A DNA stretch of 64,000 nt from Gyrodactylus bullatarudis. Its lineage: Eukaryota; Platyhelminthes; Monogenea; Gyrodactylidea; Gyrodactylidae. The notes below the pieces were generated by a model. The model was not told where the DNA came from and searched no databases. It saw only the letters and a program-made list of their open reading frames with translations. Position numbers and translations under genes: made by a program. Positions 1 to 64,000 of this stretch are shown piece by piece (within the stretch, counting starts at the first letter, position 1; every line of letters starts with the position of its first letter). Location of the stretch: assembly GCA_012064415.1 (NCBI GenBank), contig SSNU01000270.1:1-64000 (forward strand), given 5' to 3'.

Positions 1-198
1 TAGATCCTCTTTTGTAATTTCCTCTTTAAATGAGAATAAATGATCTTCAAGCAGAATTTGGTAAGAAGTTGAATTGAGCTTTTCACTAATAACAACTAGA
101 CTAGAAGTTCCTTTGCTAGTTATCGATACCCAGACCATAACACTACCTCCACCGAATCCTCGCTTTATTCGTATTGGTTTTGGTCGCTTTTTGTAAAT
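1..198 (-). pseudogene. Tc1-like transposase fragment, runs off the left edge
   Basis: On the minus strand the frame is open from about 213 down to base 1. It reads through the Tc1/mariner DDE-transposase segment RIKRGFGGGSVMVWVS, followed by a stretch ending in SYQILLEDHL. In Tc1 elements the GGGSVMVWG block lies in the catalytic core and the SYxxxLExxL block follows it. Tc1 transposases cut and paste their own element at TA sites in the nucleus. Only about 65 codons are inside the window, so intactness cannot be judged. It lies downstream of FNDC3 and a foldback element begins at 216, which suggests a decayed, nested copy. Family assignment is from motif recognition. Confidence 0.8.
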
Positions 199-215
199 AT
201 ATTTAAAATACATAT

Positions 216-492
216 GTTACAGTGAAAATGGGAAATCAGTGAGTGGACAGAAATCACTAGTGAAAGTGGGAAACCAGTGAAAACTTGGTGAAAATGGGAA
301 ATGAATTAAATTTTTCCCATTTTCACTGGTTTTCCCCTGAAATCATATATCAAGTGTATTATCTATTCCAGATATATGCGTGAATGGTTTATTCATGTCA
401 TAGACTGTGTATTACACGTACAAGTTTTCACTGGTTTCCCACTTTCACTAGTGATTTCTGTCCACTCACTGATTTCCCATTTTCACTGTAAC
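216..492. repeat. Foldback element with ~70-bp inverted arms
   Basis: The left arm begins GTTACAGTGAAAATGGGAAA at 216. It reappears as its reverse complement ending ...CATTTTCACTGTAAC at 492, and the two arms match almost perfectly over about 70 bp. A truncated second copy of one arm is at 21508-21560 and a weaker one near 10135. It is a non-autonomous MITE or foldback with no coding potential. No clear target duplication is visible. Confidence 0.85.
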
Positions 493-3400
493 AAATACAT
501 TTTTAAACATATCTTTTCATATGAACAAATAGCGAATTTTTCTTCTCTTTCGACTGTTGTATTGTTTTATTTTCTAGCATATAAGATATAGCTGATAAAA
601 CGGGATTTTTGAGTAAAAACTATTATTTTGACGACCCATAAGGCCAGTTAGTTTCATCTGGTCTAGATGTTTGATCACATGACGCTTGTACGAGAATATT
701 TTGAATCTTAGTAAAAATAACTTGGACCAATTTAAAAAAAAGTCTTTGACTTTTTGTAATTAACCCTTGAATAAAACGTACTTAATTATCTCAAAACCGA
801 AACGTTCAGAAAATTATATTCTGCATTGAATCTACTTTTACTCATATTCATTAAAGATTTCATTAAATTTCAAAAACAATCAAAATTCAGTATGAGTATT
901 TAATAAAGAATATATTTTTATTTGATGGAAAATTTAAAGATAAAATAACAAATTATTGAATAATACAGTACATCAATTTCTCGAGACAGACAAGACCACT
1001 GGATGAAACATTTTTAATTCACTTTGAGTTTGTAATAATTCTCAGATTCATTCATAAATTTTATATAATTTCTGTATCGAAATGAATTTTAAAACGTTTT
1101 TATTTTTGAATTTTAATTAATTATATGATCTTTTTTCATTGGACATGTGACAACTCTTGATTGACAAAATATTGTTTCTCATAGTAAAATAGGATAAGAC
1201 AATGCACGTAGACAGGGAATAAAAGGAAAAAATGACATTAACTAACCAATAAAAAAGGGTTTTGTCATGATATTCTTTCAATAATTTCTTTCTGATAATA
1301 AAACAAGACAAAAATAATACTGTAATATTATTATTATAAAATAATCTCAACTTTTTTTCTTTTTTCATAAGTCTACTCTTCTCTCTTCATTGGTTAGTTG
1401 CGGAAATTTTGAACGTTTTCTATATTCAAGGAAAAATAATTTTTATGTGTAACAATTGAAACTCTACAGATATACCAATCAGCTTTATGAATGTATTACA
1501 ATGTTGACAAATAGGTAATCCAGAAGTAGTTATGAATAAATGACATTGGTCATATAATTTATATTCTGACCTGCAAGAGGCAGATTAAGGAAATACTTTT
1601 ATAATTTGAATACAGATCTCGAATCTAATTTAACTTTTGTAGTAATCAGTTAGTTGAGGGTTAAATGCTTCACTAGATTTTTTTTTCAAGCAGAATTTTT
1701 CCATAGTCTAGGTTTCCTGTCTGAGCACGTCCCATGATTGTTCCATGATAGGTTTAATCTTAAAGTCCTTCATAATTGTATTGGCATTAACACCTGGCTG
1801 TAAGTTAATGGAAAGGAATTAATGGTTAGATTCTTTCGTAATTGGGATGAATTATAATTGTTAAATAATCCAAAAAATGCATTTGATTGAGGTCAAATTT
1901 TAGTTCAAGAAGATTAAAAAAGAAATTCATTTCTCATGGGCACTATTAAAGTGAATGTGTTTTTTTATTAGTTGAGTCAAGATGATTATGTTTATGAAAA
2001 ACAAATTCTTGTAATTGGGTCTCGTATTTGTATTAGGCTAGAAAACTCGAAAATTGAATAGGCTGATTTCTATCGATTTGAACATGAACCTAGTTTATAA
2101 GAAAATGTGAATTAAGGAAAACCCAGATGATGAAGCATGCTTTAACCATCAGAGGAAAAATTTTTTTGGACGTTTATTTCTTGAATTTCATACATCTTTA
2201 TTTAAATCCCACAATGAAATGAGCCGAAGAGTTGTTAGAATGAAGAAATTCAATCTGACAAAAATTTGCCCGTTTATTGAATTTCGGAAATGTCCAAATT
2301 TTCCACATTTTGAAACTTTGAGTTCTAGAATCTTGATGGATTTCGAAGGTTTTTAAGCTGACATTTAGGATCAACATTAGATTGATGAATCTAATTTGGC
2401 TTCTGAAGCTCATAAAGAATCGTCAATTTCAAGAAAAACCTTTGGCTCATTTCCCTTCCCTGGAACATTCGATTAATCTTTCTAGTTTGATCCCAAATGG
2501 CAATAATTTTTTTCTCTGATTATACAGTTGAAAATACCCCCTTTTTTCTATACGATGAACCCATCGATTGGGGCTCTAGTGTTAATCCTCACAACGTGAA
2601 ATAGGAAAAAAGGGGGTTTGATATACGATGACTCAGTTAAAAAGAGTATGACGTAGTTGTTTGGCTTGGTAAATAGAGGGGTCTCTTTCAATTGTGAAAA
2701 CAACTTTTCGTATAGATTTTCCAAAAATATTGAAATGAGTTTAAAAAATATGAAGTGGGGTTTAAGCTCGGTTTAAACTGTCACCAGGCAATATTTTGGA
2801 ATGGAAATTAGGCAGCTGACTCAACTTTTGATTCTGCATCGAATGGTGTTCAATTCAATGAGCTAAGATCAAAAATAGTGAACTCTGTTGTTTTAAGAGA
2901 TATGAATTAGAAAATTATTCTGATAATAGAAGGATAGACATAGGTGACATGTTCAAATTTTCAACACATTTGAACTTGAAATGAGAGAGATAGAAGCACT
3001 CAAAGTGGATAGACTTAGGGAGAAAAATTCTCAACTTTTTTCAATTTTTAATGATGGATTCTCTCAATCTTTTTTAGGGAAAAACTGTTAATTTGGTGGT
3101 CAGTTTTAACGGAAACTGGTTAGTTAAGATTTGTTGTAAAAAATATCAAAATTATCATCATTAAATGGTTAGGAACAATGAGACTGTTAAAAGAAAATGT
3201 ACTGCTTTAAAATAGGTTATCCCCAAGAATTCCAGCAGTAACAGGCACGCATGTATTAGAAGAATAAAAGGAACAAGTTTTAGGAAAACCTAATGAACTA
3301 CTCATAATTATAATTATGGATAAAAAATAAGAACAAGTGTTAAGCGAAATATAATGATCAATAATGAATATAATAGACCTTTTGATAGCTTTTAATCTGT

Positions 3401-3593
3401 CAAGTAGAAGAGAATGTTATGATTAAAAAAAATTTAAATAGAAGTAGTAGTCCCTCGAGAGGGCAAATTTTATCACTGATTTATAAATTTCGGTAAAATC
3501 AACCTGTAAGAGATCAGTTGAACTTGGAATTATCTTGAAATTCTTTGTGTTTGTACACATAGTTATGATTTATAGGCCATAACTAATTATAAT
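493..3593. other. Intergenic, no supported gene
   Basis: This AT-rich stretch lies downstream of the FNDC3 stop. The short ORFs show no recognisable domain, splice chain or codon bias. A loose inverted pair of C5T6 and A6G5 tracts at 2536-2616 could form a hairpin. No RNA gene was recognised. Confidence 0.6.
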
Positions 3594-4095
3594 TAACCCT
3601 TCACTTCCCAAATTATTTTTTTTCATCACACAAATGAGAAAATTTGCAACCAAAATAATTACGCTGATTCTGAACCTGAATTCCTTTTTGTAAGCCGACT
3701 TATCATTTCAAAGATAATAAAGGTTACAATAGGCATTTTTTGGATCTAAAACCATTTATCTACTAAACTATGTGAGATATCGAGCAGGCGATTGTATATT
3801 TGAAATCTACGATATTTGTTTTTTACGATAGAAAGTAATTTTATTTTCTTCTAAGACCTCAGCAAGTAGGTTTTCAAAAAAACGTTCTAAATATTTCAAA
3901 AAATCACCCTTCTTCAAGTAACTATGGTGTGCATCAGTGAAAAGCTATCTTTATGAATTATACATAATTTCGTAGCTTAATAAATTTCCTTTCTAATGAA
4001 GGGTGAACAAAGTGTTTTAGGCATCTTTCAGTTAAAATTATCGCTTGAGAAAGAGTTGTGTTCCACTGGTGGAACAATGGGACATGAAGGGTTAA
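3593..4095. mobile_element. piggyBac-type MITE (TTAA target)
   Basis: The left end reads TTAACCCTTCACTTCCCAAA and the right end is the inverse, TGGGACATGAAGGGTTAA. Both are bounded by TTAA, the target duplicated by piggyBac elements, and the terminus starts CCC as in that superfamily. There is no ORF. Related copies are at 16382-16802, 23465-23640 (internal fragment) and 31190-31433. A piggyBac-like transposase remnant at 9070-9250 could be a relative of the source element. Confidence 0.75.
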
Positions 4096-4513
4096 AAATG
4101 AAGAATTAAAAATTATATGAGTATGCCAACTTTTAATGTTTTAACTCGGCATTAAACCTAATCTCAAAAATTTTCATAAACATTTTAATCGATAGACTTT
4201 TTTGATTGCTGAGGGAAATTTTTCAAAGTTCTGATGTATAATTCATTCACAGTATAATTTCGATATAAACTCATCAATAATCAGTCATCATTGAAAGAAT
4301 TATCAATATGAAACTCAAACTAAAAATATAAGTTATAAGCCAAAAAAAGGAAAAAATATAACACTTAATCTTTGAGTAGATTATCTTTTTTTTGAAAAAT
4401 ATTTCAAAAATGGTCACTTGTCATCGTACTGCTCCGCCCCAAAATTATCTTCAAAATATACTACATTAAATTTAGGTATAGAACACAATGACGATGAAAA
4501 ATTATGCGAATGG

Positions 4514-6325
4514 TCACCTAGTTGGTTTGAATTTGAAAAATAAAATACTAACTGGAAAAATTATCACGTCCAGCACTCTGGTGAGGGCGAATGCAACAAG
4601 AATGAAGACCAAGACACAGAAACAAGCTTTATAAGTATCTGAGAATGACTTTCGACGTCCAGTACTCATCGATACTGGTGAGCAGGAAACTTTTGAACAT
4701 GTCTGAACAGACTTGATTTGATCTTTGAGCTGAAAGAGAAAAAAATTGGGAATTCTATTAATGATCAAAAATTAAATTGTTCGATTTAAAAATTGAACTC
4801 TGTGAAAATGGGTAAGGCAAATTCTCCAAAACAATTGTTGCACTACAAAAAATAATTTCTTATTGTACTTACTGGAAGTTGAAAAGGAGATTTTACAAGA
4901 TTAAACAAATGGCCAAGCCATGAATTTTGATGGGAAGCATTTTGATTATTTGAAGATTCTGAAATAATCTGACGAGATACCTTCACTAGCTCTGTCCTTG
5001 TTGATTTTTGTGAAAAGAGGACCTCTGTTATTGAAGGATTGAGGAGAACACCGGGATTCATTTTATGCTTGGGACTTGAATCAACTTCGTTAGATGTTAC
5101 GTTAGCTAAATGAAATTTTTTCATATCAAAATTGAATTTGGTTTACATAAAGTTTCAAAGTTCAAAATTGGAACCTATGAAAAGGCGAACCAAACAGTGC
5201 TCAAAGAAGGAGGCTTAACTAAGTTGGAGGGGAAATATTTTCTTGGTCTTCTCTTGTGTTCCTATCCTTTTTTATTAGTATTTGTTAAAAATCTTTTATT
5301 ATACTTTGCTTCAATCTGATTGGACGATATTTTTGGGTATGATCTTATGAATTGTGAGGAGTCCATCGCCATCGAAACATTTGGACTGACAAAAATAGTC
5401 GTGTACAAATATTCACATTATTTTTTTATATATCTTTGGGTAAATATCTTCATTATTTTAGAGAATTTTATTTAAAACTAAGAGTTTATTTAGTGTTATT
5501 TGTATAAACATGAATTCTCTCTCTATCCTATACAAAATATGGTACCGCAAGGTACTGACTAATTAGCAACTTTTGCGAGCGCCTCTATAGTGGGCCGACA
5601 CGCACATGTAACTTTGGTCTTTAACATATCTTCTGACTCACTTAAAATCAAAACTAAATGAAACTGAATATAAAATGAAGGAGGATAGAGATAATCAGGA
5701 TTTAATACAGGAAATTAAAGAAGAATTCTATTTAGAAGTTCAATAGAGTAATTGAAGGTAAATTGAAGCCACCAACCTGGACATGTGAATAAGAGACCTT
5801 GAGAGTAAGGTCCTCTGAGGCAACGATGATTCCTTTGCATTGAACCTACAATATTTGGTTCGTCATCAGACGAGGAATATTCAGATTGATTAACTTCAGT
5901 CATTTGATCTTCACCATTATGTGGATAGAAATCGTCGTTCAGGGTCAATTTGCTCAATTTTAACGTTTGGTCTTTGTAAGCTGTGAATTGTCGGACAGCA
6001 CAAACTCTTACGATATATTCACACATTGGCATCAAATTCATGATTTTACATCTATTCAATGAGTCAAAGTAGACTTCTTCATAGCTGGATACCTGACTTG
6101 GATGCCAGGGAGTTGATTTGACTGTGGAATTCGATTGTGATGACTTTACACTGACCATCTGAACAGAATAGAGGAGACGGTCTTTAACTTTGGAGCTTAC
6201 AGAATTGATATCATGTTGTCCCATTGATTCTACTGGATCTGATGTAGAGGAATTCAACAAATGCATAGATATTGTTGGCCATTCAAGGGTCACCGAGTTT
6301 GAGGTTAGTTCAATTATTTTTGGAT
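4514..6325 (-). CDS. FNDC3: FNDC3 exons 20-22: last FN3 module and membrane anchor
   Basis: Exon 20 (6325-5777) holds FN3 module 9 (VTLEWPTISM, MCEYIVRVCAVRQF, GPYSQGLLF) with an acidic Ser-rich insertion (QSEYSSSDDEPN). CEYIVRVCAVRQ corresponds closely to the CEYRFRVCAIRQ block of vertebrate FNDC3. Exon 21 (5105-4873) is a non-conserved linker. Exon 22 (4729-4514) carries GRRKSFSDTYK and a ~24-residue hydrophobic span, then a short basic tail and TGA. The RR-x-SFSD/ALSD plus C-terminal anchor arrangement matches vertebrate FNDC3, supporting this as the true 3' end. Confidence 0.92.
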
Positions 6326-9300
6326 CTATCATACAGAATATTAAAATTTTGTTTATCTCATATTGCGAAGCATTGAAATTATAACTCCGCTAGGTAAATT
6401 CATGTAAATTTAATTTAAAATTTTTCTTTTCGATGCAATAACCCTTGTGAGGAAAACATGTGTGTATTTAAATTATAATTTTGTCAACTTATGAATTCTA
6501 AACGTGGAAAGTTGAATGGTATGCTGAGAAACCTTCTAGATGCACATTATGTCCTAGATCGTAAAAATGCCTCGAATTTTCTGAAGACATGATAAAATTT
6601 TTTAAGTTGGTAATAAATTATAATTTATCCAATCATTGTTGGAACCATCGAACTGAAACAGACATCATAAAAAAGCAAATTTTCCCATGGTGCTCCTTTC
6701 ATGATGAGCTCACTACTTTTTATGTAAAACAGTCCAAAATATTTCAAGTGGTTATGTAGTGAGTGTCCATTGAACATTAAGCAGCGATTTGAAAAATTCT
6801 GGATACACAAACACGAAAGACATGACGGAAGAGCATTTGACACATGCCCCAAAACAAAATAGAAATTCATAGAATTCATTCGCGACGAAAATTGTCACCC
6901 TAGTGCTAAATCTCAGCTGAGTGAGGCTTGACCTATAAATTCTTAACTAGAAAAGTTTACCTCTAGTGATTCATACATCTTGTCTGTTTGATTTAAATTC
7001 GATGAGTAACGCAAGACTCGACAAAGTAATAGCACGCTTGCTTTCTATTAAGGTGATAGATAGCCGGATTTTAAACATTGGATGAAAATCAAGAAATCTA
7101 TCTTCTGGAACTTTCTCTAAAGCTAGAAGAAAAATTTTGGGCCACCATGATGCAGTTTTTATTCACCTGATAAAACCATGCTAATTCGAAGGTGGAAATT
7201 ATTATTTTTTCTGTGTTAATCAAAAGGTGTTAACAAATGTATTGTTTTCTGATTCTAATGAACTATTCATTAAGAGGATTTAGAAGACGAGTGAATATTT
7301 AGTTATAAAGCTTATATTTCACCGGTTCTCATCAGACTATTACACCGGCTAGATATATATAGCAAAATGTTTNTGAGATCAGGTATAAGTTTAGTTGTTC
7401 TTGGCAGTATCTGTAGTTTGTGGCCTGGGAATGCTCTCTTAGTTATTTCAAAGAGCTTGTTGTTCAATATTTGGTGAGCTGCATCCCCTTTGAAGGGAAC
7501 TCTCAAGTAAATCGGGGTGAGCTCCTCAATCTCTTTGTCTGCTTTTGCTTTCAGATTTGAGTATTTATCAATAAATGGATAGCCGTCCTTTATTAATAAT
7601 TCTCTCAGTACCTGTTTATCTTCTTTCTTGTAAACTTCTGAAGTTAATCTTTCTATTTTCATGTACTCATTTCTCACAAGACTCTTCTTTTGACACACAG
7701 GACTGAAACTTAGAAAAGGCATAAACTGCGTTGGCACTGATTTCTTCCTATAGATTCTTGTCTGAGCAGTTTCATTAGACTTTGTTACCAACACATCAAG
7801 AAAGTTCAAGGACATCTCATGTTCGTCTTCCTTTGTGAATTCGATACCGTGATGCATTGAATTCAGTTTTTGTAGAGTCGATTCGACATTATTGCTTTCC
7901 TCCAGGACGAGAAAGGTGTCATCAAGGTAACGTGTGTAAAAACGAGCTTCACTGATTAGATCATTCATTTGACAACTTTCAAGAGAGGCAAAAAACAGAT
8001 CCGCGAGGAGGGGCCCGATAGGACTTCCCATTGCCACACCGTCTATTTGCTTGAAGTAACAGCCTGCAAATTTAAAGTCAATATTTTGTACCGTCATTAA
8101 AATTAATTCTGATACAATATCTGAAGGAACACTGCAAATAGAGGGAAATTCATTAAGCTTGTTACTTATAAACTTAACTGTTTCTCTCAGAGGGACATTT
8201 GTAAATAGAGAGCTAACATCGAACGACACCATTTGTGTTGACTGAAAATTGACATTTCTCAGTTTATCGACAAATTCGGCTGAATTCTTAACTGAATATT
8301 TACAAAGTTCATTCCTTAAAGGAGTCAAGATTTCTGAAGTCGGAGTAATAATTGAACCCAAAGAGCAAGTAGTTGAAACTTCGTCTCATTATGATCAACT
8401 CCAATCTTCTGCCCCAACAACAATTATGATTGAGAATGAAAGTGCAAATACAGAAAAGTCAACGGTCGTTGATAATCGAATTAGTTCTCAACCTATAATT
8501 AGCAGTATCGGAAATGTGAAAAAGGCTGCACCTGCAAATGGTAAAAGAGGTAGAAAACGTAAAAGTCTCAGTGGGCAACCAACATTGGACAGATACGTAA
8601 AGAGAAAGCAATGATCATGGATACAGACCATCTACTCTGGCCCCCTTTCCTTCAATACTCCAAATTAAAAGAACCAATCAGAGGATTCCGATTTTTCAAA
8701 CATTTTGCTATATATATCTAGCCGGTGTAATAGTCTGATGAGAACCGGTGAAATATAAGCTTTATAACTAAATATTCACTCGTCTTCTAAATCCTCTTAA
8801 TGAATAGTTCATTAGAATCAGAAAATATTTTTGAAGAAGCTTGGCAATACTTCCCAAACAATCAAAATGTATTGTTATTTATATCATACTCGTTACTTCT
8901 ATATAAAATAAATAGATCTCATTTAATTTTTTCAACATATTTTCAGCTAAATACAAGAAATTCATATATGTAAATGTGATTAATAATATTTTAATGAAAA
9001 ATGATTTATATTAAAAATTAAACTTTTAACTAAACTACAAAATTGGTTAACCCATGTCTTAATAGCTAAAACTCTGATAAATGATAGAAAGAGAGCTTCT
9101 CCCAGCAAACGTGAACCTACAGGAGCTGGGAAAAGTGCAAGGTGTCACTCTTGTCCAAGAAAGTCAGAAAAAAGACAACAGACTTGTCAAATTTGTGAAA
9201 AATGTCTGCAAAGATCACAGTATGATTTGTTTAAGACCTGCTATATTTAAATAAATTATAATATATAAATTTTTTTGATGGGGATCGAATCACTCCCCCA

Positions 9301-12300
9301 GATGCTTTCAACGTTTAAAAAATCCTCTTCTAGAAATTACCATGTGTGTAGTAATAGATTTTTTTCTAATCTAAAGTCATAAAAATACCTGAGAATTGAA
9401 ATATCAACCATCTTATAGGCTAGGTTTGGATTCTAAACATAGCTCAATAGAATTGAGACAAAGGTAGATTTTAAGAACACACTTTTGCATTGTGCTGGAG
9501 CCTGTTTCTCCGTAATGATAACTATCGGTTCAGAATATGGTCCAGTCACTGATTGATGAATGGCCAGTACACGAAAGGAATATTCAGTTGACTCTTTGAG
9601 ACGAGAAATCTTGTGAAATGTATGATAGCCTTGATAAATTGTCTGCCAGCTTGATGAGAAAATGAAATAAATTTGAGAACATTTTTGAATTGAAAAACGC
9701 TCTTCAGATTTAATTTTCAAGAAGAAAATCTATTTCAAATGTATAATGATTTATATCCAGACCATGAGAATCAAACTTTGCGTTCAAATAACAGCATTCA
9801 AATAGAAAAAATGTACATGTTGTTTCACGAATATTCAGAATAAATCAAGCAAATCAATATCTGAAATAATTCATCCTTGTTGTAATCTCAAAAATTGAAA
9901 TTATCATACATGATGCATCCAATCGTGTATAAAATTGATATTACACTTACCGACAGAAATATCTTTAGTTAAAGAATGATTTGATTACTTTAAAAGCAGA
10001 ATTTCGGCATTATTTCTCATCGTCATCCAAACGGTGATTGTTTTTACACAGGCCTTTCTTATTTATACCTCCGTTTAGATGACAATTTTTAAAACTTTAA
10101 ATACAGGTTAAACTACTGTAAAGGGAGAAAAGTTTCATTGAAAAGCAAGAAGCCAGTGAAAATGTGAAATGAATATAAGCTGACTCGAATTCCATTATTT
10201 TTTATGACGCAGAAATGATTATGTAACTAAAAAATTGATTTTTAAACATTGATGAGAGTTTTTAATTTCTCTGCTAATTTGATATCTAAGGATATCATTA
10301 TAGGTCAATAGGCTAGGGTGAAATTTATTTTTTCTCCGAACAACTCTCGAGAGGAATTACTTTTCTGATAAAATTTAGTACTCAGATAATGTTTTCCATA
10401 ATTTTAAACCGTGAAAGTCATTCTCCTTTATTTCATTGCTCATTTTTCCCACAATATCCCACGGAAATGATAAAATAACGAAATTAACCATGAAACCATG
10501 ATGACAAGATTACTATTTTTGAAGATAAAAATTAAGAAACTCATTGAATGACCAAGATATTCCAGATTTTAGGGATTGCTTACTAAAAATTCATTGAAAA
10601 TTGAGCGGCGATTTGAAAAATTCTGTATTTTTAAAACCGAATGACATAATGGAGAATCATTTTCGACACATGCTTCAATACAAAATAATGCTTAGAATTG
10701 ATAGTTCTATCAGAAAAGTTGGTCCTAATATGAGGTTAAAAATTTCACCCTAGGCTATTGGTCGATAAGTCTGGAATCTGACCAATTGTATTACATTATT
10801 TTACAGCATTTTAAAGATTACATCTCATCGAAGGCACCAATCACCATGTTTGTGCAATCTCATTTGTAATTTTGGAGGAAAATATGCATATAAAATATAT
10901 TTACCTTGATGGATTCTTGCTGTTTGAGAGCATTTGTAGGACGTAGAAGTTCTTGTTTGAATGGATAGGAACACAGTTTGAGTTAACTTTAACGTTCAAG
11001 TTTGTATAGCCATCTTCACCTATTAAATAGTGGGAAATATTAAAAATTGAATAAGGATAATATAATTGAACATGGAATAAATACATTGTGATACAACACT
11101 TTTTCTTTTTATAGAATGAATTTACCATTAAATTTATTAGTTGAAGAACTATTACTGCTTGAGCACAACCATTTCAATCGAATGGAATCTGAGGAAATTT
11201 TAGTTGCTTCCAATATTGGCTTTGATGGCAAAGGTGGCGGTGTTATGAACTTAAAGCCTCCCGAATACGGTCCAAAGCCAAAAGAATTTTTTGCGCGAAC
11301 TCTTACTCTATACAGGGAAAAATGCTCATAATTGTTGATTTGAGTTGTTCAATAAACTTACTGATACCGTGAATTCGGTCTTAAATAGTCAATGTTATAC
11401 TCGATAATGTTTTTATCGATAGAAACTTCTTTCACATTTGCTGGAACGTCGATAACTTCAATGGTAGTATCGTCTGTCAGATCTATTTGCTTAAGTTCCA
11501 ACTGATATGCTAGATAGATTTTCAAATGAAAAATTAAAATCACTGGTCAATTATTGTGAGTATATCAAATGTTTCTTTAAAATCTTTATCATCTTTGTTC
11601 TTTCATTCTTGAGTTGATCAGAAAAAAGGTTGATACTAGAATCCTCAGTCATGATCTTTCAAACATTTCACAAAACTAAATTTCAAGATTTCCGAATCAG
11701 TGAAAAATGATCTAAAAAAGTCAACGGAAGTTGATAATCAAATTGATACCCAACGTGTAATTCTCACTGAATCAAAAGTGTGCAATTAAAAAACGAGGAG
11801 TCAAAAGAAAAATATGTAGCGGGCAGTTACAACTGGATTCCTTTCTCAAGAAAAGACAATGAACTCAGTGAAACCCTACCCCTCCTCCCTTTAATATTCT
11901 TTCAATTCCTATTAATCCAATCAGAGGATTTTTCATTATTGTATGTATAAATATCAAGCCGGTGTAAGAGTCTGATGAGAACCGGTGAAATAAAAGCTTT
12001 ATTACTCACTTTATTTATTCACTCGTCTTCAAAATCCTTTAAGAAAGGAATATTTCTACTAATTCAGATCTAAAATAAGTTTCATAATAAGTAAAATCTA
12101 TTAAAACTTAGATCAGTATTAGAATTCTCAGCCATGGTCATCCAAACGTTTCGACCGTGATTGTCTTCACTCGCCTTCTTCATTGGTACGACAAGTTTAT
12201 CAAAATTGAGAATTCTAATTGACCTAAGTTTTAATAAATTTTATTATAAAACTAAGTTTCAATATTTTTTTCACTGAGATCAAAAATCTTTTTCTTATTT

Positions 12301-15300
12301 CTTAAAGTATACGTGTATAATTTATTCGAATCTAATGAATAGAATGTTAGCTTTTATGGTTTTTAATACAAGATTTAACTTGAATATCAAAATCTTCAAA
12401 AGTCACACATGAATGTTACCTGAAAAGAAAATATTGCTGAACCTCTCTTTTAAAATATTGCGAAATTATTGGACAATTTTTCGTTATTAGAGGAGACATT
12501 GACAAAATTAGTGAGCAAATTAGTGACTGAATTTCACAATAATTTGTATTTAGACTAATAACACAAAGCAATTTATCAAATTTCAATAGTTGGTTTAATA
12601 CTAGTTCAGAATTATAATAAAAAATAAAGTATTAAATCTAAATCGTTGGTTCTCTTCAGAGCACAGATATATATTTACATTCATTAACCTTAAAAATGAT
12701 ATTCTATTGTCTACAATTTTTTCGGAAAATACCACTTGATGTCACTATGAGAAGGAAATGAGTAGATTAATGAATTCTTACAAGTGATCTCAGCTCCATT
12801 CGAATCAGGTTCATGCCAAGTTATATTGATGTTTAGGTTAGAAGATGTACTTTCTGGAGAAAAATCCAAACAGGGATTAGCCCTTGGCCTGTTTGTCGTT
12901 ACTAAAAGACTTGATGGTTGATCAGGACAACTGCCAAGGGTTGTACATATTGAAACGGGAGAATATTCCGAAGAGCCTTGATTGTTGATTGCACAGTAAC
13001 GGAATTTACAAATCATTGCAGACTTGACTTGGTAGAGATCAAAGAATAGTTCCGGCCCGGAATATATCTGGAACGTGTTTTTTCATTAGTTGAACTCTTA
13101 ATTTAACGCTTAATCAATTAACATTGAAAACATAGATCTTCAAATGATGTAACTCGATGTGTAATAAGACTAGATTTTTAAAATTTTCATTTCATCAATA
13201 TTTTTTCTTATGATTTTGTATAAATCATTTTAAAAGTCTAAATGAGGACGAAACGCGCATTCATGAACCAAGAAATCCTAAGAATAAAAAAGTTCATTTG
13301 TAACTTATTTCAGATCGTTTTTTATTGTTGAATGGGTAAAAATAAAATTTCGGCTCTATTTTCTCAGCATCCAAAAATTAATCTTTTCCAAAAATTTGAA
13401 CAAAACTCGAAATATTTCACACTATTGAATAAATTATATGACTTAGCATTAGGCCATACCCTTTCCAAAATTGATCATTTTCGAGCATGACTAAAAATTG
13501 AATTCCTGAAATCTAATCCTAATGTGTCCTTTAATTTGAAGATTCAAATATTCACCTAATTTTTCAAATACGTCCGAGAATCCACTTAAAATAATATTCG
13601 GAGATTTAGAAATAAAATATATATTAAAATCAGATGTACATTTCTTGAAGTGGTAATTCTTCAAAAATGATATAAGTTAAGAACTCATTAGAGATAATAG
13701 TTTACAAATTATGAAAGAAATAGTAAAAGTCAGAGAATATCAGAACATAATGAAAGCTGAAAAAACACCAAAACTCTCCAATATATAGCAACAGTGCAGA
13801 GAAAAGTAACTCATATCATTTTTAAAGTATTGTCACTGATGATGCTTTATGAAATGTACACATGGCCCTAATATATAATATCTTATTTCTGAATCTCCTA
13901 AGAAGTGATAAGTTAAAATCTAGCTAGGAATTTCATCTGTACTGATACATTGGTCAATCTTTGTTATGTGTGGGGCTTTATGCTTATTCTAAAGTTGGTT
14001 GATACCAAGTTGGAAATATATAATTTTTACAAAAGTCTTGATTTTTTTATCGAGAATTCGAATTTTTTAAAGATTTTCTGGAATTTGGAACTCATGTTGA
14101 ACACTTTTAAGAAAAAAATACCTTTTTTATGAAAATTATAATTATGATCATTTTTCCAAATATCGAGTTGGTACCAAATCCCATTTTTAGAACTTTGAAC
14201 CGCTAATTTTTATTGATTTGAAAGTGGTAATAAAAAGAAGTTGAACAAGAAATTTGAATATCACCGTCAAATTTCTGACAATTTCATCATTTTCGAGGGA
14301 ATTTGAATTATCGAAGTTTCTTTGATTATCAAGTAGTGAACATGATCAAAAAATCAAAAGATCATAAGATTAAGCATTGGATCAGATTTAAGATAATTTA
14401 TTTTCTCGTCTAATCTTGAACCTAAAAAACTTCTTTTGACTACCCTCCAACATTCAAATCAATGAAAATTTTCGGTTCAAAGTTCTAAAAAATGGGATTT
14501 TGGTACCAACTTGATATTTGGAAAAATGATCATAATTATAATTTTCATAAAAAAGGTATTTTTTCCTAATAATATGGTAAAAGTGTACAACATGAGTTGG
14601 ATTCCAGAAAATCTTCTAAAAAATTCGAATTCTCGATAAAAAAATCGAGACTTTTGTAAAAATTATAGATTTCCAAGTTTATATCAATTAGCTTTAGATA
14701 CAGATTGTTTAAATCTTCTTCTAATCCTTTTTCCCTCTTGTGTAGAACTACTAGTCGAATCAAAATCAATGACTGGGCTCTTTTTGTACACTGAAATACT
14801 CCAAAGATTAAATGAGGTTAGTACCTTAACATATTTATAACACAATTCAAGCCTGCAGATACTGAATGTTTTATTTGAAAAAATCTGTGTCAACGATATT
14901 TGCAGTTCAATATGGAATAACATTTAACTATTCAGATGATTTTAATTAGCGGAAAAAGAAATGGAAAGAAATCTGCACCTGCATTAACTAAGAAGGACAG
15001 AAAGCGTAAAAGTCTAAGTGGGCAACCAACAATGGATAAATACGGACTGTTCAAGTATCTAAAATACTTGATAAAAATCAAAAAAGGACCCAAGGGTGCA
15101 AAGGGAGTATGATAGATTTGTGGAGTTGGTCCATTAGCCTGTGTATTGGACTTTCAATGCTCACGACCCTGGTACGATTCTCTGCAACGTTATACCGAGT
15201 AATGTCAATAAAGATGAAACGTATCTATAACTGACATACATACGTCTTATCTCTAAGGCGGTAAAAATGCTATTTTTGCTATTTTTAATATGTTCATGAG

Positions 15301-18300
15301 CGATAAAATCTGATAAAAAATGATATATAGCATTCAATTGTGTAATTTTTGGTTTCTGAAATAATTTTGCTAATTTTTTTACAACAAAAGCTATTTTTTT
15401 GCTTATCAAACAAATTTTCGAAATTCGATTTTGCTATTTATCAGTATACAAATGCTATTTTCTAAAAAATTATTGCTATTTTTTACCGCCCTACTTATCT
15501 CTGAGGCAAGATATGTGACTTTTCCAGATAGAATTTGAGATAATAAAACCTCTCAATACTTCCTCATGAACGCCTTGAAAAGAGGCTAATTTACATTTTC
15601 ATTGTCGGGGAGAGAGATAGACAAGAGCATTACAATGGATAAAAATCATTAAAATGAATTAACAGAGATCCATCTCTACTGATAATTGTTTCCTCTTTTA
15701 AATATCAATTCGCGTTATTTTATTTTAGGAAGTAAGGATATTTAAAAAAAGAGCTACACACACTGTATAAAGTTGATGCATGAATCTATGATCTCAATTT
15801 CTTTCATCAAAAAAACTCAGAAAGAGGTACGCCGATTGAAAAGAATAGATTCTTATGAATTTCGAGTTGGCGCCAAATTTAAACTTATAGAAGGAACTAT
15901 ATGCAGATTTCACATTAGAAAGGTGATCAAAATTTCAGTAGTTTCCAATTTTGACCAAGAGATAAAATAAATACAGTCTTTTGTACCACTTAAGGAGGCT
16001 TTAAGAGAAAATCAACATAGAAAAGCCTGAATTTCTAATGTCAATTTAAGTAAGTTTATGATTTGAAAATATTCAATTTTCGTTGGTTAAAAATAGACTC
16101 ACCAATTCGAATTGATCATCTTCGTCAGGTTTCAATAATTTACTTTCACTCTCATCAGAGGTATTTTCTTCTTGATATGATAAAGATGAACCTGAGCCAT
16201 GTTTAGCAGAATCTTTGATGTGACGGTTTGCGAGACTGAAATTCTTTTTAGCTGAGCATTCGAGACGATATTCAATAATTCGACCTCCATTGATATTTGT
16301 AACTTCGTCCCATTGTATAAAAATATGATCAGAGGCCTATTAAAAGTTATAATAAGTTTTTTTTGTTAGAAGAACTTATTTTTAACCCTTCATGTCCCAT
16401 TGTTCGACCAGTGGAACACAAAACTTTCTTGAGCGATAATTTGAACTAAAAGATTCTTAAAAATACTTTTTTCATTCCTCATTAGAAAAAAAATTTATTA
16501 AGCTACAAAATTCATAAAGATAGCTCTTCAGTGATGCCAACCAGAGTTAATTGACGAAGGGTGATTTAATGAGAATTTAGTCAAATATTTAGAACGTTTT
16601 TTTGAAAACCTATTTACTGAGGCCTTGATATCTCTTATAATTTAGAGGATAACTGGTTTGAGAGCCAAAAATACCTATTTTAACCTCTTTAATCTTTAAA
16701 AAGGATAATTTGGATTTTAAAAAGGAATTCAGATTTGGAATTATTAATTAATTTTTCTCATTTGTGTGATGCAAAGAAATAATTTGGGACATGAAAGGTC
16801 AAATATATATATGTGTACAGTAAATAGAAAAAAGAACATGGTATTATAGCGATTGTTAAGATAATAAATAGGCCATTTAAGAATTTTCAATAAAGATTTT
16901 GGAATTAGCCTGGAATAAAGAAGACTCTAAGTGTAGTCTAGTTTTGATCTGATGTGTGACATAATAGATTTATTACTAGAGAGATCAGATAATTTATATT
17001 TACTATCTATCATATTATAATTATAAGAGATAAAAAAATGTGGTCTGAAAAATAATACCTTCTTAGATTGTAGGAGTTTACAAATAATTGAGCTGAGTTT
17101 CTCTATGTTTTTACAATAATAGCGTATCTTTGTAGCCAAAGGGGATTTAAGTCTGAGGTTGAAATGCGATTATTATATGACGCTAGGTCAGAATTCATAA
17201 GAGGCTCGAGTCAGAATTACTCATTGATTTTTATAAAACACTGTGGATATGAAGCAGTAATTATCTTGTAATTATGGTACATGTGAATTTAGAGGGTCAC
17301 GCATTCTTTTTCATGAAAACCTCATTTTAATTTGGAATCTTATTCGAGTTTAATGAATAATTTACTAGCTTGTGGGGGTACTGATCTGACCAGAAAAAAA
17401 TTCCCTACAAATTGAGATCAAAATCAGAAAAAATGAAAATTTTGACCAAAAAATTATTTTATTCGTATACTTGTCCTACTTCTTAGTAGGTTGATGATTA
17501 ATTTTAGTTTTGAAAGACATGAAAAATCGGGTGTGCACATTCTCAGGCACGAAAACTGGTGCACAAGTGTATCAAAAACAAGTTCATCTACAAATAATTT
17601 TGGTAACTTTTATTTTTATAATAGGCTCACTTTAACCTGACATCTGGGTGCAAATTGTGGGGCATCTGGAGGTATAACAAATGTTGTATGGACTAGAGCC
17701 TGAGAGAATAAGGTCCATCCATAGTTATTCCCAGCTCTGATGTAGAAAGAATATTTTATTGAAGACTTTAATCCATCAATAGTGAACTCAGTTTCTTTTC
17801 CAGAATAAACTACAGATATACCAGAAGGTAGCAATCGTTGTAAGTCATCATTGCCACTCATGGATAGCGTGTTTAGAGAATCATCATTTGATGAATCATC
17901 TAATGAATTATCTTGAACAAAAAGCTGGAAAGAGAAAAACAAGAAATTTTATTTTTTCAGAAGAAACTAAAGAGTTTCTTAATTTAGAAAAAAATTCAAA
18001 TCAACATTCTAGCATCGAGTTTAAATTTAAACTAAATGCAAACTAGACCAATCCTCTTCTCAAAACTAGCAAAATTGAATAATAAACTTTTTCTTGGAAT
18101 AATTTAAAAATTCCCGGCAATAACTTTAATTTTAATCCAAGTCTAATGCAGAGTACTTTTTTCTGAATATCCTGCAAGTTTTTATAAATATTACTCGTAA
18201 ATAAAATTTAATTTCGGATTCATTTAATGCGTATACTGTCGTGTGTAATATAATAATTAATTACTTGATAATTAATTATCTCATCTCCCCCAGTATCATA

Positions 18301-21300
18301 AGGAGGCTTCCATTTTAGAGAAATAGATTTTTGTTTCACATTAACCAACTCGGGAGGATCGATTTCGGGACCGGGCGCTTTGGCTGGAGCGATAATTCTC
18401 AAAAGGGGCTGGCATGGCTTTGACCAAGTCCATTCTGAATCGAATTTCTTCTTCGTATTTTCTAAGCACAAGTTGTTTGATGCTCGGACTCGGAAATAAA
18501 TCTCTTTACATCTGGGTAGATTATCTATTTTCACACATCTATGTGGACCTTCATAAATGATAAACCAGCCTCTTCGATTTCTAGAGAAAATAAATAATTT
18601 AAATCTTACTAAAATAAAGTACATCCCATAAATATACATAAGAAATTTCCAAGGCTTAAATTTTTTTCAATTTGAGCCTTCTTTTCGAAGTGTGTTTGCA
18701 TAATAGGAATAGAATTTCAATGTGTGTGTGTGTAATATACCCGAGGGGTATCTCTTATACTATAAGACTTATAGGTGATGTATGGGGAAGAGAAGATATA
18801 CAATAAATACTGTGTACAATACACATATACCAGAACGATCGAATGTAACACATTTTCATCGGCAGAGGATTCAAACCAATCAGCGTTAAGCAATTGAGAT
18901 ATCATGTGTGAAATTGACTTATTAATTATTGTTTCATAAACTAGATATTCATAATGTTTAGAGTATCTATTTTTAAGATCTGAAAAACTAATTCTATAAA
19001 AATATAATTTTTCAACACATAAACTACTTATAAGTCAACAAGGTTTTCCAATTTATAATTTTCTATTAAATTAGAATTCAATTGCACTATATAATTCTCT
19101 TATCAGAATTTCGTTGAGCCTTGAATAAAAACCGCCAGTGTGAGAAAATTTTATTTCTGGAAAATTTTGAGACCCTTACATCGACAGCAAAATAACTAGT
19201 TTTCAAAGATCAAAAGTTTAAAATTCCGTTAAATTTATTTATCGTATACTATCGAATAGCTATACTTTAGCTAATTACTTTTTTATTTCATTAGCATAAA
19301 TTCTGAAATGAAAGCCCTGAAAAGACTGCTTTAATGAAAAGAAAATTAAACTTACAAATCTGAAGAGTCTAAGGAATGTAAACTGTTCTGATCAGAGTTT
19401 ATGATATCTGTATCGGAATCGTAGGTTTTTTGAAAAATGTGCGGCACATCCTTCCAATTCCAGTCGAAATCTTTGACAAGATTAATTGAATCAACACATA
19501 AAACTGGATAGATATAGTTTCTTGTGAGATCCTTCCACTGGGTTTGGATGTCATGAATTAAACTCTTTGATGCTGTACAGTGGAATGAATCACAGCCAAT
19601 GATTAAATCATCTGATATCATTTCTATAAAGTGAAGAAAATAATTTTCACTGGAAGAATACTATGAAAGATAAAAATATTCTACTCTGCGCTGATGTCGG
19701 TTAAACTTTTTTCAAATTATTTTTAAATTAAGGGAAATTTACACTTATCAGTGATTTGAAAATCTATAGTACCATTGAAGTTATTTTTTCGAATAAATTT
19801 CATCATACAGCTGATATTTTTCCAATTTAACCCTTTAAATCCCAGAGAATTCTTTTTCATGATTCGCATTCAATCTTTTGTCTTTCCTATGGTTTATGAA
19901 TACGCTGATTACGAATCTACAGTTGTTTTAATGCAATTGTTGAGAAGTTATCGATCAAAAATTAGGTCATTTCTTAATCCAAAAACAAGTTATCTTTGTA
20001 GTTTTAGCAGATGGTGTTTAGGTGATTGCATATTTGAATTCTACAGGTATGATTACTCGATAAAAGTTATCTTACTTTTTATCTATGACCCTGGGAAGAA
20101 GGTTTTCAAAAAATAGACTCTCTTTGAATTTGAAAAAGTAGAAGAAAGGATATATTAAAGTCAAAAGATGAATGAAAATAATAATTTAAAAATTTTGAAA
20201 GAATTAGTAAAATTTGAAGAAAATTAGGGTAAATGTAAGCTGAAAAAAAACACCAAAACTCTCAAGTAAATAGCAACAGTGGAGAGAAATGTGCATTCGG
20301 TGTTAATAAATCCCTTTTTCTATTCTTTGAATTGGGATAGCACGAGTTTGACAAATGATAGAGCCAAGATCTTTGCGTATTCCAGGAGATTAATAAATTT
20401 TCTTTCGAATGGGGGCAGGGGTAAACGAGGTATTTTTTGAAGCTTAAATAAATAATGAGTTGCTAAAATAAGTGATAGAAATGTCACTGTGGGACTTTGG
20501 GGTTAAACTTGGCAATACTAACAATTTTTTAACATTAGTTAGAATAACTCCAGTATTTCCAACTCAGTAATGACTGTAATATTTGAAGCCATTTTTATTT
20601 TATAAATTTAAAATATTATACATTCTTATTTTATTGAAGTTTATTTGCTTGCTGATTGAATTTCTCATATTTACACTATAGTGCATAGCTATGGATAAAG
20701 CTTTATATCTCTTGTTAAAATTGCTAAGTATTGCCAAGTTTAGATTGGAATACCAACTATCAGTAGTATGATGAAATTTATTCGAAAAAATAACATTAAT
20801 GAAACTGTAAAAAAATCACTGATAATTAGAGCTGCAAAAATGCCATTTTTGCCATTTTGAATGCAGAGCAAGAAATTTTATTTTCTTTATTTTCCTAGTA
20901 TCAGAAGTTTGATGAGTTGAACCATAAGCCAAGAATTTTTGCCATATTAAATTTAATGCCCCCCTTTTTTCAAATTTTAAGCCCTTTTTTGCCCTAATCA
21001 AGGTTGTAACTTAGATGGTTTCGATACAAAATCAACGATATCGATATGTCAGTGAATATTTTTCTCACCGGAATTCAATGAAACCCCTGGCCAGTGCGTG
21101 AGGAGTGTCGGAATTTCTGGATTATTGAATGTATTTCTTTGGACAGAATACTTTTTACTCGGTCCACTTGGAGAGTCTGTAGAGATATGGAGGTGAATGG
21201 AATCAGTAGGGGGTAAGGATGAAAGATCACGATGCTCGTTATTTGAATAGGTGTTAATTGGTAAATTAATCTCAAGACGATATCTTGTAATCTGACTGCC

Positions 21301-24300
21301 GCCGGAATCTTCTGGCTTATCCCATAATAATTCGAATTGATCATAGCAAATATTATTATCTTGCATCTGGGTGAATAGAAAAATCTATATCAAAGAAATG
21401 TTAAATGGAATATCTGCATTTTTGTTATCCTTACTAAAACTATGGCTTAATTAAATTAGTTCTTCAATAAGTAATAAACTAAAACTAGATTCAAAAGGAA
21501 TACATATGTTACAATGAAAATGGGAAATCGGTGAGTGGACAGAAATCACTAGTGAAAGTCATACATTGTATATTACTATAATATATTACTATTAATATAT
21601 TGTCTCATTCCCCTGAGAATGGCACTTTACTATCTCACTGTACCGAAACGTTAAGAAGAGGCTTTGGAGAAAGGTTGGTTATATACCGAAATTAAATCTA
21701 AAGCTTTTTCAAAGAATTTAGGAATTCATGATTTTTACAAAAACCTCATTTTTTCATCAAGGAGACATAATAAATTTGGAGCTGGCGCGATTTTTTCTGC
21801 GGTCTGAGAGGAATTAGGAGCTATTTTTCTGAATCGCCAACACAGTCTAGCAAAATAACACTTTTTTCATTGATACCCACTAAAATCTTGACAATACGCT
21901 CGTCAGACTGATATAATGAGATTCTGTAAATTTGAAAATTTATCGAATGAGCAAATAACCGAAAAAGTCTTAAAAATGTGTGTTACACTACTTTTTATCC
22001 TTACTTTTAAATATTGATAAACTGCATTAGTATACGAATGTTTTAATGTACTAAGAAATACACGTCTCGTTTGATATAATATCCCATTTGAGCTTCAAAA
22101 AACTAACAACAAAGAGAAACTAAGAATCAATTAGTTTTATACCTAAAATTTTACAGAATCAATAATAATAATTCAAGTGTTTGTTACTTGATTCATGTAT
22201 AATAAATGTTTTAATTATAATCATCATTTAGATATGTATGTAAAAAGAATAAAGAAATACATGGATATAAACAATGAATATTGGTGTGTATATTATATCA
22301 ATCGATAAGTTAACAGTATCAAAACATTTGATCATCATGTTAGCCTCTAAGGCTACATTCAAGAGAAGCAAGTAGTGATGAATAATGATAGATTTCTCAT
22401 TGTAGATGCACAGATATAACAAAGATTATTTAGTTGACCCTTTTTTCAGAAGTAGTAATAACATTGGTTTAGATGGAGAAAAAAGACATTTGTGCCTGTT
22501 TATACAATTTTCCCTTTACAACTGAGTTATAATACAATGCAAAAGACAAAGAGTTTTTTTTTACTTTATGCTCTGATTTGTTTCACTCCCAGCATTCTAA
22601 TTGGTTAGAATACTTAATAAAGAATATTTCTATACAATACAAAGATCTGTATTAATAGATACATTTTGTATAGGAAAATCTATGATTCAACCTTTTCCCT
22701 TCTATGATGCCAGCTCCTGATTGTTACATTGAGATTCAGATTGCAGAAAAACATCTGGTCAAGTGTAATAATTCAGTCAAGATTCGGGCATTATGAAGGC
22801 CTAGAAATAACTAGAACATAAGAAGAACAAGAGAATCGACTTGAATATCTATTTAAATATAAAACCGATTGTCGATAAATTTTGAAATTTATGATTTTAG
22901 CAAAAAAACATTATTCAAAGGCAAACTTTCACAATTTCTATTTATTGTTAACTCACTCTCAAATTTAAAGGAGGTGATGATACGTCAGATTTAGTCCGAT
23001 AAGAAGATGTCTCACTCCACTTTGACTGACCATCATTGTTAAAGGCAGCAACTCGAAATGAGTAATCAGAATTCCTCCTCAAGTTCTCAATGCAATGTTC
23101 TGAGGCTGATCCCTGATAGACAGTAACAAAATCACCTTTCATACAATCATCAGAGATATCAAGGACGTATTGAACTTCATCTGAATTTCCCATTGGCTCT
23201 AAATGACTATTATGAGCTTTCACAGAATTCCAAGCAACCAACAGACTATGAACATCAGCTTGAACTAATTTTGGTCTCGATGGCACTTGAGGAGGACTGC
23301 CGAATGTCGTCACGCGAAGGACATCACTCCAAGGTCTAAAGAAATATCATTCTTAGGTCATTTAATGTTGATGAGATGTTCCATTGCAAAATATACAACT
23401 TTCGGCCTTTCGACAGATAGATAGAATTTATCAACCAAAGTATATCGAATGCCAGGATGACATGAATAAAAAATTTTATATTTAAATATACCAGTTGAAC
23501 ACATCTCTTTCTTGAGGGGTATTCTGAACTGTAAGATACTTAAAATATTCTTCTCACTTCTCATTAGAAAGTAAATGTATTAAGCTACAAAAATATGTAT
23601 AATTCATAAAGAAAACCTATTTGCTGAGACCTTATCATGATAATTTGAATATTACAAACTTATATTTAACAACTCACCCTTTTCCGTTACTGTTAAAAGC
23701 GCATACTCTGGTGAGATACTTGGTCTGTGTATTTAACTGGTTGAGTTTGCAGGACTTTTGAGCCCCTCTATATCCAGTACGCCAATCAATTTTAGCCTTG
23801 AGAAAAGAAGAAATAATTTAGAGAGTACACGAAGGGATATTATAAGGTTTTTATAGAATTAGATGAATTAATTTCTCTTGTCAAATTCAAATTGATCAAA
23901 GAAACAAAGTTTTAAGTATCTTAGGTTAGGTAAAAAAATCTCACGTCAGAAGAAGAATATGAGATGTATTCGAAATATTGTACGAATTTTGAACCAAGTA
24001 ATTCTTCAGGGAGCTGTTCGGCAGGTTGTTAATGGTAATAAGATGGATATAAATATTGGAAATCGTTGGTTAGAATTGTTTGATTAAAGTTGAAATGAAA
24101 TCTGATTGGTTTAATGTTTTGATTGAACACACAAGGTTTTAAGTATTTTTGAAAAATCTCACGTCAGAAGAAGAATACAACATGTATTCGAAATATTGTG
24201 TGAGTCCAAACTATTTTTGTCAGGGTAATCTAAATTCTAATTTTAATTTTCCTTCAAGTGATGAATTATATTATCAGAGTTATTACTCTAATAATTCTGA

Positions 24301-27300
24301 TTGCTATAACGATCACTATAATTTTTATAATCCTTATTCTTTAAGAAACACCTTTCTCTCCCCTTTCTTTTTCTACAGATAGACCAATACAAGCCAGAAG
24401 ACAACATAATCAGGTAGCAAGCGAAGAAAGTCAATAATGATATTATTAATCATGAGGAAATTTAGATGTTTCCTTTAATTTTGGAGATTTCGATGCTTTT
24501 CCAATGTATTCTTTATCATTTTTCTGTGGATTTTATTCGCAAAATTGGATACAAATGATATTCACATGAGTTGAAAATTTAAATAGTTTTCTGTTCAAAC
24601 TTTGTAAGAGAGTCTTATTTGAGAAATAGATTAAGAAAAGAAAGAAACTTTAAGAGAGAAATAATCAATGACTTTTGGATATTCAAGTCACATGACTAGG
24701 AATTCTTGTTTTATTCTCAAGTTTATTGACAAAAAAGATTTTATGTTTGAATGAGCTAGAGAATAGTTTGGTTTTACACTGTTTACAGTTTATACTTATC
24801 TTTTATAACCAAACCAAAAGAGGAAAAATCTTGAATATAGTAAAAATACTGAATATAAAATTAAAAACTAGGAAAGATATGCCAGGATAATAACTTGTAC
24901 TTGTGAGTTGTTGGCATAAAAGACAAATTTACACTCTACTCTACTGAATATTCAAATTTCAATCTTGTGGGTTCTGACATTTTAGAGAATTTATAGAGAT
25001 CAGTTTATTAAAGCTAACTGATTTAGAAGATCGGAATCTATGAGTCAGGAGTTATATATCTAAACCTAGCTAATACGAAGATGGGAATTTAGATAAATCT
25101 GATTTTTTTCACCCTGAATTCAAGAGATTTTTAGAAATCCTGATCATCCTACTTTTACCAATTGAAAGAAGAATTGTCTGAAAATTTTTTTTATTGATCT
25201 GAAGGTAGTAAGGTGATCAAAAAGGTTTTCACAATCAGATTTATACGAAACGAGCGGATATTGTATTTGATTTTTTTTCACTTATCCTGAAAAACCACTT
25301 TTGACCACACTCTCACTTTCAGATCAATAAAAAGTTCGAAAAAATGGGTATAATGTTTCTCAAAAATAATTCTTTTCTTCAAATGGTGAAAAGTAGGCAA
25401 AAATCTTTAACATATTAGGTTGAGCGAAAATTAATGTGATTTTGACTTTAACCAAAAATTTCTCTATCAAATTAAATACTATCTAAAACAATTTGGGTAC
25501 CAATGGATAGAAAATTTCTTCTTTTTGTTTAACTTCGATTTAATCGATCATCCACCATATAGTCCAGATCTTGCTCCATCGGACTATCATCATTTTAGGT
25601 CTCTAAAACATTTCCTAAAAACATTCAGATCAAAAGAAGAGGTTAAAATTGGACTCGATGACTTTTTTGGCTCAAAATCTGAAGAATTCTATAGTGAAGG
25701 GATCAAACAATTGCCAATTCGTTGGCAGAAGTGCCTTAATTCATCAGGAAACTACTTCCATTGACAGAATTTTCCTAATAGCTTTTATTTTATCAATATA
25801 TATATTTCTTGAATCCAGTCCCATTACTTTTCGCTCAACCTAATATTAGAATTATCGATGAAAAATTTGACAATGTAGTTTCCAAACTTTATTTTTCCCA
25901 CTATATCAAATTTCAAGTAAATATCTTCAAAAATTGTCAAATTTTGGGGTTCACTTTAAAGTTACAATAAAGAATTTTTCCACAAAAAAGGATGATTTAT
26001 TTTCATCTCAAAGTAACAGGACTCGTAAGAAATTGACCAAATAAACCATTCTCTTACAGGTGTGATTTGATTGAGATTATTACGCTATCAAGTTTAGTGA
26101 GCTAAACATACTGATTCATTCTTTGGCTCTTGAGAGTATTGTACGAGATAATCAGTTATTTTGGAGCCATGATCAGATGCAGGTGACCATTTGATTGAGA
26201 ACGAATTCCTCGATTTTTGTACTAATGTCAATTTCTTAGGACTTGATGGAATTGAAGTTTCAGTCTTGAATGATGTTAACTCTGACATTTGGCCGAGAAT
26301 TATGGAAGAATTTTCTGTTATTTCATAACTACAAGCATATTTCACTGAATAATTTGTCCATGGCTTTAAATCATGAATTAGTTTGGTATTTTTGGTCCCC
26401 CTTATGAATAAAAATCAAATTTTCAAAAAATAGGTTCTTGAACCAATTAAACAGCCAAAAAAATTTCTTATAACCCATCTAAACCAAATCAATGTGTTTT
26501 TATAATTTTCAACTAATTCGGACTATGTGAGCTATTTCACTTTTCTCTCCAATGTTTCTATTTATTGGAGAGTTTTGGTGTTTTTTCAGCTTGCATTTTA
26601 TTATTTTCTTTGACTCCTACTATTACTTTCAAAATTTGTAAATTATTTTGATTGAAATCTGACCACTGATGATACTTTCAATTTTCTAAAGACATAAAAT
26701 ATTATACAGCTATAATTCATTCTGATTCCAAATATGTTTGAAGTAATTAAATAGACTTGGAACTAAAAGTGTTAAGACTCTATTATCTTAACTTTCTTGG
26801 AAATCCTTTTCTATTTCTCGCTCAAAAGCCTTCCTTCTTGAAGAGAAGAAAATACATCTGAAATTCTTTATCAGCGATTCAAAATCTGTTTCTTATTATT
26901 TTATTTACACATAAACCCTCTTGTTAACTATTAAACTGTTCAATGCTAAGCCATTTTATTCTTATTTTAGGTCACCTTGAATAATTATTATAATACATCC
27001 GTTAACTGAAGAAAGTAAATTAGATTTCTTGCTTGTTATCTCATAAAATTAAAATCGAAAATTCTAACACTCAAGACAAATTCTTTGTATTATTTTGTAA
27101 ACTTATTATCAATATTAACCTGAGATCAAATAATCAAATGAAAAAAAACTCACTTGTAAATACAGCTGAAAAGCTTATTATCTGATTTACTCTCAGCCAG
27201 ATATAGATTGTAAGTCAGTCTAGTTTCATCAAGATTAAAATTGTTATTATTTTCCAATTTAGGATCTGTTAATGGATCGAGGGAGCTCGGAGTTTTCATA

Positions 27301-30300
27301 GCAATCAGGACACTTGTTGCCTTTATTTCAAGTACCTAAAAATGGCAGAATCATAAAAGGTTCCTTGTTTCCACAAAAATAATTTTTGCTCCAAATACAG
27401 AATGATTCATTGAATTTAATAAATACTGTTTACTAATCGTTAGAAATCAATAGCTCGAATGAATTTTTTCATTTAAATATTTTCGAGGATATGACATGTC
27501 TCAAAAGACTATCAACTTTTTGCATGTTTGACCAAACTAGGAAAAAGATTGGGATCTTTTGAAGAGAAGAATGATCGACTATGATAAAAATAGGAGGAGA
27601 AGTGTAGTTTCCAGGTTAAAATATTGACAAAATCAACCAGAGACTTCTCTATGTCTAAATAAACTCACGGAAGGGGGTGGAAGATCACTCAACAAGTTCA
27701 TAATCAAACCCTGGTCGGGAAAATTATTTTCAAGGCTCATCTCTGGATCTTTCAACTTTTCACATGGATTCGAAATTGTTTTTGGCTTGACCCAATCACG
27801 GCGCTTTCGATTTACATCCACATCCTCAATTTTAGAATCTGATGAAGAATTTCAGATTAAAGTACAATCGAAATGAAATAAAATCTAACTAAAATCCCAT
27901 CAAAAATTATATTGACCTTAAATATTAATTCAATTGTTTCTTGTTGATTTCACTGTACCATGAATACGTGTGAAAAAACTGCTAAAATGATCGGGAGATC
28001 AATATGGCTGAGAGTTTAAACTTTGAACAAATTTTTAAAGAAAATACTTTTTTGATCATTTAAAATTTTTAGATTGAACTGTTTGAGTTTAGTCTTGTTC
28101 ATTGACAAACAAAAACAAAATATTTTATCAAGAAGTTTAAAGTTCATAGGAAAAGCTGAAAAATAACTGAATTTAGCTCAGAGAATAATCATATCAAGAG
28201 TGCCAGTTTGAGAGAAGCTATTTTTTAGGATTTTTCCATCTTCATAGATTAATTTTTTGATGAAAAGCCAGAAGATAGTCTGGAGTTTCTAATATTTTGA
28301 GATATAAGCTATGCAAATCTATATCAGAAATATTTCATACTTGATTCTGAGTCTTAATTTTAACAGTGTTATTGTTAAACTTGATCAAGAATATCGTTGT
28401 TGGTTTCTAAACTCATATGGAAGATAAGTGTTCTTTCACATTAGTTTTGAGCTGACCTCCTGTTGTCTTAGAAAATTTGAGCTAAGTAAGAAGATACCAG
28501 ATTGTTTCACAAATAAAGATCTCTATTTCGGGCATATATCTCTTGATAAAGAAAAAAGCCAAATCTATGAGTAGCCAATGAGTCTATCAAAGCCTAGGGA
28601 GAAAATAACAACAAGATCTCAACCCCTTCAATGAAAAGAAGACGGCAAGAGATCGAAACGAACCAACATGATTGGAAGAGATTTTACCTACTGCTCAAAA
28701 GTAGTCTGCTTTATTTTCGACTATCGAGAGGCTCAGAGTAGAAAAGAATGATACTAGCTGATTCATGTTGAAATTCTATTATTCATTTTCACTGCCTTAC
28801 TAAATTGAGTCATTGGTTGCGCGACTCAAACTTCATTAACGTTCTAAAAAGCTCAAACCTGTTTTAGAAGCTAGGTGACATTTTTTCATGGTCAAAAATT
28901 CACTAAGAAAAATTTCTCAATTCACCAGGAAGCTATTCTCACTGATTTTTTATTCATATTTTGTATTATTTCCTATTATTCATCGTAAAATCTAATGATA
29001 GAGTTGTGTGCAAATTCGAACCTACAAGTAATCCTAAATAACGATCCCTAATGCAAATGTAAATGAATTCTAAACATTTTGGATGGAAGACAGTAAAATG
29101 TCATTGTTTGTCATTCAAACTAAAAGAAATAACAATATTTTGTTCCTGATAAACTTTAAAATCTATTTTATTCGTCCGATTACATTCATACAAATGTTGG
29201 ACATTTGTTATTGTATTGAGATGAAGTCAAGCTTGATATTCTAAATATAGATATAAATCTTTAACGTGACTAAATAGGTCTTTGATCGTGATGTCGGATA
29301 AAAAAAGTTATCTTAATGTTCACTTCAAAATACAGAGTAAGATTTAGCTGAGATTTATTTTATTTGCAAATTATCAATACTAGAAAATTGGTGCTCACAT
29401 GATAGAATTTTCCTATTTTTCAGAGGTTTTCTAATTTGAAGAAAAAGGCTTTAGGTGCAGAAACTCTTGGCTATTGTGCCCAATTATTTTTGAGTCATAA
29501 ATAAAATGAAATATCTTGTTTTATTGTTCTTTGAGGAAAAATTTATAACATTCAATTGCAGAATTTTTTTTCTCGGTTTTTAATAGAGTTTAGAAGCCTA
29601 TATCATATTGAATGCTTTGATCAATCAAATAACATATCAAAAGTAGCATTTCGGCAAACCTAATAAGTTGTTTTTATTAATAATAATCGAATGTCTGAAT
29701 TTATTTCAGCCTTATTAATCTCAGTCAACTTTTAAAATATCATTTAAAGAACTGAGGTCATCTCAAAATAGATTTATTGGCATGCTAATAAATTTGATTC
29801 CCAAGTTTTGGTATCATAATTATGGTCTCAAGAAATATCAAGGTAAAATTCATATGTAGGCGCCTATGATATACTCTAACGATGTTTTATATACTACTTG
29901 TAAGTTTTGTTCGATTTTCACAATCTAATTTTGCAATAATTCAATGATAATAATTTTGAAAATATTATTATTCTTCTAAACAATATTTACTCAGACATGT
30001 ACAAAATTATAAATTTTTCAAAATTTGAAAATCTTGTACTATGATTAATAACACGTACGCATTGTGTTCATTCATTGTGTCCTTATTTTGTTTAGGAAAA
30101 ATATTTCAAGTTTTTAAGAATCTTCCTGATAGGTGGGTAAGTAATTTCTTAATCAATGAGCAGTTTTATAAATAAATTTATTAAAACTTGGGTCAATATT
30201 AGAATTCTCAGCCATAGTCATCCAAACGTTTCGACGGTGATTGTGTTCACATGCCTTAAATTCTAATAGAATTCTAATATTCTCGAAAAAAGATTGATTC

Positions 30301-33300
30301 GAAATGTAGGAAAAATTTGAAAGATCAATCAAAGGATGCATTAGAATTGAAACATCTCCAATATTCGCTCAATTTAACTATTTCAATTCAACGTAATTAT
30401 TCAAAGCTAAAGTTAATAAAGATGAACATTTTTTCATTAACAACTCGGAAATAAGTTTTTTGAAATCCAAAAGACAGAAGAGAAAAATAGGAAGAGTCGA
30501 TTTTTTATTATCTCGAGATCATAAATAGCTAGGTACTAATTAGTAATCAATGATGTATGCTACTAAATTATTAGACTAATATTCAATATGTATTTGCTTA
30601 GAAAAATGTGTTCTCTTTGCTCATTACATGATTTCAAAGATTTTCGCTGCAAATTTAGGATTATTTCTTGGCAGTGCTTAAATTTCTTAATGAATTCATG
30701 TACTTTTGTAAATGATTTTGAGCTATTCGAACATGAGTATGATGAGTATGTCACGGAATAAAAGCGCTATATTCTTTCTAAATTTAATTTAATTTTTTAT
30801 CTCGACATTGGGAACAATTTGAAAAGAAGAGGATGCAATCAAAAGCTGGAAACCTCCTGATTTACTTTTTATCATTTTCTAAACTTAGACTTTGGCCTAA
30901 GTTTTTTGACACCAAATCTAAGTTTAGAAAATGATAAAAAGTAAATCCAAGGGGTTTTCCAGCTTTTGATAGCATCCTCTTCTTTTTCAAAAATATTTGA
31001 TGCATAGCTTTAGAAAGTGTAAATTTGTTAGGCCAAATGATAATATTCGCATATATCACTGATACATTCTGTCAAAAGACTTAGACCATTTGATAATACA
31101 ACGAATAGATCTTAGACTTTTCAAAGCTTAAAATTACTTAACCTCTTTAGTCAAATACGAATTCTTCGTCTAATAATGATTCAAAATGTCAGTATTTAAT
31201 TGCTTCAAGCTTTCGAAATCGATAAATATGCAAACGCCTGCTTGATATTTCTTAATTAAGAAGATAACTGGTTTTAGAACCAAAAAATGCCAATTTTAAC
31301 CTCTATTATCTTTGAAATGATAAGTCGGCTTACAAAAAGAATTCAGATTCAGAATTAGCATATTATTTTGGTAAGGTTAGCAGTTATCTAATTTGTGTGT
31401 TGAAAAAAAATAATTTGGGACATGAAGGATCATATTTTTCATCATGTATAGGAGTAAAAAGTCTTACTTTTAAAATATTTCTTTCTACTCCTCGCGTGAG
31501 TTTCTGAGGATTGTACTGGGCTCTTTTTATTGTCAAAATATGCCTTTTGGCCTTTTGTTTTATCAGGCAAAAGCAATTTCTGAGTGTCGATGGCTAAAAG
31601 AAATTTTTAAAGAAATATATAGATTTATAATTTCACAGGTCTGACTATCAATGTAAAAGATCTTGCCAGAGAGATTTCTAGAAACCGAGAGAATTTTCTA
31701 GTACATTCTTGAATGAAATGTAACCAATAGTACAAGGTCCTGGACTTAGTTATGCTTCCTATTCATCCTTATACAAACACATGAATGAGATCACTACTTC
31801 TGAAAGTGTTCAGCTCAAGTTTCTAGCATTAAAGTATCTTAAAAACATTACAGATATAAAATTTGTTAGTCCAAACTACTTTTATCACTCTAATTATTCT
31901 GATTAATATAAAAATCACTATACTTTTTATAATCCTTGTTCTTTAAGAAACACTACACCTTTCTCTCCCCTTTCTTTTTCTACAGATAGACCAATGCAAG
32001 CCAGAAGACAACACAGTCAGGTAGCAAGCGAACAACGTAATATTGAATCTATGCCGAACAGCTCCCTGAGGAACTACTTGGTTCAAAATTATGATCAAAA
32101 ATTTAAAATAATTTTTTTTCAACCAACATGTTTTGATTTAATTGATAAATTACTCACCTTTCTTATCGTTGGATCCATCAATTTTGTTGTTGACAAGTGA
32201 CAGGGTATATTCCAAATCAATCTTATAGATAAATGAAAAAAGATGTCTTTATCAAATGAAGAATACGAGACGTTTGGATTAAACAGGCATCAAATCAATT
32301 GGAGATTCAGATAATTATTATAATTATTCTGAATCGATAAAGAGAAGAAAATAAAATCAAGGTTATAAAACTATTCTACTCAAAATTAGACCTCAAGAAT
32401 CAGGAACTATATCTAAACCTAGCTAATATGAAGATTTTTTCATCAAGAAAATATATATGATCAAGAATTATTTGGATCGAGATCATGAGGCCCGCATAAA
32501 GAAAAAAAATTTCAAATTATTTGAAAATTGTCCCAACGAAAAATCTAATTTTGCTTTTTCAAGATGATAGGGTGATTCTCAAAACCTGATTCAGCATATT
32601 TGATTTCTATGTCTGATTTTCATTAAAATCAAATTTGATCATTCTTTTATTTTGTAAACAACAACAAATAGGAATTTTGCATCAAAACGAGAATTGCAAC
32701 ACAGTTATGCCATCATTTTCTTACAAAAATAGATTTTTTCAAATTTTTCTTCTTCAAATGATAAAAATCGGAAACATAAACTTGATCAAATTAGTTTTCT
32801 TGATGAAAAACTTGAGAAATTTTGTAAAAGTCATAAACCTCCATTTTCATTAATAGAATGGAGTATTAACTAGGCAAGTAAAAACAATATCCATTGAATA
32901 TTATACAGTAAATAGAATATATTATAAAACCACTTATAATTAAAAAATAAAAGTCCATTTTGTGAGCCTATGGGCATCTAAACTATCCAACCAATTTCCC
33001 TGAAATTTTAACCAGTGATAGATTACCCATTGGAGCATGTTTGTAGTGAAAAAGAATTTCTAGATTTGGTCTCAGTTGAGCCGTAATCTTGATTAGAACT
33101 GAAAAAGTGGCTGACCAATTAGACGGCTTTATTTTTAACTAAAGCTTGCTCCCCATTGGTCCAATTTAAGTTTCATAGAAAAACAAAGCTTAAAATCAAA
33201 TAGTTAATTCCTATTATTTATTCATCCAGTATTGAAAAGCTAGTATATCTAAATACCGATGAATTGCTTGAAATGGTTTCTCAAGTCTTTTTCAAACTTG

Positions 33301-36300
33301 GAAATTGTGTGTTCGGATTCTAGCTGGTTATTATTAAAATATAATTTGTATGAAATTAACATTTTGAAAGAGCAAAATGGATGCAAAGTTGGCATGACTT
33401 TTGAGTGCAAATCAGGTAACATTGAGTGAATGAGCAAGCACAAAAATAAATGATAAACCTACAAATGGATATTTATCATAACTTGGACGGTCAACTGTTG
33501 AGGAGATTTTAGTGGGAAAGGATGATCTCAAATTGTATCCATGAGAAAAGTTCTCGGATGAGTACATATACGAGGGATAGCCCACATAATTCTCAGGTCT
33601 TATTGGAGTATTCACATTTTGAAGACAGGTAGGGTTATCTTCAAGTCTTGTATTTATAACACTAGAATTGTTATGGTAGGAGATTTTACAGAATTGAGAG
33701 TTACTCATTTGATTACAAGTTATGTTTTCATCCAAAAACTGAAAGAAATGTAAATTTTCATTTAATTAATTGATGATTACTAATTATAATTATACATGAA
33801 ACATTATCATCAGGTAATAATGCATTGTCGATTACATTTGAATGACTATAGTGGACTTGAATGAAATTTCGTAAAATCCCTGAAAACCGCCTATTGAATT
33901 TGTTCAAATCTTTGAATACTTTTGATATGAGATTTAAAAATACAAAAAATCTTTTAAATTCACAAGTTATGATTCAAAGATAATTCATTAGCCCTTTGAG
34001 AGTGAGAGAATGTTTTTTCAAGGTTAGTTGCCTGGGTTTTCAAAAAAAAACGTTTTTTTTTCAAAAACAAGTAATCTTTAAATAATAATAAATGGCTATT
34101 CAGTAATTTATTGTTGCTAAAGGATTCATAGCTCATTCAAAAGATTATTAGTTTTTTCTATTAGACAGGTGGTAAACATATAATTCCAAATTCTTAAAAT
34201 GACAATTTTAACGGAAAGATTAAATATAAAATCAGTTTTACTGCTTGAAAATCGAATAAAAAACTATTCTTATAAATATATAACTCAGTAAGCAACTTCG
34301 TATGATGATTTGAAAGTATGCAAGAGATTATTTTTTCTAATCACAGGCGGTTTTAGCTATTTTATGAAATTTCATCAATCTCTAATGAATAAAGAGCAAG
34401 TTGATATGAAGGATAAGATTTTACAAAATAGATTCTATTTTCTCACCAAGAACTCAAGAAAAATTAGACACATATTTTATGTAAGCCTAAATCTAATGAA
34501 TGAGACTAATGTAAGGTATGGTTTGAGAAATAATGACAACGTTTTTAAAATGCCGATTTAAATAAGTATCTGGTGTTTGGAAGATTACTGAAGTGTATTT
34601 TGATAGAATTTTTTGATTTTTAATTAGAGATGTAATCACAAAAGTGAATTTACTTAGACAATTGCGCTTTGTGACTGGCAGGCAGTCATAATTGTAGACT
34701 AAAAAAATTCACTTTTACGAGAAGATGACACATCAAAATTTCCAGATTTATTTTTGATATTTTTCATACATTAATGAACGAATTCAATAGAGTTTAGTGG
34801 TACTGGTCTAATCAGGAAAAATTCTCTTTAATTTGAGATCAAAAACAGAAAAATATTTAATTTATAATTTAGTAATATTCGTACAACTTCTGAGTAGATT
34901 GAATAGAAGAATTATTATTTTTCTTTGGACTTCTCGCAAACCAAAACTGATGCACACTGTAATTTGACAAGATTTAACAAAGAAACGTACCAAAATATTT
35001 TATATATAGGATAAGTGAGTTCTTGATGAGAAAATGGATATTTTTTGTAAAATTTTGGAGGCATTTGCAAATCAGAAATATTCACAGAATTTAGCTGATC
35101 AAGGTTGAATTTTGTGGAAATAAAAGTTAACTAGTTTCTAGGTAAATGTTATTATTCTTGTTAATTTAGATTAGTTTTTCTTATTTCCAATGTGCATTTT
35201 CGATTGTGTTAAAATACGATATCACTGGATTTGAGTTACATCAATTTTTGTAGTCATTTTTATTGAAAAATTTGTTTGAGAGAATTTGAAAATTTTTATT
35301 TTTGCTAATGGGAGTTTTGATACAAATGGAGGGTGTATAGACCTCTAAATTTCGTTCAAGGGGCTAATGAATGAGGGGACTAATCATCAATGTTAGAAAT
35401 CGAATCAGATTGAGAAAGAATGTTGGACATGCTTTTAGAAGAAAATTCCGGACTTGAGAGATGCCGAAAGAGATAGCCCCTATATGTAGAATAATCACCT
35501 GTATTTTTGCTTTAATACGCAGAATTGATCAATTTAATATATGCTTGATGAATCGTACCTCTATTAGGGCAAGTCACTTTTTTGTCTGTTCGAAAATTCT
35601 TACTCTATATATAAAATATTTTTATCCAAGTCAATCGATAAACAGTCAAATGGTTTTTTTATTTTAATAGTTTCATAGATTTAATAATTGGTTTGTTTCT
35701 CTTTTGATTAGGTTATTTTCATGTTATTTAAAAAGCTCCCTATAAAACTACTTATAGGTTCAAGACTGTCTGGAGTAAACGACATCTTATTCAACCCCAT
35801 AAAGAGACACATCAAGGTTGGGGATTTTTTCATGAAATTGCACAAGATGTTTGGTAAAATTGATTTAATGATGAACTAGCCATTGCAATAGTTTCAACAA
35901 ACTTCACGAAACAGATATCTTTATTCATGAAACAATGACAATGAACAATTTCCGTCAGGTTTTTTTATCTCTTTTTGATTCCAGAGTAACAACATAAGAA
36001 ACCAAAAAAGTGACTTTTCTTTACAATCAAGATTCGTGAAGTAAATACTTGTCTTACAGAAATTATATCTATTATTTTGCTCTTCATACAAATAACCAAT
36101 GGAAATAGAGAATCAAAAAAACCAATAATATTCGAAAATCTGTGAAGAAATCAGAAAAGGTTTTTTTTTTTAAATAGGCCCAATTCCTTTGATTGGTATC
36201 TCTGATAACTTATAAGATATTTTGTTTTAAAATAAAAAAACTACATTATATAATTATAATCGACAAAAAGACTACATTTAATAAGCCAACTACTATTAGT

Positions 36301-39005
36301 ATTATTTTAAATTTTCTAAATCAATAAGATTTAATCAATCGTTTGACTGAACCTTTGAATCAATCTATATATATGAGTTGGTTTCAACAAAATTCATTCC
36401 ACTTCAGAAAAGTAAGAGGTTTCTTAAAAACTAGAATCAAGATAAAAATTATCTAATTATAATCAAGACTAATTTTTTTTTTAACTAATTAATTCTGAAA
36501 TAGAGTCAGGTGGAGAAGTTATTTTGAACAAGGTAGTTTTCTCAATCCTACTCTTCTAAAAGTATATACATTCTTTCGAGTTCCAAGAGCTACCTACTTT
36601 TTGCCTTTTTATAGGAAAATTATTGAATTAAGTTATCAAATTTCTGATGTACAAGTCTCACTTTTCAGTTAATTTTATGATTGGATCGGAACTTTTTGAT
36701 TTTGCAAACACCTCCGGATTGTAAAATTGAGTAAAATTACATAAAAATGTCAATCAAATGCAAGATTAAAGCAATTAAATGGCAAGCACATTCAAATTAT
36801 CAAATATACAGTGAAATACAAGTAATTTTTAGAAATGAATCTTCTTTTTTTGAATGATCCGAGAATAATTGCAAATGAAATAAAACGTGCAATTCTCACT
36901 GAGTTAACTTCTGGTAGTGTATGTGGTGTTGGAATAGTAAAGTTTTGGGTATTCAAGAGGTCGTAAAAATTTAGACCACTAATTTCAGTAAAGCTTTGGA
37001 CATAGTACTAAATGAAAAATTAAATCAGTAAAAATTAATAAATTGGTTAGAGAACAACAAGCGAATATTTGAGTTATAAACGTTATACAGCCCCAGCAAA
37101 CATTACAGAATTGGCAAAATGTGAAAACTCAACAGCAGTTGATAACACAGGGGGTCATGAAAAATTCAAAAAAAGTTAAATGGGAAAACTAAACTGATTC
37201 AGTTGTAAAATTTTGCGCTGATCCCGGATCTTTTCTCAGATCTGAAAAATTCCTTATAATTTCTGAGATAATTGGATTTGGACTGACCAAAGATCGTCTT
37301 TCCACAGAAATAAGGTACTATTAACACTTGTCAATACTAACGTGATCTATTCAAGCTCTTCTCTGATTGGCTCATTTTAATACCTATGCCATAATCATGA
37401 AATTTTTTACTCATGAATCATGAGTCATGATATATGTAATTACAGGTGTTAATAGTAACTTATGACTGTGGAAAAACGATCTTTGGTCAGTCATAACTCG
37501 TGTAAATAAAGGTCTCATACGACATCAAATCATTCATTTTGAAGGCCAAACCAAGAAGATTAACTGTTTCATTTGGATTTATCGGATATTTTTTGGATCG
37601 ATACGTTCCAAAATTTGAATTTGAATTTTTATATTTTCTTGATCTACTTATAATCAAATAACCAGTCAAACTGTAATTAGTGATAAGAGAGAAAGGAAAA
37701 ACTGCTCGATAACCAAAAGAAAACGAAAAGGGTACAGTTACAAATTGATAACTTTCTCAAAAAGCAAAAGTAATTACCAGATGAAGAGATTAATTTTTAA
37801 CCAGTTTTCCAACCTTCCGAAAAAGTTGCAATTTCTAAATGAACCAATGGAAGGTCTCAAATATTTGACGAAACGTTTATCACTCAAATATAAGCTTGTT
37901 TTTATCTAACCTTCCAAATGAGTTTAGAATGAAACAATAATATTCTTGATGAGGTTCGACAATATTATCGTACAAATAGTTTGGTTATTTTTCAAACTAT
38001 ATACAATACTGTACAATGTACACATCTATGTGCATAATATCACGTTAACTAATGATAATATAAATGTATGTTATCCTATTCTTTTATTCATTCCAACTAT
38101 TTGGTAGATTCTCCAAATGAAAATATTTCTCTCAACCTTTATTAATAATTCATCAAATACGATTCAACTGAAATAATAAAAATAATCTTTCATAGATTTC
38201 TGACTTAGATGTTACGCTATTACAATAAATAATTATAAGAGTATGTTACAGTGTAGTAGATAATTATAATTATTATCTATGATGAATACTTTGTATCAAC
38301 TGGAAAAAATGACGAGAATGGGTTATTTTAAACCAACCAAGTTGTTAGTTAAAAAGTTCCAAAATTCACATCAAGTAATAACAGAATTAATTCCTAGAAC
38401 ATACAATTTTTTATACAGAAATCTAAATTAGCCTGTAGTGTATGGTAATCATTCAATCAAAATAAATCCTCACGGATTCTTCTTTATAATATGAGCCAAT
38501 GCAGGTTTATCAAAAAATGAAGTTAATTAATAACTCACTTTAATATTCTCACTGTTGGGTATTGAAGCATCATATCCATCAGAATTTTCCTGATCTGATT
38601 CTATTTTTACACTTTTACAAGTTTTTTTGTCAAATTTATCAGTTATTGACCGATAAGCAGATATAATAACATGAGTTAGAATGCCATCATCATCAACAAT
38701 CTGTTGAACTAGATGACCTGGTGGTACTTCCATTGGAATAGCTGAAGGTGGTCCTCTATTACTGATCATACGAATAGTCGCGGGACCTTCAATTTATTAA
38801 ATTATTTTAAAATATTACCAGAGATGTGTTGGACTCTATCTCCTCTTCCGACTGAAAATGTTTCTCCTGCTTCAACATGAATTAAGACGTAATATTCTTT
38901 AGAATTAGGTGTTTTATTATTTTTGTTATTAACAAAAGTTTCACTAGAAGCATTATTATCTATAGATAGATCTCCACCGTGAGAACTTTCGTTAAAGATT
39001 GACAT
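4514..39005 (-). CDS. FNDC3: FNDC3-family fibronectin type III membrane protein
   Basis: Twenty-two exons chain with compatible phases: 39005-38819, 38786-38539, 33738-33459, 31593-31468, 27838-27669, 27335-27154, 26400-26112, 23796-23678, 23335-22957, 21366-21069, 19623-19356, 18580-18265, 17924-17631, 16336-16103, 13067-12782, 11509-11362, 11307-11126, 11019-10905, 9649-9483, 6325-5777, 5105-4873, 4729-4514. They sum to 5286 nt, or 1761 residues; vertebrate FNDC3A/B have about 1200. Residues 38-110 carry the FNDC3 N-terminal signature (VEAGETFSV, HISGPA, VPPGHLVQQIVDDDG). A low-complexity stretch follows, then nine FN3 modules, each with the characteristic hydrophobic-W strand (FSIKW, LLVAW, FELLW, ISLKW, IFIQW, INITW, IRLKW, VTLEW; the first lacks W). 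Near residues 1725-1748 is a C-terminal transmembrane anchor after RRKSFSD. Vertebrate relatives are ER/Golgi-anchored with roles in adhesion and spermatogenesis. Exon 11 (19356-19623) adds a segment without vertebrate counterpart. The least certain junctions are the donor at 33458 and exon 4. Confidence 0.93.
7374..8361 (-). pseudogene. PLE reverse transcriptase fragment
   Basis: About 330 codons show the PLE-type RT order: VSFDVSSLFTNVPL (motif A region with D), DGVAMGSPIGPLLADLFF (motif B), YTRYLDDTFLVL (catalytic DD in YLDD), then MSLNFLDV and the thumb segment to LPRTTKLIPDL. The YLDD box and MGSPIGPLLAD are diagnostic of Penelope-like RTs, which copy element RNA at a nicked target. The N-terminal part of the protein, the GIY-YIG endonuclease and the tail are missing here: the frame runs straight into the left terminal repeat. 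The visible RT core is uninterrupted, so the copy is fairly young, but it cannot act alone. Confidence 0.9.
8358..8614 (+). pseudogene. PLE ORF C-terminal tail with basic stretch and PIP-like motif
   Basis: This is the plus-strand arm of the inverted dimer. It reads about 85 codons ending KRGRKRKSLSG then QPTLDRYVKRKQ and stop. Diverged copies of the same tail are at 62440-62684, 11700-11870, 14955-15046 and 37700-37772. In the 62.4 kb copy the tail follows the GIY-YIG start (KGVIYLFKCNCGSSYV) across a deletion, so it belongs C-terminal to the endonuclease. The end fits QxxΨxx(Y/F), the core of PCNA-interacting PIP boxes, behind an NLS-like basic run. Function is inferred only. Confidence 0.75.
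8674..8825 (+). promoter_or_regulatory. PLE terminal repeat: CCAAT box, TATA-like run, hammerhead-like core, ORF start
   Basis: In order: AACCAATCAGAGGAT (8672), TATATATA (~8710), CCGGTGTAATAGTCTGATGAG, ACCGGTGAAATATAAGC, then ATGAATAGTTCATTAG at 8801. The block recurs at 11908-12030 and in part at 42716-42798 (minus) and 62700-62768. A CCAAT box 30-40 bp before a TATA-like run suggests an internal promoter, as expected for an element that must rebuild its 5' end. Confidence 0.5.
9070..9250 (+). pseudogene. piggyBac-like transposase C-terminal Cys-rich fragment
   Basis: The frame ending at 9250 reads LINDRKRASPSKREPTG, then ARCHSCPRKSEKRQQTCQIC, then EKCLQRSQYDLFKTCYI and stop. The spacing C-x2-C-P-R-K ... 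T-C-x2-C-x2-C ... C resembles the cysteine-rich domain ending piggyBac-family transposases. Nothing upstream extends it into the DDD catalytic core, so only the 3' end remains. TTAA-bounded piggyBac-type MITEs lie elsewhere in the window, so such a transposase has probably been active in this genome. Another Cys-rich protein cannot be excluded. Confidence 0.55.
9483..27838 (-). CDS. FNDC3: FNDC3 exons 5-19: FN3 module array
   Basis: Fifteen exons from NSKIEDVDVNRKRRDW to QAPAQCK encode FN3 modules 1-8 and the linker into module 9. Typical FN3 features recur: a W in strand B, a GG or NG turn before ITxYRLE-like strand C, an L...YxFRVxAxN strand F, and a following GxGPYS. Several modules are interrupted by introns in mid-domain. 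The exon at 16336-16103 has no in-frame ATG and was found through its splice sites and WDEVTNINGGRIIEYRLE. Introns hold the PLE, hAT, piggyBac, mariner and foldback copies listed separately. Confidence 0.9.
11700..12030 (+). mobile_element. Decayed PLE tail plus terminal repeat
   Basis: KKSTEVDNQID...ILTESK, a one-base frameshift, then KRGVKRKICSGQLQLDSFLK followed by KRQ and stop at 11869. Next come CCAATCAGAGGAT, TATAAATATC and the hammerhead-like block AGTCTGATGAGAACCGGTGA (~11970), then CACTCGTCTTC as in the 8.8 kb copy. Despite decay, the C-terminal Q-x-x-L-x-x-F-L motif is intact. Confidence 0.75.
12072..12262. repeat. Foldback with GTTTCGAC-type loop
   Basis: The arms TATTAAAACTTAGATCAGTA and its near reverse complement at ~12215-12240 enclose GTCATCCAAACGTTTCGACC. 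A second copy is at 30165-30290 and a remnant at 10017-10060. On the minus strand the loop reads GTGAagacaaTCAC..CGAAACG, a small hairpin before a CGAAAC box like the right half of a hammerhead core. No CTGANGA box is present. Confidence 0.55.
13236..13270 (+). ncRNA. Hammerhead 3' half from a SINE remnant
   Basis: GTCTAAATGAGGACGAAACG followed by CGCATTCATG. This matches the right half of the SINE hammerhead at 60972-61015: stem II GTC/GAC, GAAAC, short stem III CGC/GCA and TTCATG. The CTGANGA half is absent, so it cannot cleave by itself. It shows that the family is dispersed. Confidence 0.6.
13755..13830. repeat. Dispersed ~70-bp repeat
   Basis: GCTGAAAAAACACCAAAACT CTCC... with AGCAACAGTG...GAGAAA recurs at 20232-20300 (same orientation) and inverted at 26540-26600. 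There is no coding potential and the class is unknown. Confidence 0.5.
13986..14700. repeat. Foldback element (~715 bp, long inverted arms)
   Basis: The left arm ATTCTAAAGTTGGTTGATAC...ATCGAGAATTCG and the right arm are reverse complements over ~180 bp, with a poorly conserved middle. The motif TATAATTTTTACAAAAGTCT near the terminus is shared with the foldbacks at 41971-42480 and 45219-45707 and with fragments at 21710, 49730 and 50405. No ORF that makes sense is present. Confidence 0.8.
14955..15046 (+). pseudogene. PLE C-terminal tail remnant
   Basis: GKKSAPALTKKDRKRKSLSG followed by QPTMDKY, then the copy is broken. It is closest to the 8.5 kb copy (GRKRKSLSGQPTLDRY). Confidence 0.65.
15254..15493. 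mobile_element. hAT-type MITE with 8-bp target duplication
   Basis: The 240-bp element starts TAAGGCGGTAAAAATGC and ends TTTTTTACCGCCCTA. It is flanked on both sides by CTTATCTC (246-253 and 494-501 within 15.2-15.5 kb). TAGGG-like termini and an 8-bp duplication are hAT hallmarks. The interior is rich in GCTATTTTT. Related copies start at 40661, 42853 (end fragment) and 20828. No transposase is present. Confidence 0.85.
16382..16802. mobile_element. piggyBac-type MITE, second copy
   Basis: Left end TTAACCCTTCATGTCCCATT. The decayed right end TTTGGGACATGAAAGGTCAA has lost the perfect TTAA. The interior matches 3593-4095 in reverse orientation. Confidence 0.7.
16895..17160 (-). mobile_element. 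LINE 3'-end fragment
   Basis: The minus-strand reading ends with IMSHIRSKLDYT, the conserved C-terminus of the window's first LINE family (compare IMNHLRSKIDYTKTLLYPDL at 54.8 kb). The rest is frameshifted. It lies in an FNDC3 intron. Confidence 0.7.
19828..20120. mobile_element. piggyBac-type MITE, variant family (partial)
   Basis: Left end TTAACCCTTTAAATCCCAGA. A similar terminus, TTAACCCTTGAAGTCCCAGA, is at 62113. Both begin TTAA-CCCTT like the 3.6 kb element, but the interiors differ and a matching right end was not found. Confidence 0.5.
20828..20998. mobile_element. hAT-type MITE relative
   Basis: TAGAGCTGCAAAAATGCCAT on the left and TTTTTTGCCCTA on the right give imperfect terminal repeats of the TAGGGC(G/T)G type. 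No duplication is visible. Confidence 0.45.
21613..21680 (+). ncRNA. Degraded hammerhead-like segment
   Basis: CTGAGAATGGCAC, a loop TTTACTATCTCACT, then GTACCGAAACG and AGAGGCTTTGG. The same layout occurs at 44706-44765, where the stem is intact. Here the CTGANGA box lacks a base and stem II is broken. Confidence 0.4.
23911..24440 (+). mobile_element. Repeat family with SEEEY ORF start (copy 1, inverted junction)
   Basis: LTSEEEYNMYSKYC is encoded twice in tandem (23941 and 24155). The first copy is cut short by an inverted piece of the family's 3' part (ATTTTGAACCAAGTAATTC). The second runs into an Asn/Tyr/Ser-rich ORF ending SLRNT, then a 5-bp deletion relative to the 31.8 kb copy breaks the frame. 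CTGATTGGTTTAATGTTTTG lies before it, as at 43975. Tandem and inverted joins resemble PLE debris, but no RT was seen, so the class is unknown. Confidence 0.5.
25415..25843 (+). mobile_element. Internally deleted mariner element
   Basis: The terminal inverted repeats TTAGGTTGAGCGAAAATTAA and ...TTTTCGCTCAACCTAA are each flanked by TA, the mariner target duplication. Total length is 429 bp against about 1.3 kb for a full mariner. It is non-autonomous and sits in an FNDC3 intron. Confidence 0.93.
25543..25764 (+). pseudogene. mariner transposase C-terminal fragment
   Basis: HPPYSPDLAPSDYHHFRSLK holds the mariner D34D region (third catalytic D in SPDLAPSDYH), followed by ALDDFF-like LDDFFGSKSEEFY and LPIRWQKCLNSSGNYF, then stop. 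The first ~270 residues are deleted. It would have come from an autonomous relative moving by TA-targeted cut and paste. Confidence 0.92.
28000..31400. other. FNDC3 intron, mostly unique AT-rich sequence
   Basis: Apart from the palindrome at 30821-30988, a foldback remnant at 30165-30290 and the piggyBac MITE remnant at 31190, I recognise nothing. Short minus-strand ORFs here lack domains and splice signals. Confidence 0.5.
30821..30988. repeat. Near-perfect palindrome (~70-bp arms)
   Basis: GAAAAGAAGAGGATGC...ATCATTTTCTAAACTTAGA is followed by a ~25-nt loop and its reverse complement, ending GCATCCTCTTCTTTTTC. Arms are more than 90% identical by eye. No target duplication was detected. It is a hairpin-forming MITE or a recent inverted duplication. 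Confidence 0.85.
31190..31433. mobile_element. piggyBac-type MITE, truncated copy
   Basis: The right half is related to 3593-4095. It ends AATAATTTGGGACATGAAGG and the TTAA is lost. Confidence 0.6.
31468..33738 (-). CDS. FNDC3: FNDC3 exons 3-4: low-complexity linker
   Basis: Exon 3 (33738-33459) encodes an Asn/Ser/Tyr/Pro-rich segment (YVGYPSYMYSSENF) in the place where vertebrate FNDC3 has its Pro/Tyr-rich region. Exon 4 (31593-31468) is a hydrophilic Lys-rich 42-codon exon between acceptor TTCTTTTAG and donor GTAAGA. I chose donor G|GTTTAT at 33458 because it alone gives phase 1, which both exon 4 and exon 5 require. The alternative GTAGGT four bases further into the gene breaks the frame. 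Exon 4 rests on splice sites and phase only, not on sequence similarity. Confidence 0.65.
31800..32300 (+). mobile_element. Repeat family with SEEEY ORF start (copy 2)
   Basis: FVSPNYFYHSNYSD, a stop, then YNPCSLRNTTPFSPLSFSTD continuing RPMQARRQHSQVASEQRN and SMPNSSLRNYLVQNYD, matching the 24.2 kb copy. About 45 bp after this reading frame closes, a new start MSLSNEEYETFG appears at 32241. An ORF end joined to an ORF start again suggests tandem element units. Confidence 0.5.
32411..32860. repeat. Foldback element, diverged copy of the 45.2 kb family
   Basis: CTAGCTAATATGAAG, TTTTCATCAAGAAA and GATCATGAGGCCCGC match the left arm at 45219. The region 32780-32855 is a weak inverse. A similar partial copy starts at 25066. 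Confidence 0.5.
33800..37270. other. FNDC3 intron, no supported gene
   Basis: This AT-rich sequence holds scattered small ORFs (for example 34310-34561 plus) without recognisable domains or splice chains. Confidence 0.5.
37281..37492. mobile_element. MITE with ~50-bp terminal inverted repeats
   Basis: GACTGACCAAAGATCG at the left and CGATCTTTGGTCAGTC at the right. The similarity extends inward through TTTCCACAG and TATTAACACTTG. The superfamily is not assigned because no clear duplication is visible. Confidence 0.8.
37690..37965 (+). mobile_element. PLE remnant: tail, terminal repeat and ORF start (subfamily II)
   Basis: The tail PKKTKRVQLQIDNFLKKQK and stop (37772) is followed by AACCAATGGAAGG, an AAATATAAGC segment and CTAACCTTCC, then the ORF start MSLE, stop, NNNILDEVRQYYR. 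The same order, TAACCTTCC then ATG, occurs at 61181-61345 (minus) and 61430-61530 (plus), and the start ILDEVRQYYRSKQL at 56602. Confidence 0.65.
38539..39005 (-). CDS. FNDC3: FNDC3 exons 1-2: start and N-terminal signature, 32-bp intron
   Basis: Exon 1 (39005-38819) begins at ATG 39005 and ends HISG with donor GTAATA. Exon 2 (38786-38539) continues PATIRMISNRGPPSA. The intron between them, 38787-38818, is only 32 bp yet has GT...AG ends and restores the exact FNDC3 motif (GPA...PPGHLVQQIVDDDG). This confirms both the family and the splice. Exon 2 ends with the strong donor GTGAGT at phase 0. The first ~35 residues are Ser/Asn-rich and not conserved. Confidence 0.92.
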
Positions 39006-39338
39006 TGATCGATAATAAAAATTAGTATTTGAAAAAATTCATATTATCGTCTGCCAAAAGAGACTAATTCTGATATGATAAAACAAAATTGACGTTTGGT
39101 TTAATAGACTTTTAATTAAAGTTATCGCGAATGTTCAAATCAAATTATGATTTGAAAAACAGTTTTTCAAAAACTGAGAACCGTTCTCTGAGAACGGTTT
39201 GAGTAATCTTTATCTGATAAAGGCTGAACAAATGATAAAAGTTTAACTTGAAAGAAGTGATATATAATCAAGGATAATGATTTATTTTAGATATCAAATT
39301 GAAGTATTCAACAAAATCTAGTATCAGGCACTTATTTG

Positions 39339-42300
39339 TCAAATTTTATGCTTGATTTTCTCGAAAAACTTAACTAATTGGTTCAGATGCTGTTTATCTT
39401 GATATAAATTAAGGTTTTTTAATGTAGCCAAGATAAACTCTGGGTTTGTGTTTTTGAGCTCCTCGTCGATTTCCGGTTTTGTCTCAGCTGATTCAATAAT
39501 TGTATGAATTTCTGATTCTTGAGAAATATATTTACTAAGGCTCGATTGGTTTAATCTGATGTAGTTATGGATTTGATTGATGATTGTAATTTCAAAATCT
39601 AACTTGTTCAGCAGCTTATTTGTGAATATTTTTGTCTCCTCAATTCGATTTTTCAGACAGAAATTTATAGCAATGTCTTGGAATAGATAAGAGTCTTCCA
39701 AATTCCATTTCTTAGAAATGTAGATAATCTCTTCAAATTCTCTCTCAAGGTTTAGTTCCTCCTGCAAGAAAAGAATTCATTCCCAGTTACAAATGCAATC
39801 GAGTAAAATGCACACCTACCTTAAATTCATCAACCTCAGAGAGATATTTAACACAACTTCGGAGGAATTTCTTTTGATTTAAGATGAAAAATTCGTTTTT
39901 CTCGTAACTTCCCATTTTCCAAAGGGGACTGAAATTCTTCCTGAGACATGAAATGTTCTATAGAAGCAAAAAATTAAATATTTCAGCCGTTTCACTGATA
40001 ATAAAAGAATAAATTATCATCCCAACTTACAGACCAACTAAATAAGACAAACAAATTGACTGGTATTGAATCGATGCTAAAATCCAAGAGGAAGCTTATG
40101 ACAAAGAAAATTTGATAGAATGATTCGAAAGATTCACGAATTATTGAGGAATTAAATTGATTTGTAGATATCTCAGCGAGAGTCTTTTTATTATTCACTG
40201 GCATAAATAGTTCATAGAGACGATCCTCATCAGATATTGGTGAAGAATCATTCCAAAATTGTTCAATTGAGTGAATTGGGTTAAAATCATAGTAATCAAA
40301 GGACTGAAACATAAAAGAAACCAATTATACTTATAAAAAAGTTTAAAATGGATCTGAGATTTAATCTGTGGCCATATCGGCAGATTTCCATTAACTTATA
40401 TTTACTTTCGGTATTACTTTTAAGTTGAGCTTCCGAAACCGAGCAGAAATTTAAATTGGCATTTTTAAATTTCTCTTTGTAGCGAAAAAATTGCAAAAAT
40501 GGGTTTTGCTATACACAGATTTTTGCGTCATTACTTGAAAGTAGGCATAATATCGTTCAAGCTAAAAATTTAGTTTCGGTTAACTTTTAGACCGTTCAAA
40601 AGATTTTAATTTGTAGAGCACAACCGTACAATAAACTGCATACCTTAGATTTGAAATAACTAGGGCGGTCAAAATGCTATTCTTGCTAATTTTGATATGT
40701 TGCTAGAATTTTCATAAGAACTATGAAATTAACATTCTTGAGCATTAATTATATTTCCTCACGAAAATAATTTTGCTATTTTTTTGCTATTCAAAATCGA
40801 ACGCTATTTTTCCACTAATTAATTGCTATTTTTTGCTATTTATTCAGGCTAAGCCCTTGTTAGATAAATGGTAACATGAGAAAAAATCTTATTTTTCTTG
40901 ATTACTATCAACTCTTAATTTGAATCAAGCTGTTTCTAAAGCGTCTCAATCTTGTAGGGCCTGTTCTGAAGGTTTTTGATTGGTCAAAGAAAAATTTTAA
41001 GCTTGGGATATTATTTAAACCTCATTCGTTCCATAATTAAATGTCTGATCACACGTTTAGACGCAATGATCCGCCTAACCCAAACGAAAAATTAGTTTTT
41101 TATAAATTACTTACAAGTAGTATTTTTTTCATATGCAATTGTGAAGACATTTTCTTGATTATAATTTCTCTTTTTTCCTCAAAAGGAACGGGGCTTGCTT
41201 TACCCTCAAAGCAAACAATTCGTCAATCCCTAATTAGGAAGTCCGTTTTATGACTACAGGGAGGATAAATTCATAGCCAGATTGGTTTATTTTATAAATA
41301 ATCTAAAACCTATTTTGATATCGAGAGAAATCAAAAATTTGATCCAAAATAATTAAATTAGTCAGAATAGTAAAATTATTTCGGAATTTAATGACTCACT
41401 TTGATTATGTCAAAGAAAAGATTTTTGAATGATTGGAAAACGATACTTTTTGTCTCCAGGCTGGATTCCTGGTAAAATAAATAATTTGAAAAGAGTACTC
41501 AGAATTTCAGCTAGAAGAGATTTATCTTTTTGAGGATGCCTGAAAATATTTTTTGGATGCAAATTAATAATATTGCTCGATTCTGTTTGGCCTACAAATA
41601 TTCGAATACTATTGGTCTAAATGGAATGAATTTTGAGGTAGTATTTCATAATTATTTTAACGAAATTATTAATAATTCCAAGTTCATGGTTCAATTGATA
41701 GATAAATCTTACAGTATATTCTCTGGGATTATCATGGTCCATAATGTCGATCAGATCAAATTGGACAATGTGTACAAGATATTCTTGCCATAAAATAGCC
41801 ATGAGACCAATCTTGACCTTTGTATTTGGTATACTAATTGATGTGAGGTAATCGTAAAAGCTTCTTAATCCATCAACTGTTTGCTGATGGCTCTGAAAGA
41901 AAAAAAGATTGATACAAATTAGATATATTTTACTCAAAACAATTTTCTGGGCGATTTGCTAACATACAGGTATTCTCGATGAATTTGGGAATTCATGATT
42001 TTTACAAAAATCTCATTTTTTCATCAAGGTATCGAAATTTTTGAAAAATTTTTTTTGAAAAAACCCGTCATTTTGAAATGATCTTGGATCACCCTATTTT
42101 AACATTTTCCAAGCAGTAAAAATGATCGAAAAATAGGAAGAGGACTTTCGCACGTAAATAGTGTATTTTTTCAAAAAAATGAATAAGAGTAAATATATTC
42201 TTTGTCTAATGATGATCCTGAAAAATAACGTTTGATTCCTCTCAGACCTTGAAATCAACAAAAATTTTCAACTCAAAGTTTAAAAAAATTATAAAATCGC

Positions 42301-45300
42301 GCCATCTCGAATTTTAAAATTTCTCTAAAATTTTCCAAAAAAAACTTTTTTCCAAATTTTTTTTTCTCAATTCAGTAAAAGTGTACATTTTGAATCAGTT
42401 ACGAAAAAATTTTTCAAAAATTTCGATACCTTGATGAAAAAATGAGATTTTTGTAAAAATTCAAATTCATCGAGAATAGCTTTATAAGAAAATTGAATTT
42501 CATGATTTTAATTTCTGTTCAATTTTGTTATTTCACTATGCCTACAAAAAAATTTAGGGAAAATGGGGAATGCACGACTATGCATGGGATTGCAGACGAA
42601 TTTTCAGTTATTTTAGATCTCACACATCATTGTTATCAAAATTATATGTGGAAATTTCACGGAAAACTTTGATTTATAAAAAGCTCAAAATTCGTTTCAT
42701 CTCTAATATTTAGTGATAAAGCTTTTATTCACCGGATCTCGTCAAACTATTACACCGGCTTGATATTTATAGTAAAAATAAATAAAATTTACAAGTTTCT
42801 CTGATTGGTAAGAATTTTATTTAATAATATTAATATCTAACAGCAATAATAATTAGGGCGGTAAAAGTTCGCAAAATCTTAAATTTCAATAAGTTTATCT
42901 ATCTATCTAAGTTTTTGTATCCGAATTCAAAATTAAATCATTTTTAAGAAAATTTTACGTGTTTTATAAAAGTTCTTTACACATCTACTACAGCCTATCA
43001 AATAATTATCTTGTCCAGGACTTGTTTCATATTTTGAATATTCACCTCTCAGCGAATCCAATTATGGGCGGATTGTGTAAATAGCCAGAGATAAAAACAA
43101 GAATGTGATTGACCTTATACCTGAGTTTTTGATGAATTCACTTACGGATGATTCGAGTAAGTTGTTAAGATTCTGACATATTTCCCATGAGCAACAGGTG
43201 AGAATATTATCCATGTAAAGTGTGAAAGGAAGCATTTTGTAGAGGACTTTGAATATTTCTGAAAATTAAAAAATAAATTAGACTATATTTTTAATCGTAA
43301 AAGCCTCAAAAAAATAATTTCTAATGATTCTAATGATCACTATTAGAGCACTGCTTTTCTTCTGAAGGATTTTTTAACTCACAGTAGTGTGTTAAACTCT
43401 TGTAGATAAACCTGAATTGTTGATTCCGAGTCAGATTAAGAAGACAGAAATATTCGTATAACAAGAAATAGAATTGGTACAGTTGACATGGCACAACATT
43501 TAGAATTTTTTATTTGAAATGTATCTACTAACAACGTGAATTATCTAAGATTTTGGAATCTGTAGAAATTAAACTAAATCTAATATTAGGATTGTACTTT
43601 CCCGGACACCTTTCCGGAGGGTAGAGGGAGAATATACCTATTTGTATATCGCATATACCGGGCAGGGTAGAACAAATATGTTCAGTGAACATTGTCTGAA
43701 CACAATGTAACACAATAACAATCATAACTCCAGTTCCTAAGCAGGTATTTAAGAAATTTAAAATATGATTCCGACTCAAATTTTAATTTCTACAAGATGG
43801 TCAAGGTTTGAAATAATTTATAAAAATTGTGATTTGAATTATTTTATTGCAGTCTCTTGAACAAGGTTGATCAATGTGTTTTGCAACGGACTGTATAATA
43901 AATAAGATGAGTAAATACAACAGATGGTTTTTTTTCGAAAAGCGAATGAAGGGAAAGTATAGTCCTACCAATCTGATTGGTTTATTGTTATGATTGGTCA
44001 CACAAGGTAAATTTAGTCTATCCCAATGAAATACCACAAGGTTCAACTTTTTTCGGGTAGATTAAATACTGACTTTAATTGAATCATTGTAGCTATTATA
44101 GCCTAAAATGTAGTTTTATTTTAGAATAATATCTTAGAATAGAACTTGTATTGAACTCATTTTCAAGTAGAAAGGAGCCATCAGCTATAGAGCTCCTTTT
44201 ATCAGGAGATAACTGAATTATGAGCTGTGTGGGAGTAAACTAACCAATTTGTTTTGTAGAAAACTCCTCGTCTACGATCACGTCTTTGCAAATTTTTGAA
44301 TAAAGCTGAATAAGAGACTGAGCATTAATGTTATTGAGGACAATCCATCTGGCCAATACTTCTTGGATTATTTCTACAATGATAAAGTAATTTACAAGAA
44401 AGTTATCGCTTCTATGCAGTTGATTGGATACATAATACCTCGAGATAGAAATACCTTTTTAAAATTTTTTTTAACCAATGATATTTGAGAAAAGTGATAA
44501 ATTAAAATATAAAAGCTCATGAAGAAGAACAGAACAGGCTCTGGAAATAGGTACAAATGATATTATCAAGGACAATTTTGGTGAAATCGAAAAAGGGAAA
44601 AATTGGAGCATTTAGTTTTGAACGGTTTTTCAGATTTGGACCTATAGGAATTGTTAGGTTTTTAGATAAAATTGAAGATAGATCAATTTACAAGCTTCTC
44701 ATCAACTGAATAAGGTACTTGACTATCTCAGTACCGAAACGTCTGGAAGAGGCTTTGAAAAAAGGTAAATTAAATTCCAATTAAGTCTATTTTTACTAAT
44801 ATTTATTGAAGAACAGAATAAAATTGACTGAGAATTTCTAAAAACTTGGGCAGTCTCATGAAAATTAATAAGGGTCAGAAAAAGGTAGACTTTTCAAGCT
44901 TATCAAAATTATGATAATAAAAAGACTAACTTCTTCCATTAAGAATCAAGAGTTTGAGATTGACTTTTGACTTGAAATAGTTTTTAGCGATGAAGCCGCT
45001 GACGTTATCATGAGTTAGATTCTTTTCTTTGTCGTAAAACCCTTTAGAATGATGATAAATAAAAGCGTAAAAAGTTGTAAGAATCATTGTTAAATGTAAA
45101 CGATTATCCAATAGAGTTTGGATTGCTTTTAGTTCCTCGGTATTGAAAACTTGCAGTAATTCTGGATTTTCATCCTAAAAATAAGAGTTGAAAAATTTTT
45201 GACGATCCAAAAGTACACCTAGTTAATATGAAGATGAGAATTTATGATTTTTACAAAATTCTTAATTTTTTCATCAAGAAATCTAATTTGATCAAGATTT

Positions 45301-47660
45301 TTTGGAATCTAGGTCATGAGGCCCTCGTTCGAGATACGAAGAAAAAAAATCAATTTTTAAGGAAAATACGGCAAATTTTAAATCTTGAAGTAGCGCAAAA
45401 TTCATTTTTTTGAACTTTGAGTTGAAAATATTTGTAGATTTCAATGTGAGAGAGTGATCAAAAGTTTTAGGATCACAATTAGTCAAAGTTTTTAAATATG
45501 CTGAATCTGGTTTTGAGAATCACCCTATAACCGTTTCAAAATTAAATTTTGATTTTTTGATCATTTAAAAATTGATTTTTTCTAATTTTTTTTCTTCGTA
45601 TCGTGAAAGAGGGCCTCATGATCTAGACTCCAAAAAATCTTGATCAAATTCGATTTCTTGATGAAAAATATAAAAACCATAAATTCCCATCTTCATATTA
45701 ACTAGCTTTACTTTAATTTTTATTTCAACAATTCATGGTGTATTCCAAAAAATAAATATTTTCACAAGAAAAAATAATAAATTTTCGTCTGCATTTCAAC
45801 TAGTTCTAGATAAAGTCTAATTAATTTTGGGTTCTTGATTCTGATTGGCTAACAGTACAAAAGTGTAAGAGGACAAATATGAAATATGTAAATGAATGAA
45901 GGGAAAGAGACAGAACTCACTTGTGTGAAAATTCTTTTAAGTATAACAAAAAAAACGAATAATGCAAAAAATTCTTTAGTTTCATAGCATTTCTTGAGGA
46001 TGAATTCGAGGATATGGAGGATGGATTGTTTTGGCTGATTTTCACCCAACTGACTGGCCATTTCGTCCTTTTCATTTTGATGTAGGAGTAATTGTTTTGT
46101 AATTTGAGTGATTTTCTCAACGTTATTGAAGAGTAAGGAAGCATTTTCTGGAGCCCACAACCAGGATAAATATATATTCTTGAGAAAAATGAGATATTAA
46201 TTAGTTTTAGGATTAGCTGAAATACATAAAAGTTATATGATATAACTTGATCTCAAATTAAATGCTTAGTATGTGATTACTATAGCCTCAAATGTTATGT
46301 GCTTAAACATCCTTAATTTTCGAATCTTATTTATTTATTTAATTTCACAATAAAAAAGAACCAGACCTTCAATCACTAAAATTTGAAATTTCAATGATTA
46401 TATTAAAGTTTCCCTGCTGGTTATTGAATTTAATTACACGCTCGGTAGTGATGTCACGAACTTGTATCAAGATATAAAAATTCATAGGTAAATTTTCATG
46501 CTGATTCCGAATGCTCAGAATTTTCCAAAATTTTTTGCTAATTTTTCTAGAAAATTTCACTATTTTTCAACTTTACTCACAATTTTGAATGCCTTTCGAG
46601 CATAGAAAGTTTCTATTAGAAACGATTTTAGAATCAGTCTATCAAGTGTGAAATTTTCCATTCTTTTTAATCGCATAACTTTAATATGGATAAACTCATT
46701 TTTCTCCTTTAAAATTCAACTTATGTGATGCATGTCTTCTGAGCACAGATTCGAATAAAAATTCTTAATATATTCAACAACCCGTGTTATCGGTTATAGA
46801 CTATGCATACTTACCCATAGAGCTTCCTGATTTAGATGAAAAGTCCATAGAAGGTTCATGAAATTTTCGACATCAAGGTCTGGATCACTGAGCGTGGGAG
46901 AAAATAACAGGGAGCCTAGAAAAATTTCAAATCAATAATAAACGACAGTGATCCCTCGAGTTAGGGTCTTTAGAAAGGGCATGCCCCTATTCTTCAACAT
47001 TTGTGAGTTTATCATAATAGAAACATTCCTCTTAAAAAAGAAAAATTTGGTTTTCAGATTCACAGTTTATATAATTTGGTCAATCAGAAAACATAATTCT
47101 AGACATTTAGCACTAGAAAGATGTTTTAAAGAGTTTTAACTCACCCATTTCTACCAGTTCATATTCCATAATTGTAGGTTTCAATTCAAGAAGGAACACG
47201 GACTCTGTACTTGGAATAACATTTCTGTAGAATATGTGAATAATTTCTTGTGGGTTATTTTCAGTCTCAACTGATTCCTTCAGTATATCAATGTAGAATA
47301 CTTCAAAAATAATTTGTAAATGATGATTCCCCTGAAAATAACTCCTATCAGTTAGCATTGGAGACATGAATTTCTCCAATTCCTCGCCCATTTCAATTGT
47401 CAGACTGGGATATAATATCTTTTTCGTTGATATTTCACCAAGTGATTTCAATGATTCTGAAATAATTGCATTTAATTTCGAAAATTTGGAGTTTCCCGGT
47501 GATGGGGTGTTTGAAATTTGCTTTGCAAGTTGTACAAACTTCTCGAGATTTATCTGACTAGAAATTTTTACATCTGACAAGATCCCCACATAGGCTGAAT
47601 GATAGTTCTTGAGGGAAGTGTATTTGTTGAAATTTTTAGAGAGTTTATCTGAAAATTGAT
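39339..47660 (-). CDS. RAB3GAP2: RAB3GAP2 exons 7-17: C-terminal helical domain
   Basis: Exon 7 (47660-47145) joins exon 6 in frame as NY-D-QFSDKLSK. Later exons give helical segments such as EELEKFMSPM, VENFMNLLWTFHLNQEALW, WLWAPENASLLFNN, LLDNRLHLTMILTTFY, ARWIVLNNINAQSLIQLY and GLMAILWQEYLVHIV. The last exon ends FFEKIKHKI and stop. Every intron is GT-AG and all phases agree. Introns carry foldback copies (41971-42480, 45219-45707) and PLE debris. Domain similarity here is weaker than in the N-terminal half. Confidence 0.87.
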
Positions 47661-50600
47661 CTAGAAAAAATTTAAATAAGAGTGAATATTTAAAAAAAAT
47701 GACTATAGATGTTCCATGTAGCTCCCTTTTATTACGGGAATCGGATCATCTGAATTCTCAAGTTTTGACAAAGAAAAATAATCCAAAATTTCTTTCAAAA
47801 CTTCATCTATTCCCTAATTTTTCCAATATTAATCCAATAACAAAAATGGAGTATTTAACCACCTCAATTCTTTAAAATCCAAAAAAATTTCGAGCTTGAA
47901 ATGTTCAAAATGGTTGCTGTAAATGATAATGTTTTAGTTATAAAAGAAACTTATCTAAATTTAATCAATAAACCTTGATGAGTTAATCGAAGCGAAAAGT
48001 CAGTCATGATTTTCTAGAAAGCTATTTCTGTAAGACAAAGGAAATTTAAACTCTCTCCCTTTAGCTTACCGTAATTAATTTCGTTTTTCGTAAACTCTGA
48101 TATTGTAATGCGATTCATTTTGTCAGCATAAATGTCTTTTTCTTCATTTTCAAAGGCTCTCGCAAGGTTTTGGATAAAGTCGATAATGGAAAATTTCAAT
48201 TGATAAATACTTCCGTCATTTGAGACAAAATTAATATAGCGATCGTGAGCAGTAAGGCTAAAAGTCAAAAATATAAAGAAATGCAGGGATGAATTGAAGA
48301 TGTAAAAATTAATTAAACATGTTTCGTAGTGATACTCCTCACATGCAATGAATTCATGAAAATATTAATTAATAAAAAAATTAATGATAAATATAAATTT
48401 TGAAAAAGATTTTGATGAAGTTGTCCTACCGTCCATCGCCGTTGAAAATATTGACCAAAAAGCTCAATCTTTCAAAGATTCCTATTTTCCAATTAAATTT
48501 AAAGACCTTTTGTGCAAAGTATACATGTTATAGATAATTAGTACAAGGAGGGATTGCTCTGCATATCGCATAGACCAAGTGTATGCTAATTAATTTAACC
48601 CTAAATCTGTACTATCAATGCGTATTCGGCATTGCGTAATCAGATGATATTGAATGTCAACATTTATTCAGATTCTCTTGGTACATTAGCTAGAGCAAGT
48701 AAACTAATATCATCTGGCTAGAATTTCAAAATCAATCAACTTCTCAAAATGTGATTCACGTTTGTAAAAATAATAAATTTGATAGAATATAACAAATTGA
48801 ATATTCTTATCAGTTTCCCGAATGATTCCTCTGTGATTGTCTTCGCATTTCTTTAGTATGCTCAGAGTACATTGATATCTTACGACTAAATGTTTCTCAA
48901 AGAACATTCAAGAGAAAAAAAACTCAAGTATTTAAAAACAACCAGTTTCTAAGATCTAAAAATGTGTCCGAATTTTTTTGGAAACCCTCAAAAAAGTAAG
49001 TATTTGGTATATTTTAACTCTACACAAAAGACTGGCTGAGTTTCGATAATCTGAAGAAAAAATCAGCTCATCTAATTCCAATTTAAAGATAGCTGGTAAT
49101 GTATTTGTTTACTAAATTTACGGCCCGGTACTTTTTTGTATCAAGTCTCAGGATATAGTACAACTTTTCTTCAACTATAATAAACGAAAAATCAAATTAT
49201 GATTCCTGATATAGAGCTAGCAGTATTTCATCGTGTAAGCAACTAGCACGTTGAAATTATTCCTTAGAATTTAAAATTTGAACTAAGGGATTTTTTGTAA
49301 ATTATGCGCTATAACAATTGAAGGCTGGTTTTATTTCATGAAAAAAATTTTTAGCAAAAATCAGAAATTTTGAATGCTATAATTTAGCAATAATTCACAG
49401 TCAAGTATTATATACTCAAAATCACTCTTTTGAGCACTATTCTCTAGTGATTTTTCAGATTATGAGATGCTGTATTTTCTTGGTACTTATAATTGAATTC
49501 TTTGTCTATAGATGTTCATGAAAAATAACGTTTGAATTCTCTAAAGTACCTAGAAGTAGAAAAAAATTCAACTCAAAGTTTAAATTATTGGAGAAGTCGC
49601 ACCAACTCGAAATTTAAAATGTCTTCAATGTTTACCAAAACAATTTTTTTCGATTATTTCTTCTTAAATTGTTAAAAGTGTGCCTTTTGATTCGGTTTCC
49701 AAAAAATCTTCAGAAAATTTTCAGACCTTGAGGAAAAATAAGATTTTTGTAAAAAATCATCGAGACTAGCTATACCTTGTATTGTAGACCCTTTACGGAT
49801 CAAGTGTTAAAATATATTACTTACGATTTATTCTCAGATGTTTCAGTAATTTCCGGAGAAATGGAAATAGTCAAGAAATTATAGTCATCTGATGGTAAGT
49901 TAACGTTGACAACTGGTTCCCCTTGGGGAATATGAAAAACTTGGAGAACCGATCTAAGTTGGTCATGTATGAAAAGAAAGTCGATATTCCCAAGTACACT
50001 GTGGGTTATGAAGAAGAATTTCATTGATATTTTTCTATATCCTTTAAGCATTCGAAAGCAGGTACCTTCACTTCGATCAATAAGTAAAATTCTAGCTAGA
50101 TTATCATGAACAGCAAGCCATTTTTTATTCTCAGAAATTTCAATGGGATTTTCCTTGTAAATCTTTCGTCTGCTGTCTGCGATGGCATAAATCATTTCAG
50201 CCGTTTGGATACACTCAGAGGGATCCAATGATGAGTTTATCCATTCACATATTGGAGCTTCGTATTTGATGCCAGATTTTTTCCAAAGAACTTCACCGTT
50301 ATAACTCTCACGTCTAATAAAGAGTAAATACAGTGTACTATACTTTGGTTTTATTACTCATTTTCGAAAGTTTTATATAAAGATTTACAATTTCAGGATA
50401 ATATAATATGAAGAAGGGAACTTATGATTTTTACGAAATTGTTTCATCTAGATCACGAGGCTCACTTTTACGATATGAAGAAAAAAATTAGAATAAATCT
50501 ATTTTTAAGAAATTTCGATGCATTAGATTGGTTATGTTATGAAAAGTTATCTAAGCATCTAACTAGAATAGAATGTCTAATTTTTATAATTCTAGTAGTT

Positions 50601-51714
50601 TGATAGAGTATAAATACTCTACTGAAAACTAAAATTTATTTGAATAAACTTGATTTTGGCATAATAACTCAGGTTCCAAAACAGCAAATAAAGATTTGAA
50701 ATAATAGAGTGCTTAATTAGAAGTTTCTAGCTACTTCAATAAAAAATCTTGAATTATAAAAACTAACTTGGCATAACTGAAAATTGCACTGATGGCTTGG
50801 TTCTTCAGGTTGCTAGCTAATTTTCTAAAGGAAAAGTTTTCAGATTCAAGGAAAACAGAATGCATTCCAATAGAAGGGCTCGAGCCAAAAATAAAGAATT
50901 GAGCCTCAATAGTTGGAAGATCGGGAAAGTTAACTCTGCCTGTGGAAATTGTCTTGTTGTAATAATGATCAATAACATCTGGTACATTATGTCCCAGTGG
51001 AATCATATTGGAAATGTAATCATGCTCCTTAAAGCGAATTCTTCTATAATTTAATTTATCAGATTTATTAGCATCATAACCAGAGATGAAGAGAATACTT
51101 TTCTGAAGGATGCGCGAAAGTTGATCGAATGACAACTCAATTAAAAAATCAGAGTAGAGGAAATAGATGAATTCTCCGCCAGGGTTATTCTTTTGGGATA
51201 CTTTATCAATTTTTTGGATAGGTATTTCTTTAAAACGTAATTCGATAAGGTGATAGCCGAACTATTAAATCGTTAAGGAGAAATAATGTTACCTCATTAA
51301 GAATGATAATTTTGCCGTTGCTAAGACCAATACAAAAACATATCCATTTGGGGACATGGTTCGAATCGCTTAAATGATTAAAAATAAATTTACATAAAGC
51401 TTTCATTGATTTCCTGTGAGAATATGGATGTAATTTCCCTTAAAAGTTTTAAAAATCATATTTACGATTCCAAAGTTAGGGAGTATATTATAAAGTACTC
51501 TTTGCTAGAGTTGTTGACTAAATATTAGCAATAAAAATTACATCTTAGTATATGAACGGTGGAAAGTTTGGCAAGTAATATATAATTTTTGCAAGAAGAA
51601 ACATGACAATGTGAGAAATCTTCAACTTAAAAATAAGGAATAGTATTTACACGAGATTTGTCCTACTTCGACGTCATCAAGATTGATCTTTATCGATGTT
51701 TTATGAATTGTCAT
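39339..51714 (-). CDS. RAB3GAP2: Rab3 GTPase-activating protein non-catalytic subunit
   Basis: Seventeen exons chain in phase: 51714-51651, 51517-51466, 51368-51293, 51261-50768, 50313-49825, 48257-48070, 47660-47145, 46915-46815, 46178-45921, 45174-44931, 44373-44245, 43258-43146, 41892-41713, 41468-41400, 40303-40031, 39957-39820, 39761-39339. They total 3807 nt, or 1268 residues (human about 1390). With RAB3GAP1, this protein stimulates GTP hydrolysis by Rab3 and acts as exchange factor for Rab18 at the ER. The N-terminal half has the beta-propeller-like domain: KWICFCIGLSNGKIIILNE, VIDHYY, and ADSRRKIYKENPIEISENKK followed by WLAVHDNLARILLIDRSEGT and FRMLKGYR. The C-terminal half is alpha-helical, with CCSWEICQNLNNLLESS equivalent to the human CCWEYVVQW segment. 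The ATG at 51714 is upstream of the first phase-compatible exon. Identification rests on remembered family motifs, which are strong in the N-terminal domain. Confidence 0.92.
40661..40850. mobile_element. hAT-type MITE, second copy
   Basis: Starts TAGGGCGGTCAAAATGCTAT with the GCTATTTTT-rich interior of the 15.25 kb element. The right end is decayed. It lies in a RAB3GAP2 intron. Confidence 0.6.
41040..41253 (+). other. Small ORF preceded by ATTGGTC, uncertain
   Basis: A 70-codon plus-strand ORF starts MSDHTFRRNDPPNPNEKLVF, about 60 bp after GATTGGTCAAAG. It resembles the other element ORF starts in context (inverted CCAAT, short leader, ATG), but no homologous copy was found. It is antisense within a RAB3GAP2 intron. 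Confidence 0.25.
41971..42480. repeat. Foldback element (~510 bp)
   Basis: The arms TATTCTCGATGAATTTG...TTCATCAAGGTATCGAAA and reverse complement meet around a middle containing GTTTGATTCCTCTCAGA and ATCGCGCCATCTCGAA. The terminal motif GATTTTTACAAAAATCTCAT is shared with 13986-14700 and 45219-45707. Partial copies are at 21700-21800 and 49490-49770. Confidence 0.85.
42716..42798 (-). mobile_element. PLE terminal repeat fragment
   Basis: The minus strand reads ACCAATCAGAGAAAC, ACTATAAATATCAAGCCGG, TGTAATAGTTTGACGAGATC and CGGTGAATAAAAGC. It has the same order as at 8.7 and 11.95 kb, with the core mutated to TTGACGAG and GAAT. A hAT end fragment (TTAGGGCGGTAAAA) follows at 42853. Confidence 0.7.
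44706..44765 (+). ncRNA. PLE-type hammerhead ribozyme remnant
   Basis: CTGAATAA, stem II GGTAC/GTACC (44714-44718 with 44731-44735) around a 12-nt loop, then GAAAC and GTCTGG. The order core, stem II, GAAAC, GTC is that of a hammerhead with almost no stem III, as described for PLE ribozymes. The first box is off consensus (CTGAATA instead of CTGATGA). AGAGGCTTTG follows, as at 21.65 kb. Confidence 0.45.
45219..45707. repeat. Foldback element (~490 bp)
   Basis: The left arm AGTTAATATGAAGATGAGAA...GGTCATGAGGCCCTC is mirrored by GAGGGCCTCATGATCTAG...CTTCATATTAACTAGC. The middle differs. Partial copies are at 25066, 32411 and 50400. It sits between RAB3GAP2 exons 9 and 10. Confidence 0.88.
47661..48069 (-). 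other. RAB3GAP2 intron 6 with coding-looking segments
   Basis: Joining exon 6 directly to exon 7 keeps the frame. This 409-bp intron nevertheless contains TDFSLRLTHQ, NHFEHFKLEIFLDFKELR and IDEVLKEILDYFSLSKLENS, each next to possible splice sites. None gives compatible phases on both sides. They may be chance, skipped exons, or exons disturbed by an assembly indel. Confidence 0.4.
48070..51714 (-). CDS. RAB3GAP2: RAB3GAP2 exons 1-6: N-terminal domain
   Basis: Exon 1 (MTIHKTSIKINLDDVEVGQI) and exon 2 (52 bp) are tiny and not conserved. They were found because only they give matching phases (1, then 2) into SDSNHVPKWICFCIGL. The intron between exons 3 and 4 is 31 bp (51262-51292). Exons 4-5 carry the family's best-conserved stretch around IDRSEGT and KGYR. 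Exon 6 ends KNEINY with donor GTAAGC. Confidence 0.88.
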
Positions 51715-51939
51715 AATTTATTAAATTCATATATTTAAAACTTTAAAACAATTACTAATCGTCAATCTATTTTTAAGTCAAAGTTATTTTTCAAAGCATT
51801 AATTTGTAAAATAATATAATACGCGAAGGCTTGGCGGCCAAGCTAGTATAATTCTTCGATTTTATTTACATAAGAATCTTACATACAAGTAATAAATATT
51901 CAAAAAATGCATTAAATTGAGTACAACAGAGATAAATCT

Positions 51940-52461
51940 TCATCTTGTTCTGTTTTTATCAATATTAATTAATTCTGTACTGTGTTCTTGCTCGTTTTCG
52001 TTCATCACGTGTGTTTCTATTTCTAATAATAGATAAAATTATTATTTTACTCATTCTTTCAGACTCTAGATACTCACTTTTGCTTGAAATATCAAAACAG
52101 GTTTTCCCGTTGCAAATCTTAAAACAAGCAATCTTTTGAAAATATAAGATGAAAACAAAAATTATGATGAGAATGAATCCAACGAATCCTAAAAACCACC
52201 ATGTCTCACCGGGAACTATTTTCCAAACTAAGATAATGATTAATTTCCAATTTACACGAATCTTCCTTTACCAGTAGAGGGTTTACTATCTTCATTTGAG
52301 CTGATATTCCTGATTTCAATCAGGACATAGCATTAATCTTGATTGATTTTGGATTGGAAATTCTAATTCTTATTAGACTTGATGATAATGCTAAATCCAA
52401 ATTTCGTCAATTCACAAGCAAGTCTCTCTGAAATCGTATTTGTCTTCTCTTTTCTATTCAT
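51940..52461 (-). CDS. Small single-pass membrane protein, four exons
   Basis: Exons 52461-52379, 52309-52272, 52227-52078 and 52022-51940 have matching phases (2, 1, 1) and total 354 nt, or 117 residues. The protein starts MNRKEKTNTISERLACELTK. It has an NISSNEDSKPST linker, one transmembrane helix (WWFLGFVGFILIIIFVFILY, about residues 50-70), a Cys-rich juxtamembrane KIACFKICNGKTC, and a hydrophilic C-tail to TGA. I do not recognise the family. The last three exons have good splice signals. The first donor (GTCTAA) is weak, so the 5' exon and start could be wrong. The gene ends ~225 bp before the RAB3GAP2 start, on the same strand. Confidence 0.55.
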
Positions 52462-52827
52462 ATTGTTATTAAAATTGTGATGCTGTGTTATGTGTATTGT
52501 ACATCTAAATAAGACATATTTTTTAATCCAACGTTTTCATTGGTGGAAAGATTTTCATCTCAATTGATAGATTGTTCAATTCATACATCTCTAATTTGAT
52601 TGGACCATTCTAAGATACATTTTGCCTTTTAATAAGTGCCTATAGTGTACTCCTATTTTGAATACACAAAATCGAATTATATTGCATGATATGATACAGC
52701 CTAAATTTTCGTAATTGAAACAGAATATTTCTATAGAAACTAATGAAATATGAAAAATTATTCCTAACCTCTAATAAAACAGTTGTTTAGGAAAAGATTT
52801 TGAAAGCTTCACGTACATAAATTACTA

Positions 52828-52929
52828 TTACTTTTCAAATACAGAACGTTCCTTTTCCAGATGACGTATTTCCTTAATCAAACTAGTCAAAGGTGGTTGA
52901 TATATACCCCTAAGACTACTCGTATATAG
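52828..52929 (-). other. Possible terminal exon, unassigned
   Basis: After the acceptor TTGAAATTCTTCAG an open frame reads LYTSSLRGIYQPPLTSLIKE then IRHLEKERSVFEK and TAA. The composition looks coding. A phase-0 partner could be MNSRLLKIEKKRFLLVS with donor GTAAGA near 53280-53330, but nothing ties them together. It cannot be spliced to the homeobox exon, which ends in its own stop. Confidence 0.25.
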
Positions 52930-53434
52930 CTGAAGAATTTCAATAAGAATTTCAAATGATCAAACAGTATAAAAATTTTTATTTTAATTTTGATCTGAAA
53001 TTTAATCTTATTAATTTCCGATTCTCTTATATATTTCTCTTATAATTATCAATTATAATTGAAAGAATCTATATATACTCTGAAAATGTCCCCTTCTCGA
53101 GGCTTTCTCATTTAATAAAACTTAACCTCTAACTGTAAGACGTAAACTTGAACTATTTTAGCATCTGGATTGTCCTACAGTTGTACAATCAATTTTGAAA
53201 CTATCGCAGATATGTATTTATCTTCTTCAACTTATACCAGATTCACATAATTATTTTTTAAACTATTCTAAATAATCTTACACTGACTAATAAAAATCTT
53301 TTTTTTTCAATCTTGAGTAGGCGCGAATTCATATTTATTAAATCTTTGAAAAGTTTGATTCAGTACAGGTGGAAAGACTATTGAAAAATTTTATTTAAGA
53401 AACTTTATGATAGAGTGGAAAATGTCAGACCTGT

Positions 53435-53878
53435 TTATTCTCTTTTCGAGTCTCTCTTGGATTTCGTCCTCCGATTTTGGAACCAGATTTTAATTTGAAT
53501 TTCGCTCAAATCAAGTTTTTTTGCCAATTTAATTCTCTCATCACTGGTTATATAGGAACTGGTCTTGAATGTATCTTCCAGAATACGCAACTGTTCATCG
53601 GAAAAAATGGTCCTCGACCTACGCGGTCTATACAAATCCAATGCATTTGGGAATATGAGCTCTTTAATGGTACCATTTTGATCTAATTATTAATTATTAG
53701 TGGAAAGATGAGAATTTATACTTTTAACTGTTACCTTGCGGCAAAAGTTTGACTCGTTTTCCAATCGATTGAAGAGAACTTCTTCAAGTTTTTCTTTTAT
53801 TTCAGAATTTATGTTAAGAATTTCCTCAATTTGATCCCGGTTAAACATTCCCTCAATTTTACCGCAGAAAGATAACAA
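53435..53878 (-). CDS. VAX: VAX-like homeodomain transcription factor, two exons
   Basis: Exon 1 (53878-53722) starts MLSFCGKIEGMFNRDQ. A 39-bp intron (53683-53721; GTATAA...AATTAG) leads to exon 2 (53682-53435). The joined reading VTVKNQNGTIKELIFPNALD continues LYRPRRSRTIF into a full 60-residue homeodomain with helix 3 IQIKIWFQNRRTKSKRD. Both GTI(K/R)E(L/I)..P..LDL.RP(R/K)R immediately before the homeodomain and WFQNRRTK followed by basic-D are typical of VAX1/2, regulators of ventral forebrain and eye in vertebrates; EMX/NOT are next nearest. The protein is only 134 residues and stops eight residues after the homeodomain, without the long C-terminal region of vertebrate VAX. Donor A|GTATAA was preferred over AAG|GTAACA because only it keeps the frame and restores the motif. 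Confidence 0.85.
53683..53721 (-). other. 39-bp intron of the VAX-like gene
   Basis: GTATAAATTC...AATAATTAG. Its removal restores the VAX pre-homeodomain motif exactly. Together with the 31-bp (51262-51292) and 32-bp (38787-38818) introns it shows a class of minimal introns in this genome. Confidence 0.8.
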
Positions 53879-54319
53879 TTCTGATTAAAGCTCTAAACTT
53901 TTAAAGCAGTCAATAACCAATGATGAATTTATCAGTTTCTCACTCAAGTGTTCTTTGTATTGGTACAAATGAGTTGCAATGGTTGCAGTGTGAAAAACCT
54001 CGTTCGTTCGAGAGAGCTTTATTCTTCTCACATTGAGATTGTTATTAAAAATAATTACAAGAACATTTTGATAATAAGGAGTTAAGTGGTCACTTGGAAA
54101 GAAATCACTTCAAGTTTGCTATAGTCACTATAGATAGAGATTCTCTAATAATAGAGAGAATATGAATAATTTTTCTTTGATACAATGAGAATAGTTGAGT
54201 GAGTTATTTTATGTCAAGTAGAGAGGACTTTTATGAGATCATTGTAATCTATTTAACATCATTAAAACATTTGAAACTCATCTTCTAAAGGTTTATTAGG
54301 CTAATCTATAGAAGGTTTT

Positions 54320-54640
54320 TTTTAATTGGTCATGTCTCACATCAGACGTAAAATTGATTACTCTAAGTCTTTGCTTTATTCCTATCTTCATTAACTAGAT
54401 GATTTTCGAATTTCTTGCAGACACTACTAGTTCTCAAGCTTCATTATTGCATAGTTTTTACAGCTCCAGAGCTTTTACTTTATTTTATCATTTTTACATT
54501 TCAACACTTCATACTGTACAGATCACTTAATTATTGTATTTATTTCTATTTGTACAATTTTATTTTGTTAAAAATAAGTTCAGTATTTAAAGTAAAATTC
54601 AATATAAAATATGTACAAAAATAAATAAAAAGTATATACG
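54320..54640 (+). mobile_element. LINE family 1, 3'-end copy (plus)
   Basis: MSHIRRKIDYSKSLLYSYLH and stop, then a 3' UTR ending TTCAATATAAAATATGTACAAAAATAAATAAA. It is nearly the inverse of the copy at 62766-63160. Confidence 0.75.
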
Positions 54641-54763
54641 TTGTGAATCTCGTTGAAGACTTTTAAATACAAAATAATGAATAATAAATATCTTGGAGTT
54701 TTTGTAAATAAATGTGTTAAATTGAATCTGAAAATTTAATTCGATAATTATTCTGGTGGCAAC

Positions 54764-55843
54764 TCAATAATGAAGATCTGGATATAAAAGTGTTTTGGTA
54801 TAGTCGATTTTAGATCTTAAGTGGTTCATGATAGATTTTATTGAATATAGATTTGTACAATTAGATAAGTCATATTTTAAATTGAGATAGTTGTAAAAGG
54901 TTAGAAGATAATTATTTTTAAACGATGCATTTCTTAAGTTATAGGATTGTTCTATTTTAATAGAAGATTCAGTAAATTGTTTAACAATAAAAGCGTATCT
55001 GCGAACCCATAATGGATTAAGACCCGACGATGAGATGCGGGCGTTGTATGAGTTTAAGTCAGGGAAAATTGCATATAAAAAATCACTTCTCTCGATTACT
55101 CTAGGTTGGTCATTGGTTAAATTAATAAGCAATGGTGAGATGTAGTCGAAATGGGATAGAACCAATGATTTAAATGCTTTAATTCTTAAATTAGGGGTTT
55201 TAGAAAATTTTAGGATTGCAAAAATCATAGATTTTATTTTAGGGATATTTGAAAGAGGATTAATTTTGAATTTTGAATTTAAACCGAAACCTAGATCTGA
55301 AGTGAAGGAGACGATTTCTCCAGGAAGTAGAAGCGATTCAAGGAGGGTTTCAGGAAGATCAGCTGGGAGCATAATTTTGCATTTATCTCTATTAATATAG
55401 AGCCCCATGGTCTCGAGTGAATCTTTAAGAAGAGAGAAATTATGGTTTATTTTGATAATGTCAAGGGAATTTTTCACCTTGAAAACGAACTTTAAGTCGT
55501 CTGCGTATTTGAAGAGGGCACCCTCTATACCCTCTGGAAGCTGAATATCAGCGAATCAAAGATAAATGAGAAGAGGACCGATCGGGGAACCTTGAGGGAC
55601 TCCAGAGTGTATTTCATCCAAGTTACTAGTGGTGCTGTTAAATTTGACATATTGTATTCGATTACAAAGAAAATACATTGTTAAATTGAGGATATAAGGG
55701 TCTATTGAGTGATCTAATAGTTTTTTCTTAATATACGAGAATTTGAGTCTATCAAATGCTTTAGATATGTCCAGATAGTGAATAATAATAAAATTTCCTT
55801 GACTTAGTAAAGGAAGGGAGTGAAGTTTTTCGTTATATTTCAA
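54764..55843 (-). pseudogene. LINE (non-LTR) reverse transcriptase, 5'-truncated
   Basis: Two minus-strand ORFs are separated by a frameshift near 55480-55555. The first (55843-55556) has the RT motifs HYLDISKAFDRLKFSYI (motif A D) and HSGVPQGSPIGPLLIYL (motif B). The second starts past the (F/Y)xDD region and runs through the thumb to IMNHLRSKIDYTKTLLYPDL and stop. On the DNA between them FKYADDLKFVFK can be read (55515-55480), so the catalytic box is present. It is a dead copy of a Jockey/CR1-like element. A 33-bp plus-strand LINE 3' end (55843-55876) abuts its 5' side. Confidence 0.88.
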
Positions 55844-56189
55844 TTCAATATAAGATTTTTATCTAACAAAAATAAATTTGCTCCCTCTTGTTTTGTAGTA
55901 TTTTTTCTGAATGAAAAAGAGACTAAGGGCTTTTTATTATTCTCTTGTAAAATCCGAGAAGTCAACAGTACAGTGAGTTGCATAGATAACGCCTCGAGAT
56001 AACTCTACCCAAAAAATAAAGATTTATTTCAAAAAGTTTTATCTCTGTTATGCCGTAGGCATGTATAATATTTCAAATTATTAGAGTGAAAGTTTGTTTC
56101 CTTCTTCATGATTGATTTGGTGCAGCTTTATCTCAAAAAATTAATAATACCATTAATATGACCTTATCAATAAAGTCATATTATAGGCA

Positions 56190-56600
56190 AAATAAGCTCT
56201 TTTAACTTTGTTAAATCAGCCGAATTACTAGAAAATACATATAACCTTAGAAACCCCTCTTTCTATAATCATTATTTGATATCCTCTTATAAGATGATCG
56301 ATAAAAAATTCAAACTTACAGAATGTAATGATCTTACAAACATTGAAACCATAATGTCTCATATAAGGTCTAAACTTGACTACTCAAAGAGTCTTCTTTA
56401 TGCTTATCTTCAATAATCCCAGAATATTAACGAAATCTCTTGAAAGGCTTTTTTGTTTATTTATTAAAAGCCAAAATTCTCCATCCATCAAGATTCGATG
56501 ACATTTCTAGTTCGTTCCCAAGAAAACTCAATTAATATTTTTCATTATTTTGTATTTCAAATTTGTAATAAACGTATTTTCTAACAAAAAAAATCTTCCT
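56190..56600 (+). mobile_element. LINE family 1, 3'-end copy (plus)
   Basis: NTYNLRNPSFYNHYL...IMSHIRSKLDYSKSLLYAYL and stop, then a UTR ending TTTTCTAACAAAAAAAA at 56596. Directly after the A-tail comes the PLE subfamily II ORF start (ATGAATCCAAATCGG), so the LINE tail is joined to PLE sequence. Confidence 0.78.
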
Positions 56601-56601
56601 T

Positions 56602-56700
56602 ATGAATCCAAATCGGAATAGTAATATCTTAGATGAGGTTCGACAATATTACCGTTCTAAGCAATTATTTTATTCCTTTATGCTTGTTAAAAAATTTCCC
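56602..56700 (+). mobile_element. PLE subfamily II ORF start
   Basis: MNPNRNSNILDEVRQYYRSK then decay. The same N-terminal box occurs at 37935 and, diverged (NIPDEIRQNYR), at 61480. Confidence 0.55.
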
Positions 56701-56945
56701 AGCATCTCGATTTTTTTCTTTGAAATTATACATTTTATTAAATCAAAATTAATCATTTTTATAAAATTAACATTAACAGAATAGATGTTTATAGCAGGTT
56801 GAAATAAAAGTTCGACCTCATCCTTGGACAATCGGCATTGTAGGCTCATAATTGTCAAACTTCACTATTCCCTTTACATGAGTTAGGAGCAGTCGAAGAG
56901 TCAGATACTGAAATTCCATGATATTTTCAAATAAATATTCGATCA

Positions 56946-57403
56946 AAAAGATAAGATTAATGAAGGTGGGGGTAAAGAAGAGATTTTGAATACTCAATTT
57001 TAGATCTTAAATGAGTAATTATAGATTTAAGATCATTAAGATTGTCACATTCTTGGAGGGGGAATTTTTTTTCTAAAAGTTTGAAGTGTGGGGCCAGGAA
57101 GTTTTCTTCATAACAGGAGTTCCTGAGATTATAGCCTTTATTTATTTTAGAGATAAATTTTAGAAAAAATTTTACTACAAAAGCCAGCCTCCTGACCCAC
57201 AGTGGGGAAAAGCCAGATGATATTATTAGATCATTATAAGGATAGAGGCAATAGATTGATTTTAGGAACCTATATTGAATTTGTTCCAGCTCTATAGCAC
57301 TTTTATATGTAAGGCTTGGGTTTAAATGATTCGGTTTAAATAATGAGTAATGAATCATTACTGATAATATTGAGAGAATTTTAAAAATTTTGGTAACTTC
57401 CAA
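56946..57403 (-). pseudogene. LINE family 1 C-terminal fragment
   Basis: Reads IISSGFSPLWVRRLAFVVKF ... YNLRNSCYEENFL ... IITHLRSKIEYSKSLLYPHL and stop. It aligns with the 54.8 kb copy (SGLNPLWVRRYAFIVKQF; YNLRNASFKNNYL). The frame is open for ~140 codons, so this is a moderately young truncated insertion. Confidence 0.85.
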
Positions 57404-57868
57404 AAGTGACCCAAAATACTCACGTCATGGACCTCTATCTTACCCCTTCTTACCCATCCATTATGGCTCAGAAGAATTGCTTCCTCTGCCTCACTTTTTT
57501 GCCAGCAGGTCAGCACTCAGCGACCAAAGATATAACCTCCTTGTTATTACAGTAGTTACAAGATTAACTGAAAGCCAATTAAACTTGTCACTTGGTTTCA
57601 AGATTATCCGATAATCTCAAGAATCACAGTAATCTTGTTACTAGTAGCAGGTTTAACTAGCTTTCAGTTAATCTAGGATTTTCAAAAAACATGGAAAGAG
57701 TCTTCTTTTCTTCTTTAGCCAATAATTTTTCTAGAAACAGATACTACACGTTTCTTGATCTAGAGAGTAGTATTTGTTTAAACTTCCGAGTTTCAAAAAG
57801 AGCTTCACGTGAAAAAATAACTTGCATCAGATAGAATATGTATTTACAAGAAGTTGGGCAATATAAAT

Positions 57869-58252
57869 TCATAAATCTTCCTCGTCATTTTTACTTTGAT
57901 CCGAATTGCATAATCCACAAAAGTTACATTTGAGATCATTGATCTTTTGATCTTTCGTAATTACCATAACATCCTTCTCATCAAACACTATTATATGGAA
58001 GAGGCCATTTTGACGCTTTATCAACTGTTTCTTGGCCAATTTGGCCAATCGCAGTGAAGCGATTGCCCCAAGGACACAATTGATGCATTCGAATATGGCC
58101 AGAGAGAGTGCTGTTATGATTAGGGTGTCGAGACGCTCCTTTCGATACATTTCCCCATCAGCTGAATAAATGACCAGGCCAAATCTTAATAATTGTATGC
58201 TGACGAGACTTGTTACGAATGAAACAATTGAAGAAGCTGTGTAACAGTTTAT
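57869..58252 (-). CDS. Last exon of a multi-pass membrane protein
   Basis: After the acceptor ATTCTTTCAG at 58253 the frame is open for 127 codons to TGA. It starts INCYTASSIVSFVTSLVSIQ and contains two hydrophobic helices, about residues 5-29 and 45-66 (LIITALSLAIFECINCVLGA), a short polar loop between them, then a basic segment (RLAKLAKKQLIKRQ) and a Cys/acidic tail (CNFCGLCNSDQ...NDEEDL). Two closely spaced helices and a cytoplasmic tail suit the last half of a four-helix protein of the MS4A or tetraspan type, but I cannot name it. No upstream exon was found in the window. Confidence 0.55.
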   Translation of the reverse strand: MNCYTASSIVSFVTSLVSIQLLRFGLVIYSADGEMYRKERLDTLIITALSLAIFECINCVLGAIASLRLAKLAKKQLIKRQNGLFHIIVFDEKDVMVITKDQKINDLKCNFCGLCNSDQSKNDEEDL

Positions 58253-58500
58253 CTGAAAGAATAAAACTTGTTAAAATTCTCATTCATCTATAGATAACTA
58301 TCACTTATTTTTTCTTGAACATAAATCATCGATAATAATTACTAGAGCCTCAAATAGTATTAAAATGCTTATTTTATCCAGCTACTCCTCTCTGTTATGA
58401 AAACCATTTATGGTTAATTCCAAAATTAGCGGGTTTTTATGAGCTATTAAGAATTATCAGTGGGTTTTTAAGAAAACAAGTTGATACACAATAAGTATAT

Positions 58501-58803
58501 CTATAAAATTTTCTCAGCTGAAGATTTTATTCGGTTCTTTCTAGGTCTTCCTCTTTTCAGTGCTCTTTGCCAATTAGATAGAGGTTTATCCATAAAATCA
58601 TCTAAATCTGATAATTCCAAATTTACTGAGCAGTAAATGCTTTTCAAGAAATCATTTTTAAAATGTTCATAACACTCACTGCTATTTCTTTCAACAAAGG
58701 TTTGACGCAATGAATCCCTTGAATAGTTCATAACATCTCTTTTGAGAGAGGATAAACTTTCATATGTCTCTTTAAATTCTCCATTAGTTAATGAATAGCT
58801 CAC
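58501..58803 (-). CDS. Small AT-hook-containing ORF
   Basis: A 100-residue intronless ORF, MSYSLTNGEFKETYESLSSL ... ending ALKRGRPRKNRIKSSAEKIL. RGRPRK is the core of an AT-hook, which binds the minor groove of AT-rich DNA. An ACCAATCAGA box lies ~45 bp upstream of the ATG with a TATAAT-like run between, the same layout as in the PLE terminal repeats. It could be a small host gene or an element-encoded ORF; no RT motif is attached and no second copy was seen. Confidence 0.45.
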   Translation of the reverse strand: MSYSLTNGEFKETYESLSSLKRDVMNYSRDSLRQTFVERNSSECYEHFKNDFLKSIYCSVNLELSDLDDFMDKPLSNWQRALKRGRPRKNRIKSSAEKIL

Positions 58804-58859
58804 AGAGAAGCTCGATTATACATTGAAATTAAAGTATTCTGATTGGTTGAATTAAAACC

Positions 58860-59520
58860 TAAATAAACCTGACAACACAATAAAACTTAAAAATGGGATT
58901 TTCTTTACAAAAAAATTAAATTAACTTTAATTATCATAATCTTACAGTTACTAATGTAATTATTTCGATAAAAAATGAAAAATTTTCATTCTAAAATCTG
59001 TCTACTGATGCAATTATCTTAAATTAAAATTCTATAGCCAGCTAATTTTGAAATAAATAAAAAAATTATCCGCTAATTTTGGAATTAGCCCAACCATTTA
59101 AAGCTATAATTTTTTCTGCCTTGTCATCAGGGTTCAAAGTTATAAGGTATTATTTTGAAGATAAGGTATTATTATAAAATTAAAAACTTTATTATAGGAT
59201 TTTATTTCATTCAAATCAATGATCTGCAACCACATTTTTTGAGGTAGAGAGGTGATTTTCATCGTTTAAGAATTTGCTAGGCTCAAAAATAACCTTGGAG
59301 ATAGTAATTTCGATGTTTTAGTTTAATTTCAACATTAATTGGTTTTTCTAGTTTTTATTAAGTTTACTTGTAAGTAGTTTATGTAAGATATTTGTTGTGA
59401 ATTTGCGATAAAGTATCAAAATAATACCTTAGAATCGAAAAATAACACTTTTCAAATTTTTTAGATCTTAAAAAATGATTTTTAGGTATTATTTTTTGAG
59501 GCTCTAATAACTATAATTTA
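58860..59520. other. Intergenic AT-rich, nothing recognised
   Basis: GGTATTATTTT-like motifs recur (59147-59170, 59425, 59483), suggesting a decayed repeat. There are no ORFs or RNA genes. Confidence 0.5.
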
Positions 59521-59522
59521 TG

Positions 59523-60858
59523 AATATTGCAGCCCCTATACTTACAATGGTTTACTAGAAATATTTCGTTCTAGGTGCTTTGGTAATATATCCCACAGGA
59601 ACGTCTTACTTGGTAGTGTATTAGCTTATGTCGCTGAATGTTACAGCTTAGTAATGGATCCCACCGAGACTGGTACGAAAGAAACTCACAAAGCATTAAG
59701 AAATAATCTAGTATACAAATATGGTTATATATGATGAGCTAATCCACTAACAAATAAGACGTTCCTGTGGGATATATTACCTAAGCACCTCAAACAAAAT
59801 ATTTTGCTCTTGTGAAATGAACCTCTTCTCTTATCTCTCGTACCTGAATGATCTTCGAAAGAGAAAGCGAAAAATTCTAGTTGTTTATGTTGACCTTACA
59901 AAAGCCTTTGATAAAGTGTTTCTCGATGTAATCCAAAATACTTTTCATAGTCTCGGTGTCTGCTCTAAACTTCTTAAATATCTCTGTATATATCTTTATA
60001 ACAGGAGACAGTTCGTCTCCTCAAATGGTATTAATTCTGAACTAGAGTTGATTACATCCGGAGTCCCACAAGGCTCTAGGGTTGGCCCTCTCCTGTTCAA
60101 TATTGTCTTTTCCAGAATACGTACTCCTAATGCTAAGATCTTCAAATACGCAGATGATTTCAAAATCGTGTTCGATTTTCAAACAAGAATTGACGTGACT
60201 GAAGTAAATCAAGAGCTTGAATTGATCCTCCAAAATATGAATGAACTCGGATTAAAGCCTAATCAAGTCATTTTTTATATTACCATTTGAACAACAGATT
60301 ACCTCTTTCTCTATTAGATTAGGTGATAAAAACATTGCTCAGAACTTCGGACAATAAAAACAGACAAAATGAAGTTGTTCTTATATAAGGTCTATGCAAG
60401 ACCAGTTATTGAACATGGATCGGCAATTTGGAATCCAGAGGCCAATTATTTCTCGAGAAGAATACAACGTACATTCCGATGATTCAGAGGAAATAAGGCG
60501 CCTGAAATCCAACAATTAATAAGACATAAGAGCCAATACTTGAATATAAGAAGAGATTTCCAAAGATTGATGCTGATACATCGCTACAAAAAGATGAATA
60601 CAAACCAAGGTCGTCTAAGAACTCGTCTGGATTTACCCCAAGGAAACATTTTCTATAAACTTGTCATATATAATTATATTATAATAGACTACCAAATACG
60701 ATTAAAAGACTGAATATAAAAGATTTTAGAAATACTATGTACAAGAAATTTATACTCGATGAAAATTTGTGACTTGAATGCTAACACATGTATTGTTAAA
60801 TAAACATTTTTCTATTCTATTTCTAGTAAACTTTTGCAAGTATAAGGGCTGCAATATT
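59523..60858. mobile_element. TIR-bounded unit containing a LINE fragment
   Basis: AATATTGCAGCCCCTATACT at 59523 and AGTATAAGGGCTGCAATATT ending at 60858 are ~40-bp terminal inverted repeats. Inside the left end is a second inverted pair (59571-59630 with 59735-59798) sharing AATATATCCCACAGGAACGT. The plus-strand LINE RT starts immediately after it. The simplest view is a foldback or MITE that received a LINE insertion; transduction or capture is also possible. Confidence 0.7.
59817..60780 (+). pseudogene. LINE family 2 reverse transcriptase, truncated and frameshifted
   Basis: The first ORF (59817-60290) has VVYVDLTKAFDKVFLDVI (motif A), SGVPQGSRVGPLLFNIVF (motif B) and KIFKYADDFKIVFDF (YADD). 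After a break near 60290, LYKVYARPVIEHGSAIWNPE and RRIQRTFR continue the C-terminal region with internal stops. It differs from family 1 in the thumb region. The 3' end has AATAAAC near 60800. It cannot encode a complete protein. Confidence 0.88.
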
Positions 60859-60902
60859 AGTTAGAAAACCGCCACAGGATATAGAAATAATCCGAGTTGC
60901 AT

Positions 60903-61025
60903 GGGATGTTGGACGAGTGGATTGAGCATTGGACTAAAATGCGAGGTTCCCAGGTTCATATCCCAGGTTGTGGCATACTGACGAGTCCAAAAGAGGACGC
61001 AACGCGCGTTCATGTCTACCATATA
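60903..61025 (+). mobile_element. tRNA-derived SINE with hammerhead ribozyme
   Basis: The tRNA-like head (60903-60975) has an A-box-like TGGACGAGTGGATTGAGC and a B box GGTTCATATCC. It runs straight into the hammerhead segment. The same head-plus-ribozyme architecture is known from the Sm-alpha SINEs of schistosomes. RNA polymerase III transcription from the A/B boxes and RNA self-processing are expected from the family, not shown here. Confidence 0.75.
60972..61015 (+). ncRNA. Hammerhead ribozyme, short stem III type
   Basis: Stem I GGCAT pairs with ATGTC (one G-U). CTGACGAG, stem II GTCC/GGAC around AAAAGA, GCAA in place of GAAA, stem III CGC/GCG, then UU as cleavage context. Everything is in the right order for a type I hammerhead of the SINE class. 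The single GAAA to GCAA change hits the catalytic core, so this copy is probably inactive. Confidence 0.75.
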
Positions 61026-61180
61026 TGTATTCTCAGATTATTTCTTTGGTAGTTACTTTCGTACCAGTCACGGTCAGATTCATCAGTAAGCTGTAACTAG
61101 GGTTCTTCAGATAATAATACTTATAATAATAAATATTTTCAGAATTTTTAAATTTTAATCTGATGAATATAAGGCCATAA

Positions 61181-61380
61181 TCATAATGAGTATAAAATTT
61201 TTTTCTTTTGGTTCTCATACTCATAAGGAAGGTTAGATAAAACTAGCGTATATTTTAACGTTTTATTAATATTTCGCTGGGTCTGTTCAGACTCTACTCC
61301 GGTGACATTTGCAATATATTTCATGGCTTCCATTGGTCCATTTAGTAATTGTTTTTCAGCCCCCACTAGAAACCATGAAA
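61181..61380 (-). mobile_element. PLE subfamily II terminal repeat, inverted arm
   Basis: Minus strand: ACCAATGGAAGCCATG, GAGTCTGAACAGACCCAG, CGAAATATTAATAAAACG, CTAACCTTCCTTATGAGTAT. It faces a plus-strand copy of the same block at 61376-61500, so two element starts point away from each other as in the 7.2-8.8 kb dimer. Confidence 0.6.
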
Positions 61381-61530
61381 TATTTGTAAAAGTAGAGTAG
61401 AGTCTAAAAGACCCGGCGAAATATAACGCTTAACACTCAAATATGCACTATTTTCATCTGACCTTCCTTATGAGTTTAAAACCAAACCAAAATATTCCTG
61501 ATGAAATTCGACAAAATTATAGAATTTTTG
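61376..61530 (+). mobile_element. PLE subfamily II terminal repeat and ORF start
   Basis: GAGTCTAAAAGACCCGGCGA, AATATAACGC, CTGACCTTCCTTATGAGTTT, then ORF start MSLKPNQNIPDEIRQNYR. A SINE pair begins right after. Confidence 0.6.
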
Positions 61531-61725
61531 TCAGACTGGAATTATAAATATTTTCCAGTCTTTTTAGACATTAAAGCTACTAGCAAAGTGTGGTCACTGG
61601 TAATTACTATATCCATGTTTATCAAACTTGATGGAGATTGTCTTCTCACACATAGATGTTGGAAATTCGGATATGCAAGTGTCACTTCCATAAAAGAGTC
61701 AAATAATATTCAAATCAAGTTGACA

Positions 61726-61764
61726 GATGTAGACACGTTTCGTCCTTATTAGGGTCAGTACACC
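61726..61764 (-). ncRNA. Hammerhead remnant, left SINE arm
   Basis: Minus strand: GGTGTA, CTGA, CCCTAATAAGG, ACGAAAC, GTGTC, TACATC. Stem I GGTGTA/TACATC is intact and GAAAC is present. Five bases after CTGA (the GANGAGT side of stem II) are deleted. Confidence 0.6.
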
Positions 61765-61811
61765 ATAGCCAGGATTCAAGCTTCTAACCACTAGGCCAGA
61801 ACCCTTGCTAT

Positions 61812-61846
61812 GGTGTATTGACGAATCCTAATAACGCGTCTACATC
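61812..61846 (+). ncRNA. Hammerhead remnant, right SINE arm
   Basis: GGTGTA, TTGACGAATCC, TAATAA, CGCGTC, TACATC. Here the left core box survives and the GGACGAAA box is deleted: the complementary lesion to the other arm. Confidence 0.6.
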
Positions 61847-62149
61847 TGCCACCGTGAGTTGAATATTATTTGACTCTCTTATGGAATTGAGACTTGCTTA
61901 TGCGAATTCTGACATCTATGTGTGAGAAGACAATCTCCATCAAGTTAGAGTTCATATGGATATAGTAATAACCAGTGACCACATTTTGCTAGTAGGTTTA
62001 ATGTCTAAAAACACTGAATTTTCCAGTCTTGTTTTCTAGCCCAGTCATTTTCACAATTAATGAATGGAGATTTTAGAAAATCAGTCAAACTGCAGCAATC
62101 AGGTATGAAATTAACCCTTGAAGTCCCAGAAAATTTTTTCTTTTCATGA

Positions 62150-62768
62150 CTCGCATTTAATATTATGTCCATCCATTTTTAATAAAAGATGGTTATCCTG
62201 AATCGTTCATTTTAAAGCATTCAAATATACGCGTGAAAGCTGATGCAGAGGTCAAAAAATTAACTCCAATTTATTGAAATAACCAAACGAGCATTTCCTG
62301 GTCATAAACTTCAGGTACTTCCCAGAACAACGAAATTAATTCCCGATTTGAACAAGGATTCAATTCCTTGGCTTGAAAGAAAAGGAGTTATATACTTGTT
62401 CAAATGTAATTGTGGTTCTTCTTACGTCTCAAAGTAATCAACTCAACCAATCAGCCCCTGTGACAACTACAATCGAGAGAGAATGTGAAAATCTCGAAAA
62501 GTCAACAGAAGTTGATAATCGAATTATCTCTCAACCTGTAATTAGCACAAAAGACTCCGGTCAGCAACATAAACCTGCTATTACGAATCGGGGTAGAAAG
62601 AGAAAATTATCCAAAGGACAATCAACGTTACACAACTACCTAAAGAGAAGAAAGATGCCACCACATCACAAAATTGTTCATTACTGAATCCGGGGAGTGA
62701 TTGAACCTATCAGAGGATCCCATTTCGGTTAATAATTTTGTATAAATATCGAGCCGGTGTAAGAGTTT
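62150..62768 (+). mobile_element. PLE copy with RT end, GIY-YIG start, tail and terminal repeat
   Basis: LIKDGYPESFILKHSNIRVK...KKLTPIY (RT thumb, internal deletion), the frameshifted FPGHKLQ region, then WLERKGVIYLFKCNCGSSYV (start of a GIY-YIG endonuclease with its CxC), a deletion, and the tail EKSTEVDNRIISQPVIS ... GRKRKLSKGQSTLHNYLKR to stop at 62685. CCTATCAGAGGATCC, TATAAATATC and GAGCCGGTGTAAGAG follow and are then interrupted by a LINE A/T tail at 62768. It is the only copy showing the order RT, GIY-YIG, tail. Confidence 0.8.
62440..62684 (+). pseudogene. PLE C-terminal tail with PIP-like motif
   Basis: SNQLNQSAPVTTTIERECEN ... ISTKDSGQQHKPAITN, then GRKRKLSKGQSTLHNYLKRR. QSTLHNYLK matches the PIP-like pattern of the 8.6 kb copy, although the rest of the tail is about half diverged. 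Confidence 0.7.
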
Positions 62769-63165
62769 TTTTTTTGTTAGACATAAATCTTATATTGAAA
62801 ATAAAAAAAAATATAGATACAACTTATAAGGAGAATCTGAATGCATAATAGTAGATAAATACAAATACAAAATAATGTTTATCTGATTCAATAAAAAAGT
62901 TAAATCAAAAACTCTGGATGTAGTAAAACATTGCAATATAGTAATATGAAGACTAGGGTCTGCAAGAAATTCGAAATCATCTGGTTAATGAAGATAGGAA
63001 TAAAGCAAAGACTTAGAGTAATCAATTTTTAGCCTGATGTGAGACATGATCAATTTAAGATTGGTCAAGTCATCACAATCAGATAATTCATATTTTGAAA
63101 AAATTAAATTATAAAAGGATAATAAGTAACATTTTATTATCAAAAACGAACAAAAACAAATATTG
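62766..63165 (-). mobile_element. LINE family 1 3'-end insertion
   Basis: Starts with T9 and the complement of the 3' end (TTCAATATAAGATTTATGTC). The minus reading ends KIDYSKSLLYSYLH, as in the 54.3 kb copy. It was inserted in the middle of the PLE terminal repeat, so it is younger than that PLE copy. Confidence 0.75.
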
Positions 63166-63734
63166 AATCTATCTATTCTTTTTATTCTTTATTTTTTAAC
63201 CGAACCAAGATTTATTACTCATATCATTATTATTTTAAACTTCTACGCTTTTGTACAAATTTTATCTTTAATTTCTTTTTACTTTTTTCAATACAGATTT
63301 ATTTCTAACAAAAAAAAGGTAATTCGGGTCATATTTAGAATTTCTCACGGCGTGTCACTTTTTTTCGATCTGGAGGTATCAAAATAAGCTAAAATGATCC
63401 TGATCCGAAATTTGACGCAGATTCTGTATCTGGTCTCAGAATTCACGAATTGGATTCAGTTTTGGAGATATTCGCAGAAAACGAAAATTTCGAATTTTCC
63501 CAAAACTGGAGTTACTAATTGATCAAAATCATTAAGAGAAATTAACTAATTGCCCAACAACTGGATATCATTAAATAAAAAATTAAATTCTGCGTCGATT
63601 GATGTATGTATGAACGGGATAAAGAGAAAGAATTTGCGCAAAAAATAAAATCAAGTAAAATTTATTGAAAAAAAAACATAAAATTTGAGTGAAAATTTGT
63701 GTTTTCAAATTAACTCATAAATATAAAAAAATTC

Positions 63735-64000
63735 CTATACTAAAAAGCTCTATCCATGGTTTGATAAAGAAAGACGCAACCTGGACCTCGAAACAGACTT
63801 AGGCTTCGAACTTTTTCACAAACAACTGAAGAATCTTCCTGCTTCCTCAAAAGAACTCCGCGAGCGTTTCGATACCGTTCTCAACGATGCAAGAGTTCAA
63901 TACAAACAACGTAAAATAGACTTTCCCTACCTGACCTCAGACCACTACCAGGCCCTGTCAGCGCTCCGAAAAAACCCAGACGTACTGATATGTGAACTTG
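63735..64000 (+). pseudogene. Start of a distinct PLE-like ORF, runs off the right edge
   Basis: An open frame of ~87 codons reads LYPWFDKERRNLDLETDLGF ... RERFDTVLNDARVQYK ... YLTSDHYQALSALRKNPDVL then ICEL. The LxxxEYQAL-xxLRKNxD(I/V)(V/L)I block precedes the RT domain in Penelope-like proteins (normally followed by a DKG box, outside the window). Base composition changes sharply to GC-rich and codon use differs from every other gene here, implying a younger or transferred element. The 5' boundary is near 63735, without an obvious ATG. Confidence 0.6.

Follow-up and report, generated by a model that had tools for sequence, protein, structure and literature searches.

PLE fragments in the window

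The window, i.e. the whole stretch of 64,000 nucleotides of Gyrodactylus bullatarudis DNA that was analysed, harbors PLE copies that are decayed 3' fragments and represent at least four subfamilies, judged by tail type. The first-pass annotation had listed five C-terminal tails, and all of them are present on the forward strand where it had located them. One example is the 3' fragment of a PLE C-terminal extension at 8354..8614 (+), where tblastn places residues 715-807 of the genomic copy L011 at positions 8333-8611 and the copy L030 at 8354-8608. The fragment terminates in KRGRKRKSLSG-QPTLDRYV-KRKQ-stop. Its NLS-like basic stretch KRGRKRKSLSG (8543..8575, +), a net positive flank that evolves in the family with an internal-branch omega of 0.27, precedes the PIP-box-like motif QPTLDRYV (8576..8599, +), which was assigned from its sequence and from the site-wise selection in the family.

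An RT fragment of another PLE copy lies head to head with this tail on the reverse strand (7342..8352, -; Pfam RVT_1, E 3e-8; 77% to L011 residues 242-581). Both fragments are located between the two arms of a perfect, inverted-pLTR-like repeat of 128 bp (7245..7372 and 8698..8825). The layout resembles that of the Adineta PLEs with their inverted pLTRs (PMC3846280, excerpt). The sole N of the window, at position 7373, abuts one of the arms, and the fold-back may represent either a genuine inverted pLTR or an assembly join. The RT was rejected as a part of the same copy as the 8.6-kb tail given its opposite, head-to-head orientation; the locus alone thus provides no link between the tail and a PLE protein.

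The remaining tails comprise the PIP-like sequences QLQLDSFL (11824..11847, +) and QLQIDNFL (37735..37758, +), each at the decayed 3' end of a PLE, and the cut tail QPTMDKY(G) (15023..15046, +), which leaves the PLE tail sequence past position 7. The fifth belongs to a more extended remnant. The end of an RT and the start of a GIY-YIG domain at 62176..62434 (+; tblastn to L011 residues 493-525 and 542-597, two frames) are colinear with an extension and tail at 62412..62687 (+), which belong to the same decayed PLE and include the PIP-like sequence QSTLHNYL at positions 62619-62642. The region 62176-62687 hence combines RT end, GIY-YIG start and tail in a single decayed, colinear copy that is spread over more than one frame.

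Two further RVT_1-like stretches apparently stem from a different retroelement (54764-55555, -, E 0.0035, under the Pfam cut-off; 59751-60290, +, E 2e-15), and a host gene exon with similarity to the RAB3GAP2 N-terminal family is located at 49821-50357 (-, E 4e-11). Long imperfect palindromes reminiscent of fold-back elements (ca. 70-85% self-complementary) are found at 61556-62016, 45210-45714, 30818-30991 and 197-512. The Rfam scan of the window revealed no family at gathering score, and the tRNA scan led nowhere.

The tail is the C-terminus of the PLE protein

With the RT of the window as the query, at least 124 matches were obtained in the host assembly (77.3 Mb, 471 contigs). RT, GIY-YIG and tail are united within one open frame in seven of 20 fetched copies (L010, L011, L012, L014, L016, L017 and L019), which documents that the tail is the C-terminus of the PLE protein. 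Examples are L011, L012 and L014 with 807, 798 and 784 aa, respectively, which end in GQPTMDRYV-[KR]RKQ. Together with the remnant at 62176-62687, these copies establish the earlier proposal that the PLE protein ends in a basic stretch plus a PIP-box-like motif. Among the downstream stretches of more divergent PLEs, the tail is readable in 12 of 20, in one case via a second frame, and the others are broken, cut or masked. L009, the copy on C258 and a near-twin of L010 and L011, has an open frame that ends in GRKRKKSKWADM, and its PIP motif is gone at the extreme end.

An open frame does not equal a complete one, as the frames start in parts that look 5'-truncated in comparison with foreign PLEs. 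The N-terminal part of the host's own PLEs was searched for but not recovered, being 5'-truncated or too diverged. The own frames (L161-L166 and the 5' parts of L010-L014) show no similarity to the initial ~75-185 residues of the foreign PLEs, and this mismatch may be due to loss of the 5' part, an N-terminus of another kind or an intron. In several PLE subfamilies, sets of three to seven matches are tied in bit score, suggesting recent bursts.

The assignment to PLEs is based on an RVT_1 match and on the nested position of the own RTs in the phylogenetic tree among RTs whose C-termini align as GIY-YIG. The own VIY...YVGQT...KEH pattern aligns with P0165 and P0169, which both bear PF01541, and with flatworm PLEs; a Pfam scan of the own proteins returned no GIY-YIG match.

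Distribution of the extension among PLEs

The RT tree (116 of 119 rows kept, 16 own and 100 foreign; midpoint root) recovers the PLEs of the host as one clade (100/100) that splits into the subclades A (100/95) and B (100/93). The neighbours of this clade include flatworm PLE RTs from Trichobilharzia, Spirometra/Sparganum and Dicrocoelium, and we take the nearest known group to be the Penelope/Poseidon PLEs, Perere-10-like, of flatworms. Its members share the architecture of an RT and a C-terminal GIY-YIG endonuclease with the own PLEs, but the relatives listed end 7-42 residues past the endonuclease landmark without a PIP-like tail. The same range was found for all scorable foreign PLEs, which end 7-42 residues past the LCxQK motif (53 of 76 proteins of at least 600 aa; the remaining ones are devoid of an LCxQK-type landmark), whereas the extension spans 126-236 residues in 14 own proteins (126-134 in A, n=9; 175-236 in B, n=5). 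Its linker consists of 75% disorder-promoting and 1.7% aromatic residues, and we infer a disordered-looking extension from composition alone.

The Q-containing motif is absent from the last 30 residues of all 223 distinct foreign proteins among the matches listed, which represent the best 120 of 664 plus the best 120 of 320 and include many fragments whose ends may not be native C-termini. A looser pattern without Q occurs in one of the 76 foreign proteins of at least 600 aa, and the notion of a tail general to PLEs was rejected on the basis of these two counts. Among the sequences listed, the tail is found solely in the own PLE clade. The simplest history is that the extension was probably gained once, on the stem of A and B.

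A PIP-box-like register in two clades

Clade A was studied with 13 subfamily representatives, hand-picked by tail type and divergence, all of which exhibit the motif basic-Qxx[MIL]xx[YF][VLIM]-basic. Q1, M/L/I4, Y/F7 and V/L/I/M8 are present in 13/13 and D5 in 11/13, while positions 2, 3 and 6 display four, six and seven different residues, respectively. The net charge of the flanks is positive throughout, ranging from +4 to +7 for the 12 residues before the motif and from +3 to +4 after it. When dead copies are counted, 69 of 80 fetched A and A' tails match Q..[LIMV]..[FY][VLIMFY], and 11 have no match. The tails of clade B (e.g., NQTIDVFL, NQKIDGFL, TQKIQKFF, TRTLDEFL and VQTIDAFL) follow a Q-less pattern with I/L4, F7 and L or F8 in 18 of 20 fetched tails, dead copies again included, and F7 alone is retained in 19 of 20, with one tail masked. 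Position 1 is occupied by N, T, V or H in the fetched tails and by N and S in L039 and L041, and few basic residues follow the motif. The motif or its B form is still common to PLEs whose RT identity to the RT of the window is ca. 44-57%.

The reading as a canonical PIP box stands for Q1 of clade A and for the psi residue at position 4 and the aromatic position 7 of both clades; it does not stand for position 8, which in clade A is V/L/I/M in 13/13 and never aromatic, so that the strict aromatic-aromatic motif is found in 0/13 A subfamilies, nor for Q1 in clade B. The suggestion of a degron-like tail was not borne out. TD at positions 5-6 occurs in 0/13 and K/R at +4 after position 8 in just 5/13, which disfavours a CRL4-Cdt2 degron according to the defining features of PIP degrons (TD, +4 basic; PMC6881253, excerpt).

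A chance origin of the motif was rejected. Shuffling the C-terminal 130 residues of these 13 proteins placed Q..[LIMV]..[FY][FYLIMV] within the last 22 residues in 0.1% of the trials, compared with 13/13 observed. The tail is inherited, however, and 13/13 does not amount to 13 independent events; the site-specific selection described below is the stronger evidence. No PDB sequence was matched by the 24-residue tail in a phmmer search that admitted hits up to E 10.

Besides the tail, the extension has other conserved islands, namely STQ, SQP and T-x-V in the linker. In the stretch exemplified by L011:2761-3240:-, STQ and QP are present in 14/14, SQP in 13/14 and T-x-V around VDN in 14/14. Some B rows have TQTST before V-D, and these islands are putative short linear motifs.

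Purifying selection on the tail

Site-wise omega values were determined by Fitch parsimony counting with Nei-Gojobori sites, a procedure that ignores transition bias and is applied here to small site counts. The A set comprises 38 of 60 fetched extensions (the rest had an early stop or none was found) and ten others, hence 48 in total, and 44 distinct, stop-free sequences were counted. On internal branches, the anchors at positions 1, 4, 7 and 8 have an omega of 0.20, compared with 0.95 at positions 2, 3 and 6, 0.27 in the basic stretch and 0.68 in the linker. The binomial probability for the anchors on internal branches is 0.0006 versus neutrality and 0.007 versus the linker rate. These values agree with the first-pass annotation, according to which positions 1, 4, 7 and 8 and the basic flank are kept while the surrounding residues diverge, and the pattern recurs in clade B. 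Freely varying anchors, which would have spoken against the proposal, were not observed: Q1 shows zero amino-acid changes on internal branches and one on terminal branches among the 44 A extensions.

The contrast shrinks over all branches of A (0.20 at the anchors versus 0.56 at positions 2, 3 and 6; linker 0.66), because the latter three positions are low on terminal branches, too (omega 0.29). In clade B (22 of 25 rows kept, one of the others dropped as masked), the all-branch omega is 0.23 at the anchors versus 1.10 at positions 2, 3 and 6, and the residues ahead of the tail are under constraint as well (0.31). The A' subset (22 of 24 rows kept) exhibits a weaker contrast over all branches of 0.33 versus 0.59.

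Pairwise comparisons of six close subfamilies resulted in a dN/dS of 0.17 for the basic stretch plus PIP and of 0.55 for the linker. The tail equalled or exceeded the linker in 5 of 2000 bootstrap replicates for the 13 subfamilies and in 1 of 2000 for the six; for the eight PIP residues alone the numbers are 21 and 52 of 2000, and the interval of the tail-to-linker ratio extends to 1.02 for the latter in the six subfamilies. The synonymous divergence of the six is not reduced in the tail (dS 1.0 versus 0.61 in the linker), which shows that the constraint acts on the protein. The anchor register of the PIP box is under purifying selection.

PCNA as the putative partner and alternative explanations

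The host genome has one PCNA_N match in an uninterrupted frame of 261 codons at L029:1093-1875:-. Trematode PCNAs, at up to 81%, and tapeworm PCNAs, at up to 78%, are its nearest animal relatives, which makes a neodermatan flatworm the probable host. The binding pocket is lined by residues ~40-44, the connecting loop 117-135, 230-235 and 251-253 (PMC6881253, excerpt), and these segments are largely identical in the PCNAs of the host and four other animals. According to the same excerpt, 34% of the curated confirmed PCNA motifs are without the Q and 43% without one aromatic residue, and basic flanks strongly raise the affinity. Neither the aliphatic position 8 of clade A nor the Q-less start of clade B thus excludes PCNA binding, and both tails are plausible ligands in the light of these losses among confirmed ligands and of the flank effect.

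Conservation of the tail could have causes other than PCNA docking. A bipartite NLS or a nucleic-acid-binding basic tail, with the residues between the basic clusters as a spacer, would account for the clusters conserved on both sides of the A motif (omega 0.27 on the N-terminal side; net charges), but in a mere spacer, positions 1, 4, 7 and 8 would not be retained and positions 2, 3 and 6 released in two clades. Clade B, moreover, still keeps psi4 and the aromatic position 7 despite few basic residues after the motif, and we regard this explanation as unlikely. Slightly less probable still is a motif that docks elsewhere, with a 9-1-1 subunit, a CRL4 adaptor or some other pocket that likewise prefers Qxx-psi-xx-aromatic as its partner. 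The aliphatic residue at position 8 of 13/13 A subfamilies and the N/T/V/H/S found instead of Q1 in B may reflect an optimum other than that of PCNA, and Rad1 and Hus1, which were cross-matches of the PCNA query, have PCNA-like folds. The departures nevertheless fall within the range of confirmed PCNA ligands, and the basic flanks fit the acidic surface of PCNA (PMC6881253, excerpt).

The tail adjoins the 3' repeat, and some subfamilies look young (sets of three, seven and four matches tied in bit score), which could be taken to mean that it is the nucleotide sequence that is conserved, as an RNA signal close to the pLTR or 3' end, or that the copies just share a recent ancestry. This combined scenario is highly improbable, as synonymous divergence in the tail is at least that of the linker, the Rfam scan was negative at gathering score and the motif or its B form is common to PLEs at ca. 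44-57% RT identity; a nucleotide-level signal was rejected on the unreduced dS. The interpretation that we favour, with a probability of roughly 0.7, is that the tail represents a PIP-type PCNA tether acquired once by the RT/GIY-YIG protein of these PLEs.

A candidate sliding-clamp tether in PLEs

The PCNA-tether model, which is derived from sequence comparisons, would involve the following steps. The PLE protein with RT and GIY-YIG gained, probably once, a disordered-looking C-terminal extension, the end of which would consist of an NLS-like basic stretch, an eight-residue PCNA-docking motif and, in clade A, a second basic stretch. Q1 (in clade A), psi4 and the side chains of positions 7 and 8 would enter the pocket of PCNA beneath its interdomain connecting loop, with the basic flanks lying against the acidic PCNA surface. 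The tail would thereby hold the RNP on PCNA-loaded DNA, e.g., at replication forks or nicks. The tether could bring in the host polymerase delta, FEN1, RNase H2 and ligase for second-strand synthesis and repair and, by analogy with LINE-1, may help to complete the second strand.

The PIP of p21 carries an aromatic residue at position 8. The C-terminus of p21 otherwise has the same arrangement as the A tails, with basic stretch, PIP and basic stretch in a disordered tail (PMC6881253, excerpt). It differs as a PIP degron with TD and +4 basic residue, as the A tails have no TD (same excerpt). Among retroelements, the ORF2p of LINE-1 binds PCNA, and this binding was reported to be required for retrotransposition and to recruit RNase H2 (PMC10830420, excerpt); its location is disputed between a PIP helix at residues 404-419 and a "PUB" wrist site (PMC7617806, excerpt). 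LINE-1 ORF2p resembles the proposed PLE tether as an EN/RT protein of a retroelement with a PCNA link, which is predicted for the PLE, but the LINE-1 site is internal, whereas the PLE motif forms the terminal tail of a protein from another RT/EN class. The pogo/Tigger transposases exhibit a PIP box in a transposon protein, as do the own PLEs with their PIP-like motif, but they are cut-and-paste DNA transposases without RT. Pogo is a PCNA interactor by yeast two-hybrid, and the functional relevance of the interaction was described as unclear (PMC5371812, excerpt).

PCNA docking is hence known for LINE-1 and pogo, and a dedicated terminal dock on a PLE would be new; we found no paper that connects PLEs with PCNA or a sliding clamp in the literature searched, which had most subscription papers outside its scope. 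If the model is true, it adds a further independent capture of the sliding clamp in eukaryotic transposons besides LINE-1 and pogo, with a Q-less dock in clade B, and indicates that clamp capture recurs across unrelated retroelements. The chances are about even that the radiation of PLEs in this host descends from an ancestor that captured the PCNA-tethering tail and owes its success to the tether. Both the high copy number and the apparent bursts would then go back to PCNA-loaded DNA as the site to which nicking by GIY-YIG and reverse transcription are coupled, and the tail-less PLEs represent a natural control. Transposition of PLEs is little understood, and what follows first-strand synthesis has yet to be validated (PMC11167929, excerpt). 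If the conserved tail docks on PCNA, the integration of PLEs would become accessible through a host factor.
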